Assembly: GCA_947623505.1 (NCBI GenBank)
Contig: CANQGT010000001.1
Coordinates: 1 to 64,000 of the forward strand
From: an uncultured Clostridia bacterium
Lineage (GTDB): Bacteria; Bacillota; Clostridia; Oscillospirales; Acutalibacteraceae
Length of the DNA stretch: 64,000 nt
Direction: 5' to 3'
Within the stretch, counting starts at the first letter, position 1; each line of letters starts with the position of its first letter. Positions 1 through 64,000 of this stretch are shown here, piece after piece. A model generated the notes under the pieces. It was given only the letters and a program-made list of their open reading frames with translations. It was not told where the DNA came from and searched no databases. Position numbers and translations under genes: made by a program.

Positions 1-221
1 AGAATGTATCCCATAAAGCCCGCTACAGAAGCACAAAGTATGCTTTGCACCGTTCCAACCAAAAGCAGAAGCTCATAGCTCCCGATTTGGCCAATCATTT
101 CATTCTGAATATCTGTGTTATAAGTACTGAAAGAATAAATTCCTGTAAAAATACTGCCGACAATCATCAGTGGCAGAAGTGCCGCCACGAACAGCAAAGG
201 CTTTTTAATTGTCTGTTTCAT
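1..221 (-). CDS. Membrane protein, N-terminal part (possible CPBP-family intramembrane protease)
   Basis: This reading frame is open to the left edge of the window, so only the first 73 residues are visible. It starts at an ATG (219-221) preceded by a GAGAGGTG ribosome binding site. The ATG lies inside the last codons of the upstream hydrolase gene (17-nt overlap), so the two are translationally coupled. The visible protein begins MKQTIKKPLLFVAALLPL, has one hydrophobic segment at about residues 8-28 and a second at about 50-73, and so is a membrane protein. The style resembles the N-terminus of clostridial CPBP (CAAX-type) proteases, but the catalytic motifs would lie outside the window. The family call is an inference; membrane location is clear. 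Confidence 0.6.
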   Translation of the reverse strand, partial: MKQTIKKPLLFVAALLPLMIVGSIFTGIYSFSTYNTDIQNEMIGQIGSYELLLLVGTVQSILCASVAGFMGYI

Positions 222-1191
222 TCTGACACCTCTCGTTTCCCGTAGTATGGAACTGGCTTAGCCATTCCTTTATTTTTTCTTCCGTAACCTTGTGCATGGG
301 CTGCGATGCAAGCCGTCCATATTGTTTCTTTACGGTCATGACGCTGTTGTCATCATCAATTTCACGCAGGATATGGTTTACATTGGGCGGACTGAAAATT
401 TCTACAGACGGAATATCCCTTAAAGCGGAAAGTTTTCTGTAATCTGTTGAAATATCTGCTGTCCCCGTAACCGCCAGAATGGGCTTGCCGTATTTTTTCA
501 GCCGTCTGATATAGTCCTCCGTAGAATGAGAAGCGTGTTCCCTAATCCATTTTGCATTGAGTATCGCTCCACCGAAAAACACCCTGTCTTTCTCCGTGGT
601 TATACACTTCTGAAACATTGCATCTACCTTTGCGTTGGTTTTTTCCTTTGATGTCTGGCTGCGAAGCAGCATTCCAAGCAGTCCATTTTTATGCTGAAAT
701 TCATCTGCCGCCAACTCATTCTGATAGAGAAGCGCATCTTTCATAGAAGTTGCTGCCCCGCCAAAAAGCAGCAGCCCTGCTGTATCTTCTTTTTCTGAAA
801 GCAAGGTTGCAATCATCGCCCCCTCGCTGTGACCGCAGACAAGCACCTTTGTTTCATCAACATAAGGCAGGGATTTTACATACCTTATCACGGAAATTGC
901 GTCATCTGTAAGGTCATGCAATCCTGCGGTATTGAAATTGCCCGTTGACTGAAATGTCCCACGCTTATCGTAGCGGACACATACAAATCCGAGTTCCGTA
1001 AAAAATTTAGCTAATTGCTTGTATAAGTCCGTCCGAAATCCTTTCTCGTTTCCGTCACGGTCTGTTTTCCCTGTTCCCATAATTACTACAATAGCAGGGG
1101 ATAATGTGTTCTTGTCCGTATAGGTAACGGTTGCCCCGATAGATACTGTTCCAGATATGGTTATGCGTTCTTCCTTTAATGTACGGCTCAT
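205..1191 (-). CDS. Alpha/beta hydrolase
   Basis: This is a 328-aa serine hydrolase of the alpha/beta fold. The nucleophile elbow GHSEG is at residues 120-124 (Ser122). An oxyanion-side MGTGKTDRDG segment is near residue 38, YDKRG near residue 74, and the probable catalytic His lies in NVNHILRE near residue 277. The substrate cannot be read from sequence; relatives are annotated as esterases or dipeptidyl-aminopeptidase-like enzymes. Its ATG overlaps the stop of the upstream regulator gene by one base (TAATG), and its end overlaps the membrane protein gene. Regulator, hydrolase and membrane protein therefore form a three-gene operon read leftwards. No signal peptide is seen, so it is probably cytoplasmic. 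Confidence 0.85.
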   Translation of the reverse strand: MSRTLKEERITISGTVSIGATVTYTDKNTLSPAIVVIMGTGKTDRDGNEKGFRTDLYKQLAKFFTELGFVCVRYDKRGTFQSTGNFNTAGLHDLTDDAISVIRYVKSLPYVDETKVLVCGHSEGAMIATLLSEKEDTAGLLLFGGAATSMKDALLYQNELAADEFQHKNGLLGMLLRSQTSKEKTNAKVDAMFQKCITTEKDRVFFGGAILNAKWIREHASHSTEDYIRRLKKYGKPILAVTGTADISTDYRKLSALRDIPSVEIFSPPNVNHILREIDDDNSVMTVKKQYGRLASQPMHKVTEEKIKEWLSQFHTTGNERCQNETDN

Positions 1192-1694
1192 TAATTTTCC
1201 TCCTCCACGGGTGCGGAAATAAAAGAAATGCTCCGTTCTTTTCCGACTGATTTTTCTCCGTATTTATCCATAACAGCACCAAGATCCTGCATAAATGTGT
1301 CAAATTCCGCATCTGTCAGACGGAGCATACGGGTTCGCATACTTAATCGGTCTTTTTTGGGGTCTGCATCTGGCTTCTTGCTGTATTTTTCAAATCTGGC
1401 ATATATCTCCATTAAAAATTGGTACGCCACATCTGCAACGCCACCGTTTTCAATCGCCGTGAATTTATCTTTATTGATAATCAACAGTCTTTCCAAACTT
1501 CCCCTCACTTTCCGTTCTTCCTTTACCATCAGCACTTCTTCTTTCAGCAAAGTATTGATGTGCCGATACAGCGTAGGAGTAGGAACATCATTTATGGCTT
1601 CTGAAATCTGTTTTGTTGTTGCTTCGCCGTGAATCTGTAAATACTGCATTACCTGTATTCTGACTGGATTTGATAGTATCTTGACTAACTCCAT
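1191..1694 (-). CDS. Winged-helix transcriptional regulator (ArsR-like)
   Basis: The product is 167 aa. The first 75 residues are a winged helix: MELVKILSNPVRIQVMQYL, then a recognition-helix segment around TPTLYRHINTLLKEEVL and a wing around KVRGSLERL. This matches the ArsR-like HTH group. The C-terminal half is helical and charged, with no metal-binding cysteines, so metal sensing is unlikely. It is first in the operon with the hydrolase and membrane protein and probably regulates it. The start follows an AAAGGTGG ribosome binding site, and a strong sigma-A-type promoter lies just upstream. Confidence 0.8.
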   Translation of the reverse strand: MELVKILSNPVRIQVMQYLQIHGEATTKQISEAINDVPTPTLYRHINTLLKEEVLMVKEERKVRGSLERLLIINKDKFTAIENGGVADVAYQFLMEIYARFEKYSKKPDADPKKDRLSMRTRMLRLTDAEFDTFMQDLGAVMDKYGEKSVGKERSISFISAPVEEEN

Positions 1695-1720
1695 ATCTTA
1701 CACCACCTTTCTCGTTTCTA

Positions 1721-1749
1721 ATTATATTCTCAAAAATGATAAAAGTCAA
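1721..1749 (-). promoter_or_regulatory. Promoter of the regulator-hydrolase operon
   Basis: On the minus strand, TTGACT (1744-1749) and TATAAT (1721-1726) are separated by exactly 17 bp. The position, about 27 bp upstream of the regulator ATG, fits a vegetative promoter. Confidence 0.75.
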
Positions 1750-1908
1750 GTGGGTAGAACAGAATTCAGAAAAAAGTTGCAGACAGATGTGTTTTTTCCT
1801 GTATATAGAGATTTCATTTCCTGCCATAAGAGATTTCACACCGTTCCGTCAGAAACCACATCTCTGTAAAATATAAGGGTAGGATTTTCAGAGAGCAGGT
1901 GGTAGCTT

Positions 1909-2268
1909 ATGGATAAAAGAAACAACGATTTTGAATTTGACTTTATGCCGATAGGACAGGCGATAAAGGCTGCACGGATCGCCAAAAAGATGACAAGAGA
2001 TCAGCTCGCCGGTATCGTCGATTATGAAGCAAGACACCTTCAAGCTATCGAAAACGAGGGGCAGAAGCCGAGCTTGGAGCTGTTTATTCAGCTTGTTACC
2101 ATGTTCGATGTGTCCGTTGACCAATATATCTTCCCAGACAAGAAAGCAGCGAAAAGTTCTGCCCGCAGACGCTTGGACGCTCTGCTCGACAAACTGGACG
2201 ATAAAGAACTGTCGGTTATAGAAGCAACCGTAAACGGACTATGTAAGGCAAAAGAGCCAGAGGATTAA
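1909..2268 (+). CDS. XRE-family transcriptional regulator
   Basis: This 119-aa protein has an XRE (Cro/CI) helix-turn-helix at about residues 14-70: IGQAIKAARIAKKMTRDQLA, then EARHLQAIENEGQKPSLELF. A short charged C-terminal tail follows. Proteins of this kind are common in Tn1549/Tn916-like elements and usually repress element genes. The ATG follows an AGCAGGTGG ribosome binding site. A terminator hairpin overlaps its stop codon. It is divergent from the 1,191-1,694 regulator and convergent with the CHAP protein gene. Its operator is not identifiable from the sequence alone. Confidence 0.85.
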   Translation: MDKRNNDFEFDFMPIGQAIKAARIAKKMTRDQLAGIVDYEARHLQAIENEGQKPSLELFIQLVTMFDVSVDQYIFPDKKAAKSSARRRLDALLDKLDDKELSVIEATVNGLCKAKEPED

Positions 2269-2282
2269 ACCTCTGGTATTCT
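2257..2282 (+). terminator. Rho-independent terminator of the XRE regulator gene
   Basis: CCAGAGG (2257-2263) pairs perfectly with CCTCTGG (2270-2276) across a 6-nt loop that contains the stop codon. A T-rich stretch follows (TATTCTTTT, then a run of six T further on). Confidence 0.65.
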
Positions 2283-2293
2283 TTTGCCCTTTT

Positions 2294-4078
2294 TTAATAG
2301 GCGGGGATGCCGTAACCGTAGATCACGCTGCTGCCGACAGAATACTGTTTCTGCCTGCAAGTGTCGCCGGAGTTTCCCTCTACGGTGTAAACAACGCCGT
2401 TTTCGCATTTCTCGACAATCCCTACATGGTCGGTTTCGCCATCGCCCTCCCAATCAAAGAAGATGATCTGACCCGCCGTAGGCTCATAGCTGTTATCCTG
2501 CCATTGTCCTCTGTCCTTAAACCACTGTACGCCATTGACGCAGCCTGCAAATTTCGGGATCACACCTGCGTCGATATAGCCGCACTCATTGGCACACCAA
2601 CTCACGAAGCAGGCGCACCATTCCACACGCCCATCGAAGCCGTACCACGACCAATAGGGCTGACCGCCTATATTGCCTACCTGCGACAGCGCAACCGTCA
2701 CGATCTCCCCGTCACCGACAGAGATACCGTACAACACCTGTGTCCAGAGGGAATTGTTTTCCTCGGCAAGCAGCTCGGAAAGCTGTTGCCGCTGTTCCTC
2801 GCTGAAGCCGTACAAGTCGGCCATTTCCTCGGCGGTCTTATGGCTGACAGCAATATACAGGTAGGTTTGAGTGACGGTGGTTTCCGTTTGCACGATGTTC
2901 CCGTGTCCGTCATCGCTCTCGGTGATCTGCGTTTCGGTCTTGGTTTCCGTTCTGGTGCTTATCTCGTTCATTTCCCAGAAGATCTCCGTTAAGAGCTGCT
3001 TTTTGCCATCGTCCATTGTGGCGACCTCCTGCGGGTTGTCTTGGTCGGTGGCCGTCTTTACGGAGTACACCGCAAGGACTTCCTTCCAGACCGCTCGGCT
3101 GCCCGACATTTCCAGAACATCATACGCCGTGCTGTTCTTAATTCCGTCAAGGCGGTTGTCGTACTCGGTATTGATTTCCTGCACCACGGTCTGCATGGTC
3201 ATTCCGCTGCCGGAGTCCTCACCCGAAAAGAAGATGCCAAACACAGAGCCGACCAACAGGCCGATCAGACAGATCACCACAATCACAACAACGGCGACCC
3301 AACCGCCTGCGGCGATGGCGGCAATCAGCGCCTTTGTGCCTGCGATAATCGCCTTAACCGCTGCAATCGTGGCTTTTACCGCCGCTTTCACGGCGGCAAC
3401 GGTCGCTTTTGCCGCAGCTCTGGCGGCCTGCGCCGCCCGCTGTGCCGCTTTTGCCGAGGCTTTTGCTGCCGCCTGCGTCGCCTTTGCGGTTTGCTCGGCG
3501 GTCTTGATGGCCGCTTTGGAAGTGGTCTGGGCAGTCTTAACGGTTTTCTGCGCTGTTTTGACTGAGCCTTTTGCCGTAGTTTTCACCGTTTTCTCTGCGC
3601 TTCGGGCAATCCGCTTGACAGTCTTTTGCGTTTGCCTGCCTGTCTGCTTCACCGCTTGGGCGGGAGCTTTGGTAGCGTCCGGCGCAGATACGGGGTTGGT
3701 AGAGCCGTGGCGAAGCTGCGGACTGTACTGCTCCGGCACAGATTGAGCCGCCCTGCGTTCTGCTGCTTGGGCGGCTCGTTTCTGTTTGAAGTCGGCAAGT
3801 TTGTCCTTTGCCTTGACGATATTTTTCTCTGTGGTCTTAACAGCTTTCTGACCTTGCTTATCAAATTGGTGGATGCCCTCGGCGGTGACACGCTCCGTTG
3901 CGTGAGATACCTTGTCGGCGGCATACTCCGTGGCAGAGCCTTCCTCGGAAAAATAGCCCTGTTCCGCCTTATCCTTTGTCTTGGCGTAGGCGGCTTTCAT
4001 ACGCTCCGAAGCAATCGCCGCTTTGTCGATGGTCTTAATCGTACCCTTAACCACATCTCTGGTCTTTATATCTGCCAT
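2294..4078 (-). CDS. ICE-encoded CHAP-domain membrane protein (peptidoglycan amidase)
   Basis: The protein is 594 aa. Residues 1-115 are highly charged (KTRDVVKGTIKTIDKAA and following). Residues 140-250 are an Ala/Lys-rich, heptad-like helix built from TAKAxxKAA-type repeats. A membrane segment is at about 258-284, then an extracytoplasmic stretch, then a CHAP domain at about 455-594. The probable catalytic Cys is in EWCACFVSW and the His in TDHVGIVE. This architecture matches the CHAP/NlpC-like protein of Tn1549-type conjugative elements, which opens the cell wall for the mating channel. The gene is intact although the VirB4 gene nearby is only a fragment. The sortase gene lies 36 bp upstream in the same orientation. 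Confidence 0.85.
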   Translation of the reverse strand: MADIKTRDVVKGTIKTIDKAAIASERMKAAYAKTKDKAEQGYFSEEGSATEYAADKVSHATERVTAEGIHQFDKQGQKAVKTTEKNIVKAKDKLADFKQKRAAQAAERRAAQSVPEQYSPQLRHGSTNPVSAPDATKAPAQAVKQTGRQTQKTVKRIARSAEKTVKTTAKGSVKTAQKTVKTAQTTSKAAIKTAEQTAKATQAAAKASAKAAQRAAQAARAAAKATVAAVKAAVKATIAAVKAIIAGTKALIAAIAAGGWVAVVVIVVICLIGLLVGSVFGIFFSGEDSGSGMTMQTVVQEINTEYDNRLDGIKNSTAYDVLEMSGSRAVWKEVLAVYSVKTATDQDNPQEVATMDDGKKQLLTEIFWEMNEISTRTETKTETQITESDDGHGNIVQTETTVTQTYLYIAVSHKTAEEMADLYGFSEEQRQQLSELLAEENNSLWTQVLYGISVGDGEIVTVALSQVGNIGGQPYWSWYGFDGRVEWCACFVSWCANECGYIDAGVIPKFAGCVNGVQWFKDRGQWQDNSYEPTAGQIIFFDWEGDGETDHVGIVEKCENGVVYTVEGNSGDTCRQKQYSVGSSVIYGYGIPAY

Positions 4079-4114
4079 AGAATACCTCCTTTCCCAGAGA
4101 AATTGCGGATACGG

Positions 4115-4900
4115 TCAGACTATCTTTTTGGCTACCACCACAAGCCTGCCATTCTGGGCGGAGTATTCGCAGGTGGACAGCGTGATAAGCCTGTCGCCGT
4201 ATTCTGCGGTCACGCCCGTGTCGTATAAGGCAAGCTCTTTACATTCCGCAACATAGGCGTTAAAGGCTTCCTCGTCCTCCGCATCGACAAAATCATAGTA
4301 GCGGAAGCCCGCAGGACTGTACGCCACGGTCTTGAACACGGCAATAATTTCATACTCTGCGTGTTCCGTAAGCGTATCGAATTGGATCGTTTTGTGTTCC
4401 TCATAGAAGCTCTGGGATTTGAAATCCTCCAAAGCCCCGAACATTTTGCCGCCCTTGATGTGGTGTCCGTAAATGATAAGATTGTCGCTGTCCTCCATGC
4501 TGCAATCCTCTTGGACATACGGTACGCCCAGATCACTGTACGCCTTTTCAAAATTGTGCTTCAGATAAAAATTCGGGTCGTTGGGGGTCTGCATGACAGG
4601 GTAATTGACCGTCGTGCCTGCAATCGAAATCCAACCGACCATATCGGGATTTTGCAGAAACAGCTCCCCATACTCCGCAAGGATCGTCTTTTCCTCGGTA
4701 TAGGGAATGATGGGAACTTCCTCCGGCTGCTCCGCCGCCCGTTCCTGCGCTTCCTCCATTACCTTCGCCATATCCTCAAAGGCTTCCTCCTGCTCGGTTT
4801 GGGCGGAATAGTGGCGATAGATGTGGAAGCAGCAAAATACCGCCGCACCCAACAGGCACACGGCGGCGATCAGACAGATGATTTTCTTGTAATCTTTCAT
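4115..4900 (-). CDS. srtB: Class B sortase
   Basis: This is a 261-aa membrane-anchored transpeptidase. The N-terminal signal anchor is MKDYKKIICLIAAVCLLGAA and onward. The catalytic triad is visible: His in IIYGHHIKGG, Cys in LSTCEYS, Arg in NGRLVVVA. Class B sortases attach surface proteins to peptidoglycan; copies carried on Tn1549-like elements sit with the conjugation genes. The frame is open further upstream, but the ATG at 4,898-4,900 has a GGAAG ribosome binding site and starts right at the signal anchor, so I chose it. It lies between the DUF6075 and CHAP genes as part of the ICE module. Confidence 0.92.
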   Translation of the reverse strand: MKDYKKIICLIAAVCLLGAAVFCCFHIYRHYSAQTEQEEAFEDMAKVMEEAQERAAEQPEEVPIIPYTEEKTILAEYGELFLQNPDMVGWISIAGTTVNYPVMQTPNDPNFYLKHNFEKAYSDLGVPYVQEDCSMEDSDNLIIYGHHIKGGKMFGALEDFKSQSFYEEHKTIQFDTLTEHAEYEIIAVFKTVAYSPAGFRYYDFVDAEDEEAFNAYVAECKELALYDTGVTAEYGDRLITLSTCEYSAQNGRLVVVAKKIV

Positions 4901-4914
4901 AGGCGCTTCCTTTC

Positions 4915-5313
4915 TTAGCGTTGGTAATCCTGCTTGGGAGCTGACAGCTCCCTGCAATATTCGGGGTATCGGACTTTTATCCCTTCCATAAAGTACGGGG
5001 CAAACTCACAGCAGAATAAATCTTCTGGGGTAAAGCTCTTTTCCCGTCCTTCCTCTACATAGTTATTCCAGAGGTTAAAGGCAAGATAGCAGACCTTGAC
5101 CGTGCCGCTCGTCTGCCAACCGCCGTGCATCCCCTCTGGGATAATCAAATCATCTTTGAAGTCGAACATCTGACGGATATTCGCCCTCGTTTCCGGCGCA
5201 ATTCCCATCACATAGAAGAACGCCCTGTGATAGCAGTCGTTGACTCTGCACTGGCTCATCATTTCCAGAAAGAAATCACGGTGAGCGGCAGAGCGGAATT
5301 GGATTGATGGCAT
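4915..5313 (-). CDS. DUF6075-family ICE protein
   Basis: A 132-aa protein of unknown function. Sequence features: RDFFLEMMSQCRVNDCYHRA near the N-terminus, GMHGGWQTSGTVKVCYLAF in the middle, and CEFAPYFMEGIKVRYPEYC near the end. This pattern matches DUF6075 proteins that recur in Tn1549-type elements. The ATG at 5,311-5,313 has a strong AGGAGG site; the longer open frame upstream has none. It ends 14 bp before the sortase start, so the two are probably co-transcribed. No enzymatic motif was recognised. Confidence 0.75.
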   Translation of the reverse strand: MPSIQFRSAAHRDFFLEMMSQCRVNDCYHRAFFYVMGIAPETRANIRQMFDFKDDLIIPEGMHGGWQTSGTVKVCYLAFNLWNNYVEEGREKSFTPEDLFCCEFAPYFMEGIKVRYPEYCRELSAPKQDYQR

Positions 5314-5337
5314 AAAAACACCTCCTTGTAGTTGGAA

Positions 5338-5371
5338 CAAAAAAATAACGCCCACTATATCAGTGAGCGTT
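5338..5371 (-). terminator. Terminator of the DUF4143 ATPase gene
   Basis: Read on the minus strand, an AACGC-x-CACT stem (arms at 5347-5356 and 5362-5371) is followed by a run of seven T. It lies 19 bp after the ATPase stop codon. Confidence 0.7.
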
Positions 5372-5389
5372 ACCGTTTGCCATATTGGT

Positions 5390-6685
5390 TTAGATACAAA
5401 ATGCTGCGTAGAGAGGAACGGTCTTTTTCCCGTCCTCAAAGCCAAAGTTTTTTGCAGAGAGCTTGATGGCGTAATCGGGCTTGTAGGTGTCCATATAGAC
5501 CTTTAAGCTCTTGGCTCTTGTGTTGTCGGCGGATTTGACCTCAATGGGAATGAGCTTGCCCTCCCGCTGAATGACGAAATCAATTTCCGCCCCACGCTCG
5601 GACTCCCAATAATAGGTCTGATAGCCGTTTATGGTGAGCTGCACATTCACATAGTTTTCTGCAAGTCCGCCCTTAAAGTCGTTCAGTTCCTCTACCATGT
5701 AGAGGACATCGTTTGCGGCTAAATCCTTTTTGGCGGCAAGCAGACCCAGATCAGAAACATAAATCTTAAAAGCGTCAATGTCACGGTAGTTTTCCAAAGG
5801 CTTTTTAACCTGTTCTACCTTGAACACCTGCGACACAATGCCGGACAGACAGAGCCATTCGATGGCGTTCTCAAATTCGGAAGCTCGTCCTCCTTTCTTA
5901 ATCAGCTTATATTGAAAACGGGTATTCTTCTTTGAAAGCTGCACGGTGATGTTGTCATAGGCAAGCCGTGTCTTTTTGATCTCGTTCAAGTTGTTGTACT
6001 TACTCATATCGTTGAGATAGCTTGCCAGAATGGTGTCCTGCGTGTGACGCACAAGGATATAATCCTTTGTCTGTGCAAACTGCATGACGCACTCCGGCAT
6101 ACCGCCCACCACAAGATACTGGCGATAAAGCAGCATCGCCGCATCATGCAAAGCGGAAGGTATCGGCGTGTTGGTCTGGAAGGACTTTTTGATCTGCTCT
6201 ACCAGCGCGTCCTCACCCAGCGCAAGCATAAATTCCTCCATATCCATCGGGTAAAGGGTTTTCATATCAACCTTTCCCACGGGAAAAGAGAACTTTGCAC
6301 GGTTTACCGCAACGCCTAAAAGACTGCCCGCCACGATGATGTGATAATCGGGAGCGTCCTCGCAAAAATACTTCAAAGAAGTCAACGCCCGTTCGCAGAG
6401 CTGCACCTCGTCAAAGACGATCAGCGTTTTTTCCTTGACGATGGTTTGCCCTGCGATATGCGACAGAATAGGGATCAGATAATCGGGGCTGATATTTTCA
6501 TCAAAGGTTTCCGAGAGCTTTGGATTGGTTTCAAAGTTGAAATACGCCACATTCTCATAGTGTGTGCGCCCAAACTCCAAAATGGAATAAGTCTTGCCGA
6601 CCTGCCTTGCCCCCTGCAATATGAGCGGCTTGCGGTGTTCGTTTTCTTTCCATGCTTCTAAAAAAGCCATGATTTTTCGGTACAT
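5390..6685 (-). CDS. AAA ATPase with DUF4143 domain
   Basis: The protein is 431 aa. The N-terminal AAA part has a Walker A motif GARQVGKT (about residues 25-32) and a Walker B IVFDEVQL. The C-terminal DUF4143 part contains ERGAEIDFVIQ...IPIEVKSAD, a pattern like the PD-(D/E)xK nuclease core. This family is widespread in anaerobes, often many copies per genome, and its role is unclear; an accessory or defence-like role has been suggested for nuclease-fused ATPases. It is a self-contained unit here, with its own promoter and terminator, inserted between ICE genes. Confidence 0.88.
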   Translation of the reverse strand: MYRKIMAFLEAWKENEHRKPLILQGARQVGKTYSILEFGRTHYENVAYFNFETNPKLSETFDENISPDYLIPILSHIAGQTIVKEKTLIVFDEVQLCERALTSLKYFCEDAPDYHIIVAGSLLGVAVNRAKFSFPVGKVDMKTLYPMDMEEFMLALGEDALVEQIKKSFQTNTPIPSALHDAAMLLYRQYLVVGGMPECVMQFAQTKDYILVRHTQDTILASYLNDMSKYNNLNEIKKTRLAYDNITVQLSKKNTRFQYKLIKKGGRASEFENAIEWLCLSGIVSQVFKVEQVKKPLENYRDIDAFKIYVSDLGLLAAKKDLAANDVLYMVEELNDFKGGLAENYVNVQLTINGYQTYYWESERGAEIDFVIQREGKLIPIEVKSADNTRAKSLKVYMDTYKPDYAIKLSAKNFGFEDGKKTVPLYAAFCI

Positions 6686-6715
6686 AAATGACCCTCCTTT
6701 TCAGAAGTCACTTAT

Positions 6716-6744
6716 AGTATAGCAGATGTTCGTGTAAAAATCAA
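6716..6744 (-). promoter_or_regulatory. Promoter of the DUF4143 ATPase gene
   Basis: TTGATT (6739-6744) and TATACT (6716-6721) on the minus strand have 17-bp spacing. The core and the flanking GCTATACTATA are the same as in the promoter of the AbiE operon at 14,375-14,403. Confidence 0.65.
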
Positions 6745-6833
6745 TGGATTTTCTATGAACATTCTCATTAAATAACACGAATATTTCTGCCTACTTCGCA
6801 CCGTTCGACACAAAGCACCGCAAGCCGCCAGTT

Positions 6834-7375
6834 TTACACCTCCCCAAACTTGGTTGTCATCAGCTTGTAAAGCTCCGTATTGCGTGGGAACTTATTGACA
6901 AAGGGAACAAGGGAGCTGCCCACTTTCAAAAGCCCCTGTCCTGCGCCCACATTGGTGATATAGCTCATCTGAAGGTCGGAGATGTTAAGGAGCTTCGCAA
7001 GCTCGATCCTGTCCGTGGACGCTTGGTTGAGCATGATAATAAATTCGCTGTTGGCAAGCATCGTCCTCGCCGTATGGCTCTGCAAGAGATCGTCTACATT
7101 CTGGGTGATGCCTGTGCAGTACGCCCCGTACTTGCGGACACGCTTCCAGAGGGTGAACAGGAAATTGGCGGAATACTCATGCTGAAACAGCAGATAGATC
7201 TCGTCAATGAAAATAAAGGTGTTGCGCCCTTTGGCTCTGTTCTGGGTAATGCGGTTTAAGATGCTGTCCAGAACCACAAGCATACCGATGGGCTGTAACT
7301 GCTTGCCCAAATCCAGAATGTCATAGCAGATAAGGCGGCTCTTGGTGTCCACATTGGTGTGCTTGGCAAACTTGT
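6834..7375 (-). pseudogene. VirB4-like conjugation ATPase, C-terminal fragment
   Basis: About 180 residues survive from the C-terminus of a VirB4/TraE-type ATPase, the motor of ICE type IV secretion. Visible are the Walker B region NTFIFIDEIYLLF, the ITQNVDDLL segment and the ending VNKFPRNTELYKLMT. Full-length members are about 780-800 aa, so the Walker A half is missing. The frame is open upstream only as far as HKFAKHTNVDTKSR, where the sequence changes to an unrelated ICE gene in another frame. The joint is near 7,375. It cannot work as a motor, so this element is unlikely to transfer by itself. Confidence 0.85.
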
Positions 7376-7795
7376 GATCTCGTCCATCCCGTATGCGCTG
7401 AGATTAGCAGCGGTATGGAATGTGATATAGCTTTCAAGGCTCTGTTTGAGCGCTGTGCCTTGATTGCTCTGGGATGCCGTTACGGGGTTCCACCATGTTG
7501 CGCTGTTCGGCGTCAGAGAGCTGTCCAAACTTAGCCCCATGCCTTGCCCGATGGCGATACAGTCCGCTTTGATTGCTTCGATGTCAAATTCATAGTCGTA
7601 TGCGGATTTCGGCTGTGTTTCTTCGGGCGTGGGCTGTGGCTGCGTTTCCATAGGCGGCTGCGTCTGGGCAGGCGGCGGGGTGGTTTCCGCAGGCGGCGTT
7701 TCTTTGGGTGTTTCCGTTGGAGCTTGAACAGGCTGTGTTTCCGCAGGCGGCTTTACGCTCGGTGCGGCAGTCGGCTCATTGCTCTGGGAAGGCTT
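7376..7795 (-). pseudogene. Proline-rich ICE protein, internal fragment
   Basis: This fragment reads as a Pro/Thr/Glu-rich linker ([18 protein letters not shown] and similar repeats) followed by a folded part, YDYEFDIEAIKADCIAIGQG...TASQSNQGTALKQSL. Such a layout is typical of secreted or lipoprotein-like ICE proteins, but I cannot name it. Both ends are missing: the left joint fuses it out of frame to the VirB4 fragment, and the right joint to the ParA fragment. No start codon or ribosome binding site belongs to it. Confidence 0.65.
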
Positions 7796-7929
7796 GCCTG
7801 TGCGTCGGCGTCAATGAGCAAAACTTTTTTGCCCTGCTTTGCCAGGCCCACTCCCAGATTGACCGCCGTTGTGGTTTTTCCTACGCCGCCTTTCTGGTTG
7901 GTCAGAGCAATCACTTTGCAGTTTGACAT
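7796..7929 (-). pseudogene. ParA-like partition ATPase, N-terminal fragment
   Basis: The ATG at 7,927-7,929 has a GGAGG site, and the protein begins [20 protein letters not shown], the deviant Walker A of ParA/Soj ATPases. It continues to [11 protein letters not shown]. After that the frame runs into unrelated DNA and stops. About 45 of the usual 250-270 residues remain. ParA genes are standard in Tn1549-type elements, where they act in maintenance. The break point is close to 7,795. Confidence 0.85.
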
Positions 7930-7998
7930 AGTTGCGTCCTCCTTTCGCATAGATTTAGCCACTTTGTCAAGGTGGCTATGTAACCGTACCAGAGAACG

Positions 7999-8039
7999 CA
8001 AAAAAGCCGCCTACTCTTAATGGATAAGAATAAGCGGCT
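7999..8039 (-). terminator. Terminator after the small ICE protein gene
   Basis: On the minus strand AGCCGC...TTCTTA pairs with TAAGA...GCGGCT (arms in 8005-8039), followed by a T run (TTTTTT). It lies 15 bp beyond the stop of the 59-aa gene. Confidence 0.65.
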
Positions 8040-8053
8040 CATGGCGGTGTGCC

Positions 8054-8233
8054 TTAAACATATTCAATTTTCATTTTCTTGGCGGGTGCGCCTGCGGTCT
8101 TGCAAATAAGCTCGTCCACGCAGTCCGTATATCTGCCTTGCCGGAGCAGTACATTTTTCAGCTCCACAAGGCTATGTAGCAACAGCGTCCTTTCGTGGCT
8201 GTCCAGATAGATGTGATAGGTTGGCTCTTTCAT
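8054..8233 (-). CDS. Small ICE protein of unknown function (59 aa)
   Basis: An intact small gene with a strong GGAGGTG site 6 bp before its ATG (8,231-8,233). The product begins MKEPTYHIYLDSHERTLLLH and ends KKMKIEYV. Short proteins of this type sit near the ParA genes of Tn1549-like elements. It has no recognisable domain. It follows the truncated gene fragment at 8,248-8,476 and has its own terminator. Confidence 0.75.
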   Translation of the reverse strand: MKEPTYHIYLDSHERTLLLHSLVELKNVLLRQGRYTDCVDELICKTAGAPAKKMKIEYV

Positions 8234-8247
8234 TCCTGCACCTCCGC

Positions 8248-8476
8248 TTATGCAACATCGGGAACGGAAACGAAAATGTTGATCGTCCGCTCGTTCCCAC
8301 GCTGTACTACCGCAGGATGTTCCGAAAAATCAACTTGGTTGTTTTCGCCATACCGCAAGACCTTATCCGAGGTCGTAAAGGTATGTACCAGAAAGCCAAA
8401 ATAAGGGGCTTGTCCGTCATTTTGGAATTGTGGAACATTTTCGGTGCTTCTCTGGGTCCAGTTTTCAAAAATAGCG
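8248..8476 (-). pseudogene. C-terminal fragment of an unidentified ICE protein
   Basis: The frame reads AIFENWTQRSTENVPQFQND, continues through APYFGFLVHTFTTSDKVL and ends in RTINIFVSVPDVA just before the small ICE gene. It has the look of coding sequence and ends 15 bp before the next ATG, as expected inside an ICE operon, but it has no start. Its upstream side is cut off right at the end of the NurA-like gene, which marks one edge of the defence cassette. The parent protein is not recognised. Confidence 0.55.
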
Positions 8477-8480
8477 CAGT

Positions 8481-9818
8481 TCAGTGTATTATTCTTTCTT
8501 GAGCAAATGTTTTTAGTAAATCTGAACTTGGATGGTCAGCAAGTGACACCAATTTATTAGCTAGTACAACTGGAACAAGAGAGTTATAATACAAATCGCA
8601 TTTTAACGCTGTAATATTGTGCAAAACCACATCAATATTAATATAATCGTCCATTTGTGGCTCTACCTTAGCTTGAACATTAGGAATGGTGGCCACATAT
8701 ACATTGTTGTATTCAGATTTAAAAATAACCTTATGGCCATAGTAAGATGAGCTTGCATATGGTTCATTGTTTTTTTCATATCCTGGAATAATATACTTAT
8801 AAATATAATTGTTCCCAAGTAATAGAATTTGTTTTGGTAACATTTTTTGAGACACCTGTTCTGCATGCTCTACAAAAGAACCACTTTTTTCGAGTCCCAC
8901 TAAATAAATTGCGTAGTGTTGATTTAAATAAGTCATCAATTTACGCATCGGTTTATGAAGATTCGCAGTTTGGCCAAAAAACGCAAGAGGGCCATCCTTT
9001 ACAAATAATGTTTGTGACAGCATACTTGGTCGTATATTTAGCATTTGCTTAATAAGATAAACAATTATTATCTGTTCAATTGATGTGGTCAAATATCCAA
9101 GTATCCCGCCCGCACCAAGTTCATTATCGATAATCTCATGAAGCCGTAAAATATCTGTAAGATATATTTTTTCACCACAATGTGGACATGCAAAAGTATA
9201 ATCGTTAAGGATATCTTTCTTCTGTATATCTACCCCCGCATTACAATGAGGGCAGGTTGCTAAGTGCCAAGTATTACTGATATTAGAAGACGCATATTCT
9301 TCAAAAACGAGCCATTTCAACGCATCCAAGAATCCGTTTTTTTCTGGTTGAGAAGCGAAAAATTCGTAAATTGTCCTTCTAACTGTTGAAACAAAATCCG
9401 CTTCGCCATTAAGTGAGATGCCTTTAGTTGGAACAACAAGTTTTATTCTTTGAATATTTTGAAGTTTTGAAAAATCATCTGGATCGATGAAGGGCTTCTC
9501 CTTTAAATCAATTAAATCTTGATGCTTAAAAAAAAGCGCTCCAAATTGAAAAAAAGCAATTGTAGATGACGGAAAGTCCTCTTTTACAAAAATATTTGTG
9601 TAACCGCCATCTATAGTGATAATATTCTTAATCGGATTTTTATCGAGTTCTCCAAGCACATGAAGCGCCATATCTTTGTCATTTATTTCCTCATGATATG
9701 GTGGTATTTTGCATTTTGATAAAAAAGATTGCACCTCTGTATCATTGATAATATTCGTGTGTGAGGTCTTACTTGCTCGCTCGAAAGGCTTGTTTGAATA
9801 ATCGTTTCCATAGCTCAT
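8481..9818 (-). CDS. NurA-domain nuclease with zinc ribbon
   Basis: This is a 445-aa protein of the NurA family, 5'-3' nucleases that work in complex with HerA hexamers. NurA motifs seen are NIITIDGGYTN (Asp70), LFVKDGPLAF (about 271-280, Asp275), VGLEKSG (307-313), and a C-terminal block around YYNSLVPVVLANKLVSLA. A CPHC...CPHC zinc ribbon (Cys 189, 192, 211, 214) is inserted in the middle, which not all NurA proteins have. The ATG at 9,816-9,818 follows GGGAGAG and lies 4 bp after the HerA stop codon; a longer frame would run into HerA. It is the last gene of the AbiE-MTase-HerA-NurA operon. Nuclease activity is inferred from the family. Confidence 0.85.
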   Translation of the reverse strand: MSYGNDYSNKPFERASKTSHTNIINDTEVQSFLSKCKIPPYHEEINDKDMALHVLGELDKNPIKNIITIDGGYTNIFVKEDFPSSTIAFFQFGALFFKHQDLIDLKEKPFIDPDDFSKLQNIQRIKLVVPTKGISLNGEADFVSTVRRTIYEFFASQPEKNGFLDALKWLVFEEYASSNISNTWHLATCPHCNAGVDIQKKDILNDYTFACPHCGEKIYLTDILRLHEIIDNELGAGGILGYLTTSIEQIIIVYLIKQMLNIRPSMLSQTLFVKDGPLAFFGQTANLHKPMRKLMTYLNQHYAIYLVGLEKSGSFVEHAEQVSQKMLPKQILLLGNNYIYKYIIPGYEKNNEPYASSSYYGHKVIFKSEYNNVYVATIPNVQAKVEPQMDDYINIDVVLHNITALKCDLYYNSLVPVVLANKLVSLADHPSSDLLKTFAQERIIH

Positions 9819-9822
9819 TTTA

Positions 9823-11823
9823 TTACTCTCCCTGTGCTGTAAATCTGTCAATTTGTACTGGAACAATAAAGGCATTAGAATACGTTTTCATTCTAATAAA
9901 GCCCTTATCGCTACCTGAACTATATCGAATTAATCCATCACAAAAATCGGCAAAATCATAAAACTTTCTGATTTCCTTTAGTTCATCGTCGTTGTTCAAA
10001 TGAGCGATAAACCAATTCTGCGTGTTTTTCAATATATTTGAGGATATCGAACTGACTTCCTGTGTTGCATAGATTAAGCCTATATTAAGCTTTGCACCTT
10101 CTTTTGCAATTCGGTTATAAATTCCACTTAAATCCTTATCATCCTTTTTGGGAAATAGATTATGCGCCTCTTCAAAATAAAATTGAATAAAGTTATTAGG
10201 GCGGTTGTTTACAAAATTATCCATAGCATTTCTGAATACGCTCAAACATATTTTATCGGCAAAGGTCTGCTGAATAACGGGATCACCCTGCGACAAATCA
10301 ATTATAACAATATTCCCCTTCCTAAGCTGGTCGACAATGTCAACCTCAAACGGGGAGTCGGATTGAACAGTATGATAATCTTTCAGAGGAACAAGTTTTC
10401 TATATCCCGACAAACTGGCTGCCCCAGTCAAGTTGCGCTTTCTTGTTAAAAAAACAAGTAAAGCCTTCAAATCTTCATCTATCCAATCATGTCCGTTTTT
10501 GCTACGATAATTAGTAAAAAACGGGTCATCTTGGTGGTCAGCAACCCAAGTCCAAAATGCAAGGGCATCATCCAAACTGATTCCCACTGAAGGATCAATT
10601 GTTCGTCCTTCAACAATACAATCATTAATATCCTTGTTTCCTGTGAACTTCACTTTATGATTATTAGGCACGGTGAAACCCGCCATTTTTAGGCAGCATT
10701 GATATACTGCAGCTTTACGGGCCCATCTGGTATGAGCAGAACTAAACTTATCTGTTGGCTCCTCTAAATCTACTGCAGTAAAGCTCCTTATGTAATCCCC
10801 ACTCTCTTCTTCGAGCAGACTACAAATCAATTCAAAGCCCACTGATATTTCATTGTAGAAATTCACCTTTAATACCTTGAACCCTGGTTTATCAAGAACG
10901 CTGTATCGTGTAGTGATTTGGAAATATTTTTCAAATATAGCCGTTCCCTCGTCCTGTAGATTAGCATTTGCATATTCACCATTCATATCAAATATGATTT
11001 GACCGACTTTGTACTTCGGTATGCCATCATCTTTGAATTGCTTTACATTGTCAATAGCTGACGATGTGGTATTAACACAAATATTTTCTGCTTTGTTGCT
11101 TATTTCTGTAGTTGCTTCAATTACTTTTTTTACCGTATTGGATTTTCCTGTTCTTGTCATACCAAATAAAGCTGTACGCTTACCTAAAAAATCACTTGGA
11201 CTGACATACACAGGAACATCTGGATGTTTATCTTGAAAACGGCGGCTGGAACTATAACGGATCTTTCCTATTCTATAATCCGTACTGCATCCAATAGAAG
11301 TGTTTCCATCTCTGAAATTAACAATTTGCTCAAGAATTTCACCGACTGGTTTATATGCAACATAATTATGAGCACTATAATAGTTTTCCACATCGGCACC
11401 GAACTGAATTTTTCCATTTTCATCACGATAGAAAGTGCCAAGAATTCTACATTCAAGACCAGAAAAGCTGAAGGTATATTTTGTGAAATCATCAAGCTGA
11501 TTCTTTTTGCCCGAAGTTTTCAAATTATCTTTATAGTATTCAACCATAGAAGCAATTACATCATTATCCGTCGGTAATTTTGCAGGTTTTATCGCACGCA
11601 ACAATAAACATTCGTCAACATCATCGTTCTCGTTTTCATAAAATGCAAGTAAAAAAGTGCCTTGTGGGATACCCCCGACTTTTTCTTTCCAAGCGTCAGT
11701 TATCAATAAGTATGCCTTATCAAAATCAAGATAATAAGGTCTTCCAATAAATAAGTCAGTTTTCTTAGCCTCGCTAAAAATATCTACCATTGCCAGATTT
11801 TTTAATTCCTGTGTCAAACTCAT
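9823..11823 (-). CDS. HerA-type DNA translocase ATPase (DUF87)
   Basis: The product is 666 aa. After an N-terminal region (residues 1-200, including a HAS-barrel-like beta-rich part) comes a FtsK/HerA ATPase: Walker A GMTRTGKSNT at 221-230, FDMNGEY at 278-284, Walker B FYFEEAHNLF at 548-557, and a sensor ATQEVSS at 586-592. Between 330 and 500 there is a long helical insertion. HerA proteins form hexameric rings that pump double-stranded DNA and feed a nuclease. The ATG overlaps the methyltransferase stop (ATGA), and the NurA gene follows after 4 bp, so the ATPase and nuclease are almost certainly made together. Confidence 0.92.
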   Translation of the reverse strand: MSLTQELKNLAMVDIFSEAKKTDLFIGRPYYLDFDKAYLLITDAWKEKVGGIPQGTFLLAFYENENDDVDECLLLRAIKPAKLPTDNDVIASMVEYYKDNLKTSGKKNQLDDFTKYTFSFSGLECRILGTFYRDENGKIQFGADVENYYSAHNYVAYKPVGEILEQIVNFRDGNTSIGCSTDYRIGKIRYSSSRRFQDKHPDVPVYVSPSDFLGKRTALFGMTRTGKSNTVKKVIEATTEISNKAENICVNTTSSAIDNVKQFKDDGIPKYKVGQIIFDMNGEYANANLQDEGTAIFEKYFQITTRYSVLDKPGFKVLKVNFYNEISVGFELICSLLEEESGDYIRSFTAVDLEEPTDKFSSAHTRWARKAAVYQCCLKMAGFTVPNNHKVKFTGNKDINDCIVEGRTIDPSVGISLDDALAFWTWVADHQDDPFFTNYRSKNGHDWIDEDLKALLVFLTRKRNLTGAASLSGYRKLVPLKDYHTVQSDSPFEVDIVDQLRKGNIVIIDLSQGDPVIQQTFADKICLSVFRNAMDNFVNNRPNNFIQFYFEEAHNLFPKKDDKDLSGIYNRIAKEGAKLNIGLIYATQEVSSISSNILKNTQNWFIAHLNNDDELKEIRKFYDFADFCDGLIRYSSGSDKGFIRMKTYSNAFIVPVQIDRFTAQGE

Positions 11824-12800
11824 AATAAAGTCTCCTTCGTTTTAATATTTGAATTCAGAGATGGTTCTTCAAAACGAATAGCCGATTGCTTGCCATAATC
11901 CATGTTAGCCTCTATGCTTATCCATTGGCGTTTTAGCTTTTCAGCACAAAAACCTGTTGTATTACTACCGCCAAATGGGTCTAACACTAAATCCCCCTCA
12001 TCAGTTAAAAACTCAATAAAGAAGCTCGCAAGCTCAAGTGGCATTCTTGCTGGATGGGGCACAATTTTTCGCTCTTTGCATGTCTTAGTAAAGAAGTCAT
12101 TTGATTTTGTATTTGAGATACTAAACATGGAATAAGGCAAACGCAACTCTTTATCTTCATCAATTTGCTCCAATTCTAAAACGTTATGTGATATACTGCC
12201 ATGATTATCAGTTAAGAACCCTTTATCGCTTATCACATGCTCCGAAGGCCGTTTCCCAGAGTTAAATTTCCCAGACTTGAGCAGTTTTTTCATGCTCTTA
12301 CTATATGGTCGCAATACCCTATGATTATCTGCTTTTGGATAGTCCGAATTAGATATCCACCATACATGTGTAAAGCTGTCAATCGCTCTTATTCTATGAA
12401 TTGTTACCCATTGAGCAGGCGACGGCAATCTGGCAGGATTATAACAAATAAATTCTTGACACAATCTAAGTCCCGCCTTTTCATTATTTACAAAACTAAG
12501 AAGGCTATTTAAATGGAGGAGTGACTGAACAGGACGGTTTTTCTCCCACGCATTTCCCATTTCAATTACTATTGAACCGTTCGGAGCTAATACACTCGAA
12601 AATAATTCCGCTAATCCCGTAAACCATTCTAAATATTCTTCCCCACTAAGATTTCCATATTGCTTTTTGTTATTTAAAGGAAAGGGGGGAGAAGTAAGTA
12701 TTAATTGTACTTTCTTCTGTAGATCTAATTCTTTGATTGCTTCTTCACATTTTCCAATATAATATTTTCCAAGTTCTGTGCTATATAATAAATTACTCAT
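11820..12800 (-). CDS. Site-specific DNA methyltransferase (N4-cytosine or N6-adenine)
   Basis: This 326-aa enzyme has the catalytic motif IV TSPPF at residues 36-40 near the N-terminus and the SAM-binding motif I DPFGGSNTT at 274-282 near the C-terminus, the order of the beta class. TSPPF/Y is more often seen in N4-cytosine enzymes, but N6-adenine is possible. The middle part (about 90-230) would hold the target recognition region. Its start overlaps the AbiEii end by 8 bp, and its stop overlaps the HerA start. No restriction endonuclease gene of a standard type is beside it; the HerA-NurA pair takes that place. Recognition sequence unknown. Confidence 0.9.
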   Translation of the reverse strand: MSNLLYSTELGKYYIGKCEEAIKELDLQKKVQLILTSPPFPLNNKKQYGNLSGEEYLEWFTGLAELFSSVLAPNGSIVIEMGNAWEKNRPVQSLLHLNSLLSFVNNEKAGLRLCQEFICYNPARLPSPAQWVTIHRIRAIDSFTHVWWISNSDYPKADNHRVLRPYSKSMKKLLKSGKFNSGKRPSEHVISDKGFLTDNHGSISHNVLELEQIDEDKELRLPYSMFSISNTKSNDFFTKTCKERKIVPHPARMPLELASFFIEFLTDEGDLVLDPFGGSNTTGFCAEKLKRQWISIEANMDYGKQSAIRFEEPSLNSNIKTKETLL

Positions 12801-13707
12801 TTTCTTTTACCACTTTCCAATCACATTCTATTGAGTGCCACTGTTTTTGCCACTCTTCTTCATTCACAATCGCATCAAACACAGGTTCAAGAAAAGATTG
12901 AATTTCCTTAATCACGGTAGAAAATTCAAGCGTGTTGTCCTTGATATTTTTCAAAAAATACCGCCACCGCTTCTGCATATCCTCGTCATCGGCAAGTGCA
13001 ACAATACGCTGAAAACTATCCTTGTCGTAGGGGGTGCCACGGTGCTGCAAGGTTTCAAAGATCGCTTTTTGCAGCCTTGCGCCATCAAAGTCAAAAGTCC
13101 TTGCCAGATAATAAATATCGTAAAAATCTTTCATGCGGCCTGTCAGCTCAAAGCGTTGCAGGATAGCATCATACTTTTCGGCTATGGTGCTTTCAAGGGA
13201 ATAGGTTTTGATTACAGGCGCTTCAAAGTCGGGAAGCTGCGTATGGATCGTGCGTTGTTCCGCTTTGGGTACAATCACATCGCCCACGCCGATGTCCACA
13301 TTAAAAGGCACACGGACATTTTTGATCTGCCCAATGATCTGTGCGCTGATCCCGTGGTATTTCCTCTGCGGAGAGATTTCCTCAAACCCCTTGGCCGTCA
13401 TAAAAATATAGTCGTTGCCGGTTGGAGTGGCAATAATAGCTCCAATCAAATCCTTCACTTCTTCCACGGAATTTGAAAAGCCACGCAAAAGGAAATCCGC
13501 ATCAATCGTCGCCCGGCTTTCAAAGTTGGTCAGTGTATAGATGAACAAGCCGCCTTTCAGTACCAGAAACTCATCATATCCAGATTTCGATAATTTCCTT
13601 AAAAATTCCTCCTGCACAAAAAGCTGCAAGCATTGCTGATAGCTAATGCCGGATGCTTTGGCTTTGTTCCGAAGTTTTGCAAGAACCGATGCTGCCTGAT
13701 CTGCCAT
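12793..13707 (-). CDS. abiEii: AbiEii toxin-family nucleotidyltransferase
   Basis: The protein is 304 aa with the DUF1814/AbiEii nucleotidyltransferase signature: LVLKGGLFIYTLTNFESRAT followed by IDADFLLRG, then FNVDIGVGD, then AEKYDAILQR...RMKDFYDIYYLA. This family includes type IV toxin-antitoxin toxins and tRNA nucleotidyltransferases that block growth during phage infection. The ATG at 13,705-13,707 shares a base with the AbiEi stop (TAATG); a GTG 9 bp further upstream is a less likely start. The downstream methyltransferase gene overlaps its 3' end, so the toxin gene is fused into the defence operon rather than free-standing. Confidence 0.9.
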   Translation of the reverse strand: MADQAASVLAKLRNKAKASGISYQQCLQLFVQEEFLRKLSKSGYDEFLVLKGGLFIYTLTNFESRATIDADFLLRGFSNSVEEVKDLIGAIIATPTGNDYIFMTAKGFEEISPQRKYHGISAQIIGQIKNVRVPFNVDIGVGDVIVPKAEQRTIHTQLPDFEAPVIKTYSLESTIAEKYDAILQRFELTGRMKDFYDIYYLARTFDFDGARLQKAIFETLQHRGTPYDKDSFQRIVALADDEDMQKRWRYFLKNIKDNTLEFSTVIKEIQSFLEPVFDAIVNEEEWQKQWHSIECDWKVVKENE

Positions 13708-14315
13708 TACAACCACACTCCAATCAAGTCCCTTACTCTTTTCTGCACACGCAGTTCCTTTGCGTATAGCATGAGATTGGGAATGTTTTTCTTTGTATCA
13801 TTCACATATCCTTGAATTGCCTTGTTAAAAATCTCTTTGTCCATCTTGTTCATATTTCGCAACACATCGCAAATGGTACGGTCACGGTCATAAATTCGGA
13901 CTTTGTTAAAATCTATTTCGCCGGTTGTCTCTCCAAGCGGGAGTAAAGAAGGCTCCATTCGATAGACTTTTATAAAAGGATAATCCATTTTTGTGCGCTC
14001 TTTTGAAGCATTCTTATTCAGTGCGAGATTCCATTCCGCAGAGTTACGGTCACTGTATCTGTAATAAAACAATGCGGTTTCCATACACAAAACAGCATCG
14101 GGGAAAAGGCGGTTGATAATCAGAACTTCGCTGCCTATCGTATCTTCCACCCAATGGTAGTACCCCCTTTTAATCTTCTCGATCAAGCCTTCTTTCAACA
14201 TGAGCTGAATATCCGCATAATACAGCTTTTCCGCCTGTAGCTCGGCAGTCGTCATGATATATTGATAATCCGAGAAAATATTTCTAAGCGCACTTATCGC
14301 ATTCAAATCCAACAT
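13707..14315 (-). CDS. abiEi: AbiEi-family antitoxin / transcriptional repressor
   Basis: A 202-aa protein. The N-terminal winged helix (about residues 10-75) contains YIMTTAELQAEKLYYADIQL and LIEKIKRGYYHW, typical of AbiEi antitoxins; the C-terminal part has VRIYDRDRTICDVLRNMNKM, also typical. AbiEi proteins neutralise AbiEii and repress their own promoter by binding inverted repeats. The ATG at 14,313-14,315 follows a GAGGTGA site; a longer frame upstream overlaps the promoter and is rejected. An inverted repeat that fits an operator lies 21 bp upstream. First gene of the five-gene operon. Confidence 0.9.
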   Translation of the reverse strand: MLDLNAISALRNIFSDYQYIMTTAELQAEKLYYADIQLMLKEGLIEKIKRGYYHWVEDTIGSEVLIINRLFPDAVLCMETALFYYRYSDRNSAEWNLALNKNASKERTKMDYPFIKVYRMEPSLLPLGETTGEIDFNKVRIYDRDRTICDVLRNMNKMDKEIFNKAIQGYVNDTKKNIPNLMLYAKELRVQKRVRDLIGVWL

Positions 14316-14335
14316 CTGCTCACCTCTATACGAAA

Positions 14336-14362
14336 CCAACCGAAAGCAAATCCATCGGTTGG
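14336..14362. promoter_or_regulatory. Inverted repeat, probable AbiEi operator
   Basis: CCAACCGA (14,336-14,343) and TCGGTTGG (14,355-14,362) form a perfect 8-bp inverted repeat with an 11-bp centre. It lies between the -10 box and the AbiEi ribosome binding site, where a bound repressor would block transcription. AbiEi autoregulation through inverted repeats is known for the family; binding here is inferred. Confidence 0.65.
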
Positions 14363-14374
14363 GTGGTTTTATAT

Positions 14375-14403
14375 AGTATAGCACATTTTTGGCGAAAAAT
14401 CAA
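14375..14403 (-). promoter_or_regulatory. Promoter of the AbiE-MTase-HerA-NurA operon
   Basis: TTGATT (14,398-14,403) and TATACT (14,375-14,380) with 17-bp spacing on the minus strand. The IS element is inserted 8 bp upstream of the -35 box (target duplication at 14,412-14,420), leaving the promoter intact. Confidence 0.75.
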
Positions 14404-14483
14404 CCGTAGTTAATCACTCCCAGCGGTGAAGAATAAAATCGATGTTACCGCTTTTCGATCCTGGCATTTCTTCCATGGTGGAG

Positions 14484-14565
14484 TTATCCACATCTGTGAT
14501 GGATTGGCGAAACTGTTATCCACATCGACAGGCTTCAAATGTCCTCTTTTTCATTTTTGTGGATA
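14484..14565. promoter_or_regulatory. Cluster of DnaA-box-like sites inside the IS
   Basis: TTATCCACA occurs at 14,484-14,492 and at 14,516-14,524, and TGTGGATAT (an 8/9 match to the reverse box) at 14,558-14,566. All are in the non-coding left part of the IS. Function is unknown; a DnaA site near the outside end of IS50 is a known precedent. Confidence 0.5.
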
Positions 14566-14618
14566 TTCTGTTGTTTTTTTTCTTCCATTCCATCACCACC
14601 TGTGTTACAATTACCTTG

Positions 14619-15998
14619 TTATTCAAGATACACCGTGGTGTATCGCTGAATGTAGAGTACATCTTCATCTGTTACTGTTTGGCTTCGGAAACTTTCCAGT
14701 AACCTTGAAGATGTATTCTTTTTGCTCTGTCCGGTCTCTTTTATCAATGGGTTCCATGCCACATACAGCTGCATCAGAATATCTGCGATCTGCGTCAGCA
14801 GGTAATGGTTCTTCATCGCGTTGCTGTCCCGGCTGTTCAGATGTTCAATCCGGTACAGGCCATGCTTCTGGTTATTGAACCCTACGTTCTCGATCTTCCA
14901 TCGGCCACGGCCGGCTTCTACCATCTCCGCCAGATTCCGCTTTGTCAGTTCTATATCCGTCAGCCAACAGAAGCGGGACTTTTTTTCCGCCTCTCCCTGT
15001 TTCCCTGTATACTCATACTCATATACATGTACCGTTTCCTCTTTCCCTGCCGTTTCTCCCACATGGTTGGCATACCGCCCTGTCCCCATCTCTTTCCCGA
15101 TATTTTTTACGGCCGTGCATCCGCCGCCCTCCTGTATCCAACGGAAACTCTCCCCGATTGCTGGCTGCCTGGTATCTTTCTGGGTGAAGATATACCGCCA
15201 GCCATTCTCACGGCAGATCCGCATCATTGGCTCTGTCGCGTACAGCGCGTCCCCCTGCAGGCAAATCGGCAGCCGCGGATATTCCTTCTTCAGCCGCGCC
15301 AGAAGCCTTTTCGCTGCATTGATCTCGCAATCCTGTTTCTCCACATCTTCCGATTCATTCTCTATGAATTCCGTCCCCAGGCTGATCACCAGGTTCTCCC
15401 CAAGCACCAGCTTCGCTTCCAAAACTTTATGGTAATATCGCTTTCTCTCTTTCCCCTCTGCATCCTTCACCGTCTCACACAGGCAGTTCTCACAATGCTT
15501 TTCACGGAAATAAAACAGACCGGTCCCATCCAGGATCACACGCCAATATTTCCTCAGCAATCTGGCCCGGTAGAATTGTTTCATCCTCAACAGGGAAGCC
15601 ACCAGCTTCCTGCGTATCTCAGACAGGCATTGGGGTGATAATCTTTCCAGGTAATAATTCAGGGTATCATAATGCGGCATTTCCTCCAATCCCCGGTCGC
15701 CTGACAGCAGCCGCAACGTATCAATGCAGGTCTGCTCATTAAATTTTTCTTCCATCTGGCGCATACTTTCCACAGAGCAGACATTTTTTAATATCCCCAT
15801 GTAAATAAGGTCCGTCTGCGTATAGGTGACATAGGATCCATGCCTTGGATCCTCCATTTCATTGATCCAGTCAGGAAGGTTTTTAAAAAAATGATTCTGG
15901 ATCATCGCGAAATCTACGATTCCACGGTCTTTTTTCTTCTTTTCACGCTTATGTGATTTCCGGTTCCAGTCACAGCGTTTCTTCATCTTCTTTTTCAT
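14619..15998 (-). CDS. IS4-like DDE transposase
   Basis: The product is 459 aa. The basic N-terminus (MKKKMKKRCDWNRKSHKREK) is a likely DNA-binding tail. The DDE catalytic triad can be placed at VILDGTGLFYF (Asp), CLQGDALYATE (Asp) and WKIENVGFNNQKHGLY (Glu with the following Lys). The stretch GWRYIFTQKDTR between the second Asp and the Glu is typical of this transposase group. The ATG follows an AGGAGGG site. The frame is intact with no shift, and the element has matching ends, so it may still be active. The exact IS family is uncertain. Confidence 0.85.
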   Translation of the reverse strand: MKKKMKKRCDWNRKSHKREKKKKDRGIVDFAMIQNHFFKNLPDWINEMEDPRHGSYVTYTQTDLIYMGILKNVCSVESMRQMEEKFNEQTCIDTLRLLSGDRGLEEMPHYDTLNYYLERLSPQCLSEIRRKLVASLLRMKQFYRARLLRKYWRVILDGTGLFYFREKHCENCLCETVKDAEGKERKRYYHKVLEAKLVLGENLVISLGTEFIENESEDVEKQDCEINAAKRLLARLKKEYPRLPICLQGDALYATEPMMRICRENGWRYIFTQKDTRQPAIGESFRWIQEGGGCTAVKNIGKEMGTGRYANHVGETAGKEETVHVYEYEYTGKQGEAEKKSRFCWLTDIELTKRNLAEMVEAGRGRWKIENVGFNNQKHGLYRIEHLNSRDSNAMKNHYLLTQIADILMQLYVAWNPLIKETGQSKKNTSSRLLESFRSQTVTDEDVLYIQRYTTVYLE

Positions 15999-16155
15999 AG
16001 GATCCCTCCTGTGCGTAAAATTTCTTCTTTCATTTTACACGAACAGAAAGGATCCTGCACGAAATCTTGCTATTTTATTGCGTAAAATGTTTATTCTTCA
16101 AAGCTGAATCACTCCAATTTAAATTCATCAATAGGGTGGTTTCGTATAAGAAAAT

Positions 16156-16186
16156 GGCCTGCTTGTCCACTCCAAACAAACAGGCC
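16156..16186 (-). terminator. Hairpin terminator after the truncated gene at 16,195
   Basis: GGCCTGCTTG (16,156-16,165) pairs with CAAACAGGCC (16,177-16,186), nine of ten positions matched. Read on the minus strand it is followed by ATTTTCTT. It lies 9 bp after the stop codon of the fragment at 16,195. Confidence 0.55.
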
Positions 16187-16194
16187 GTTTCCTT

Positions 16195-16418
16195 TTATTC
16201 AAATGTCGAATCAAATCTTAGGGATGCTATGGCATATAGGTTTATAGTCCTTTTTGTATCGCCAATCTCAATAGAATAAGGCTTTTCGGCGTTTTTTGCG
16301 TTCTTTCGTTCATCGTATTTACTCACTCTCTCGAAGGTCGAAAAGCTATGTATCGGAAAACCAATCGTATTATGCTCGTCCTCAAAAACGGTAATCGGAA
16401 CATTATCGGGGCTTCTGT
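16195..16418 (-). pseudogene. C-terminal fragment of an unidentified accessory protein
   Basis: The last about 74 residues of a minus-strand gene remain (AYRSPDNVPITVFEDEHNTI, ... KPYSIEIGDTKRTINLYAIA, ending FDSTFE) followed by a terminator hairpin. Upstream the same frame runs on by chance, antisense through the manganese catalase gene, so the 182-codon open frame is a chimera. The parent protein is not recognised. It belongs to the accessory side of the junction near 16,418. Confidence 0.5.
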
Positions 16419-16848
16419 AGGCACGGAGGAACTCGGCCATCTTGAAATGGTTGGCTCGATAGTTCATCAGCTTACAAGAAATCTTACCGAAAAGCAGATC
16501 GAGGACAGCGGCTTTGCGCCGTACTTCGTAGACCACACAACGGGCGTTTATCCCACGGCGGCAAGCGGATTTCCGTGGAGCGCGGCGTCTATGCAGGTAA
16601 AGGGTGACCCGATAGCCGACCTCAACGAGGATCTCGGCGCCGAACAGAAAGCCCGCGTAACTTACGACAACATTCTGCGGCTTGTTGACGATCCCGACGT
16701 GATTGAGCCGATAAAATTCCTGCGCGAGCGCGAGGTAGTCCATTATCAGAGATTCGGTGAGGGGCTCAGACTGCTTACCGACAAGCTGAACAGCAAGAAC
16801 TATTATGCGTTTAACCCCGGATTTGACAGAATGCCGAAAGAAAAATAA
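16418..16848 (+). pseudogene. Manganese catalase / CotJC-like protein, N-terminally truncated
   Basis: From VGTEELGHLEMVGSIVHQL onward the frame is a typical manganese catalase: metal-binding Glu and His in GTEELGHLEM, then DHTTGVYPTAASG, QVKGDPIADL, EQKARVTYDNILRLVDD and REREVVHYQRFGE. The normal N-terminal 60-70 residues, including the first metal-ligand helix, are replaced by unrelated accessory sequence (KNGNRNIIGAS). An ATG at 16,348 is in frame, but it has no good ribosome binding site, and the protein would lack the first half of its di-manganese site. I infer the gene was cut by insertion of the mobile region; its 5' part may lie left of this window. Confidence 0.8.
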
Positions 16849-16869
16849 AAATCAAAATATATCTGTTTT

Positions 16870-17019
16870 GGTATGGCGGCTGCGCAAGCGGCTGCTTATT
16901 TTTTCGCTTAAATAAAACTTTTGCGGCGATTTTCACTCAATATCGATTATTGAAATAAGCAATGATATAATGGCGCTGTAAATAATTCTTAAAGGCGAAA
17001 ATATGGATTTCGGCATACA
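16870..17019. repeat. Direct repeat copy 1 (150 bp), duplicated intergenic region
   Basis: This stretch matches 19,217-19,365 closely over its whole length. It holds the terminator hairpin of the catalase gene (16,876-16,905: stem around a GCAA loop, then TTATTTTTT), a degraded copy of the alpha-galactosidase promoter (TCGATT where copy 2 has TTGATT, then TATAAT), the ribosome binding site and the first codons ATGGATTTCGGCATACA. After that it diverges. The rest of 17,020-17,153 holds only an AT-rich leader with a TATAAT at about 17,111. Confidence 0.85.
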
Positions 17020-17153
17020 GTATCTTAATCATATTTATATGATATTTTATCAATCTGCCCTTGTCAATAAGAATGATATAATCGGAAATGTTTTTTGAAA
17101 TGTAATGTGTTATAATGCAGTCACACTTGCAGGTGTTAGGAAAGGAGGAAACA

Positions 17154-18422
17154 ATGGATAACCGCAAAATAATTCAAAATATTCTTGATTATATTGAGAA
17201 TAACCTCAAGGCTGAAATCAATATCAATGAACTGTGTGATATGGCGGGATATTCCTATGTGCATTTTTGCAGACTGTTTTCATATTATATCGGTATATCT
17301 CCGAGTGAATACATTAGGAGAAGAAGATTAATTTATGCTGTTTATGATATGTCAAACGGAATGACCAAGGTTGATATTGCGCTGTCTTATGGCTTTGAAA
17401 CTCATGCCGGATTTTACAAGGCTTTTAAGCGTGAGTTCAATTGTTCACCCTCCGAATTCATCAAATCTTATAAAGGCGAAAAGCCCTATAAGATTAACAT
17501 TTTGCAGGAGGAACATATTATGATTTCAAAAAATAAAATGCAAAAACTGCTTCATCATTGGAATTTACAGAGCGACTGCATTGGAAATATTTACAATGAA
17601 AATACAGGCAGGCAAAGTGAAAATACTTACCATATCGGTGATGATTATATAATCAAATTTTCTGCTAATTACGGCAGTATAAAGAATAGTATCAGCATAA
17701 CAAACAGCCTCGCAAAATCAAATTTACCTGTTGCCGAAATCATTAAAACCGATGACGGTTCCGATTATCTGCAGGACGGCGAGCTTTATTTTATCGTAAC
17801 GAAACGAATCAATGGCAGTCAGCTGAAATGCGAGGATATTTTCAAACATACCGATATTGCATATCAGATAGGCAGTAACATAGCAAGGCTTCACAAAGCG
17901 CTGAAAACGTTTGACGAAAGCAATTATAACCGAACTGACATTTTGGGTGATGTTAAATCTGCATTGCCGAAGGTTCAGAATTTGGTCAAATTGAGTGACG
18001 GTTTTCTTGAAGATTTCAGCGCAATTTTTGATAAACTGCCGGCGCAGATTATCCACCGTGACATAAATCCGTCAAATATGATTTTTGACAAGGGTAAATT
18101 CAAGGGCTTTATCGACTTTGATTTAACAGAGGTTAATGTAAGAATATTTGATATATGCTACTGTGCTACGGCAATACTTTCAGAATGTTTTAATAATGCC
18201 AATATTGATAAAAGCAAGTGGCTTGAAATATTTTATTATCTTGTAAAAGGTTATGAGCGTATTACTCCGCTGTCCAAATATGAAAAGCAGGCTTTGCCTT
18301 ATGTGATTTATTCCATTCATATTATCTGTATTGTCTATTTCAGTCAGTATGATAAATTTGATAACCTGACAAAAATAAATATGGATATGCTGAAATGGAT
18401 TGTTAATGAATTAAAAGTATAA
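17154..18422 (+). CDS. AraC-type HTH fused to an aminoglycoside phosphotransferase-like kinase
   Basis: The 422-aa product has two parts. Residues 1 to about 105 are a double AraC helix-turn-helix (INELCDMAGYSYVHFCRLFS, then DIALSYGFETHAGFYKAFKR). Residues about 125-422 are an APH/choline-kinase fold with catalytic loop IIHRDINPSNMIF (about 298-310) and metal-binding GFIDFDLTEV (about 317-326). The first unit could sense or modify a small molecule with the kinase part, or the protein could be a resistance-type kinase that regulates itself; the substrate is unknown. The ATG at 17,154 has an AAGGAGG site. It lies inside the segment bounded by the 150-bp repeats, so it was probably gained by transfer. 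A strong terminator follows. Confidence 0.85.
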   Translation: MDNRKIIQNILDYIENNLKAEININELCDMAGYSYVHFCRLFSYYIGISPSEYIRRRRLIYAVYDMSNGMTKVDIALSYGFETHAGFYKAFKREFNCSPSEFIKSYKGEKPYKINILQEEHIMISKNKMQKLLHHWNLQSDCIGNIYNENTGRQSENTYHIGDDYIIKFSANYGSIKNSISITNSLAKSNLPVAEIIKTDDGSDYLQDGELYFIVTKRINGSQLKCEDIFKHTDIAYQIGSNIARLHKALKTFDESNYNRTDILGDVKSALPKVQNLVKLSDGFLEDFSAIFDKLPAQIIHRDINPSNMIFDKGKFKGFIDFDLTEVNVRIFDICYCATAILSECFNNANIDKSKWLEIFYYLVKGYERITPLSKYEKQALPYVIYSIHIICIVYFSQYDKFDNLTKINMDMLKWIVNELKV

Positions 18423-18427
18423 ATGTA

Positions 18428-18470
18428 AAAAGCAAGATGTGTTGATTTCACATCTTGCTTTTAGATTTTT
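18428..18470 (+). terminator. Strong terminator after the AraC-APH gene
   Basis: A perfect 14-bp stem, AAAAGCAAGATGTG (18,428-18,441) with CACATCTTGCTTTT (18,449-18,462), and a T-rich tail. It could work in both directions. Confidence 0.85.
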
Positions 18471-18569
18471 ATATACCTGTTCAACCTCACTTCATCTTGT
18501 AACATAGTGTATAAACACTATATTTTATTGAATTTCACCTAAAACGCTTGACAAAATAGTATTTCATCT

Positions 18570-18830
18570 CTAATCTGCTAAACCGGATTATTAAGTCCTA
18601 ATTTGCAGAGATATAACACCTTTCGCAACAGATGGATAGGTGCATACTTGGCAGATAAAGGTATTAGGGTTATACCGACAGTTAGCCGGGGACTTGAAAA
18701 TACTTTTGATTTCTGTTTTAATGGTATTGAGAAAGGAAGCATAGCCCACCGAAATATCACTCTGATCCCCACGATGTTTCAATCGAATGGAATGAAGAAA
18801 CGGGGGCTCCTGTTTGAGGAAAAGATATAA
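18570..18830 (+). pseudogene. DUF4417-family remnant
   Basis: The frame contains RNRWIGAYLADKGIRVIPTV and NTFDFCFNGIEKGSIA, the conserved C-terminal block of DUF4417 proteins, which are common on phages and plasmids. The rest of the domain is missing: upstream is a non-coding AT-rich stretch, and downstream the frame drifts into unrelated sequence. No ribosome binding site is seen. It is a dead fragment in the 18,471-18,889 gap, which otherwise holds nothing I can recognise. Confidence 0.6.
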
Positions 18831-18889
18831 ATTATTTTGATGGAAATATTCCGGAATTTAAATATTATAAAATAACAGGAGAAGATAAT

Positions 18890-19156
18890 ATGAGTTGCGA
18901 ATATGATTTTGATTACAAAACCAAATATGAATTCAAAGATTCTGTGATGCGTCATGCTGAGATTGTATTTGAATGGAATGATGAAGAGTATGAAATATGT
19001 TCTTTAGATGGTAAAAAATGGCTGTTCTGCAACCATAAAGATGATTCCGAAGATATGTTCTTTGAAGATATTGATGATGTAATGAATCATAAAATCGGTG
19101 ATGACAAATTAATTGATATTTGCACAAAATTCACCGTAATTGAAAGAACCTTCTGA
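18890..19156 (+). CDS. Small acidic hypothetical protein (88 aa)
   Basis: The ATG follows AGGAGAAG. The product is acidic (many Asp and Glu: DDSEDMFFEDIDDVMNH), begins MSCEYDFDYKTKYEFKD and has no signal peptide or membrane segment. The acidic, compact character is like some immunity or antitoxin-type proteins, but there is no homology I can name and no partner gene beside it. It lies at the end of the 2.2-kb segment bounded by the direct repeats. Confidence 0.55.
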   Translation: MSCEYDFDYKTKYEFKDSVMRHAEIVFEWNDEEYEICSLDGKKWLFCNHKDDSEDMFFEDIDDVMNHKIGDDKLIDICTKFTVIERTF

Positions 19157-19216
19157 ATTAAAAAATGCTGATGATTTTATGAGTTATAGGTCATTGATAT
19201 TTCCTACAAGATTGAG

Positions 19217-19365
19217 GGTATGGCGGCTGCGCAAGCGGCTGCTTTTTTTCGCTTATTCAAAACTTCCGAGGCGATTTTCACAACAATATTGATTATTGAG
19301 ATAAGCAATGATATAATGGCGCTGTTAATAATTCTTAAAGGTGAAAATATGGATTTCGGCATACA
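19217..19365. repeat. Direct repeat copy 2 (149 bp), with the alpha-galactosidase promoter
   Basis: Near-identical partner of 16,870-17,019, with scattered substitutions and one length difference. Here the sequence continues into the intact alpha-galactosidase gene, so this copy carries the functional promoter. Confidence 0.85.
19289..19317 (+). promoter_or_regulatory. Promoter of the alpha-galactosidase gene
   Basis: TTGATT (19,289-19,294) and TATAAT (19,312-19,317) with 17-bp spacing, 31 bp upstream of the ATG. Confidence 0.75.
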
Positions 19366-21196
19366 ATTTAAAATTCGGGGAGACAGCTTCGGCGGGCACT
19401 TTATAAACGGCATTTCAATGGCGGAAAGCGAAAGCCCTGATAAATGCGAATTGGTTTATTTTGATGAGGACAAAAGCGTTTACAATTCAAGCGACGGTTA
19501 TAAGATAACCGCGTATCACATTAAAAAGAACGGCGTTTACGAGTGCCGCGCGACATTTGAAAACAATTCAAATTCCACGGTGACACTTGAAATGCTCTCA
19601 TCATTCTGCGTTCAAAATATAAGCGCAGATACCATTCACAGGGCAACTTCCTTTTGGAGCGCCGAAGGCAAGCTTTTGAGCCAAAAGCTCACGGAGCTTA
19701 ATATGGAGCGTTCTTGGAGCGGGCACGGTATAAGAATTGAGAAATTCGGCCAGATCGGCTCGATGCCGGTGCGCAAATGGTTCCCGTTCATCGCGCTTGA
19801 GGACAGCGAAAGCTCAGAATTTATCGGCGTTCAGCTTTATTGCCCGTCAAGCTGGCAGATAGAGTTATTCCGTTATAAAGAGCCGCTTACGCTTACAGGC
19901 GGGCTCGCCGATTTCGACTACGGCCATTGGTGCAAAAACATAGCGCCCGGAGAGAGCTTTACAACGCCGAAAGCAACGGTCGCGTCGGGAAACAGCCTTG
20001 AGCGTGTTTGCGATATGCTCGTTAAGGCTCAAAATCCCGATATATCCCCCGTTGACGGGGATATGCCCGTGATTTTCAACGAATACTGCACATCTTGGGG
20101 CAATCCCACAACGGAATGCCTTGAAAAAACCGCGGCGAAATTACAGGGCAGCGGAATAAAATACCTTGTGATGGACAGCGGCTGGTACAAGGAGCAGGGC
20201 AAAGATTGGTGGAGCACGATAGGCGACTGGAACGTAAGCAAAGAGCTTTTTCCAAACGGTCTTAAACCTGTTTGCGATATGATAAAATCATACGGCCTTA
20301 TTCCCGGAATATGGTTTGAAATGGAAAACGCCGCCCCGCTTTCCGAAATTTACGGCAAAACTGAGTACCTTCTTTCGCGTTTTGAAACGCCGCTGAACGT
20401 ATCGGGGCACAGATTTCTCGATCTGCGCGACGACTGGTGCGTAAATTATCTTGACAAAAAAGTTATTAAGCTCCTACGCGAGAGCGGCTTCGGATATTTG
20501 AAAATCGATTACAACGAAAACATCGGAGTAGGCTGCGACGGCGCGGAAAGTCTCGGCGAGGGGCTTCGTCAATACGCGCTCGCAAGCCAAAACTATTTTA
20601 AACGCATTAAAGAAAAACTGCCCGATATGGTAATTGAAAATTGCGCGAGCGGCGGCCATCGGCTTGAGCCGTCAACAATGGAATTGTGCTCTATGGCAAG
20701 CTTCTCCGACGCTCACGAATGTAAAAGCATTCCCATAATCGCCGCGAATCTTCACAGGCTGATAAAGCCGAGGCAAAGTCAAATTTGGGCGGTTCTTCGA
20801 GCGGGCGACGATATACATCGAACATATTACAGCCTTATTTCCGGATTTTTGGGACGCCTTTGCCTGAGCGGAGAGATTTTTGATTTGCCGCAAGAGAATT
20901 GGAGCATCGTGCTTGACGCCGTTAAATTCTACAATGAGATTAAGCACATTATAAACAACGGATTTACAAGTGTGATCGACTGCACCGTTAAGGATTATAG
21001 CGATCCGGCAGGCTATCAAATCGTTTTGCGCGAAACGGAAAGCGAAGCGCTGCTTATAGCGCACACCTTTAAAAACGGAGCAAATCCGCCGATAGGCAAG
21101 TATCTTGAAAACAACGATATAATCAAGATGTTCGGCAGTGAGCTTAACGCGGATTTTCGCGCCGTATGCTATCTACTGAAAAAATCCGATAAATAA
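19349..21196 (+). CDS. Alpha-galactosidase, glycoside hydrolase family 36
   Basis: The enzyme is 615 aa and removes alpha-1,6-linked galactose from oligosaccharides or glycans. GH36 motifs are clear: YLVMDSGWYKEQGKDWWST, GIWFEMENA, the nucleophile Asp in YLKIDYNEN (about residue 386) and the acid/base Asp in SFSDAHE (about 453). The N-terminal 250 residues are the beta-supersandwich domain. No signal peptide, so cytoplasmic. The frame is open further upstream, but the ATG at 19,349 has an AAAGGTG site and the promoter overlaps the upstream part. A terminator follows. It is a stand-alone gene. Confidence 0.92.
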   Translation: MDFGIQFKIRGDSFGGHFINGISMAESESPDKCELVYFDEDKSVYNSSDGYKITAYHIKKNGVYECRATFENNSNSTVTLEMLSSFCVQNISADTIHRATSFWSAEGKLLSQKLTELNMERSWSGHGIRIEKFGQIGSMPVRKWFPFIALEDSESSEFIGVQLYCPSSWQIELFRYKEPLTLTGGLADFDYGHWCKNIAPGESFTTPKATVASGNSLERVCDMLVKAQNPDISPVDGDMPVIFNEYCTSWGNPTTECLEKTAAKLQGSGIKYLVMDSGWYKEQGKDWWSTIGDWNVSKELFPNGLKPVCDMIKSYGLIPGIWFEMENAAPLSEIYGKTEYLLSRFETPLNVSGHRFLDLRDDWCVNYLDKKVIKLLRESGFGYLKIDYNENIGVGCDGAESLGEGLRQYALASQNYFKRIKEKLPDMVIENCASGGHRLEPSTMELCSMASFSDAHECKSIPIIAANLHRLIKPRQSQIWAVLRAGDDIHRTYYSLISGFLGRLCLSGEIFDLPQENWSIVLDAVKFYNEIKHIINNGFTSVIDCTVKDYSDPAGYQIVLRETESEALLIAHTFKNGANPPIGKYLENNDIIKMFGSELNADFRAVCYLLKKSDK

Positions 21197-21210
21197 AAAA
21201 GATACAAACA

Positions 21211-21242
21211 AAATCCGAGGGCGGCAGTCCTCGGATTTTTTA
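21211..21242 (+). terminator. Terminator of the alpha-galactosidase gene
   Basis: AAATCCGAGG (21,211-21,220) and CCTCGGATTT (21,229-21,238) form a perfect stem followed by T residues. Confidence 0.85.
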
Positions 21243-21378
21243 TGATAAGATTTCAGATTTTTCTCAATGTGCTTTGCATAATTTTCGGCGGCAAACCGCA
21301 AATTCCGACATAAAACGCCTCTCCGTGCTCCTCCGTTTCATTCGGGAAATGAGGGCGTTAAACGGCATTTAAACACAT

Positions 21379-22005
21379 CTAATCAATGAGCAACTCAACC
21401 TCTATATCATTGTCAACAAGCGCCTTGAATTTTTTGCCGCAGCTTTTGCTGCCTACGATACTGCCGTAATGATACGGAATAACTTTTTTCGGCTTCATTC
21501 TGTTTATAAGCCCCGCCGCCTCTCGGTAATCCATAGTATATGTTCCGCCTATGGGAACAAAAGCGATATCCGCTTTGAATTCCTCCGCTTCGCTTATCGC
21601 GTCTATATCGCCCGCCACATAGATTTTTTTGCCCTCGATTTCGGCAATATACCCAAGCCAACCGTATTCTTTTTTGTGCATCGGCTTATTCGTGTTGTAG
21701 GCGGGAACGGCAAGGATTTTAACGCCGAGGATTTCGGCGGTTTCACCGGGATTCATCGCAAAAATATTCTGCGGCGCAACGCCGATTTTAAGCAGCTCCG
21801 CGCTCATTGATTTCGGCGCAACGAAGATCGTGCTCTCCTTTTTTACTTTCGCAATATCATTGGGCGAAAAATGGTCAAAATGCGGGTGGGTTATGAATAT
21901 AATATCCGCGCCGTTTACCTTTGCTTTTATTTTGAACGGGTCAAAATGAATCACAATTTCGCTTTCAATTCTCACGCTGCTTTGAGCGTTTATGAAATAA
22001 CGCAT
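21379..22005 (-). CDS. MBL-fold metal-dependent hydrolase (UlaG-like)
   Basis: The product is 208 aa. The metal-binding motif THPHFDHFS lies near residue 50, and further ligands are likely in VAGDID (Asp) and IPYHYGSI (His). It resembles the small UlaG/YtkL-like metallo-beta-lactamase-fold hydrolases, whose substrates are mostly unknown. The ATG at 22,003-22,005 follows GGGAGG; nine more codons of open frame upstream lack a site. It is convergent with the alpha-galactosidase gene. The 133 bp between the two terminating genes hold no other gene. Confidence 0.85.
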   Translation of the reverse strand: MRYFINAQSSVRIESEIVIHFDPFKIKAKVNGADIIFITHPHFDHFSPNDIAKVKKESTIFVAPKSMSAELLKIGVAPQNIFAMNPGETAEILGVKILAVPAYNTNKPMHKKEYGWLGYIAEIEGKKIYVAGDIDAISEAEEFKADIAFVPIGGTYTMDYREAAGLINRMKPKKVIPYHYGSIVGSKSCGKKFKALVDNDIEVELLID

Positions 22006-22179
22006 ATTAAACCTCCCGTAATTCAAAAACATAATTAATTATCGGATTTGACTTCGGTCAAGCCCGATTTCCGCAGTGTTTAACTCACCGTTAAAATTGC
22101 AATAATGTAATTAAGCCGTAAAAAACATTTTTTAACATCTTTGATTCCTGCCCGCACCTTTAGGCTTAACTGCTTGCAG

Positions 22180-25100
22180 GAATTACTACCTTATGAAATT
22201 ACACTACTCTCAAACAAGAAATTATTTTATTCGTTAAAAACCTAAGTTTTACTACCTTATGAAATTACACTACTCTCAAACAGAAACATTAAATGTAGCG
22301 TCCTTAATTTGGTTTTACTACCTTATGAAATTACACTACTCTCAAACCGGTTCAATCAGCTGCTGAAGCTTCTGCTTGTTTTACTACCTTATGAAATTAC
22401 ACTACTCTCAAACTAAAATTACGGCATTGTCAAGCCGAGGTTGTTTTACTACCTTATGAAATTACACTACTCTCAAACTCGGGCTTGATTCTCCGATGGA
22501 AATTTTTTGTTTTACTACCTTATGAAATTACACTACTCTCAAACCTCGTTTTCGAGCATAACGGTAGTTTTGTAGTTTTACTACCTTATGAAATTACACT
22601 ACTCTCAAACCGCTCATCGGCAGAGGTGAACAAGTGAAATGTTTTACTACCTTATGAAATTACACTACTCTCAAACTCGGGCTTGATTCTCCGATGGAAA
22701 TTTTTTGTTTTACTACCTTATGAAATTACACTACTCTCAAACTGTGTTGGGCTTGCGAAGAAACAGCTTCTGGTTTTACTACCTTATGAAATTACACTAC
22801 TCTCAAACGAGCAGGCTGTTGAAAGCGTCGCTCGTGAGTTTTACTACCTTATGAAATTACACTACTCTCAAACGCTCGTACTCTACTTTGACGAGGTTCT
22901 CATGTTTTACTACCTTATGAAATTACACTACTCTCAAACCTGATGCCTCCAAGTTCTTCGAGCCAATAGTTTTACTACCTTATGAAATTACACTACTCTC
23001 AAACGATGTGTCATTATATGGCATTAAAGAAAATGTTTTACTACCTTATGAAATTACACTACTCTCAAACTCGCAACAGCGAATATCACAATGCAGACCG
23101 GTTTTACTACCTTATGAAATTACACTACTCTCAAACCGTTATGTTGATAAACTTAAAAGAATGATGGTTTTACTACCTTATGAAATTACACTACTCTCAA
23201 ACAAATGTATTGTAGCTGATTTCCGAACTAATGTTTTACTACCTTATGAAATTACACTACTCTCAAACCGCTATGGTCTGAATAGAAACAGATTTTGGTT
23301 TTACTACCTTATGAAATTACACTACTCTCAAACTAAGCCCGGTTGCTTTTCGAAGTCGGGCAAGTTTTACTACCTTATGAAATTACACTACTCTCAAACA
23401 CGGTACAAGAGGAATACCTTGCCGAGCTGTTTTACTACCTTATGAAATTACACTACTCTCAAACGACTTTTTGATGTTGCACGGACATTACAATGTTTTA
23501 CTACCTTATGAAATTACACTACTCTCAAACCTTATAAATGTATACCCAACCGGTCAATAGTTTTACTACCTTATGAAATTACACTACTCTCAAACAGTAA
23601 GAGAGCAAAGAAAAAATGAAAATAGTTTTACTACCTTATGAAATTACACTACTCTCAAACTAATCACCTGCGACAACGCAGAGCCGAAGGTTTTACTACC
23701 TTATGAAATTACACTACTCTCAAACAGTGGCGGTCAAAATATAATCCTCGCCTTGTTTTACTACCTTATGAAATTACACTACTCTCAAACCGCAAACAGT
23801 CTCTTTGCAGTCTCAATATCGTTTTACTACCTTATGAAATTACACTACTCTCAAACTTACCGCTGACCCTAATCAAGCAAGAATGTTGTTTTACTACCTT
23901 ATGAAATTACACTACTCTCAAACGACGGTCTTTTGTAGCCCATTTTCTCGCCGTTTTACTACCTTATGAAATTACACTACTCTCAAACCAAGGCGTGGCG
24001 AGATACAAGGGCTTATATGTTTTACTACCTTATGAAATTACACTACTCTCAAACGTTTTCTGTTTTTTCGCCGATAAATTCGGCGTTTTACTACCTTATG
24101 AAATTACACTACTCTCAAACCCAATTGCCGCTGTTGCGATTGCCGCTGTGTTTTACTACCTTATGAAATTACACTACTCTCAAACAGAGTAGCGCCGCAG
24201 TTAGAGCAGCGAACAGTTTTACTACCTTATGAAATTACACTACTCTCAAACGATAGTTCATTTTTTTACCTCCATAAATAAGTTTTACTACCTTATGAAA
24301 TTACACTACTCTCAAACTACAGCAGGAACGCCAAAGAGATTATAGAGTTTTACTACCTTATGAAATTACACTACTCTCAAACTGCTGTTGCATTGAACGC
24401 CGTGTCAATGTAGTTTTACTACCTTATGAAATTACACTACTCTCAAACTGCTTGTGAGTAGTCATTTAGGAGCTCGTCGTTTTACTACCTTATGAAATTA
24501 CACTACTCTCAAACAAGATATTCCAAATCTCCCGTACGCGACAGTTTTACTACCTTATGAAATTACACTACTCTCAAACTGTCTCTGGCTTCTGATATGC
24601 GTTCTTATTGTTTTACTACCTTATGAAATTACACTACTCTCAAACTCGCAGTTATAGTGACCGTGAAGCATAAGGGTTTTACTACCTTATGAAATTACAC
24701 TACTCTCAAACCGTTTAACTCATATTTTGACTCTTCTTTGGTTTTACTACCTTATGAAATTACACTACTCTCAAACGAGACAGCAGAAGAAACGGTAAAA
24801 GCGACAGTTTTACTACCTTATGAAATTACACTACTCTCAAACCTTGATTTGCTAACTTCGATATTCAAAAGGGTTTTACTACCTTATGAAATTACACTAC
24901 TCTCAAACGAATGTAGATAAAAAAATTCGTGATGTTAGTTTTACTACCTTATGAAATTACACTACTCTCAAACAGAGGGAGAAGTAATGGTTAAAACAAG
25001 ACGGTTTTACTACCTTATGAAATTACACTACTCTCAAACAAGGCCAATACAAGCACCTACAAGGAAGAGTTTTACTACCTTATGAAATTACACTACTCTC

Positions 25101-25696
25101 AAACCATGCCAAGCTCGCGGGCTTTGTTTTTTAAGTTTTACTACCTTATGAAATTACACTACTCTCAAACATTACACGTCTTATTTTCGTCAGATAGTTG
25201 TTTTACTACCTTATGAAATTACACTACTCTCAAACGTACTTATTGCAGTACAAAACGAAAAGATGGTTTTACTACCTTATGAAATTACACTACTCTCAAA
25301 CCTCGTATTCGAGCATGACGGTAGTTTTGTAGTTTTACTACCTTATGAAATTACACTACTCTCAAACAAGATTATAAATATTTTTAAAAAACTCGTTGTT
25401 TTACTACCTTATGAAATTACACTACTCTCAAACGGGAGGTCGACTAATGACTGACGCTATTGGGTTTTACTACCTTATGAAATTACACTACTCTCAAACA
25501 GCATAAATGGTAACCTCATCAAGCAAAATGTTTTACTACCTTATGAAATTACACTACTCTCAAACTATACTGAAGAACTGCGGTAACGGCAGAAGTTTTA
25601 CTACCTTATGAAATTACACTACTCTCAAACTATACGGGAAAGCAGAAATACGCTTTATCCGTTTTACTACCTTATGAAATTACACTACTCTCAAAC
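22180..25696 (-). CRISPR. Type II-A CRISPR array: 54 repeats, 53 spacers
   Basis: The repeat is 36 bp and the spacers are 29-31 bp (mostly 30 or 29). On the minus strand the repeat starts GTTTGAGAGTAGTGTAA and ends GGTAGTAAAAC. Fifty-three repeats look identical. The repeat at 22,180-22,215 differs at its outer three bases (AAT for TTT on the plus strand), so this is the old trailer end. Matching to the tracrRNA anti-repeat shows that crRNAs are made from the minus strand, so the leader is at 25,697-25,785 and new spacers enter at the right. The array is downstream of csn2 in the same direction as the cas genes. Spacer 22,479-22,508 is repeated exactly at 22,677-22,706. Confidence 0.98.
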
Positions 25697-25785
25697 CTCA
25701 AACTTCAAATCACATGTGAGAATAAACGGCGGACACTGCAAGCCGCCTGGCAATTTCATTAGATAATTCTATAATATTACATTTT
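25697..25785 (-). promoter_or_regulatory. CRISPR leader region
   Basis: This 89-bp AT-rich stretch lies between the csn2 stop codon and the newest repeat. It is in the position where Cas1-Cas2-Csn2 direct integration and where crRNA transcription should start. A GGCGG...CCGCC-type inverted repeat lies at about 25,730-25,747. Role inferred from position. Confidence 0.65.
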
Positions 25786-26460
25786 TTATTGCTTTTCAAC
25801 TATTTCGCACAAATCGCTGTCAACAATATATACCGCCTCCCGATGTGAATTTTCAAAGCATTTTTTGCTTTCTATCAAAAGAACGCTAACGTTCTGATAA
25901 ACAAGCTCGTTGAAAAAAAGTTCCAGTTCCTCAAAAGTAAAGTAACTGTGCAGATTCAAAAACACAAAACATTTGACCGAAGTGTATTTTTTCATAAATT
26001 TAACATATTCAAGCATCTTCTCGGGTAAATCTTCATTTTCGAGATTCGGCTTAAGGCATTGAATTTTAAATAAATCGGCAAGATCCAATTCTTCCTTAAA
26101 AATAAAATCGCAATCGAAATTTTCGTTGAGCTTTTCAAGGAAATTAAGAACATCGGCTTTCAGCGCCGCCGTTTGCTCGATCATATAATTGCACGCATAT
26201 ACTGTAAAATCCTCATACATTTTCTTTATAAGAGAAGAAGAAAAATCAAGGCTGTAAAGGTTAGGCACGAAAGAAATATTACCCCTAAATTTCAGAGGCT
26301 CGCAATTTTCGGAAAATACGATGCCGCAATTTTTAGGGCATTCGGATAATAAATTTAATACCGTATTTCTATACAGTTTTTGATTTTCAATATACAGCGA
26401 GCTCACTTTATCGGGAGAAAGCTCTATCGGTTCGGTTAAGAAGTCAAAACTTACCATCAT
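25786..26460 (-). CDS. csn2: Type II-A adaptation protein Csn2
   Basis: A 224-aa protein with the pattern of Csn2: an N-terminal beta segment MMVSFDFLTEPIELSPDKVS, a helical middle, and the C-terminal SVLLIESKKCFE and YIVDSDLCEIVEK. Csn2 forms a tetrameric ring around DNA ends and is needed for spacer uptake in type II-A systems. The Walker-like motifs are degenerate, as usual for this family. Its ATG overlaps the cas2 stop (ATGA). The presence of Csn2 sets the subtype as II-A rather than II-C. Confidence 0.9.
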   Translation of the reverse strand: MMVSFDFLTEPIELSPDKVSSLYIENQKLYRNTVLNLLSECPKNCGIVFSENCEPLKFRGNISFVPNLYSLDFSSSLIKKMYEDFTVYACNYMIEQTAALKADVLNFLEKLNENFDCDFIFKEELDLADLFKIQCLKPNLENEDLPEKMLEYVKFMKKYTSVKCFVFLNLHSYFTFEELELFFNELVYQNVSVLLIESKKCFENSHREAVYIVDSDLCEIVEKQ

Positions 26461-26777
26461 AATATTAAAAGCCTTTCATCACTGTCAACGACATTGCCAA
26501 CGCTTTTTCCGGACATTATTTCCATTTTTGAATACTGCTTTTCTGTTACGGAAAGTATTTGAACTATGCCTTTTTCCGGCTGAGCTTTTTTTACTTCGCC
26601 GACTATCTGCCCAACCTGCGTGGAATTAAGGGCAAGTTTGGAGTAAACGGATTCCTGTATCATCATAAAGCCGCCTTTTATTAGGGATCTTCGGAATTTG
26701 CTGTAATTTCGCCTGTCGTCAGCCGTTTCGGTAGGCAAATCGAAAAATACCAAAACTCTCATAAATCTATAACTCAT
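26457..26777 (-). CDS. cas2: CRISPR-associated endonuclease Cas2
   Basis: 106 aa, ferredoxin-like fold. The conserved Asp is in RVLVFFDLPTET (Asp13). With Cas1 it forms the integrase that inserts new spacers at the leader end. The start used here overlaps the cas1 end by 11 bp; a second ATG five codons on (MRVLVFFDLP) is also possible. It overlaps csn2 by 4 bp. Confidence 0.95.
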   Translation of the reverse strand: MSYRFMRVLVFFDLPTETADDRRNYSKFRRSLIKGGFMMIQESVYSKLALNSTQVGQIVGEVKKAQPEKGIVQILSVTEKQYSKMEIMSGKSVGNVVDSDERLLIL

Positions 26778-27642
26778 AGCCGTAAAATCTTATAAGCGCC
26801 GTATCATTACTTTCGATAGCATCAAAAACGCTTTTAGAATAAATCTTAATTGTGTTGAGTAAGGACTGTTTCTTTCCGTCAATTATAAATTCCTTACTCA
26901 AAAGTTTGAGGATCTGTTTCTTTTCCTCGCTTTCAAATTTTTCGGGAGAAAGCAATTTTACCGCTCTGTCGATTATCGGGCGAAAAGGCTCCATAATATC
27001 GCAGCCCAAATTGAATTGATTGAACATATTGTTGTGATGCAATCCAAGCATTGTTGAATATCCGCAGCAAACTATTTCCCTGTTAAAGCAGGAAAGGATA
27101 ATGCTGTAGCCGTAGTTAAGCGCGGCGTTTACGGGGCACTCGTCGCTTCTTGAAAATTTTTTGCCGAAAAGAGCGTTAAAATATACCTTGGCGGAATGCC
27201 CCTCTCTGTTTGTTTCATCGTTAAATTCAATTTCATCAATATACGAATAGAGCTTTGACGCCTCCGGAATTTTAAAAAATTCCAAATTAAGTGCCTGCAT
27301 TTTAATTTTCTGCGTGACGATAGCCGTCCAAACAGCCTGTTTTGAGAGCTCGCTCCATTCAAGCTGATTTCTGAATTTCAGCGAGCAATCGTGGCAACCG
27401 TAATACGAAACAAGCTCCGACGATGGATTTTGCTTTTCATCGCAAAAAATCACCTTTATTTTCTGCTTCGTCAATTCGCTTAACAAAGCGGATGTAACGG
27501 AGGACGCGGTGTTTTCGATTATCAGCACCGATATTTCGCTTATATGCACGCGAACGGAGCCTTCGGAATCGCGCACCACCATATATCCGAGCCTTAAATC
27601 AAGCTTTGATGATTTTGAAACCACCACGGTCCTCCAACCCAT
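26767..27642 (-). CDS. cas1: CRISPR-associated integrase Cas1
   Basis: 291 aa. The metal-binding residues of Cas1 are visible: Glu147 in NREGHSAK, His in STMLGLHHNN (about 202-203) and Glu218 in CDIMEPFRP. The N-terminal beta domain carries GWRTVVVSKSSKLDLR, and the C-terminal helical domain is complete. Length is normal for type II. It starts 20 bp after the cas9 stop codon and overlaps cas2. Confidence 0.97.
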   Translation of the reverse strand: MGWRTVVVSKSSKLDLRLGYMVVRDSEGSVRVHISEISVLIIENTASSVTSALLSELTKQKIKVIFCDEKQNPSSELVSYYGCHDCSLKFRNQLEWSELSKQAVWTAIVTQKIKMQALNLEFFKIPEASKLYSYIDEIEFNDETNREGHSAKVYFNALFGKKFSRSDECPVNAALNYGYSIILSCFNREIVCCGYSTMLGLHHNNMFNQFNLGCDIMEPFRPIIDRAVKLLSPEKFESEEKKQILKLLSKEFIIDGKKQSLLNTIKIYSKSVFDAIESNDTALIRFYGYEL

Positions 27643-27662
27643 ATTTTTATCTCCTTACTTCA

Positions 27663-30600
27663 TCAGATTTCCATCAGGTCAACTTCCTGCTCATAAAGCC
27701 CGGTGACGGATTGATTTATCAGCTTTGCGGAACTGTAACCGGACTGCAATTTATTGCTTATAGTTGTTACGCCGCATTTTTTGGCTTCGCCAATGAATGT
27801 TAAATCGCCTATCATAACATTGGCGTGCAAAATGTTCAGAATTTGCTTTATTACATAACACTGACGATACAGCGAAAGACCGCAAAATTCTTCTCTTTTA
27901 TTTTGCAGCTTTTTACCGAGGCCCGCAAATTTAGACTTAAATACGGTGTTTACCATTTTATCGGTTATCGTATTAAAAATATCAATATTCTTCTCCGCCT
28001 CGATTCCGTCGTGAACAGTTATTTCTTTTTCCTTTTTCAGCTCATCGCATTTATTCAGATAGTTCATCATTGTTTTTATATATGATTCCCGTTCTTCGCC
28101 GAGAACGAGCTGAACTGCCGGCTTGCATACAATTTGTGAACCTCCTCCGCTTTTGGAGCTTATATGCATTCTAAAGCCGTCTATACTTATAAGTGAATTG
28201 TATTTTACGCAAGGGATAAGTATTTTTACCGTTTCTTTTTCAATGCCGAGTCGTTCGGAAATATACGACAATGGGTCGGTATTATATTCATTTTCTCTAT
28301 ACTTGTCCACGGGTTCAAAGGAGCGGAATTTTTTACCTTTTTTATCCGTATATTCAACAAACGCAAAGAATGATGAAGATGGAGAATTATATCCGCCGTA
28401 TTTTTCTATTGCGAGACCTTTTTTGCGTTCCACCTGACCAAGGCCTTTTTTCAAAGGATTTTGATCAAACAGACCGCCCTGCTGTTTAAAGGCGTATCGC
28501 GTAAATCTTATATTGTTTTTTGCCATAGTAGCTCTTACTATGCCGATCGATTTGTTGTTTTCCGTTTCCCACGCGCCCTTAGCGGGATAATCAAACATTT
28601 TGTTAAAGCTTTGACGACCGCTTAAAATATCGGGATAAAATTTGAGACTCAACGCCTTTACCGTGTAAACATTTCCTACAACGATATTGAGATACGCGTC
28701 CTTCGCATGATGAATATCGTTCACTTCTCTGCATTTCGGCATATTAAAATCTCTTCTGAAATCGGAGACGAGACCCGCTTTTATATATTCCACCTTTGTT
28801 TCGGGGTAGCGTTTTTTCAAAAGCTGCGCCACCGCCTTTGTGGACTGACTTGTTTCAACAAGCTGCCGTGATATAAAGTCGCTTAATTCCTCTTCGGAAA
28901 GCGGAGTAGTTCTTACAAGGCGTTCAAATTTGCGCTTGCTGATAAGCTCTTTTGAAAGGAGCATTTCCCAAAACGGGCGCATTTTGTCTCTGATTTCAGG
29001 GCTTATAGGATAATTATTGCCCTTATCTTCATTGGATTTTTTAGTAACAAGAACCCTGTTGTCAATGCTGTCGTCCTTCAGCTTAGAGCGCGGAAAAATA
29101 TGGTCGATATCATAGTTAACGCTCAATTTGTCAATATCTATGGCTTCGCCGGTGTACATACACCTTCCGAACTGCGTGTAATAGAGATAAAGAGCGTCGC
29201 GCTGCAAATCGTTTTCATTGATGTTTTCAAGGCTTTCAAAAAGCTCTCCCTGATCCTCTTTGCATTTTTTGTAGAGTTCGATCAAGCTTTGCTTTCTTGA
29301 TATTTTTCTTTCCTTTTTGCCTTCAAAACGCGCCACCTCAACAAATATCTTTTCGGGCGCGCCGCCTTGAATTTTTACGATTTCCTCAACTATCTGCATC
29401 GTCTGATAAATCGGTCTTTTTATTTTCGGCGATACATACAGCTCTTCAATTTCCTGCTTAAGTGATGTAAATTCTACTGCTCCGTTTTCCCTGTCTATAT
29501 TTTCCCTAAATTGATAATTTTTGCTGAGAAGTTTCATAAGATTGTCGTTTGTTTCCCAAAGAGCGTGGATTATATTCGTCACCTCGCCTGTTTCGGGCAA
29601 AACGCTTTCTATACCCGTAAGCAATTTACGGGAAAGCCTGCTCCAGCCTGTAAATTTCAGCCTGCTAAGCTTTGTTATCTCTTCATCAGATAATCTGCCG
29701 CCATAATTCGTTTTAAGCCTCTTTTTCAACAGCTTTTTATCGTCTCCGAATATGGTGATGGCTTTTATTATTTCTTCTTTGTCACTGTCCGGCAGGTTAA
29801 TGAAATCAAGCTCGAGGTACGGCTTCAAGTTGCCTTTAAAATCACCGTCAACTCCCGAAATCACAACATTTTCAAAACCTTTTGCCCGGAAATAATCAAC
29901 GAGCGCTTTATGCGTAACTTTGCTTTTGCGCATAAATAAATCCCTGTATATCGACTGTTTCATTTCGACCGTTATAGGTTCGCCGTCAACTTTCAGATTG
30001 TTCAGTTCATTCAGCACCATATACGAAGAATACAAAAGAGAATTTTTAGGGATAACATCCTCCCTCGGAAGATAAGTGCATTTGCTTGTCAGATTATTGA
30101 TAAATTTTTCGGCGCTGGCGTCGGTATCGACAACCTTTTCAAAATTCCAAGGATATATTTTTTCTTTTGTTCTCACAAGCCAGTGATTTTCGCTGTGTTC
30201 GTTGAGCGGGCCGACATAATAAGGTATTCTGAAACTGAATATATCAATTATCTTTTCACTTACGGTTTTACCGCTTTCATCTGCTTGCGAAAGAAACGGC
30301 AGATACACCTGTGCGTTTTTCAGTATCGCCTTGAGTTCTTCCCTGTTAATCTGCATGGGAATAACTGAATTGTTCTTTGAAACAGCCTTGGGCATAAATG
30401 TGCCCGCGTCTATTTCGTCAAACATTTTTGCATATTTTTCATCAATTCCATCTTTCGGGAGTTGCTTTTTCAAAAATTCACAAAAAAGATCCTGCGAGCA
30501 CTTTTTTTCAACAGACTGTTTACCCGAATGCCCTATATAAGCGGGATAATTATTTGTTCCGCTTGAATTTTCATTAAATATCAAGCCGTACTTTTCGGGA

Positions 30601-31601
30601 GCGAACGACTTTACATACTCTTTGAGCAATTTAAGGTCGCTTTTGTGCTTGTCATATTCGTTCACCTTCGCGAAGGAAATATATTTTTCACCTCGGCGTA
30701 TATCGGCAAGAATAGCCCAATCGTAAAGCGCTTTCAGCTTTTCTATCAATTCAAATCTTTCGCCGAAAACACTTTCGTATATATCGCGCTTTTCATCGTA
30801 GCCGTTTTTGAAAGAAACACTTTTTGCTTCGGTCTCGTTATATTCATCGGTTTGAAAAATATCCTTAGCATTGACTTTGGCGCCCGAAAGAAGATTGAGC
30901 ATGGCTGTTTCAAACGGATTTTCTTTTTTGCTCAATCCCAATTCCTTTATAAACGCCTCGCTCTTTCGTTTTATTCCCAAAGCGCGGTCTTTAAGTATAT
31001 CTTCAACAGCCGATAAGTTTTCGGCATAAATTTCGGAATCGTAATTATCGCGCAGATATGTATTGAGTTCTCCCCAAATCACGGAAAAATCATCGCTTTT
31101 ACCTGTTCCGATATCGTCACTTTCAAAAAGAAAATGCCCTCTGTTTTTCACAATATGGCTAACCGCGAGATAAACGAGCCTTACATCGTGCGGGGACGTA
31201 TCTTTTATCAATTCTTTGCGCAGATGATATATGGTAGGATAATCTTTATGATAATCTATATCCGTATAATTTTTATCATTAAACAGAGAATACTTTCCCT
31301 CAACGCGTTTGTCGTCATCATACAAGGCGCTGTCTTTAAGTCTTTGAAAAAATGATATATCAACTTTTGCGATTTCTCTGTCAAACAGCATTTCAAGGCA
31401 TTCGAGCCTGAATTTGCTGCGCTGCCTTCTTCTTCGTCCGCTTCTGAATCCTCTTCGCTCGGCAGCAGTCTCGCCGCAGTCAACAAGCCTTATGCCCCAC
31501 ATCGAGTTTCCCTTGAATTTCGGTATGCGGTAATCCTCATCGGTAACCGCCCAACCGATCGAATCGGTGCCCATATCAAGTCCCAAATAATATTTTTCCA
31601 T
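27663..31601 (-). CDS. cas9: CRISPR-associated endonuclease Cas9 (type II-A)
   Basis: The protein is 1,312 aa, the RNA-guided DNA nuclease of the locus. All catalytic residues can be placed: RuvC-I LGLDMGTDSIGWAV (Asp9), an Arg-rich bridge helix RRGFRSGRRRRQRSKFR (about 50-65), RuvC-II KIFVEVARF (Glu755), HNH YDIDHIFPRSK (His834), and RuvC-III HHAKDAYLN (His965, Asp968). The recognition lobe lies between 75 and 720; the PAM-reading C-terminal part starts at about 1,060. The ATG has a GGGAGG site. It is first of cas9-cas1-cas2-csn2 in the order standard for type II-A. The PAM cannot be read from the window. Confidence 0.98.
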   Translation of the reverse strand: MEKYYLGLDMGTDSIGWAVTDEDYRIPKFKGNSMWGIRLVDCGETAAERRGFRSGRRRRQRSKFRLECLEMLFDREIAKVDISFFQRLKDSALYDDDKRVEGKYSLFNDKNYTDIDYHKDYPTIYHLRKELIKDTSPHDVRLVYLAVSHIVKNRGHFLFESDDIGTGKSDDFSVIWGELNTYLRDNYDSEIYAENLSAVEDILKDRALGIKRKSEAFIKELGLSKKENPFETAMLNLLSGAKVNAKDIFQTDEYNETEAKSVSFKNGYDEKRDIYESVFGERFELIEKLKALYDWAILADIRRGEKYISFAKVNEYDKHKSDLKLLKEYVKSFAPEKYGLIFNENSSGTNNYPAYIGHSGKQSVEKKCSQDLFCEFLKKQLPKDGIDEKYAKMFDEIDAGTFMPKAVSKNNSVIPMQINREELKAILKNAQVYLPFLSQADESGKTVSEKIIDIFSFRIPYYVGPLNEHSENHWLVRTKEKIYPWNFEKVVDTDASAEKFINNLTSKCTYLPREDVIPKNSLLYSSYMVLNELNNLKVDGEPITVEMKQSIYRDLFMRKSKVTHKALVDYFRAKGFENVVISGVDGDFKGNLKPYLELDFINLPDSDKEEIIKAITIFGDDKKLLKKRLKTNYGGRLSDEEITKLSRLKFTGWSRLSRKLLTGIESVLPETGEVTNIIHALWETNDNLMKLLSKNYQFRENIDRENGAVEFTSLKQEIEELYVSPKIKRPIYQTMQIVEEIVKIQGGAPEKIFVEVARFEGKKERKISRKQSLIELYKKCKEDQGELFESLENINENDLQRDALYLYYTQFGRCMYTGEAIDIDKLSVNYDIDHIFPRSKLKDDSIDNRVLVTKKSNEDKGNNYPISPEIRDKMRPFWEMLLSKELISKRKFERLVRTTPLSEEELSDFISRQLVETSQSTKAVAQLLKKRYPETKVEYIKAGLVSDFRRDFNMPKCREVNDIHHAKDAYLNIVVGNVYTVKALSLKFYPDILSGRQSFNKMFDYPAKGAWETENNKSIGIVRATMAKNNIRFTRYAFKQQGGLFDQNPLKKGLGQVERKKGLAIEKYGGYNSPSSSFFAFVEYTDKKGKKFRSFEPVDKYRENEYNTDPLSYISERLGIEKETVKILIPCVKYNSLISIDGFRMHISSKSGGGSQIVCKPAVQLVLGEERESYIKTMMNYLNKCDELKKEKEITVHDGIEAEKNIDIFNTITDKMVNTVFKSKFAGLGKKLQNKREEFCGLSLYRQCYVIKQILNILHANVMIGDLTFIGEAKKCGVTTISNKLQSGYSSAKLINQSVTGLYEQEVDLMEI

Positions 31602-31616
31602 TTTTTAACCTCCCTC

Positions 31617-31645
31617 TTGACAAAGCAAGAATTTTTGATTATACT
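31617..31645 (+). promoter_or_regulatory. tracrRNA promoter
   Basis: TTGACA (31,617-31,622) and TATACT (31,640-31,645) with 17-bp spacing. The -35 box is the exact consensus and the -10 box differs from TATAAT at one position, so strong constitutive transcription is expected, starting near 31,652. It lies in the same stretch as the cas9 ribosome binding site and faces away from it. Confidence 0.85.
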
Positions 31646-31651
31646 TAAGTT

Positions 31652-31768
31652 AATCTCAATACCTTATGAGATTACACTGCAAGTTCAAATAAAAATTTAT
31701 TCAACCCGCCGCGAAAGCGGCATCACAGTGTGTGAGCTTGGCCTGCTTTTTGCAGGCCTTATTTTTTT
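31652..31768 (+). ncRNA. tracrRNA
   Basis: The anti-repeat TACCTTATGAGATTACACTG (31,660-31,679), followed by a bulge and TTCAAAT, is complementary to the minus-strand repeat with the typical lower stem, bulge and upper stem. After it come a short AT stem (31,688-31,701), a GCCGC-GAAA-GCGGC hairpin (31,708-31,721) and a GGCCTGC-TTTTT-GCAGGCC terminator (31,740-31,758) with seven T. The RNA is about 117 nt. Its 5' end can also fold on itself (TAATCTCA 31,651-31,658 with TGAGATTA 31,667-31,674). The role is to pair with crRNA for RNase III processing and Cas9 loading. Confidence 0.9.
31740..31768 (+). terminator. Terminator of the tracrRNA
   Basis: A perfect 7-bp stem, GGCCTGC and GCAGGCC, with a T5 loop, followed by TTATTTTTTT. 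From here to 31,953 nothing further is recognised. Confidence 0.9.
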
Positions 31769-31953
31769 GAAACATTCGCGCAAATATTTAAGAATATATA
31801 TTGCCCAAATAAATATTACCATATTTTTCCGAATATTTAAAGGCGGAGATTTTATCTGTACCGATTTTTGTACTCAACGCAAAATCGTACAGAACGACAA
31901 TATTTTCTTTTATTCTATACACGGTGCGAAAAGCAAGCGGTGATAATTTTTTC

Positions 31954-31982
31954 TTGTATTTTCCATAAAAAACGGATATACT
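31954..31982 (+). promoter_or_regulatory. Promoter of the SDR gene
   Basis: TTGTAT (31,954-31,959) and TATACT (31,977-31,982), spacing 17 bp, 48 bp upstream of the ATG. Confidence 0.55.
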
Positions 31983-32030
31983 CATATTATAAGGCGCTGC
32001 CTTAAAATTTTGATTTTCGGAGGGAAAAAT

Positions 32031-32831
32031 ATGGGATTTCTGACAGGAAAAACCGCCATAATCACGGGCGCGGGGCGCGCCGTTCTCTCAAACGGAGAAT
32101 GCGGTTCTATAGGATACGGCATAGCGACGGCATACGCCAAGGAAGGCGCAAATCTTGTTATAACGGGCCGCAACGTAAAAAAGCTTGAAGACGCAAAGCA
32201 GGAGCTTGAGGAAAAATACGGCATAAGCGTTTTGCCGATACAGGCCGATATAAACGCGGGGAGCGACAATATTAAAACCGCGCAGGATGTTGTTAAACAG
32301 GCGGTTGATAAATTCGGCGGCATTCAGGTGCTTATCAACAACGCGCAGGCTTCGGCTTCGGGCGTTACCCTTGCGGAGCACACCGCCGAGCAGTTTGACC
32401 TTGCGATTTATTCCGGGCTTTATGCCACATTCTGCTATATGAAAGCCTGCTATCCGTACCTTGCCGAAAGCAAGGGCTCCGTTATAAACTTCGCTTCGGG
32501 AGCCGGTCTTTTCGGAAATTACGGGCAGTGCGCATACGCCGCCGCGAAAGAGGGCATAAGAGGTCTTACGAGAGTTGCCGCCACCGAATGGGGCAAGGAC
32601 GGAATAAATGTTAATATCATCTGCCCACTCGCGTGGACCGCTCAGCTTGAGCAGTTTGAAAAGGCGTATCCCGAAGCCTTTAAAGCAAATGTTAAAATGC
32701 CGCCGATGGGTCACTACGCCGATGCCGAAAAAGAGATAGGCAGAGTTTGCGTTCAGCTTGCGACGCCCGATTTCAAATATCTTTCGGGCGAAACGCTCAC
32801 GCTTGAGGGCGGTATGGGCTTAAGACCGTAA
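32031..32831 (+). CDS. Short-chain dehydrogenase/reductase
   Basis: The enzyme is 266 aa, classical SDR fold. The NAD(P)-binding motif is AIITGAGRAVLSNGECGSIG, with an unusually long insertion before SIGYGIA. The catalytic residues are Ser in INFASGAG, Tyr and Lys in CAYAAAKEG. The usual NNAG is NNAQ here. It ends in GETLTLEGGMGLRP, typical for the family. Substrate unknown; proximity to the fucose operon may hint at sugar or fucose oxidation, but its own terminator separates it. The ATG at 32,031 follows GGAGGG. Confidence 0.88.
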   Translation: MGFLTGKTAIITGAGRAVLSNGECGSIGYGIATAYAKEGANLVITGRNVKKLEDAKQELEEKYGISVLPIQADINAGSDNIKTAQDVVKQAVDKFGGIQVLINNAQASASGVTLAEHTAEQFDLAIYSGLYATFCYMKACYPYLAESKGSVINFASGAGLFGNYGQCAYAAAKEGIRGLTRVAATEWGKDGINVNIICPLAWTAQLEQFEKAYPEAFKANVKMPPMGHYADAEKEIGRVCVQLATPDFKYLSGETLTLEGGMGLRP

Positions 32832-32967
32832 TACGCATTGTAACGGCAAGCCGTCAATGAAGCGGGCGGCATTATAAATATTTACGATACAATAGATTTA
32901 TATCTCGCGAAAAAAGCGTAAACGCGTGATCTGCACCTGCCTGCAGAGCATGGCAAATAATTAAAAA

Positions 32968-33010
32968 TCGGCGTCGCTCCCACATTTTGGGAACGGCGCC
33001 GTTTTCTTAT
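32968..33010 (+). terminator. Terminator of the SDR gene
   Basis: A stem GGCGTCGCTCCCA pairing, with small mismatches, with TGGGAACGGCGCC, then GTTTTCTT. The 137 bp between the SDR stop and this hairpin hold nothing recognisable. Confidence 0.6.
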
Positions 33011-33093
33011 AAAATCGACCGTGCGTATTCCTTACGGATAACGATAAGGCAATATCAAATTCTCTTATACCCGCAAAAATCACAAATATTTTA

Positions 33094-33936
33094 TTATCTG
33101 TTAAACGGCGTTACTCTGTATGCCGACGGAGAAACGCCCTTATATTTTTTAAATGTTTTTGAAAAATAGCTCATATCGTTAAATCCGCACGAAAAGGCTA
33201 TTTCGGTTATGCTGTCGCCGGTCAAATTCAGCTTTTCGCCCGCTCTTTCTATCCTGTAATAATTGAGATATTCGATCGGCGTTCTCCCCGTAAATCCCGA
33301 AAAGGCGCGGCAGAAATATTTCGGCGACATTCCCGCCACCTCCGCCAATTCGTTCAAAGTGACGCTTTCTTTATAGTTATTTCTGATATAGGTAAGCACG
33401 TTCTTGATTCTGAGCATCTGATTTCTGCTTATGGAGGGGCTTGAGCCGCTGTTGCGTATCAGCCTGCCGAGAAGCTGCCACAAAAGCCCCACCGTTATCC
33501 ATTCATAGCCCTTTTGCTCCGTCTCCATCGCCTGAAAAATCCCGTCGGCAAGGCGCGCCTCGTCGCTTCCCTTTCTTAACGCTCCCGAAAATCCGTCCTC
33601 AGAGCTGAGAAATTCAGACGCCGATTTGGAGCAAAGCGGAGTATCGTTAAGCAGCGTGCCAAGGTCGAAAACAACGCACTCGTAAATGCAGTCGCGCGGC
33701 GTTCCGCCGTGAACTACGCCGTCGCCTATCCACGCGCTGTCTCCGGCGGCAAGCTCCGTTATCCGCCCGTCAAGCGAAAGAGTGAAACTGCCGCTCAAAA
33801 CCGTGATAAGTTCGTATTCAAGGTGCCAGTGCAGAGGCATCTGATAGCGAGGATCGTTCTTGTCTACATAGTAAAGCTCTATCGGAAAATCGAAAGTGCC
33901 CCTCTTTTTATCCTCGTGCAGTTCGCTGTAATCCAT
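33094..33936 (-). CDS. AraC-family regulator, probably of the fucose operon
   Basis: 280 aa. The N-terminal cupin sensor contains MPLHWHLEYELITVLSGSF, and the C-terminal double helix-turn-helix runs from LNELAEVAGMSPKYFCRAFS to EIAFSCGFNDMSYFSKTFKK and KGVSPSAYR. It is divergent from fucA across a 115-bp AT-rich gap that must hold both promoters. Position suggests it activates the fucose genes in response to a sugar, which is an inference. The ATG at 33,934-33,936 has a GAGAGG site; 20 more codons are open upstream without one. Confidence 0.88.
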   Translation of the reverse strand: MDYSELHEDKKRGTFDFPIELYYVDKNDPRYQMPLHWHLEYELITVLSGSFTLSLDGRITELAAGDSAWIGDGVVHGGTPRDCIYECVVFDLGTLLNDTPLCSKSASEFLSSEDGFSGALRKGSDEARLADGIFQAMETEQKGYEWITVGLLWQLLGRLIRNSGSSPSISRNQMLRIKNVLTYIRNNYKESVTLNELAEVAGMSPKYFCRAFSGFTGRTPIEYLNYYRIERAGEKLNLTGDSITEIAFSCGFNDMSYFSKTFKKYKGVSPSAYRVTPFNR

Positions 33937-34051
33937 AAAAAACCTCTCAATGTGAATATTGTTATAGTATATCCCTAAAATACGCCAAGAAAACATAATA
34001 TATTTATAATATAATACAATTATGAATATGTGTCAACCAAGGAGGTAAACC

Positions 34052-34762
34052 ATGCAGAATATTGATGAAATAAAAGAGCAGATTTGCGACGTGTGCCATA
34101 AAACGTGGCAGCTCGGCTGGGTTGCCGCAAACGACGGAAACGTGAGCGCGAGGCTTAAAAACGGCAACATAATCGCCACGCCCACGGGAATGAGTAAATC
34201 ATTCATCACGCCCGATAAGCTGATACTGCTTGACAGCGCCGGAAATGTGCTTGAGGCCGCCGACGGGCTTCGCCCCTCCAGCGAAATTAAAATGCACCTG
34301 CGCTGTTACGACAAAAGGGACGATGTTATGAGCGTTATACACGCCCACCCGCCGGGAGCAACGGGCTTTGCCGTCGCCCACAAGGCAATGGATATGTATA
34401 ATATGATCGAGGACGTTTGCGTTATCGGCGCTGTTCCGCTCACTCCTTACGGCACGCCCTCAACGATAGAAGTGCCGAACGCCATTGAGCCGTATCTTGA
34501 GGAGCACGACGTTATGCTGCTTGAAAATCATGGCGCGCTTGCCGTAGGCAGCGACGTAATAACTGCGTTTTACAGAATGGAAAGCCTTGAGCTTTGGGCT
34601 AAAATAACGATAAACGCCGTTATACTCGGCGGCAGCCACGATATAAGCAGAGAAAATATACAAAAGCTTATTGATTTGAGGGGCTACTACCGCGTTACGG
34701 GCAGGCATCCCGGCTATAAGCAGTTTAACGAAAACGACGAAATGCTCCACAAAAACGATTAA
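34052..34762 (+). CDS. fucA: L-fuculose-phosphate aldolase (class II aldolase)
   Basis: The product is 236 aa. Class II aldolase features: zinc ligands in VIHAHPPGATGFA and LLENHGALAVG, substrate-phosphate loop near NDGNVSARL and TPTGMSKSFI. It splits L-fuculose-1-phosphate (or L-rhamnulose-1-phosphate) into dihydroxyacetone phosphate and lactaldehyde. The neighbouring fucI and fucU favour fucose. The ATG has an AAGGAGG site. First gene of a four-gene operon with 2- to 17-bp gaps or overlaps. Confidence 0.88.
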   Translation: MQNIDEIKEQICDVCHKTWQLGWVAANDGNVSARLKNGNIIATPTGMSKSFITPDKLILLDSAGNVLEAADGLRPSSEIKMHLRCYDKRDDVMSVIHAHPPGATGFAVAHKAMDMYNMIEDVCVIGAVPLTPYGTPSTIEVPNAIEPYLEEHDVMLLENHGALAVGSDVITAFYRMESLELWAKITINAVILGGSHDISRENIQKLIDLRGYYRVTGRHPGYKQFNENDEMLHKND

Positions 34763-34775
34763 GGAGGTAAGAAAT

Positions 34776-35213
34776 ATGCTTAAAGGTATATCCCCTATCC
34801 TTTCACCCGCGCTGCTGAAAGCGCTTGCCGAAATGGGGCATGGGGACAGACTTGTTATTGCCGACGGCAATTTCCCCGCCGAAAGCATAGGCAAAAACGC
34901 CGTTGTTATCCGCGCGGACGGCCACGGCGTTCCCGAAATTCTTAACGCGATTTTGCCGCTGTTTCCGCTGGACAGCTATGTTGAAAAGCCCGTTTCACTT
35001 ATGAAGGTTGTTGACGGGGATAATTGCGGCACGCCCGCGATATGGAACGATTATCGCCGCCTGCTCGGCAGATACGAGCCCGAAAACAGCAAAATAGATA
35101 TGCTTGAACGGTTTGATTTTTATGAAGAGGCGAAAAAAGCATATCTCATAATCGCGACGGGTGAAACAGCTATTTATGCCAATATAATGCTACAAAAGGG
35201 TGTCGTTATATGA
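34776..35213 (+). CDS. fucU: RbsD/FucU-family L-fucose mutarotase
   Basis: 145 aa. Typical RbsD/FucU sequence: LKGISPILSPALLKALAEMG, HGDRLVIADGNFPAESIG and a conserved FYEEAKKAYLIIATGE near the end. FucU interconverts alpha- and beta-L-fucose, giving the isomerase its preferred anomer. It follows fucA by 13 bp with an AAGGAGG site, and its stop overlaps the kinase start by 4 bp. Confidence 0.9.
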   Translation: MLKGISPILSPALLKALAEMGHGDRLVIADGNFPAESIGKNAVVIRADGHGVPEILNAILPLFPLDSYVEKPVSLMKVVDGDNCGTPAIWNDYRRLLGRYEPENSKIDMLERFDFYEEAKKAYLIIATGETAIYANIMLQKGVVI

Positions 35214-36628
35214 AAAGAACGGTTATAGCCTTTGATTTCGGCGCTTCAAGCGGCAGGGCGATAAAAGCGGTTTACGAAAACGGTAGTCTGAGTTATGAGG
35301 AAATCCACCGTTTTGAAAATGTGCCCGTATATGAAAACGGCAGAATGTGCCACGATTTTCCGATGATTTGCGCGGAGATAGAAAAGGCGCTTGAAAAGGC
35401 GGGAGCTGTTGACAGCCTTGCGTTTGACACCTGGGGCGTTGATTACGGCCTGCTCGATGAAAACGGAGAGCTTTTGGGGCTTCCCGTTCACTACCGCGAC
35501 GGCAGAACGGACAATATCACAAAAAAGGTGTTTGCCCTCATCTCTCCCGATGAGCTTTACGAAAAAACCGGCAACCAGATAATGCCTATAAATACGCTGT
35601 TTCAGCTTGCCTGCGAGGAAAATCTCGGCAAAGCCAAAACTCTGCTGTTTATGCCCGATCTTTTCACATATTATCTCTGCAAAAAGGCGGTGTGCGAAAA
35701 AACGATCGCCTCCACTTCGCAGATGCTTGATTTAAAAGCGGGGAAATTCAGCGAAACAGTTTTAAAAAAATGCGGAATAAGCACGTCTCTTTTCCCCGAT
35801 GTGTGCGAAAGCGCAACGATTGTCGGCGAAAAGGACGGAATTAAAATCATCGCCGCCGCAGGTCACGACACGCAGTGCGCTATTGCCGCGATGCCCGCGG
35901 AAAACGGCGTTGACGCCGCCTTTCTCTCCTGCGGCACTTGGTCGCTTATAGGCTGTGAGCTCGACGAACCGATACTTACGGAAAAAAGCCGCCTTGATGA
36001 GCTTTCAAACGAGCTTGGCGCAAACGGAAAAATCAATTATCTTAAAAATATCAGCGGCCTTTGGCTTATTCAGGAAGCAAGACGGGCGTTAAGGCGCGCC
36101 GGCGAGGATTACAGCTACAATGATTTGGAGCAACTTGCTGTAAAGGAAAATCCCTTTACAAGTTTTATTGATCCCGACGATCCGATCTTCGCGCCGCAGG
36201 GCGATATTCCGCAAAGAGTGCGGGAATACTGCGAAAAAACAGGACAGCCCGTTCCCGAAAGCGTGGGCGCGGTTATGCGCTCTATTTATGAAAGCCTCGC
36301 TATGAAATACCGTTATGCGATAGAGCAGATAGAGGAAAACACGGGAAAGCGTTTTTCCGTGCTGCATATGCTCGGTGGCGGCACCAAAGACGGCTTTTTG
36401 TGCCAAATGACCGCCGACAGCCTCGGTATAGATGTTATCGCCGGCCCCGTTGAGGCAACCGCCGTTGGCAATATAATGCTTCAGCTTATAGCCCTCGGCG
36501 AAATAAAGGATATTGACGAGGCGCGGAAAATAATCAGAAGAACGGAAAAGGTCAAGGTATATAAGCCTCTTGCCCATAAGCAGTGGCGGGAAGGCTATGA
36601 AAAATACAAAAAAATTATTATGAAATAA
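35210..36628 (+). CDS. FGGY-family sugar kinase (rhamnulokinase/fuculokinase)
   Basis: 472 aa. FGGY kinase motifs: [14 protein letters not shown] at the N-terminus, [12 protein letters not shown], the second domain [13 protein letters not shown] and [15 protein letters not shown]. By sequence it is closest in style to rhamnulokinase (RhaB), but it lies between fucU and fucI, so L-fuculose is the more likely substrate here. It overlaps fucU by 4 bp. The phosphorylated product feeds the class II aldolase at 34,052. Confidence 0.88.
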
Positions 36629-36645
36629 TTAAGGAGGTAAATTTT

Positions 36646-38430
36646 ATGAATTATCCGAAAATAGGAATACGGCCTGTTATTGACGGCCGCTGGGGAGGCG
36701 TAAGGGAAAGCCTTGAAAACCAAACTATGGGAATGGCAAACGCCGCGAAAGCGCTTATCGAAAGCAGACTGCGTTATCCCGACGGCACGCCCGTGCGGTG
36801 CGTTATTTCCGAAACGACCATTGGCGGAGGCGCCGAGGCCGCGAAATGCGCCGATCAGTTTTCCACGCAGAACGTAGTCGCCACCCTTTCCGTAACTCCG
36901 TGCTGGTGCTACGGCTCCGAAACATTTGATATGGATCCGAAAACAATAAAGGCCGTTTGGGGCTTTAACGGCACCGAACGCCCGGGAGCCGTTTACCTTG
37001 CCGCTGTAATGGCGGCGCACGCCCAAAAAGGACTGCCCGCTTTTTCAATCTACGGAAAAGACGTTCAGGATATGACCGACACCGAAATCCCCGACGACGT
37101 GGCAGAAAAAATACTCCGTTTCGCCCACTGCGCCGTAAGCGTAGGCTGGATGAAGAACAAGGCGTATGTAAATCTCGGCGGAGTAGCCATGGGCATCGCC
37201 GGCGCTTACTGCAACGCCGATATGTTCCAAAAATATTTCGGCATCCGCGCCGAATGGGTGGATATGACCGAAATAGTACGCAGGATAACGCTTGAAATCT
37301 ACGATCACGACGAATACGAAAAAGCCCTTAAATGGGTTAAGGAAAACTGCAAAGAGGGCTTTGACTGCAACGCCGGCAAGGATCTGCCTGAAATAATCAC
37401 AAAATCAAAGGTTGTTCCGCCCGATAAAGACTGGGAATTTATCACAAAAATGACGATGGTTATGCGCGATATTCTTTTCGGCAACAAAAAGCTGGACGAA
37501 ATGGGCTGGCACGAGGAGGCTCTCGGCAAAAACGCCGTTGCGGGCGGTTTTCAGGGCCAGAGGAACTGGACCGACTGGCTGCCTAACGCCGATTTCACCG
37601 AGGCGATAATGGCTTCCACGTTTGACTGGAACGGCACTAAAGCCCCCACGCCCTTTGCCACCGAGAACGACACTTTAAACGGCGTTTCAATGATGCTCGG
37701 CACCCTTGTAACCGGAACAGCGCCGTGCTTCCACGACGTGCGCACCTATTGGAGCCCCGAAGCGTGCGAACGCGTTACAGGCGTTAAGCCGAGCGGTGTG
37801 GCAGCAAACGGATTTATACATCTGATAAATTCGGGCGCAACGGCGCTTGACGGCTGCGGAGCGAGCAGAAACGCCGACGGCGAGCCCTGTATGAAGCCGT
37901 ATTGGGAAATGACGGAAGACGACATAAAGGCTTGCATAAACGCCACCGATTGGTGCAGGGCAAATTATGAATATTTCCGCGGCGGTGGATTCTCAAGCCA
38001 TTTCAGATGCCGCGCCGAAATGCCCGTTACAATGCTCAGAGTTAATATCATTGACGGCATAGGCCCCGTTTTGCAGATAGCTGAGGGCTTTACCGCGAAT
38101 TTGCCCGACGAGATACACAATGTTATTGATGTGAGAACGGACAGAACGTGGCCGACCACTTGGTTCGCGCCGAGGCTCACCGGCAAGGGAGCGTTTAAGG
38201 ACGTTTACAGCGTTATGGCAAATTGGGGCGCAAACCACGGCGTCACCGTTTACGGCCATGTGGGCGCGGATCTCATCACGCTGGCCTCAATGCTGCGCAT
38301 ACCCGTAAATATGCACAACGTGCCCGAAGATAAGATTTTCCGTCCCCACGCTTGGGCGGCTTTCGGAACTCAGGACTCGCAGGCGGCGGATTTCAAGGCC
38401 TGCGCCACCTACGGCCCGCTTTACAAATAA
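36646..38430 (+). CDS. fucI: L-fucose isomerase
   Basis: 594 aa, the usual length of FucI. It begins [20 protein letters not shown] and contains [45 protein letters not shown] and [17 protein letters not shown]. The manganese-dependent enzyme converts L-fucose to L-fuculose, the first committed step. It follows the kinase by 17 bp with an AAGGAGG site and is followed by a terminator, closing the operon. Confidence 0.96.
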
Positions 38431-38462
38431 ATCCGTTAAAATCAACAAAGTTCCTTTAGCAA

Positions 38463-38505
38463 AAGCGTCTTTCAGACCACCGTCTGTCAGACGCTTATCT
38501 TTTTC
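38463..38505 (+). terminator. Terminator of the fucose operon
   Basis: AAGCGTCT (38,463-38,470) pairs with AGACGCTT (38,489-38,496), with an inner TTCAGAC/GTCTGTC stem, then ATCTTTTT. Confidence 0.85.
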
Positions 38506-38558
38506 GGAATAAATTTCTTCGCCGCTTCATAGCATATAGCTGAGGGAAGGCGAAGATT

Positions 38559-39041
38559 TTGAGAAGAACAGAATATGACAGAAGCGCGGCGGTGAACTAT
38601 GCCTTAAGATGGGCGCTCGCACGAAATCCGCAATACTATGATTTTGACGGGATAGGAGGCGACTGCACAAATTTTGCCTCTCAATGCCTTTTCGCGGGCA
38701 GCGGGATTATGAATTATACAAGAGATACAGGCTGGTATTACAACAGCCCCGCGGACAGAGCCGCCGCTTGGTCGGGAGCACAGTATTTTTATAATTTTAT
38801 TACTAATAACAAAAGCGTAGGCCCAACCGCAGTAGTTGCCGACATACGCTCTCTTGCTCTCGGTGATTTTATACAACTGTACAACGGCTCGGAATTCTAC
38901 CACACGCTGATAATCACGGGATTTGAAAACGGCGAGCCGCTTATCTGCGCTCACACCGCCGACGCCTATATGCGCCGGCTCAGTACCTACACATTTTCCG
39001 AGCCGCACGGCTTACACATTACGGGCGTGACAGTATGGTAG
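38559..39041 (+). CDS. Amidase-domain protein (Amidase_6 family)
   Basis: 160 aa. The catalytic Cys is in GGDCTNFASQCLFAG and the His in SEFYHTLIITGF, the pattern of the Amidase_6 (NlpC/P60-like) cell-wall enzymes. It lacks a signal peptide, so export is uncertain. The best start is a TTG at 38,559, 9 bp after a GGGAAGG site; no ATG is available before the domain. A terminator follows at 39,072. Single gene between the fucose operon and the dGTPase-like gene. Confidence 0.8.
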   Translation: MRRTEYDRSAAVNYALRWALARNPQYYDFDGIGGDCTNFASQCLFAGSGIMNYTRDTGWYYNSPADRAAAWSGAQYFYNFITNNKSVGPTAVVADIRSLALGDFIQLYNGSEFYHTLIITGFENGEPLICAHTADAYMRRLSTYTFSEPHGLHITGVTVW

Positions 39042-39071
39042 GAGCTGTAAAGTATAATGGCTTTACGCACA

Positions 39072-39110
39072 AAACATCTCTCCTTTTTCGGGAGAGATGT
39101 TTGACTTTTT
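39072..39110 (+). terminator. Terminator of the amidase gene
   Basis: AAACATCTCTCC pairs perfectly with GGAGAGATGTTT across a 7-nt loop, then GACTTTTT. Lies between two convergent genes. Confidence 0.85.
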
Positions 39111-40325
39111 CTATTTCGCCCGCATTCCGTCAAAATAGCCCTTATATTTAATGCTGTACTTCCCTTTCGGAAACAGAAATTCATACAAGTCTATAAAATA
39201 ATCGTCCGTCATACTCGCGATATAATCGACCGCTATCAGATACTTGTCCTCCTCCATATAAGGCTTTGAGCGTTTAAGCTTTTCAAGCTGCTCTATATGA
39301 TGCCTGTAAACGGTTGATGCGCGGTCTTCCCTTTCAATATCCGAAACGATTTTGCCGTATATTTCATACATCATAGGCTTTATCGATTCGTTATACTGCT
39401 TTTTGACCTCGTCGTTCTGGTAAATAAGTTCATTGTTGCGTTTTTTTATTTTCGCAAGCGCCTCAAAATGTTCTTTGTCGAGCATAATATAATTTCGGCC
39501 GTAACTGTTTTCTATGAGATTCACAACAAGATTATTGATTATTTCCGTATTGCTTCTGCCGATTTTCGTATCCTCAAACACAAAATCAGGTTCAAGTATC
39601 TTAGCCTTGACCGCGTCCTGCCTATCTTTTCCGAGATACGCTATCATATCGCATATTCTGACGACGCACCCCTCAAGCGTTGAGGGCATAAGCGATTTAT
39701 TGTGTTCAATATCAAGATAACATTTCTCGATTTCGTCGTCAAATTGCTTAAAGCCGTTCATTGGCTTCGGCTTATACTCGGCACATTCAAATTCACCGTT
39801 GTGGCTTATAATGCCATTGAGCGTCTGAAGTGAAAGATTAAGCGGATAAATCGTATCAAGCACCCTCGCGGAGTGAATATTATGTGAAAAGCGCCTGCCC
39901 GTTTTTTCCCTGTATATCTCGTCGAGTATCGCTTCGCCTGCATGGCCGAACGGCGTGTGCCCTATATCGTGGCCGAGAGCAATCGCCTCTGTCAAATCAA
40001 GATTCAGCCCGAGAACGGAGCCTATATTCCGCGCTATATGCGAAACAAGCTGAACGTGAATGGCCCGGTGGCTTATATCGTCGTTTTTATAAAAAGAAAA
40101 CACCTGCGTTTTATCCTGATACCTGTTATAAAACGGGCAGTTGATTATCCTTTCGATATCCCTCGCCATTTCGCTTCGCCAAACGCTGGCCTCAACGGTG
40201 TTTTTCCTTCTGCGTATTACGTTCTTTTCGTCAAAGGCAAGCCCCAAATCAACATTCTTTGCCCTGTCGTTCTCAATTCTCTCAAGCAGTTCGTCGCTCA
40301 GCTTTTCATATATTTTTTTCGCCAT
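39111..40325 (-). CDS. dGTP triphosphohydrolase-like HD protein
   Basis: The protein is 404 aa with the HD metal-binding signature HRAIHVQLVSHIARNIG and ALGHDIGHTPFGHAGE, and a third His in GIISHNGEFEC. It matches deoxyguanosinetriphosphate triphosphohydrolases (dGTPase/SAMHD1-like), which hydrolyse dNTPs; some members starve phages of nucleotides. The N-terminus contains RRRKNTVEASVWRSEMARD. There is no good ribosome binding site before the ATG, so translation may be weak, or the site is non-standard. Stands alone. Confidence 0.85.
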   Translation of the reverse strand: MAKKIYEKLSDELLERIENDRAKNVDLGLAFDEKNVIRRRKNTVEASVWRSEMARDIERIINCPFYNRYQDKTQVFSFYKNDDISHRAIHVQLVSHIARNIGSVLGLNLDLTEAIALGHDIGHTPFGHAGEAILDEIYREKTGRRFSHNIHSARVLDTIYPLNLSLQTLNGIISHNGEFECAEYKPKPMNGFKQFDDEIEKCYLDIEHNKSLMPSTLEGCVVRICDMIAYLGKDRQDAVKAKILEPDFVFEDTKIGRSNTEIINNLVVNLIENSYGRNYIMLDKEHFEALAKIKKRNNELIYQNDEVKKQYNESIKPMMYEIYGKIVSDIEREDRASTVYRHHIEQLEKLKRSKPYMEEDKYLIAVDYIASMTDDYFIDLYEFLFPKGKYSIKYKGYFDGMRAK

Positions 40326-40480
40326 AATTTATTTATCAACTCCCTCAGCTATAGGAATATTATACTACAATATCCGAAAAAAGCAAAGCCGTGTAAATAA
40401 AGCTTTTTCTTGCTTTATACCGCGGAATGTAATAAAATAGAATTGAAATATAACAAAAAAAGGGTAAGGGGTAGATTATC

Positions 40481-41737
40481 ATAAAAATCAAGCGCGCTTT
40501 ATTACTGCTGCTCGGCGCGGCGGTGCTATTCTCGGCTTTTATGCCTGTGTCGGCATTTTCTGCCGAAAGAAAGGAAGATAATAAATCTGTGCAGTTTCAA
40601 TTCAATGAAAACGGCGAGTTTAAAATTCTTGCCATCGCAGATCCTCAGGATACGGACACTCCTCAAAAGGAAACAATAGAAGTTATCGAAAAAGCCCTTG
40701 ACCGCGCGAAACCCGACCTTGTGGTGTTTCTCGGAGACAATATCGCGGGCTGGTGGCGCGGAGTCGATAAGGAAAAAACCGAAAAGGCCATCAGAAGCGT
40801 CGTTGAGCCTGTTGATTCAAGGGGTATCCCGTTTGCGATAGTTTTCGGAAATCACGACCACGAGGGACTTACCGACGAAAACAACAAAATGACCGAAGAA
40901 GAGGCAAAGGAATTTCAGCTTTCCGTGTATCGGGAGTACCCGACCTGCCTTGCGATTGAAGGCGAGGAAATGACGGGCTGCTGCAATTACAACCTGCTTA
41001 TTAAAGACAGCGGCGGTAAAAAGGACGTTTTCAATTTGTGGCTTATGGATTCCAACCCTTATGCCGCGGAGGGCGGCTACGGCTACGTTCAGCCCGATCA
41101 GACGGCTTGGTACATAAAAACCTCAGACGCTCTTAAAGAGGCAAACGGCGGGAAGCCTTTGCCGTCGTTCCTGTTTCAGCATATCTGCGTGCCGGAGGTG
41201 TATGAGCTGGCGGATGAATCCGACAGCGCCAAAGCGGGCTATGTAAAAGGCGGGAGCGCGCTTTTCCCCAATTATTACAAAGCTTCGGATAAAGTTGTTG
41301 AGGGCGCTTTCAATGAAGGCCCCTGCCCCGCCGACACCGCGCACAATCAGTTTGAAACTTGGAAACAGCAGGGCGATATAATCGGAGCGTTTTTCGGCCA
41401 CGACCATGTAAACGATTTTCGCGGTATGGTGGACGGCATATGGCTTTGCGCCGTTCCCGCGGCGGGATACTACAGCTACGGCGACAATCACGGAGTAAGA
41501 ACAATCACTCTGCATGAAAACGATTTGAGCGGATTTGATACGGAGGTTATTTATGCCGACGATCTGCTCGGAAGAAAGGTAACTCCCGCCTACAAAAACA
41601 ACCACGGTTATTATGAGTACACTCACAAATTCATCCCCGCCGTTGCGGGCATTGCCGCGGCGGCTGCGGTTGCGGCGGCCGGAATATGCGTTGCCGTTGC
41701 CGTAAAAAGAAAAAAGAAAGGCAAAAACGCCAAATAA
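40481..41737 (+). CDS. Secreted metallophosphoesterase with C-terminal membrane anchor
   Basis: About 418 aa. Metallophosphatase motifs: LAIADPQDTD, VVFLGDNIAGWW, VFGNHDHEG and GHDHVNDFRG. An N-terminal signal peptide KIKRALLLLLGAAVLF and a C-terminal helix AVAGIAAAAAVAAAGICVA with a Lys-rich tail indicate an enzyme on the outer membrane face. The first ATG (40,523) would cut off the signal peptide. The complete signal peptide is preceded only by ATT, ATC and ATA codons after a stop (TAG, 40,472), with an AAGGGG site 9 bp before the ATA. I therefore place the start at ATA 40,481. Relatives act as phosphatases or phosphodiesterases; substrate unknown. Confidence 0.8.
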   Translation: MKIKRALLLLLGAAVLFSAFMPVSAFSAERKEDNKSVQFQFNENGEFKILAIADPQDTDTPQKETIEVIEKALDRAKPDLVVFLGDNIAGWWRGVDKEKTEKAIRSVVEPVDSRGIPFAIVFGNHDHEGLTDENNKMTEEEAKEFQLSVYREYPTCLAIEGEEMTGCCNYNLLIKDSGGKKDVFNLWLMDSNPYAAEGGYGYVQPDQTAWYIKTSDALKEANGGKPLPSFLFQHICVPEVYELADESDSAKAGYVKGGSALFPNYYKASDKVVEGAFNEGPCPADTAHNQFETWKQQGDIIGAFFGHDHVNDFRGMVDGIWLCAVPAAGYYSYGDNHGVRTITLHENDLSGFDTEVIYADDLLGRKVTPAYKNNHGYYEYTHKFIPAVAGIAAAAAVAAAGICVAVAVKRKKKGKNAK

Positions 41738-41752
41738 AGAAAGGAGAAAAAA

Positions 41753-42787
41753 ATGGGCATTCAAAATGAGATAAAAGAACCTCAGCCGCTTCTGAATAAG
41801 GACGGCAGTCTGCGAAATCCGGGCTGGTGCAGGCACAATTTATACGAATACAACCGAGAATTTATAGGCGCACCGATAATGCGCCTGAAAGAATGGGATT
41901 TTTATCAGGTAAGCAACGGCAGGCAGATGGTGCAGATAAACTTTTTCAACATTTCGCTTGCCTCCAGCGCCACTTTCGGATTCGTTGATTTGAAAACGGG
42001 CAGAAAATTTGACACTATGGCGCTTGAGCTTTTCACCCCGAATAAAAACAGAATGAACAGAAACGGCGACTCGCCCAACAGCTTTACTTACACAAAGGGC
42101 GGCACGACGATTTCATTTGATATGAGAGAAGAAAGCGGCACGATAAGCTTTACCGGAAAATGCAAGGGAAAACCGCTTGAGGCGAAATTTGATTTTACAA
42201 GGCTAAAAAATCACGAGAGCATCACCATCGCCACTCCGTTTGAACAAAAAGGCCGCTTTTTCTATACCGACAAGATAAACTGCCTGAACACCGAGGGCTT
42301 TGTGCAATTCGGCGACGAGCGCTTTGAATTTTCAAAAGAGGACAGCTTTACCGTTCTTGACTGGGGGCGCGGCGTTTGGCCTCACAGCAATATGTGGTAT
42401 TGGGCGAACGGCAGCACTTTTCTTAACGGCAAGCGTTTCGGATTTGAGATGACGTGGGGCTTCGGCAATACCGATAACGCCACCGAGACTGCGCTGTTTT
42501 ACGACGGCATTTGCCACAAAATAGGTGAGGTGCATCTTGAAAACGATCCCGAAGTCGGCGGAGCGTGGATGAAACCATGGCATTTTTTGGACAGCGAGGG
42601 CAGGCTCGACCTTGTTATGACACCGTTTTACGACAATTACAGCAATATGATGCCGCTTAATCTCGTTGGAATGAACACCCATCAGGTTCATGGGCTTTGG
42701 AACGGCACGGTAGTGCTTGACGACGGCACTAAGCTTGAAATAAAGGATATGTACGCTTTCTGCGAAAAAGTATACAATAAATGGTAA
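41753..42787 (+). CDS. DUF2804-family protein
   Basis: 344 aa, no signal peptide. Sequence features: EPQPLLNKDGSLRNPGWCRH at the start, VLDWGRGVWPHSNMWYWANG in the middle, and GLWNGTVVLDDGTKLEIKDM near the end. These match DUF2804 proteins, a beta-rich family of unknown role that is often near lipid or sugar metabolism genes. It starts 15 bp after the phosphoesterase stop with an AAGGAG site, so both are likely co-transcribed. A terminator follows. Confidence 0.85.
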   Translation: MGIQNEIKEPQPLLNKDGSLRNPGWCRHNLYEYNREFIGAPIMRLKEWDFYQVSNGRQMVQINFFNISLASSATFGFVDLKTGRKFDTMALELFTPNKNRMNRNGDSPNSFTYTKGGTTISFDMREESGTISFTGKCKGKPLEAKFDFTRLKNHESITIATPFEQKGRFFYTDKINCLNTEGFVQFGDERFEFSKEDSFTVLDWGRGVWPHSNMWYWANGSTFLNGKRFGFEMTWGFGNTDNATETALFYDGICHKIGEVHLENDPEVGGAWMKPWHFLDSEGRLDLVMTPFYDNYSNMMPLNLVGMNTHQVHGLWNGTVVLDDGTKLEIKDMYAFCEKVYNKW

Positions 42788-42821
42788 AGTTTAAATGATA
42801 TTATAATTTCAGAGAATACAT

Positions 42822-42868
42822 AAACCGCAAGTAATGAAAACGCCGATTTTCATTCTTGCGGTTTTCTC
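42822..42868 (+). terminator. Terminator of the DUF2804 gene
   Basis: AAACCGCAAG (42,822-42,831) pairs with CTTGCGGTTT (42,855-42,864), then TCTCC. The inner loop ATGAAAA...TTTTCAT pairs as well. Confidence 0.8.
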
Positions 42869-42874
42869 CGCCTC

Positions 42875-43170
42875 ACCTGTGTAAGGGGAGGTGCCGAGCG
42901 AACGCGAGGCGGAGGGGTTGTAGTGTTAAAACAGCGTTATTGTAACTAACCAACCCCTCAGTCTGCCTGTCGGCAGACAGCTCCCCTTGCACAGTGGAGC
43001 CAAAGAGGTAAAAGAACGTATCTGCTAAAATGAGCCTCCCTCTGTGTAAGGAAAGGTGCCGAGCGGACGCGAGGCGGAGGGGTTGTAGTGTTAAAACAGC
43101 GTTATTGTAACTGACCAACCCCTCAGTCTGCCTGTCGGCAGACAGCTCCCCTTGCACAGGTGAGCCGAAA
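42875..43170. repeat. Pair of MITE-like repeats with inverted ends
   Basis: Two copies of about 137 bp stand in tandem (42,876-43,013 and 43,033-43,170), nearly identical in their cores (GAGGCGGAGGGGTTGTAGTG ... CAACCCCTCAGTCTGCCTGT). The outer ends form a 22-bp near-perfect inverted repeat: CTCACCTGTGTAAGGGGAG at the left, and at the right the complement of CTCACCTGTGCAAGGGGAG. An inner CTGCCTGTCGGCAGACAG hairpin is in each copy. No transposase is encoded, and an open frame through it is an accident. The 42,788-43,236 gap holds only this and two terminators. Confidence 0.8.
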
Positions 43171-43180
43171 AGAGGTTGTA

Positions 43181-43211
43181 AAAAAAATCACCACGGAGTA
43201 CAACTCCGTGG
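43181..43211 (-). terminator. Terminator of the rpsB-tsf operon
   Basis: On the minus strand CCACGGAG, loop TTGTA, CTCCGTGG, then TGATTTTTTT. Lies 26 bp after the tsf stop codon. Confidence 0.9.
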
Positions 43212-43236
43212 CGGCAAATAAGTTTTGGTATAATTC

Positions 43237-44175
43237 TCAGCCGTTTATCTGCTTTGCGATTTCTTCAGCAAAATTCTCCTGGCGCTTTTCAAGGCCCTCG
43301 CCTCTCGTCATTCTGATGAAGCCGTTTGCCTTTATCTCGGTGCCGAGAGATTTGGCAACGCTGTCAATATATCCCTTAACAGAACCCTGGAAAATATCGC
43401 CGCGCACAAATTCCTGCTCAACAAGGCAGCTTTCTTTATAATATTTGCCCATCTTGCCTTCCGCTATCTTATTGAGAACGGCCTCGGGCTTGGAAGCCAT
43501 TTTCGGATCTTCCTTCATTTGGGCGGCAAGAATGCCTTTTTCATGCTCGATAACATCAGCCGGAACGGAAGCCTGATCGAGATACGCGGGATTCATCGCC
43601 GCTATTTGCATCGCAACGTTCTTGCCCATATCCTCAAACGCGGGATCGGCGGCTTTCGCCTCGTCCGCAACGTCAAAACCAACCATAACACCTACGGAGC
43701 CGCCCCCGTGAACATAGGTGGCTACAACGCCGTTCATCGTTTCAAAACGGCGAATTTTCATATTTTCGCCAATCGCGAGAATAAGATCGTTGAGAGTTTC
43801 GGTAACCGTTCTGCCGGTGCCCATATATTCGGCGGCGGCAAGCTCCTCAACGGTATCCGCGCCCGTGGCGATAACCGTCTTGGCGCAGTCTGTTACGAAA
43901 TTAACGAATTTCTCGTTCTTCGCAACAAAATCCGTCTCCGAATTCACCTCTATAACAACGCCCTTCTTGGCGGCGGGATCGGCGTATGAAAGAACAACAC
44001 CCTCGGCGGCTATTCTCGAAGCCTTTTTCTGCGCCGCGGCAAGACCTCTTTCACGAAGATAGTCTATTGCCTTTTCCATATCGCCGTCTGCCTCGGTAAG
44101 AGCCTTTTTACATTCCATCATTCCAACGCCCGTCTTCTCGCGAAGAGCCTTAACGTCCTGTGCCGTAAATGCCAT
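43237..44175 (-). CDS. tsf: Translation elongation factor Ts
   Basis: 312 aa. It begins MAFTAQDVKALREKTGVGMM and has the CKKALTEADGDMEKAIDYLR signature and the TDFVAKNE motif that contacts EF-Tu. EF-Ts is the guanine-nucleotide exchange factor of EF-Tu. The ATG has a GGAGGAATT site. It lies downstream of rpsB in the classic rpsB-tsf order, with a 42-bp gap. Confidence 0.98.
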   Translation of the reverse strand: MAFTAQDVKALREKTGVGMMECKKALTEADGDMEKAIDYLRERGLAAAQKKASRIAAEGVVLSYADPAAKKGVVIEVNSETDFVAKNEKFVNFVTDCAKTVIATGADTVEELAAAEYMGTGRTVTETLNDLILAIGENMKIRRFETMNGVVATYVHGGGSVGVMVGFDVADEAKAADPAFEDMGKNVAMQIAAMNPAYLDQASVPADVIEHEKGILAAQMKEDPKMASKPEAVLNKIAEGKMGKYYKESCLVEQEFVRGDIFQGSVKGYIDSVAKSLGTEIKANGFIRMTRGEGLEKRQENFAEEIAKQING

Positions 44176-44217
44176 TATAATTCCTCCTTAATTTATGTGA
44201 AAATACGATAATCAAAT

Positions 44218-44988
44218 TTATTCGGCGGCCTCTGCCGTCTCTTCTTCAGACGCGGGTTCCTCCGCCTCGGCGGGTTCCTGAGCGGTTTCGGCGCCCGTAT
44301 CGTCGCCGTCGCGTCCCTCGATAACCGCGTCCGCAATAGCCCCGGCTATAAGCTTAACCGCGCGGATAGCGTCGTCGTTTCCGGGGATAACATAATCTAT
44401 CTCGTCGGGATCGCAGTTTGTGTCAACAATAGCAACGATGGGAAGACCGAGCTTGATTGCCTCAGATACCGCTATCCTCTCCTTGCGGGGATCAACGATG
44501 AACATTGCCTCGGGAACCTTTCTCATCTCGGTAATTCCGCCGAGATACTTTTCAAGCTTTTCAATCTCAAGCTCAAGACCCGCGACTTCCTTTTTGGGAA
44601 GAAGATCGAAAGTGCCGTCCTCGCGCATTTTCTTAAGCTGCGCAAGCCTTGCGACACGGCCGCGAATCGTTTTGAAATTTGTGAGCATACCGCCGAGCCA
44701 TCTCGCGTTTACATAAGGCATAGCGCAGCGCTCGGCCTCTTCCTTAACGGAATCCTGAGCCTGCTTCTTTGTGCCGACGAAGATTATCGAACCGCCCTCG
44801 GCAGCGAGATTGCGGACGAACATATACGCCTCATCAAGCTTTTTAACGGTTTTTTGGAGATCGATGATATAAATACCGTTGCGCTCCGTGAAAATGTAAT
44901 CCGCCATTTTGGGATTCCATCTTCTTGTTTGGTGGCCGAAATGAACGCCGGCCTCCAAAAGCTGTTTCATTGAAACTACATTTGCCAT
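44218..44988 (-). CDS. rpsB: 30S ribosomal protein S2
   Basis: 256 aa. Begins [20 protein letters not shown], with [20 protein letters not shown] and [20 protein letters not shown], diagnostic of S2. The C-terminus is a long acidic tail ([15 protein letters not shown]). The ATG at 44,986-44,988 follows AGGAGG. S2 is a late-assembling protein of the small subunit near the platform. Confidence 0.98.
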
Positions 44989-45096
44989 TATTATTTCCTC
45001 CTTTAGGTTTTTCCTCCGCCCCGTTTCATGGCAAAGCCCCGAATAAATCACCACGGAGCCGAAAACGAGACGTGCGTATTCTTGCGAATGCGGTTT

Positions 45097-45125
45097 ATTT
45101 TATCATAATAATACCGATAAATCAA
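45097..45125 (-). promoter_or_regulatory. Promoter of the rpsB-tsf operon
   Basis: TTGATT (45,120-45,125) and TAAAAT (45,097-45,102) with 17-bp spacing on the minus strand. The 108-bp leader to rpsB could hold an S2-responsive structure, but none is clearly visible. Confidence 0.65.
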
Positions 45126-45237
45126 GCGGATTTTGCCTTTTTTGTAAAAATTTATCCGGATAACCGCATAAACGCGGTATTTTTTTACTCAAAAGCCGCT
45201 TCATTTGAAATTTCGCTTGTCCTATATATTAAAAACA

Positions 45238-45957
45238 TTATAAATACAGCGCGGTGACCTGCGCCCTCGCCAGCTTTTCAATTTCGTCGTTAAGAGGCTC
45301 AAGTTGCGCCGTACCGTATTTGTTTTTCAGCGCTTTCGCTATCAGCATATCGGCAAAATCGGGATTTTTCGGCAGCAGAGGGCCATGGCAATACGTGCCG
45401 AAAGTGTTTTTGTATCTCACACCCTCCGTCTTATCCTTTCCGTTGTTGCCGCAACCCTTTATCACCTTGCCGAGCGGCTTGAGCCCTCCGCAAAGATAAG
45501 TTCTGCCGGAATGATTTTCAAACCCGATTATTTTCATTTTTTCCGCCGTTTTAAACGCGTAATTTCCTATCATTCTCTTCTCCGCGCCCTCAGTATAAAA
45601 ATCAAGCGCTCCTGTAAACTCCATTATTTCGCCCTTAGAGGTTTTATAATATTTTCCGAGCAACTGAAAACCGCCGCAAATCGCAAGCAGCACCGTTCCT
45701 TTTTCTATCTCGCGGCTTATGAAACCGTCGCCGCCGGAAGCAAGGTCTTTCATTATCAAAGACTGCTCAAAATCCTGCCCGCCACCGATAAAAACAATAT
45801 CGTAATCGTTTTTATCAAGCAACTTCGCGGAATCAAGGCGGTAAGTAAGGCAGTCTATTTTTCTGTGTTTTATTCGCTGCTCAAGGCAGAGAATATTGCC
45901 CGAATCGCCGTAAAGATTGAGCAAATCGGGATAAAGATGAGCAATTTTCAGTTTCAT
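45238..45957 (-). CDS. gatD: Lipid II isoglutaminyl synthase, glutamine amidotransferase subunit GatD
   Basis: 239 aa, class I glutamine amidotransferase-like (CobB/CobQ type). The nucleophile Cys is in VLLAICGGFQLLGKYY and the His in GTYCHGPLLPKNP. GatD supplies ammonia to MurT, which amidates the Glu of the lipid II stem peptide, needed for cross-linking in Gram-positive cells. Start ATG 45,955-45,957 overlaps the murT stop (ATGA). A longer open frame upstream lies inside murT and is rejected. Confidence 0.93.
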   Translation of the reverse strand: MKLKIAHLYPDLLNLYGDSGNILCLEQRIKHRKIDCLTYRLDSAKLLDKNDYDIVFIGGGQDFEQSLIMKDLASGGDGFISREIEKGTVLLAICGGFQLLGKYYKTSKGEIMEFTGALDFYTEGAEKRMIGNYAFKTAEKMKIIGFENHSGRTYLCGGLKPLGKVIKGCGNNGKDKTEGVRYKNTFGTYCHGPLLPKNPDFADMLIAKALKNKYGTAQLEPLNDEIEKLARAQVTALYL

Positions 45958-47258
45958 TTCCAAAATTCTTCCTTGTGATATTTTTGAGCAAGATATGGGC
46001 GCAGCGCCATCATAGCCGTGTAGGTGGGGATTATAACGGTGTTTTCCTCCTCGCAAACGGTATAAAATTCACTGTAATCCTTTATTATTTTCGGATCGTA
46101 GCCCTCATATTTCAGTCTTAAAGCCATATCGCCGGAGCGTATGCCGAAAGCATATATGTTTTCCACGCTTTCGTTTATTCTTATATCGGCGTCCCATATC
46201 CAGGAAACGTCGCAGCCGTCGGCCGCTTTATCGTTTAGCACGAAAATAAGATTTTTGATATCCAGCGGATATATATAATTCATCGTCTGCGTAAATCCGG
46301 CGGGATTTTTTACAAGCAGCATTTTGACTTTGCCGAAATCCTCCATTCTGCCGAAGGCTCCCGAAAAAGCCTCCAAAGAGCTTTCAACCGTTTCGGTATC
46401 CACTCCAAGAACCGTGAGCACCGCGGCCGCGCCGACGGCGTTATAAATATTGTAAGCGCCGCCGAGATTTATCTTCAGCACCTCGCTCTTTCCGTTGAGG
46501 CTCGCGAAAACAGATGAATGGCCGCTGTCCGACTCTATCAAAGCGTCGGCCGAAAAATCGGGACGCTCCCTGTGATATCCGCATCCTTCGCAATAAAAAT
46601 CGCCCAAATGGCTGTATGTTTTATATCGGTATTTGTAGCGGGAACGGCAGAAAACGCAGTAATCGCTGTCGCTCCTGCCGCCCATCTGAAAAGGTATGTT
46701 TACCCCGTAGGTGTAGCGCCTGTTTTCAAGAGCAGAAAGGCTGTAGGTCAAAGGATCGTCCGCGTTCAGTATCGAAACGCAGTTTTTCATATTTTCGGCG
46801 CCCGTTCTTATGGCGGAAAGCGTAGATGAAACCTCGCCGTACCTGTCAAGTTGATCTCTGAAAATATTTGTAACAAGCAGTATTTCGGCGTCGATATAAA
46901 GGCTTACCTTTTTCAGGGCGTTTTCATCGCATTCTATAAGGGCGTATTTCTTTTTACACCTGCCAAAAAGAGTTGAATTCATAATAAAAGCAGTGGTTAT
47001 CCCCGTTATCAGATTGGCTCCGGAGCGATTCATAAAATAGCTTTTTCCGCTTTCCTTCAGGCCCTCCTCTATCATTCGCGCGGAAGTGGTTTTGCCGTTT
47101 GTGCCCGTTATTAAAATCACCTTTACGCCGCGCGAGAGCCGTTTCAGAATATTCCTTTTCAGGGCAAGCGCTATTCTGCCCGGCATAGTGGTGGCACCTC
47201 TGCCGAAAAGGCGCAGCAGTTTTTCCGCCGCTTTTGCGGCAATCATCGCAATAATCAT
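45954..47258 (-). CDS. murT: Lipid II isoglutaminyl synthase, Mur-ligase subunit MurT
   Basis: 434 aa. Mur-ligase ATP-binding loop LITGTNGKTTSARM (about 49-62), a four-Cys ribbon CVFCRSRYKY...CEGCGYH typical of MurT, and the C-terminal DUF1727 domain (VKMLLVKNPAGFTQTMNYIY). It activates the D-Glu carboxylate of the stem peptide for amidation by GatD. First gene of the pair, divergent from the inositol-phosphatase gene. Confidence 0.94.
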   Translation of the reverse strand: MIIAMIAAKAAEKLLRLFGRGATTMPGRIALALKRNILKRLSRGVKVILITGTNGKTTSARMIEEGLKESGKSYFMNRSGANLITGITTAFIMNSTLFGRCKKKYALIECDENALKKVSLYIDAEILLVTNIFRDQLDRYGEVSSTLSAIRTGAENMKNCVSILNADDPLTYSLSALENRRYTYGVNIPFQMGGRSDSDYCVFCRSRYKYRYKTYSHLGDFYCEGCGYHRERPDFSADALIESDSGHSSVFASLNGKSEVLKINLGGAYNIYNAVGAAAVLTVLGVDTETVESSLEAFSGAFGRMEDFGKVKMLLVKNPAGFTQTMNYIYPLDIKNLIFVLNDKAADGCDVSWIWDADIRINESVENIYAFGIRSGDMALRLKYEGYDPKIIKDYSEFYTVCEEENTVIIPTYTAMMALRPYLAQKYHKEEFWK

Positions 47259-47269
47259 ATTAAATTATA

Positions 47270-47297
47270 TTGATAAACAAAAAATTTATGATAAAAT
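47270..47297 (+). promoter_or_regulatory. Promoter of the inositol-phosphatase-family gene
   Basis: TTGATA (47,270-47,275) and TAAAAT (47,292-47,297), spacing 16 bp, 18 bp upstream of the ATG. Confidence 0.55.
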
Positions 47298-47315
47298 ATA
47301 GCAGTGGTGATAATT

Positions 47316-48092
47316 ATGCTTGAAAAAATAATCGAAACAGTAAAGCGCGCGGCGCAGATTTACAAAAGCGCCACGGGGAGCCTGAAAATTCAGGAAAAAG
47401 GCTCCGCGGTAAATCTCGTAACGGAGTACGACAAAAAAATTCAGGATTTTCTGTTTGCGGAGCTTTCAAAAATCGTTCCCGGCTGCTCGTTTTTGGGCGA
47501 AGAGGGCGACGGGGACAAAACGCTTTCGGACGGTTACTGCTTTATAATCGATCCTATTGACGGAACAACGAATTTTATTAAAGGCTTTCAGCACAGCGCA
47601 ATATCCGTGGGGCTCGCTAAAGATAAGGAGCCCGTTCTCGGCGTGGTTATGGATCCCGATCTGGGCAATATCTATTACGCCGAAAAAGGGAAAGGCGCGT
47701 TCCTGAACGGAAAGCCCATTCACGTTACCGATTGCGATATGCAGGAGAGCCTTGTGCTTTTCGGCACCTGCCCGTATGAACACGAGCTTGCCGCAAAAAC
47801 CTTTGAGCTTACCGAGCAAATCTTTTATAAATGCCTTGAAATACGCAGAGCGGGAAGCGCCGCGCTTGACATATGCTACGTGGCGGCGGGCAAGGCCGAT
47901 CTTTTCTATGAGCTTATACTAAGGCCTTGGGATTTTGCGGCGGCGACCGTAATACTGAATGAGGCGGGCGGAATCTGTATGACGCTTGATAAAGAGGATA
48001 TAAGCTGCGGAAAAGTGAGCTCGTATATGTGCAGCAACGGTAAAAACATAAAAGAATTTTTCGCGCTGGCCGATGAAATACTACAGCTTTAA
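47316..48092 (+). CDS. Inositol monophosphatase family protein
   Basis: 258 aa. Metal-binding motifs of the family: LGEEGDGD, the hallmark IDPIDGTTNFIKG, and RPWDFAAATVIL near the end. The substrate could be inositol phosphate, PAP or fructose bisphosphate; sequence alone does not decide. The ATG at 47,316 follows GGTGAT; two GTG codons just upstream (47,304) are alternative starts. Its end overlaps the radical SAM gene by 20 bp. Confidence 0.88.
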   Translation: MLEKIIETVKRAAQIYKSATGSLKIQEKGSAVNLVTEYDKKIQDFLFAELSKIVPGCSFLGEEGDGDKTLSDGYCFIIDPIDGTTNFIKGFQHSAISVGLAKDKEPVLGVVMDPDLGNIYYAEKGKGAFLNGKPIHVTDCDMQESLVLFGTCPYEHELAAKTFELTEQIFYKCLEIRRAGSAALDICYVAAGKADLFYELILRPWDFAAATVILNEAGGICMTLDKEDISCGKVSSYMCSNGKNIKEFFALADEILQL

Positions 48093-48957
48093 TAATTATC
48101 TTAAAGACGTTTTCGGCTGCAAGGTCTACAAAATTGCGATAAACGCGGGATTTACCTGCCCGAACAGGGACGGGACTCTCGGGACGAGTGGCTGTATTTT
48201 CTGCTCAAAGGGCGGCAGCGGCGATTTTGCCGAAAGCCCCGAAAAATCGGTGTTTCGGCAGATAGAAAGCGGCAAACGCAGAGTTGAAAAGAAAATAAAA
48301 AGCGGAAAATACATCGCGTATTTTCAAGCTTACACAAATACATACGCTCCGACAGAAGTGCTTGAGGAAAAATTCACCGAGGCGATAAATCACCCCGATA
48401 TTGTTGCTGTTTCCATTGCCACGCGCCCGGACTGCCTTGGCGAAGACGTTATTGAACTGCTTGAGCGGCTCAACCGAAAAAAGCCGATTTTCGTGGAGCT
48501 CGGTTTGCAGACTATACACGAAAAAACGGCGGAATATATCAGGCGCGGATATTCACTTTCGGTTTACAACGAAGCGGTAAAGGCGCTCAAAAAAGCGGGG
48601 CTTAACGTTGTGACGCACCTTATAATCGGCCTGCCGGGCGAAACAAAAGAGGATATTCTGAAAAGCGTTGAATATGTTTGCGGAGCGAAAACGGACGGCA
48701 TCAAGCTTCAGCTTTTGCACGTTTTAAAAGGAACCGACCTTGCCGAAGATTACCTCGCGGGAAAATTCAAAACACTCACGCTTGACGAATATGCGGATAT
48801 CATCGCGGACTGCGTTAGAATTATTCCGAAAAACGTTGTTATCCATCGGCTCACGGGCGACGGGGCAAAAAGAGATCTAATCGCCCCGCTTTGGAGCGCC
48901 GACAAAAAGACGGTGCTCAACAGAATAAATAAGGCGATAGCCGTACTGCCCGATTGA
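48073..48957 (+). CDS. Radical SAM protein, TIGR01212/YhcC family
   Basis: 294 aa. The cluster-binding cysteines are in CPNRDGTLGTSGCIFC (Cys29, 41, 44), the spacing used by the YhcC/TIGR01212 group. FVELGLQTIHEKTAEYIRRG, a typical radical SAM strand, and VVTHLIIGLPGETKEDIL follow. YhcC-type proteins are of uncertain function (tRNA or cofactor related). It overlaps the upstream gene by 20 bp, so it is co-translated. Confidence 0.9.
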   Translation: MKYYSFNNYLKDVFGCKVYKIAINAGFTCPNRDGTLGTSGCIFCSKGGSGDFAESPEKSVFRQIESGKRRVEKKIKSGKYIAYFQAYTNTYAPTEVLEEKFTEAINHPDIVAVSIATRPDCLGEDVIELLERLNRKKPIFVELGLQTIHEKTAEYIRRGYSLSVYNEAVKALKKAGLNVVTHLIIGLPGETKEDILKSVEYVCGAKTDGIKLQLLHVLKGTDLAEDYLAGKFKTLTLDEYADIIADCVRIIPKNVVIHRLTGDGAKRDLIAPLWSADKKTVLNRINKAIAVLPD

Positions 48958-48999
48958 CAACGGCAAAACTAAACCGCTTGAATTACACGGAAAGCGCAA

Positions 49000-49055
49000 A
49001 ACACCCCCGAGACAGTTTATCTTAATTCTGCCGCGGGGGTGTTCCTTTATCTGCT
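49000..49055. terminator. Bidirectional terminator between convergent genes
   Basis: AACACCCCCG (49,000-49,009) pairs perfectly with CGGGGGTGTT (49,034-49,043). T runs occur on both sides. Confidence 0.75.
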
Positions 49056-49066
49056 TTTATATATGT

Positions 49067-50089
49067 TCAGTTTTTCAAATTTGCAAAATCCGGCAGTTCT
49101 TCAAGCGTGACGGCATAATCGCTGTTGTAGATTTCGTTCAGTTCATCTTTTGTGTTTTCATCAATCAGCCATTCGGTGTGCCATATCATAAACGAGCACC
49201 ACGGCGTTTTTTTAAACTGCTCAACAGTCGGTATTTTTCCGCATTCGTGGAAAATAAGCGGTTTGCCGCCGTCTGTAATTTTCCGCACGATTTTATACAG
49301 CCGCTTTTCGGCGCCGTTTTCCTCGACCTCATAGCTGTCCGCGCCGACAAGATCGCAATATTCATCGCCCGGATACCACTTTTCGGGCTTGCCCTTATAA
49401 TCTTTGCCGTTATGGGAATAACCCAAAACCCAGATAAGATTATTGAGCTTTAAATCGTTGGTAAAATGCTCATACATCATTATCCAAAGCTTTTTAAAAT
49501 TCTCCTCGCCGCCTTTTCCCCACCAGAACCATTTTCCGTCAAACTCATGAAAAGGCCGCCAAAGAACGGTCACTCCGTTTTCCTGCAATTCTTTAAGCGC
49601 TTTGCCCGCATTATCCATATTTGCAATGAATTTTTTATTTTCTTCTGTTCCTTCGGTGAGAACGGAGTCCCAATCGGTTATTTCATCATTTTTGCAATCG
49701 TCGTAATCGCCCGTAAAATCAGCGCCGCAGTGCCAGCAGATAGTTACAAGACCGCCTTTATTCCACCACTTGATACCGCGCTGAACAACGCCGTCGAAAT
49801 CATCGTTCATAAAATCGAGTCCGCGCATCGCGGGCAGCTTGCCCGTTGCATCAAGGATATAATTCATTTCATAATCAGGCCCGTCTACCCAGGTAGACTC
49901 CTGCTGGGCGGTAATAATTCGGTTTGTATAAATATCGCATATGTAATCATAAACGGCAGCAGTCTGCGCATTCGCGTTGCCGTTGCTCAGCTTCATTTCG
50001 CCGCCGCTTTTACTCACACCGCAGCCGCATAAAATAAGTGAAACGCAAACAAACAGTGCGGTAACCGCAATTATTCTTTTCATTCTCAT
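49067..50089 (-). CDS. Beta-mannanase-like lipoprotein, glycoside hydrolase family 26
   Basis: 340 aa. N-terminal lipoprotein signal with lipobox LCGC (Cys23 after LFVCVSLIL), so anchored outside the membrane. GH26 catalytic residues: acid/base Glu in LWRPFHEFDGKWFWWG and nucleophile Glu in LIFHECGKIP. The family cleaves beta-1,4-mannan or related beta-glucans. Last gene of the glycosidase cluster; a gap of 68 bp separates it from the fucosidase gene. Confidence 0.9.
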   Translation of the reverse strand: MRMKRIIAVTALFVCVSLILCGCGVSKSGGEMKLSNGNANAQTAAVYDYICDIYTNRIITAQQESTWVDGPDYEMNYILDATGKLPAMRGLDFMNDDFDGVVQRGIKWWNKGGLVTICWHCGADFTGDYDDCKNDEITDWDSVLTEGTEENKKFIANMDNAGKALKELQENGVTVLWRPFHEFDGKWFWWGKGGEENFKKLWIMMYEHFTNDLKLNNLIWVLGYSHNGKDYKGKPEKWYPGDEYCDLVGADSYEVEENGAEKRLYKIVRKITDGGKPLIFHECGKIPTVEQFKKTPWCSFMIWHTEWLIDENTKDELNEIYNSDYAVTLEELPDFANLKN

Positions 50090-50157
50090 TTACAACACCT
50101 TGAATCGGAAAAAATACCGTGCTTTACGGCTTGATTGGGGGGCGGTTTGCCGTTTTA

Positions 50158-51540
50158 TCATTCGTAAAAGCCTATCTCGGATATTACGGGATTGCTTCTG
50201 CTTTGGCGCACAACAAGCCTTGCGCCTATACATTTTGCCTTTTTCAGCTTTATTATACGGCAGGAGCCGATAACCGTGCCCGAAACGGCCTTTTTATATT
50301 TTCCGAGCTCGTTTTTGAGGTATATATCAAACGCCTCCACCCTCTGCGATTTTCTTATATCCTCTTTCAAAATAATATATTTAAGCAATTTTTCGGAATC
50401 AAAATCAAAATCTATATATCCGTCCTTCTGCGTAAATTCGCCGAGATGCTCAACGATTACGGGAAACGCCGTCATTTGCTTGATTTTTTTGCCGAGACCT
50501 TTAAGTGATTTTACTTCTCTGCGGTGAATAACGCCTTTATTTGTCGGCGGAACGTTCAGCAGAAAAGTGCAGTTTTTGCCGACGGAATTAACGTAAAGGT
50601 CAAAAAGCTTTTTTGCGCTTTTAACGGTAAAATTGCTTTTTTTGGACCAAAACCAGCCCTTGCGTATCGAAACGTCCACCTCCGCGGGGTACCAACAAAG
50701 CTCATCGTTCGCTTTCAGCACCGCTCTGCTGCCCAAATCCTCGTCAAGCGACGTGAGGCGCTTCATTTTCGACGAGCTTTTTTCGGTATGCTGGCTGTTT
50801 TTGCTTACTTTTTCACTGTCGGCAAGATAGGACGGAACAACGGAAAATTCGGATTTTCTTGTTTTTCCGCCTTCGTTGCCCACCCATCTTATGTCGGGGC
50901 CGCATATCGCGATATTGGCGTTTGGCTGAAGCTCCCTTACCACTTCATAATATCTTTTCCAATCATAGGTGAAGTCGCGGGCATTCGCGCCCTTCGCGCC
51001 GTCAAACCAAACCTCTTTTATCCCGCCGTAATTGGTGAGAAGCTCGGTGAGCTGATTGCAGAAATAGTCGTTGTACGCCGGCGTGCCGTAGGATTTTTCG
51101 TGCATATCCCAAGGCGAAAGATAAATCCCGAAAAAAAGCCCCTGTTCCCTGCACTCGTCTGAAACCATACGGACAATATCGCCTGTAAAGCCGGAATACT
51201 TTACAGAGAAATTGCTGTATTTCGTGGGCCAAAGGCAGAAGCCGTCGTGGTGCTTGCAGGTGAGTATCACTCCTGCCGCTCCCGATGCCTTTATGCTCCT
51301 TATCCACTGGGTAGGCTTTATGCTCTTGATTGTAAAATCTTCGGGCGTTTCCGTGCCTGAGCCCCATTCTCTGCCCGTTGCGGTGTTCATTCCGAAATGG
51401 ATAAAGCAGTAAAACGGAGTTTGAGAAAGCAAATACTGCCTTGGCGACGGAACAACGGAGATATAACGCTCCACCTCCGGCCCGTTAAGCTCGCAGCCGT
51501 TGTTGTAATTAGTCCAATTCTTATCAAAATTCGCAGCCAT
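50158..51540 (-). CDS. Alpha-L-fucosidase, glycoside hydrolase family 29
   Basis: 460 aa. GH29 features: YCFIHFGMNTATGREWGSG, ILTCKHHDGFCLWPTKYSNF, and the nucleophile Asp in EVWFDGAKG. No signal peptide, so it acts on imported oligosaccharides. It releases L-fucose, the substrate of the fuc operon at 34,052-38,430. The last third is a lectin-like or beta-sandwich tail. Its ATG shares one base with the GH38 stop (TAATG). Confidence 0.93.
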   Translation of the reverse strand: MAANFDKNWTNYNNGCELNGPEVERYISVVPSPRQYLLSQTPFYCFIHFGMNTATGREWGSGTETPEDFTIKSIKPTQWIRSIKASGAAGVILTCKHHDGFCLWPTKYSNFSVKYSGFTGDIVRMVSDECREQGLFFGIYLSPWDMHEKSYGTPAYNDYFCNQLTELLTNYGGIKEVWFDGAKGANARDFTYDWKRYYEVVRELQPNANIAICGPDIRWVGNEGGKTRKSEFSVVPSYLADSEKVSKNSQHTEKSSSKMKRLTSLDEDLGSRAVLKANDELCWYPAEVDVSIRKGWFWSKKSNFTVKSAKKLFDLYVNSVGKNCTFLLNVPPTNKGVIHRREVKSLKGLGKKIKQMTAFPVIVEHLGEFTQKDGYIDFDFDSEKLLKYIILKEDIRKSQRVEAFDIYLKNELGKYKKAVSGTVIGSCRIIKLKKAKCIGARLVVRQSRSNPVISEIGFYE

Positions 51541-54500
51541 TATTTTCTTCCTCTGTTTCTGTCCTTCAAAAAGCCGTCCTTATCATTCAGATGCCAAACG
51601 CATTTATAGCGTTCATACCGCAGATATTCGCCGAAAGTAAATCTGAACGGCTGCTCTCTGTTTGGATCCACCTCGTCAAAAACGGGTGTAACGAGTCTTC
51701 CGTAAGCGCCGCTGTACTCGCAGGCGGAAAGGATAACTATATCGCTGTCGTTCGGCAGAGTTACCGATTTTTTGCCCTTTACAGGCAATCCCACCACATA
51801 AAAGCACATTCCCTTTGCCACGGCGTCGCTGCCGTTATTATGGCAGTGGGTGGCTTCAAATCCGAGCCTTCCTTTTTTGATTTTCGCCTTGTCGTTTATA
51901 TCGGGAAGATCCCACTGAGCGAAATTTTCAAACGCGCTAAGTACTGTTTTGCGAATTGTTTCTCCGTCCGCCGAAAACTGAGCCGTTTTGTCGCCGTTCA
52001 CACAAGCGCAGAGGAGATAAAGCCTTTCGGCGTTATCCGATAAATTTAAAGTCTGACCATTGGCTTTCAGGGCGTTCTTTTCGCCGCCCGAAATTTCAAA
52101 CTCAAGCCCTCCCGCTATAACACGATCGGGTATAAGCTCGCGCGGAACTGTATATTCAAAATCGCCGCCGTTTTCGCCCTGCGCCGTTATGATATTCGAG
52201 TCAAAATCGAGCTTTACAGGAACGCAGCGCCCTTTTTGCGCCTTTGCGGAGCTTTTCTTCAAGGTGAGCGCGAAACTCTTTATCTCATAGGGTTTGAAAT
52301 CCGTAACGAGTTTGCCGTTTTTAACAACGGCGCCGCCCTTATGCTCCTCGCTCGCGTAGACCTCACGGGCGCTTTCAATACCCTCGCCGAGGGTGAGCGT
52401 GAAATTATCGACGCTTCTGTTTGAGCCCTCATTAAGGCGAACGATTATCTCATCGCTGTTTTCCGCCTTTTTCATAGCTCTCATAATAACCGAATTGTCT
52501 GAAATCTCGCCGAAACTGTAATTTGTTTTAAGCGGGCCGCCGTGTTTTTCAACCGCATATGCCGTCATAGGGCAAATAAACTTTCTCGCCTCAAGCTGCG
52601 TTTCTCCGCCGACCGCGCCTTTGTGGCTGAAAACGGCGAACGAATATCTGTTAAGCCCTATATCGAGCAGAGACTGCATTGAATCTATCCTGTAATTCTT
52701 CTTCGGCGTGTGCAAAACGGTGAGGCGCAAAGTGGAATCATTGAACTTATCCCAGCCGTATTTGCATTCGCTGATTACGGAAACGCCGAAATCTCCGCTT
52801 TTGTCCGTTATATCCGCCCATTTCTGCGCGGGAACCTCAAAGAGCTTTTCGCTCATATTTCCGCGCCTTATCGTGCCTAAGCCGAGGTCAAAAGTCGCCT
52901 CTTTATCCGCGCAGGTAAAGGAAAACTTGTTTTTCGCCATAGTGCAAAGGCTTTGCCATTCTATCTCGGAATAGACCTCAACGCACTGCCCGCCGTCCGT
53001 AAGGGCTATTATATTTGTAAATGTTGAGCGTTTTTTATCCTGCTGAACGACCTTGTAGGCCACTCTCGCGGGGCCGTTTTCAACAATGCTTATGGTGACG
53101 AGCCGCGGTATCCTGTCCGCCTCTTTGTTTGCCTGCTCAAAATTCATCTCCCAAGCGGGCCAGTCCTTTGAGCCGGTGTAGTTGAAAAGGCCGAGTGTGA
53201 TCGGCTCTTTTAATATTTCAAGCTCGTCCTGAGTTTTATCGAGGATCGAGGCAATATTTCCGTTTTTGTTGAGGGTAACGATATATTTCTGATTTTCCAT
53301 AACATTATCTGTATTTATGGAAATCGCGCTTTCAAGCCTGCACGCCTCGTCGCTCGGCCTAACGTCATATATACGGAAACCGAGGCTCTTCACTTCGGCG
53401 ATAAATACCACTTCGGCAACGCCGTTTTCATTGGAATTGACCTGGCTTTTTACCTCTTTGCCCTCATCGTCAAAAACGCGCACAAACGGCTGCTTTATAT
53501 TCGTTAGGCGAACGCAAACCGCCCCGCGAACGGGCGCCTCTATCGGGTTTGATACCATAACGGGCATTCCCGTGCAGAAATCCGTTTTCATCAGCGAGGA
53601 GAACGCGGCGGCCGAGGCCTCAAGCTCACCCGTGAACTGATTGGCGGAAAGAGCGTAATCGTTCCAGCTTCTGCGATAGACACGCTGAACCGAGGTGCCC
53701 GGCATATCATCGTGGAACTGATGGGCGATAAAGCGTTTCCACGCGCGTGTAAGCAGTTCACCGTTGTAATCGTAAACTCCGTGATACGACGCCGCCACAC
53801 TGCTTCTTTCGGCAATATCGGCAAGCTCCTCGCATTTTCTGTTCCAGCGTTTTCCGAGGGCGCGCGACGTGTATCCTCCCGCTCCGTGATTCTGCATAAC
53901 AAGCTCCGTTTTCCATTCGGGCAGCTTTTCTGTCTGCTCGGGGCTCATCTCGCTGTCAATATCTTTAAAAATCTCATCGGCGGCGGCGGCGTAAACCTCC
54001 ACGTCGGACGTTTCGTTTTTCTTTATCTCTTCCTCAACAAAGGCTATCGAGCTTTCTTTCGGAGCGCCGCCCCTGTCGCCTACGCCGTGGAATATGTATG
54101 TTTTATCAAGGCCGTATTTTTCGTTTTCCTCAAGCTTTTTCCGCGCAAAATCCCAATCTCTCAGCTTTGTGAGTGTGAAATTGTAATCGTGCGGGTTTGT
54201 GCTTGCGTAGATATAGTTCCCGTCCGAGCCGTACCATTTGCCTATGTCGAAAGGCGTGCCGTAAGCGGAGCCCCAAGTCAGCTTTTGGGTGGTAAAGCCC
54301 TTTAAATTCGCATGCTTCGCAACGGACGGAAGCGCCCAGCCGAAGCCGAAGCAGTCGGGCAGATAAATATCGACGCTGCGCTTGCCGAACGTTTTATCAA
54401 AATAGGAATTGCCTATAAGGATATTTCTGAAAAGCGCCTCGGGCGAGGGAATATTCGTATCTCCGTTTTCAAACGCCGAACCGCAGACGTTCCATCTGCC

Positions 54501-54728
54501 TTCCTCTACATATTTTTTTACCTGCTCAAAAAGCTCGGGATAGTATTCCTCCATAAGCTCATAGCGGTAGCTTCCCTCAAAACTGAATCTATAGGAGGGA
54601 TACTTTTTGAACATTGCCGTATTATCAACAATCGTATTGTAAATATACTTCGATATTGTCTCTTCCAGATCCCAGCACCATACGGTGTCAAGATGTGCGG
54701 TTGCGACGGTGTAAATTTTCTTTTTCAT
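51540..54728 (-). CDS. Alpha-mannosidase, glycoside hydrolase family 38
   Basis: 1,062 aa, the usual length. The zinc-binding AHLDTVWCWDLEE at the N-terminus and the nucleophile region IYLPDCFGFGWALPS are diagnostic for GH38. The second His is expected in RFIAHQFHDDMPG. Substrate: alpha-mannosides of N-glycans or yeast mannan. No signal peptide, so intracellular. Translationally coupled to the fucosidase gene downstream. Confidence 0.95.
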   Translation of the reverse strand: MKKKIYTVATAHLDTVWCWDLEETISKYIYNTIVDNTAMFKKYPSYRFSFEGSYRYELMEEYYPELFEQVKKYVEEGRWNVCGSAFENGDTNIPSPEALFRNILIGNSYFDKTFGKRSVDIYLPDCFGFGWALPSVAKHANLKGFTTQKLTWGSAYGTPFDIGKWYGSDGNYIYASTNPHDYNFTLTKLRDWDFARKKLEENEKYGLDKTYIFHGVGDRGGAPKESSIAFVEEEIKKNETSDVEVYAAAADEIFKDIDSEMSPEQTEKLPEWKTELVMQNHGAGGYTSRALGKRWNRKCEELADIAERSSVAASYHGVYDYNGELLTRAWKRFIAHQFHDDMPGTSVQRVYRRSWNDYALSANQFTGELEASAAAFSSLMKTDFCTGMPVMVSNPIEAPVRGAVCVRLTNIKQPFVRVFDDEGKEVKSQVNSNENGVAEVVFIAEVKSLGFRIYDVRPSDEACRLESAISINTDNVMENQKYIVTLNKNGNIASILDKTQDELEILKEPITLGLFNYTGSKDWPAWEMNFEQANKEADRIPRLVTISIVENGPARVAYKVVQQDKKRSTFTNIIALTDGGQCVEVYSEIEWQSLCTMAKNKFSFTCADKEATFDLGLGTIRRGNMSEKLFEVPAQKWADITDKSGDFGVSVISECKYGWDKFNDSTLRLTVLHTPKKNYRIDSMQSLLDIGLNRYSFAVFSHKGAVGGETQLEARKFICPMTAYAVEKHGGPLKTNYSFGEISDNSVIMRAMKKAENSDEIIVRLNEGSNRSVDNFTLTLGEGIESAREVYASEEHKGGAVVKNGKLVTDFKPYEIKSFALTLKKSSAKAQKGRCVPVKLDFDSNIITAQGENGGDFEYTVPRELIPDRVIAGGLEFEISGGEKNALKANGQTLNLSDNAERLYLLCACVNGDKTAQFSADGETIRKTVLSAFENFAQWDLPDINDKAKIKKGRLGFEATHCHNNGSDAVAKGMCFYVVGLPVKGKKSVTLPNDSDIVILSACEYSGAYGRLVTPVFDEVDPNREQPFRFTFGEYLRYERYKCVWHLNDKDGFLKDRNRGRK

Positions 54729-54740
54729 AGCCCTCTCCCG

Positions 54741-56105
54741 TTATTTCCAGCCTTGGCTGTATTTTTTATTGTGCTCAATATATTCATTCACAAGCGTTTT
54801 AGCCAGCGAATATGAATTGACAAGCGGATGAAGTGTGAGCGCCTGTATTGCCGCGCTTTTGTCCTTATTTATTATGGCTTTAGAGGCAAGGCGCTCGTAA
54901 ATTTTAACACGGCGTATAAGCTCAAGATTCTGCTCGTCCACCGCGCCTATACGGTGAGGAACGCATCCGCTTTCGCCGACATCGCAGGTTATTTCCACAA
55001 CGTCGTCATCTCTCAAGCCCTCAATCGCTCCCCCGTTCGGAACGCAGATTATCATTTCACCTGTTTTTCCGCTTTGCGCGTTTTCAATAAATTTAAGCGC
55101 AACTCCCGCGTAGCCGCCCTCGTCTTCGCCGAAAATATCAAATTCCCACGGCTGAGCGCGCTTTACGCCTGTTTCGCTTGCCATATAACTCGCCTCACGC
55201 ATACCGTACCATTTGTTGAACACCGAAAGACAGCCTTCAAAATCGTTTTCAACATCCATTTCGGAAAGCTCGGCGGTCATTTTTTCGTTGATTTCGCATA
55301 TCTGCTCGCCGCGCGTTTTATCGGCGTTCAGAATATTTGAAACGGCTTGCTCGCGATAATAAAAATAATAGAGATATTCATTGAGAATACATTTGCGATC
55401 CATGAGCAGAGATTTTTCAAAATATCGCATATCGGTTTTTTTATATGCCTCGTCATTTTCGATAAGCTCCGGCAATATTTCCCTGCCGTTCAGCTTAACG
55501 CTTTTAAAATATGAAAGGTGATTGAGACCGTAGACCTGCGCCGTTACGCTTTCGGGTGAAACTCCGTAAAGCATCGCGAACGAACGAAGCATACCCGATG
55601 GCGCGTCGCAAATTCCGTAAGTAAAATCATAGCCCATATCCCGCAACGTCTGCGATACAACGCCGGCGGGATTTGTAAAGTTAAAGACCTTTACATTACT
55701 ATTTGAATACTTTTTAATGAGCTCGCAGTATTCCGCGAGCGCGGGAACGCTGCGCATAGCAAACGAAAAGCCCGCCGCGCCCGTTGTCTCCTGCCCCAAA
55801 ACGCCTTTGTCAAGGGCAATCCGCTCGTCTTTCGCCCTCATAGCGTCGCCGCCCGCGCGAATAGTAGTAATAACATAATCGGCGTTTAAAACGGCTTCTT
55901 TCGCGTCGAGCGTAAGGCTGAAATTCATTTTCGGGCAAATCATCGAGGCAACGCGCTTCGCCATTTTGCCGTAGATATAAAGCTTTTTCGGATCGTTATC
56001 CATAAAGCAAAGCTCGTCAATACGCAGCTTTTCTGCTTTTTGAGCTATACTTTTGGCAAGGAACATAGAGCGGACTCCGCCGCCTCCGATAACGGTTATT
56101 TTCAC
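54741..56105 (-). CDS. NAD-dependent glycosidase, glycoside hydrolase family 4
   Basis: 454 aa. The NAD-binding loop is KITVIGGGGVRSMFLAK. The metal-binding Cys and His lie in YGICDAPSGM and YGLNHLSYF, and NFTNPAGVV fits the family. GH4 enzymes use NAD and a divalent metal with a redox-elimination mechanism on alpha- or beta-glycosides, often phosphorylated; which sugar this one takes cannot be told. It lies 12 bp upstream of the GH38 gene and belongs to the same operon. Confidence 0.9.
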   Translation of the reverse strand: MKITVIGGGGVRSMFLAKSIAQKAEKLRIDELCFMDNDPKKLYIYGKMAKRVASMICPKMNFSLTLDAKEAVLNADYVITTIRAGGDAMRAKDERIALDKGVLGQETTGAAGFSFAMRSVPALAEYCELIKKYSNSNVKVFNFTNPAGVVSQTLRDMGYDFTYGICDAPSGMLRSFAMLYGVSPESVTAQVYGLNHLSYFKSVKLNGREILPELIENDEAYKKTDMRYFEKSLLMDRKCILNEYLYYFYYREQAVSNILNADKTRGEQICEINEKMTAELSEMDVENDFEGCLSVFNKWYGMREASYMASETGVKRAQPWEFDIFGEDEGGYAGVALKFIENAQSGKTGEMIICVPNGGAIEGLRDDDVVEITCDVGESGCVPHRIGAVDEQNLELIRRVKIYERLASKAIINKDKSAAIQALTLHPLVNSYSLAKTLVNEYIEHNKKYSQGWK

Positions 56106-56134
56106 AAAGCACCTCTTTATTTGATAAAATTTGA

Positions 56135-56719
56135 TTATTTTACGGCTTTAAAATAACAGGCTTTTGATCCGTGCGTATCGTCGCATATCCATTTTTCAAC
56201 AAAGGCGCCGCTTTCGCCGCACAGCTTAATAAAATCCTCCGCGTTTTCGGAGCGGTCAGTTGTTTGATAATACAGACTGCCGCCGGTTTTAAGAAAAGAC
56301 AGCGCCTTTAAAATTATTTCGGAATAAAGCCCGCTTTCCGCCCTTGTGCTGCCGACCATGGTGACGATATCGAATTTTTCTTCAAGCCCTTTTACGAGCA
56401 TAACATCGCCGCATATCACATTTACACGATTCGGATTTTTTTCATAGGCAATCCCCTCTTTAAGGGCGCGGGCGCAGTCTTCAAGCCTGTCTATACTTGT
56501 AAGAGTTCCGTTCTTTAGCTTATAGGAAAGATACCTGTCCCAAATTCCGGCGCCGATACCGATATTGCAAATATCGTAGCCTTTGCCGACCGTAAAATTT
56601 TCCTCGAAAAATTTTGTTATCATATATTCGAGGTATTTACTTTCAAGGCTTAAATTCCACGGGCCGGCCTCGGGGCCGTATCCGCCGCCGTAGGTTTCAA
56701 GCAAAAAATCTTTATCCAT
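56135..56719 (-). CDS. Class I SAM-dependent methyltransferase
   Basis: 194 aa. The SAM-binding loop reads YDICNIGIGAGIWDRYL; further motifs are TSIDRLEDCARAL and FDIVTMVGSTRAESG. Substrate unknown; may act on a small molecule. It lies between leuS and the glycosidase genes with 15-bp and 29-bp gaps. Confidence 0.78.
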   Translation of the reverse strand: MDKDFLLETYGGGYGPEAGPWNLSLESKYLEYMITKFFEENFTVGKGYDICNIGIGAGIWDRYLSYKLKNGTLTSIDRLEDCARALKEGIAYEKNPNRVNVICGDVMLVKGLEEKFDIVTMVGSTRAESGLYSEIILKALSFLKTGGSLYYQTTDRSENAEDFIKLCGESGAFVEKWICDDTHGSKACYFKAVK

Positions 56720-56734
56720 ATTTTTTCCTTTACC

Positions 56735-59152
56735 TCAAACGGCAACTATATTTACAAGCTTTCCCGGAACATAGATCTCTTTTTTAATCGTTTTTCCCTC
56801 TATCGCGGCGGCGATTTTTTCGTCCGCCTTCGCAAGCGCAAGCACGTCTTCCTTTTTAATATCGGCGGGAACGGTTATACGCGAACGAACCTTGCCCATT
56901 ATCTGAAGCACTATCTCAACGGTGTTTTCAACGGTTTTTTCCTCGTCGTATTCCGGCCATTTCGCTTCGTTTACCATTCCGCCGAAACCCATAACTTCCC
57001 ACATTTCTTCTGTAATGTGCGGGGAAAACGGGTTTAGCAGCACGGTAAGCGTTTTGAGCTCCGCCTTTGTTACGCTGCCCTTTTCATAGATTTTATTCAG
57101 CAAAGTCATCATTGCCGCGATAGCCGTGTTGCACTTTAACGCGTCTATATCCTCGGTAACTTTCTTTATAGTTTTGTGCATAAGCGCCTCCAGCTCGGGG
57201 CTGTAGTCGTCGCCGTCAACAACGATCTCCTGAAGATTCCAAAATCTCTCCAAAAAGCGCTTGCAGCCCTTGATAGAATCAGAATTCCACGGCGCGGCTT
57301 TTTCAAAATCGCCTATAAACATCTCGTAAAGGCGCATGGTATCGGCTCCGTACTGCTCGACTATCTCATCGGGATTTACGACATTGCCGCGTGATTTACT
57401 CATTTTTTCGCCGTTTTCACCCAAAATCATACCGTGGGAGGTGCGCTTCTGATAAGGCTCCTTTGTGGGCACAACGCCTATATCATAAAGGAATTTATGC
57501 CAGAAACGGCTGTAAAGCAGGTGGAGCGTTGTGTGCTCCATTCCGCCGTTATACCAATCCACCGGTGACCAATATTCAAGCGCTTCCTTGGAGGCGACGG
57601 CGTTTTTGTTGTGCGGATCCATATAGCGCAGGAAATACCAGCTTGAGCCCGCCCACTGAGGCATGGTGTCGGTCTCTCGCTTTGCGTCTTTGCCGCAGCA
57701 CGGGCATTTTGTATTTACCCAATCGGTCATTTTGGCAAGCGGCGATTCGCCCGTATCGGTCGGCTCGTATGATTCAACATTCGGAAGCCTCAGCGGGAGC
57801 TCCTCTTCGGGAACAGGCACATAGCCGCATTTGTCGCAATGGACTATCGGAATGGGCTCGCCCCAATATCTCTGGCGGCTGAACACCCAATCGCGCAGCT
57901 TGAAATTGACCTTTTCTCTGCCCTTGCCCTGCTCGGTGAGCCACTCGGTCATAGCTTTTTTCGCTTCCTCAACGGTCATTCCCGTTATAAAGCCGCTGTT
58001 TACGAGCCTGCCCGTATAGCAATCGGTGAAAGCCTCTTTCTGAACGTCCTCGCCTCCGGCGACAACTTCGATTATCGGCAAACCGAATTTTTTCGCAAAT
58101 TCCCAGTCTCGGGTATCGTGCGCGGGAACGGCCATAATGGCTCCCGTGCCGTAAGAGGTAAGTACATAGTCCGAAATAAAGATAGGTATCTCCTCATCGT
58201 TTACGGGATTTATGCCCATAACGCCATCAAGCTTAACGCCCGTTTTTTCCTTGTTGAGCTCGGTTCTTTCAAAATCGCTCTTATGCGCCGCTTCTTCCTG
58301 ATAGGCACGCACCTCGGCAAGATTTGAGAGCTTATCCGCCCATTTTTCAATAAGCGGATGCTCGGGGGAAATTACCATATAGGTAGCGCCGAAAAGAGTA
58401 TCGCACCTTGTGGTGTATACGGTGAGAGTGTCGCCAAGGGTGGTTTTAAAGTCAACCTCCGCTCCGGTGCTTCTGCCTATCCAGTTTTTCTGCTGAACTT
58501 TTACCCTGTCTATAAAATCAACATCGTCAAGATCCGAAACAAGTCTGTCGGCATAATCGGTTATTTTCAACATCCACTGGCTTTGCTTTTTTCTTATGAC
58601 CTCGGAACCGCAACGCTCGCAAACGCCGTTTACGACTTCCTCATTCGCAAGAACACATTTGCAGGAGGTGCACCAGTTTACTGCCATTTCCTTTTTATAC
58701 GCAAGCCCTTTTTTGAAAAGCTGAAGGAATATCCACTGAGTCCATTTATAATATTCGGGATCGGTTGTGTTTATCTCCCTCGTCCAATCAAAGGAAAAGC
58801 CGAGCGACTGAAGCTGATTTTTAAAACGCGCAACGTTTTTCTTCGTTACCTCCGCCGGATGGATATGGTTTTTTATGGCGTAATTTTCCGTCGGCAGGCC
58901 GAAAGCGTCCCACCCCATAGGATAGAGCACATTGTAGCCCTGAAGCCTTTTTTTTCTTGCCACTATATCAAGCGCGGTGTATGAACGGGGATGCCCGACG
59001 TGTAGCCCCTGCCCGCTCGGATAAGGGAACTCCACAAGGCAGTAAAACTTCGGCAGCGAATAATCATCCTTCGCCGCGAATGTGTTTTGGCTGTACCAAA
59101 CATTTTGCCATTTTTTCTCAACCTTTTTGAAATTATAATCCATAACGCTCAA
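56735..59152 (-). CDS. leuS: Leucyl-tRNA synthetase
   Basis: 805 aa. The class I signature HIGH-like motif is in [15 protein letters not shown], and the second motif is [12 protein letters not shown]. The editing (CP1) domain is present in the middle with [20 protein letters not shown]. Zinc-binding CTSCKC...CERCG is also visible. Length and order are normal. Its ATG overlaps the rsfS stop (ATGA). Confidence 0.98.
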
Positions 59153-59502
59153 TCCTCCATTAACTTTTCTGTATCAATTATATCTCCGTCCTCCCAAAGA
59201 CGCTCCAGCTTGAAATACCGGCGCTGTTCCTTATAGAAAACGTGAATCACAACTGTTGAATAATCAAGGCATATCCAGCCGGACTGCTTTCCCTCGATAT
59301 GATGGGGCTCCTCGCCCGCCTCTTTCAGCTTAAATTCTATCTCATCGGCGATAGCCTTGATCTGAGTGGAGGAATCGCCCGTTACAAGCACGAAATAATC
59401 CGCCAAAACGGAAATATCCCTTATGCCGATAACCTGAATATCCTCGCCCTTTTTGCTGTCCGCCGCCTTAACGGCTGTTTTAACTATTTCAATCGAATTC
59501 AT
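59149..59502 (-). CDS. rsfS: Ribosome silencing factor RsfS
   Basis: 117 aa. Family features: [40 protein letters not shown] and [20 protein letters not shown]. RsfS binds L14 of the large subunit and blocks subunit joining in slow growth. The ATG at 59,500-59,502 follows GAGAGGG; a longer frame lacks a site. It overlaps yqeK by 14 bp. Confidence 0.95.
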
Positions 59503-60082
59503 ATTTCTTTCCCTCTCTGTAAGCATTTTCAAGTATATCGTTATAACAATCAAGTGTGTCAGGGTGTATAAGCATTATTTTTGACGACAGGCTGTTTATC
59601 GTGTATCTGAGCGAATAAAGCATCGCTTCATCAAGACTTCTCCGCGCTTTTTCCCTCATAACCTCCACGTCGGGGTAACGCCTTTCCTCCGAGATAAAAT
59701 CGGCGGTGTAAAGCACTTTTTCAATCAGCGCCATATTTCGCCTGCCCGTTGTATGAAACCTTACGGCGCTCAAAATCTCCCCGTCGTCAATGCCGAGCTC
59801 CTTTCGGCAAAACAGCGCGCCCGACATCTGATGAAGCACTCTGCCGTTGATTTTTTCAAGCGCCGACAGCTTAATTCCGTTTCTTTCAAGATATTCAGCC
59901 TGCCAGGCGTGATCCGTCTCTTTAGTTATATCGTGCAATATGCCCGCCGTGTACGCCTTTTCGGGATCGGCGCCGTAAATTTTTGCGAGATCCCGCGCGG
60001 CTTTTGCCACGTTCATCGAATGAATAAAGCGCTCCTCTGAAAGCCTTTGCCTTATTATTTCAATATAATCCTCATTACTCAA
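59489..60082 (-). CDS. yqeK: HD-domain diadenosine tetraphosphatase YqeK
   Basis: 197 aa. HD residues in RFIHSMNVAKAARDLAK and AGILHDITKE; a further His in VRFHTTGRRNM. YqeK hydrolyses Ap4A. It lies between nadD and rsfS, the standard clostridial and Bacillus order, with overlaps on both sides. Confidence 0.92.
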   Translation of the reverse strand: MSNEDYIEIIRQRLSEERFIHSMNVAKAARDLAKIYGADPEKAYTAGILHDITKETDHAWQAEYLERNGIKLSALEKINGRVLHQMSGALFCRKELGIDDGEILSAVRFHTTGRRNMALIEKVLYTADFISEERRYPDVEVMREKARRSLDEAMLYSLRYTINSLSSKIMLIHPDTLDCYNDILENAYREGKKYEFD

Positions 60083-60675
60083 TTATATAATCCCTTATCC
60101 TTAATATAATCGTAAACTTTTTTCGGCAGCATTTTTGAAACATCGCCTCCCGTTTTGATTTTTTCCCTAATCAGACTGCTCGAAACCGTCACCGGGTCAA
60201 AATCGGCGAGAAAGTAAGAATGCTTTTCGCCCAAAAGCGCCTTAGCGAAATTCTCAATGGCTTCGCGTGAATTTTCATTTCGCGCCGCGGTGCAGAGGCA
60301 TACCTCATCGAGGAGCCCGCCGTATCTGTACCATTTATCGAAGCTGAGGAACTGATCCTCTCCGACTACAAGAAAAATTTCCGCGTTCGGGTATTCTTCT
60401 CTTAAAAGCCGCACCGTGTCGAAAGTATAGCTTTTTCCCGCTCTTTTAAATTCAATATCCGAAATTTCGATTTTTTTCTCTCCGTCAAAAGCAAGATTCA
60501 GCATTTTTAGCCTGTGTTCAGCACTCGCGAGACCGTCCGAACACCTATGCGGAGGATCGGCGGTGGGTATCACAAGCATTTTGTCAAGAGAAAGGCTTTT
60601 CAGAAAGAACTTCGCAAGCTTTATATGACCGTTGTGAACGGGATTAAACGCCCCGCCGAAAATACCGAGCTTCAT
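60079..60675 (-). CDS. nadD: Nicotinate-nucleotide adenylyltransferase
   Basis: 198 aa. N-terminal nucleotidyltransferase motif GIFGGAFNPVHNGHIKLA, and the second SSSLIREKIKTGGDV. NadD makes deamido-NAD in NAD synthesis. Overlaps yqeK and yhbY by 4 bp each. Confidence 0.96.
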   Translation of the reverse strand: MKLGIFGGAFNPVHNGHIKLAKFFLKSLSLDKMLVIPTADPPHRCSDGLASAEHRLKMLNLAFDGEKKIEISDIEFKRAGKSYTFDTVRLLREEYPNAEIFLVVGEDQFLSFDKWYRYGGLLDEVCLCTAARNENSREAIENFAKALLGEKHSYFLADFDPVTVSSSLIREKIKTGGDVSKMLPKKVYDYIKDKGLYN

Positions 60676-61142
60676 CTTGAGCCGCCCCTTGAGCTGTTCT
60701 TTGAGCCGTTCCTTGCTCCGCCGCCGCTCTTTGAGCCATATGTGAATTTCGGCTTCGGATGCGCCCTCTCATATTCTTTTTGCCTTTGGCGAAGCCCTTT
60801 TATCTTTACGGCTTTCTTTTTCGGCTTTTTATCGGCCGCTTTAAGGCGTTCCCGCTTTTTAAGGGCGATTTTTTCCTTATCGGCTTTTCTGTAAATAACG
60901 ATTATTCCGCCGATGACCTGAATTATCTCCGCGCCCAGCGCTTCGGAAAGCTCGGCGGCAAATTCGCGCGGCTTCATCGGCGCCGTTTCAAGGTGTATGC
61001 GCACCTTCAAAAGCTCCCTCGCGTCAAGAGCGTCGTCAAGCTGGGCTATAAGATTTTCGGAAATGCCCTCCTTGCCTATCTGAAATATAGGTTCAAGCGG
61101 GTTTGCCTTCGCGCGCAGCTCGGCTCTTTCCTTAGAAGTCAT
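60672..61142 (-). CDS. yhbY: YhbY-family RNA-binding protein
   Basis: 156 aa. The CRM/YhbY domain lies in residues 1-95: RAELRAKANPLEPIFQIGKE, IHLETAPMKPREFAAELSEA and IIQVIGGIIVIYRKAD. The last 60 residues are a Lys/Arg/Gly-rich tail ending GSKNSSRGGSR, longer than in most YhbY proteins and probably an extra RNA-binding part. YhbY binds pre-50S particles. Confidence 0.9.
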   Translation of the reverse strand: MTSKERAELRAKANPLEPIFQIGKEGISENLIAQLDDALDARELLKVRIHLETAPMKPREFAAELSEALGAEIIQVIGGIIVIYRKADKEKIALKKRERLKAADKKPKKKAVKIKGLRQRQKEYERAHPKPKFTYGSKSGGGARNGSKNSSRGGSR

Positions 61143-61726
61143 ATTCTTTTCTCCAATTCTTTAGCAAGCAGCCGCAGAGCCTTGCCCCTATGGCTTATTT
61201 CGTCTTTTTCCTCGGCAGTGTATCTGCCGAAGCTTCTGCCGTTTATTATGAAAAGCGGATCGTAGCCGAAACCGCCGTTTCCGTCCCTTTCAAAGCCGAT
61301 ATGGCCGTGGCATTCGCCCCTTACGGTTATCTCTTCGCCGTTTGGAAAAACACAGCAAATCGCGCAGACATAATATGCCGTGCGCTTTTCCTCGGGCACG
61401 CCGTTAAGCTTTTCGAGAAGCAAATCGTTATTCGCCTCATCGTTGCCGTGACCGCCGGAAAATCTTGCCGAATACACACCCGGCGCGCCGCCGAGATAAT
61501 CAACGCAAATTCCGCTGTCGTCCGCTATAGCGGGCATATTCATTGACCTGCACGCGGAATACGCCTTTGTCCGCGCGTTTTCCTCAAAGGTTTCACCGTT
61601 TTCTTCAACCTCAGGTATTTCCGCGCCCAGCATTTTCGCCGTTACAACGTTTATTCCGAGCGGCGAAAGTATCCTCTGCATCTCCGCAAGCTTTTTCATA
61701 TTGTTTGTTGCTAAAATAAAGTCCAT
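61139..61726 (-). CDS. rdgB: XTP/dITP diphosphatase (RdgB/HAM1 family)
   Basis: 195 aa. Begins [40 protein letters not shown] and [16 protein letters not shown] are diagnostic. It removes non-canonical purine nucleotides. ATG at 61,724-61,726, one base after the ftsY stop; a GGGGAAT site overlaps the ftsY end. Confidence 0.95.
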
Positions 61727-61727
61727 A

Positions 61728-62645
61728 TCATTCCCCGTCGTCAAACAGTCCCGCCGCGAAAGCGTCCGCGTCAAAGGGCTGTAAATCGTCTATCTGCTCG
61801 CCCACGCCTATGAATTTCACGGGCACGTCAAGCTCGTTGTTTATTGCAAGTATCACGCCGCCCTTGGCGGTGCCGTCCAACTTAGTCAGTATTATGCCGG
61901 TAATGCCCGCCGCCTCTTTGAAATCCTTTGCCTGATTTACGGCGTTCTGCCCCGTGGTGGCGTCCAAAACCAAAAGCACCTCTTTTGAAGCGTCGGGCAA
62001 TTCACGGTCTATAACGCGCCTTATTTTATTCAGCTCGTCCATAAGATTTTTCTTGTTATGCAGTCTGCCCGCCGTGTCCACTATTATTACGTCGGCGTTT
62101 CTGGCCTTGCCCGCCTGTATCGTATCAAACACAACGGATGCGGGATCCGAGCCTTCGGCGGATTTTATAAGATCGACCTGCGCCCTGTCCGCCCAAACCT
62201 GAAGCTGCTCGATAGCCGCCGCGCGGAATGTGTCCGCGGCGCCGAGAATAACGCTTCTGCCCTGCTCCTTGAGGCGCAGCGCCAGCTTTCCTATCGTGGT
62301 CGTTTTCCCCACGCCGTTTACGCCGATAACAAGTATAACGGACGGCTTGGTGCGCAGTTTTAGATAGCTGCCGCCCCATACGATACCCGAAACAACGTCT
62401 TTAAGAGTTTCCTTGACCTTTGAAACTTCCTTTATCCTGTCGTTTTCCACTTTTTCTTTAAGACTTTTTATAATCTTTTCGGCGGTCGGAAAACCGACGT
62501 CGCCCATTATGAGCACTTCCTCAAGCTCATCGAAAAGCTCGTCCGTGATTTTTTCGTAGGACTCCATAACGTCGTCTATCTGCGCCGTTATTCCTTCCTC
62601 GCGCGTCTTTTTCAGACCTTTTCTGAATTTATCAAATAATCCCAT
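61728..62645 (-). CDS. ftsY: Signal recognition particle receptor FtsY
   Basis: 305 aa, the short form without a long acidic N-terminus. GTPase motifs: [41 protein letters not shown] and [13 protein letters not shown]. It docks ribosome-SRP complexes at the membrane. Downstream of smc by 28 bp, a common Firmicutes order. Confidence 0.97.
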
Positions 62646-62673
62646 AAGTAACTCCTGTACGAATTATGTAAAT

Positions 62674-64000
62674 TTACGCGTCAAGCCCCATTTTCGCGGC
62701 AAGCTCCGCGCTTTGCAGCTCAAGGAGCTTTGAAACGCCCTTTTCCTGCATCGTAACGCCGTAAAGTACGTCCGCCTCTTCCATAGTTCCGCGGCGGTGC
62801 GTTATTGAAATGAATTGGGTATTGTCCGTCATTTTACGCATATATTTCGCGAAACGCTCCACGTTTACGTCGTCGAGCGCCGCCTCGACCTCATCGTAAA
62901 TGCAAAACGGCGAAGGCATTACCTTTAAAACGCTGAACAGCAGAGCCAACGCGGCAAGCGATTTTTCCCCACCCGAGAAAAGGTTTATATTCTGAACAGA
63001 TTTGCCGGGAGGCTGGATTTTGATTTCTATCGGGCTTTCAAGGCAGTTGTCGGGCTCCTCCAAAATGACCTCGCCCTTTCCTCCGCCGAAGAAATCCGCA
63101 AAAGAATTGTTAAATTCGGCGTTTATCTTTTTAAACTGCGCCATAAATTTCTCGCTCATCGACGATGTAAGGTCGTCTATGATTCTTCCGAGCTCCGCTT
63201 TGGATTTTTCGATATCGTCTATCTGCTCTTTAAGAAATTCGTAGCGTTCGGAAACCTCTTTGTATTCCTCGATAGCGCCCACGTTTATCGAGCCGAGTTT
63301 TTTTACGGCGAGTTTTATTTCGGTAAGCCGCCTGTTGGCCTCGTGCATATCTTCTATCACGATATTCAGATTTTCCGCCTCGCGTTTGGTGAGCTCATAC
63401 TGCTCAAACAGCATATCGTTCAGCTCGTCGTATTCCTTACGCATAGCGATTTTATGCTCGTCAAGGCGGACTATTTCTCCGGATATTCCTTCGCGCTCGT
63501 CTATCTTGCTTCGCTCAAGAACGCGAAGCTCGCCGGAGCGTTTTTCAAGAGCGTTTCTGCTCTCTATCCTGTCGGCAATATCGCCGCTCAGAGCCGATGA
63601 TCTCTCACGAAGCTCCCGCGCCTGCGCTCTGATTTTTTCCGCGTCCGCCCGAAGCTCGCCGTTTCGCGCCTCGATTTGAGCTATCTCGTTTTTTATTGTC
63701 TTGACTCTGCCGCTTTGGGAAGCGCGCCGCTCACCAAGCTCTTTAACGGCAAGCTTCGCCGCCTGAGCGTCCCTTTCAAGCGAAACCGCGGCGAGTCTTA
63801 TCTCCTCCGCCTTTTGCCTCAGTGTTTCGCGCTTTTCGGAAATGCTTTGGGCGTTGCCTGAAACGGAGGCCAGCTTTTCCTGCGCCTTGTCTATCCGAGC
63901 CTGAACGGCGTTCATCCGCTTTTCTGCCTCTTTAAATTCGGCGCTGAGCATAGCTATTCGCTCCGTTGTGCCGCTCTTTTCCGATTCAAGCGCCTGCTTT
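62674..64000 (-). CDS. smc: Chromosome segregation ATPase SMC (C-terminal part)
   Basis: The frame is open to the right edge, so only the last about 442 residues are seen. There is a long coiled coil rich in Glu, Lys, Arg and Ala, then the C-terminal ATPase head with ABC signature NLFSGGEKSLAALAL, Walker B FCIYDEVEAALDD and FISITHRRGTMEEAD. SMC with ScpA and ScpB organises the chromosome. Partial because of the window edge only. Confidence 0.97.
   Translation of the reverse strand, partial: KQALESEKSGTTERIAMLSAEFKEAEKRMNAVQARIDKAQEKLASVSGNAQSISEKRETLRQKAEEIRLAAVSLERDAQAAKLAVKELGERRASQSGRVKTIKNEIAQIEARNGELRADAEKIRAQARELRERSSALSGDIADRIESRNALEKRSGELRVLERSKIDEREGISGEIVRLDEHKIAMRKEYDELNDMLFEQYELTKREAENLNIVIEDMHEANRRLTEIKLAVKKLGSINVGAIEEYKEVSERYEFLKEQIDDIEKSKAELGRIIDDLTSSMSEKFMAQFKKINAEFNNSFADFFGGGKGEVILEEPDNCLESPIEIKIQPPGKSVQNINLFSGGEKSLAALALLFSVLKVMPSPFCIYDEVEAALDDVNVERFAKYMRKMTDNTQFISITHRRGTMEEADVLYGVTMQEKGVSKLLELQSAELAAKMGLDA

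Follow-up and report, generated by a model that had tools for sequence, protein, structure and literature searches.

A recurring DNA methyltransferase-HerA-NurA cassette beside an AbiE pair in an uncultured Clostridia bacterium: a candidate restriction system

The window analysed here, a stretch of 64,000 nucleotides from an uncultured Clostridia bacterium (Acutalibacteraceae), bears five minus-strand genes at 8481..14403, and three of them, encoding a DNA methyltransferase (MTase), a HerA-type translocase and a NurA-like nuclease, form a unit that recurs across phyla and domains, in bacteria, one archaeon and phages. This cassette looks like a little-described restriction system marking its own DNA and shredding unmarked DNA. 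Indeed, we consider it likely that MTase-HerA-NurA is restriction-modification-like, with HerA-NurA destroying DNA that does not carry the methyl mark, whereas the adjoining AbiE genes look like a local addition. The following features were deduced.

8481..9818 (frame open to 9875), minus strand: NurA-family nuclease with a CxxC/CxxC zinc-ribbon-like insert; relatives match PF09376, conserved residues
9823..11823, minus strand: HerA-type hexameric DNA translocase, Walker A GMTRTGKSN, Walker B YFEEAH; PF01935, motifs, TdpA 8wet
11820..12800, minus strand: beta-class DNA MTase of the M.PvuII type, likely N4-cytosine; PF01555 (7e-33), M.PvuII 1boo
12793..13716, minus strand: AbiEii nucleotidyltransferase toxin, adjoining the cassette in the same direction, outside the recurring unit; PF08843 (7e-45), PADLOC (7e-91)
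13707..14315 (predicted start; frame open to 14384), minus strand: AbiEi antitoxin/repressor, adjoining the cassette in the same direction, outside the recurring unit; PADLOC (2e-67)
14336..14362, no strand assigned: inverted repeat CCAACCGA-11-TCGGTTGG between AbiEi and the promoter-like site, weak candidate for an AbiEi operator
14375..14403, minus strand: promoter-like site TTGATT-17-TATACT with TG ahead of the second hexamer; motif match, class not above chance

An earlier note on this DNA had assigned the five genes, in this order, to AbiEi, AbiEii, a beta-class DNA MTase, a HerA ATPase and NurA. The reading frames are real, and family tests bear out both the genes and their order. The HerA product clearly exceeds the PF01935 cut-off (E 5e-13, 50.1 bits versus 23.2), and its Walker A and B motifs are invariant or almost so in 25/25 aligned members. 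Among solved chains it is nearest to TdpA (8wet, E 2.3e-23, the next at 6e-12), by a partial match that takes in the C-terminal ATPase part as well as the region around Walker A. The MTase aligns over its full length with M.PvuII (1boo, E 5e-68) and possesses both motif IV TSPPF and motif I DxFGGSNTT, so that, as with M.PvuII, its product is probably N4-methylcytosine. Separately, CAGCTG is under-represented in the window (ratio 0.21, rank 14th lowest of 64 six-base palindromes), which is uninformative because many palindromes are low.

Assignment of the third protein of the cassette to the NurA nucleases holds through its relatives and not through the window protein itself, which matched no NurA model in profile searches. 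Full-length PF09376 matches were obtained for family members at L047 (2e-21), L049 (5e-10) and L046 (7e-9), and L018 (5e-5) and L044 (1e-4) also exceed the cut-off, with L012 just below it and L014 weak; the NurA-like proteins of L015, L069 and a Vibrio phage did not match this model. Residues D70, D222, E248, D275-G-P-L and K311 are conserved in 24 to 26 of the 26 members, numbered from the ATG at 9818, which is taken as the start since the first-residue methionine is aligned in 26/26. Comparison of profiles by hhalign against 20 ordinary NurA proteins gave a probability of about 1%, indicating that the window-type nuclease is very divergent from those 20. The protein is predicted to act as a nuclease.

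Co-occurrence of an MTase with HerA-NurA, which the earlier note had proposed to look for, was found in other genomes. At 16 of the 17 loci found with HerA or NurA queries alone, HerA-NurA directly adjoins a DNA MTase gene, and at the 17th a D12 MTase lies 9 kb away. This set keeps L043, where MTase and HerA are partial, and L070, whose NurA is split over two reading frames; dropped before counting were G525 and G526 (decayed NurA, HerA and MTase not found in their regions), G808 (weak 33-residue match) and L090 (near-copy of L089). Over all tabulated loci, the window included, adjacency amounts to 23/27. By contrast, an MTase was never the immediate neighbour of other HerA genes (0/7) nor within about 1.5 kb of ordinary NurA genes (0/20), and it accompanied other PF01935 loci in 2 of 29 cases, both of them also with a NurA-like gene. 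In the window, MTase and HerA overlap by 4 nt and the HerA stop lies 4 nt from the NurA ATG, an arrangement that exceeds chance because the unit recurs elsewhere. Homology to the nearest relative, from Faecalibacterium gallinarum, extends from the MTase start codon to the NurA stop codon, and HerA and NurA have been under strong purifying selection between the two (dN/dS about 0.024, dS saturated). The shared core of L016, L017 and L018 consists of just the three genes.

The cassette is nevertheless rare, being found in 10/398, 4/292 and 8/251 genomes with the query genomes and one weak match counted in. A first family-wide HerA search matched 9/300 genomes, with close relatives only in the own genome and G200, and a genus-level MTase query matched 15/60, with only weak partial matches outside the own genome (best E 4e-9). 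Moreover, on three cyanobacterial plasmids a HerA-NurA pair close to that of the window (62%/49% identity) is accompanied by an XRE-type regulator, and searches of the whole plasmids for PF01555 and PF02086 MTases found none.

On the common HerA-NurA scaffold, three MTase classes are interchanged, with at least three class changes on the HerA+NurA tree (24 rows, leaving out L014 and L043, both for HerA, and L070 for NurA). This supports the inference that the MTase class is swapped as in restriction-modification systems. Within classes, MTase and HerA distances co-vary, at r 0.87 (p 0.004) for seven beta-class loci excluding the swapped locus L065 and at r 0.52 (p 0.034) for eight D12-class loci. 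The correlation is lost when all eight beta-class loci are taken (r 0.10, p 0.33), because L065 carries an unrelated beta MTase on the opposite strand.

Several copies reside on plasmids and others on large chromosomal contigs, while in two Vibrio phages the unit adjoins an integrase; a DNA-level search of the Vibrio phage unit against E. coli gave no match. Viral carriage is rare but not absent, amounting to 2/50,697 phage records, and scans of IMG/VR with NurA and HerA alignments yielded no confirmed relative. A virus-centred origin was rejected on these grounds. Remnants of a conjugative element are found near the cassette in the window.

In the restriction-modification-like reading, the MTase would methylate its own recognition sequence in host DNA and thereby protect it, while a HerA hexamer in complex with NurA would pump double-stranded DNA into the nuclease, so that unmarked incoming DNA would be engaged and shredded and marked DNA left alone. 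Sparing might be achieved by the methyl mark stalling or excluding the HerA-NurA machine, as the phosphorothioate mark reportedly does with TdpAB, or by the MTase doubling as recognition subunit. We infer an anti-phage role of the three genes. The reading is supported by the adjacency and its controls, MTase exchange, distance co-variation, purifying selection, mobile carriage and the nearness of HerA to TdpA. Counting against it are the MTase-free plasmid pairs, the correlation lost over all eight loci, the divergence of NurA, the rarity of the cassette and the lack of a TdpB relative, the NurA profile having matched no PDB chain (the searched chains may lack TdpB). A bolder version, to which we would give somewhat less than an even chance, is that of an unnamed restriction-modification class in bacteria, archaea and phages. 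It would be the counterpart of TdpABC with base methylation as its mark: a single motor-nuclease engine would take as partner now an N4-cytosine-type, now an N6-adenine-type MTase and would read methylation via the accompanying MTase, with related engines built into DISARM-like loci.

Ordinary HerA-NurA works in DNA repair, and the pair might accordingly serve in DNA-end resection or plasmid/ICE maintenance, with the MTase as an orphan shielding the mobile element from host restriction, a role fitting the plasmid-borne and MTase-free copies as well as the conjugative-element remnants. However, an orphan anti-restriction MTase need not stay adjacent as consistently as observed, other copies sit on large chromosomal contigs and in phages, and an ordinary NurA is encoded apart from the cassette in the Chloroflexi genome G697. 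We regard this explanation as unlikely.

The AbiE identities proposed earlier are sound. AbiEi remains under the PF13338 cut-off (8.5e-5, 23.0 bits versus 25) and is recognized by its PADLOC model, a match beginning at residue 29, for which reason the true start is probably an internal ATG near 14315; AbiEii, with its nucleotidyltransferase domain, lies adjacent, as in type IV toxin-antitoxin pairs. AbiE as a built-in part of a five-gene system, whether for abortive infection or as an addiction module, would be in line with frames on the same strand that overlap or lie at most 4 nt apart (AbiEi with AbiEii, and the AbiEii stop with the MTase start by 8 nt), as well as with one promoter-like site and an inverted repeat ahead of AbiEi. 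Yet AbiEi and AbiEii were found at 0/26 other loci (25 searched by phmmer using the window proteins, one phage locus read from its annotation), a single-sequence search that divergent AbiE could escape, and homology to the nearest relative begins only at the MTase start. The five genes were thus rejected as a conserved unit, the earlier inclusion of AbiE in the system is not supported, and we consider an integral role quite improbable. Rather, AbiE appears to be a separate upstream toxin-antitoxin pair that may regulate or stabilize the operon in this strain, possibly through AbiEi autoregulation. The single promoter claimed for all five genes is plausible: a promoter-like site does precede AbiEi, but such sites number 23 in the region versus a mean of 21.0 in shuffles (sd 4.4). 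For the putative AbiEi operator, AAAYCAACCG is present in two copies in the window versus 0.44 expected, a number reached by 8/100 shuffles.

That the cassette is a degenerate or pared-down branch of multi-gene systems of the DISARM or MADS kind, which likewise combine methylation with HerA-like motors, and that it depends on further partner genes elsewhere, is very unlikely. DrmA/B or other MADS genes do not neighbour the window cassette, and the L016, L017 and L018 core is restricted to three genes. In favour of this reading, HerA matches PADLOC mad8 (2e-12), and two loci combine DrmA-DrmB or DrmD with an SPPY MTase, a NurA-like gene and a HerA of a second subfamily.

As the earlier note had supposed, neither PADLOC-DB 2023 nor the open-access literature searched yielded a named system with this gene set, an earlier prediction in bioRxiv or subscription papers being possible; the portions available of PMC6102401, PMC10853773, PMC10855626, PMC11291478, PMC11514479 and PMC5448004 do not describe the cassette. 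HerA motors serve defence in SIR2-HerA and DUF4297-HerA pairs, according to passages of PMC11514479 and PMC11291478. The cassette shares the motor, but has NurA instead of these effectors as well as an MTase, and its HerA is only weakly similar to those families (PADLOC at most 75 bits; NCBIfam 45 versus a cut-off of 800). Passages of PMC10853773 describe "HerA capture" in DISARM and DndFGH, where methylation or another modification is joined with HerA-type ATPases. This combination is also seen here, and DISARM genes adjoin the second HerA/NurA-like/MTase set, whereas DrmA/B/D and DndF/G/H genes are missing from the window cassette and none of the five proteins had a Drm match in PADLOC (for the MTase, among the best 25 of 58 matches).

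With PvuII-type restriction-modification the cassette shares the full-length MTase homology. A restriction endonuclease gene is not found beside the MTase, however, its neighbours being HerA, NurA and AbiEi/ii, and its partners are a translocase driven by ATP and a nuclease of the NurA family. From the DNA-end resection machinery it retains the order HerA then NurA and family members matching the Pfam NurA model, but it differs by its MTase and by a NurA that is very divergent and bears a zinc-ribbon-like insert. TdpABC (TdpA 8wet, 8wfd, 8y1k) has a modification gene alongside motor and nuclease, a design also followed by the cassette, whose HerA has TdpA as its nearest solved chain. In contrast to the phosphorothioate of TdpABC, the presumed self-mark would be base methylation by exchangeable MTases; a Pfam search of the five proteins found no phosphorothioate-making gene but an MTase in its place. 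If the restriction-modification-like reading is correct, the ancient repair engine HerA-NurA has been converted to restriction, with an exchangeable methylase supplying the specificity. This would raise the question of how chemically different marks can control the same motor-nuclease. The compact three-gene cassettes of L016, L017, L018 and the Vibrio phages are directly testable units. On this reading the cassette would also join DNA-end resection and classical restriction-modification to the phosphorothioate Tdp system and DISARM.

The unit that recurs is three genes, encoding a DNA methyltransferase (MTase), HerA and NurA. In the window, the five genes named in the earlier note, AbiEi, AbiEii, MTase, HerA and a NurA-like protein, are real and tightly packed on the minus strand, with HerA, the N4/N6 MTase and both AbiE proteins confirmed by Pfam and PADLOC. 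The nearest relative, in Faecalibacterium gallinarum (L016), has MTase, HerA and NurA as consecutive genes (91, 90 and 83% identity), its DNA match at 80% identity running from window position 12803 to 8489, i.e., from MTase start to NurA stop. The same genes in the same order are present in a Chloroflexi MAG (L017; 64, 61 and 49%, respectively) and in Leptolyngbya (L018; 59, 55 and 45%). The AbiEi/AbiEii pair looks intact by domain and lies upstream of MTase-HerA-NurA without gaps, as would suit an integral part of the conserved system. This role, however, is improbable: a search with the window's proteins detected neither partner at any of 25 other loci, that of F. gallinarum included, and the Vibrio phage locus has no AbiE in its annotation. 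Because of the gap-free arrangement, the operon as a whole could be under AbiEi autoregulation. Of the single promoter claimed, there is a promoter-like site before AbiEi, with an inverted repeat in between, but neither element is convincingly above chance. A DDE transposase gene (14619-15998) lies just upstream of this site.

The NurA assignment holds for the family but not by direct match. The window's protein has no NurA match in Pfam, PADLOC or NCBIfam, whereas relatives match PF09376 (L047 over its full length at 2e-21, L049 at 5e-10, L046 at 7e-9); in hhalign, the less favourable test, 26 family members gave a probability of only about 1% against 20 ordinary NurA proteins. From these sequence comparisons, the protein is taken as a very divergent putative NurA with a CxxC/CxxC insert, which is present in most family members.

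Blind searches with HerA alone or a NurA alignment (300, 398, 292 and 251 genomes) left 17 new loci once the query genomes, a weak match and two loci in decay had been set aside; two of those kept (L043, L070) have a broken gene. In 16 of the 17, the gene right next to the HerA-NurA pair encodes an MTase, bearing out the three-gene neighbourhood raised in the earlier note. The exception, L068, has a D12 MTase (PF02086) about 9 kb off and, at about 3.5 kb, a type III MTase paired with a restriction gene of its own. Among all 27 tabulated loci, window included, 23 have an adjacent MTase (MTase-HerA-NurA in 14, HerA-NurA-MTase in five, MTase convergent in three and divergent in one), the other four being three cyanobacterial plasmids and L068. 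The cassette MTases fall into three classes: M.PvuII-like, including the window's (PDB 1boo, E 5e-68), D12, and a motif-I-first SPPY type matched by PF01555 out of order. Directly after NurA, L046 (10370-13824), L067 (9980-13464) and L068 (10419-13948) have genes for proteins of 878-888 and 272-288 residues, in L046 a UvrD helicase and a PD-(D/E)XK nuclease, with which the other two pairs are equated by size and position only.

As controls, none of seven other HerA genes of the window's family has an MTase as immediate neighbour; in two islands an MTase does occur, several genes distant, and some others encode NPPY-type proteins. Likewise, 20 ordinary NurA loci (about 1.5 kb flanks; from 41 matching genomes among 61) gave no match to profiles covering the three MTase classes. 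Among 30 PF01935 loci, L119 is the cassette itself, and an MTase lies inside the flank in two of the other 29. In larger regions for six of these 29, both MTase-flanked loci and one more show a second type of NurA-like/HerA/MTase arrangement, whose 385-residue NurA-like protein matches PF09376 in one of four cases (0.009) and not in three. Given this arrangement, and provided that the 385-residue protein is a NurA, the two MTase-flanked loci broaden the association and do not count against it. The sets in L124 (7624-17949), L122 (3204-11143) and L121 (1371-5760), comprising a second HerA subfamily, this protein and an SPPY MTase, adjoin DrmA-DrmB (L124) or DrmD (L122) and may represent variants of DISARM that contain a HerA-NurA engine.

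On a HerA plus NurA tree (24 rows), the MTase classes require at least three changes, with the PvuII type in one clade, D12 in three changes and SPPY in two, two D12 rows being long branches of unsure placement. Distances in HerA closely track those in NurA (r 0.87 and 0.93), and MTase and HerA distances correlate at D12 loci (r 0.52, p 0.034). Across all eight PvuII-type loci no such correlation is found (r 0.10, p 0.33); without L065, where the MTase lies on the opposite strand and is not related to the rest of its class, the correlation reaches r 0.87 (p 0.004). This is read as co-inheritance of MTase and HerA-NurA with occasional swaps.

The cassette occurs in bacteria and one archaeon, also on plasmids, and flanks the integrase in two Vibrio phages. 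These near-identical Vibrio cyclitrophicus phage loci (L089, L090) hold integrase, HerA, NurA and a convergent D12 MTase, with HerA annotated as two reading frames in one. In a Deferribacter plasmid (L014, 4126-7924), an IS200/IS605 element with TnpB sits inside the HerA gene. HerA and NurA are under strong purifying selection (dN/dS about 0.024, synonymous sites saturated); for the MTase, dN is 0.06. Such selection, the wide spread, plasmids and integrase-flanking phage carriage would suit a role in defence or competition. In the window, mobile-element remnants (2294-8001) adjoin the operon, and a type II-A CRISPR locus (22179-31601) includes an array in which about 50 units repeat every 65-66 bp:
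2294-4078, CHAP hydrolase
4115-4957, sortase
6834-7352, TraG P-loop fragment
7753-8001, ParA-like fragment (by eye)
25786-26460, Csn2
26767-27642, Cas1
27663-31601, Cas9

MTase-HerA-NurA is probably a methylation-gated restriction system. Counting against a methyl mark, neither PF01555 nor PF02086 was found on the three cyanobacterial plasmids, where an 82-residue XRE-type regulator takes the MTase's place before HerA:
L011, 5659-5907, XRE-type regulator
L012, 5655-5903, XRE-type regulator
L013, 5658-5906, XRE-type regulator
This regulator resembles controller proteins of restriction-modification systems, and its position together with the close kinship to MTase-bearing loci suggests these plasmids as candidates for MTase loss or an MTase elsewhere.

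In agreement with the view that no named system has this set, PADLOC-DB 2023 holds no model for the window's NurA, and no description of the cassette was found in the open-access literature searched, so that an earlier prediction is possible. We file MTase-HerA-NurA under restriction-modification, as a new form. The nearest solved chain to its HerA is TdpA. TdpABC guards self DNA with phosphorothioate, and its TdpAB part attacks phage DNA that lacks this mark; the methyl mark set by the MTase would, by analogy, spare self DNA.
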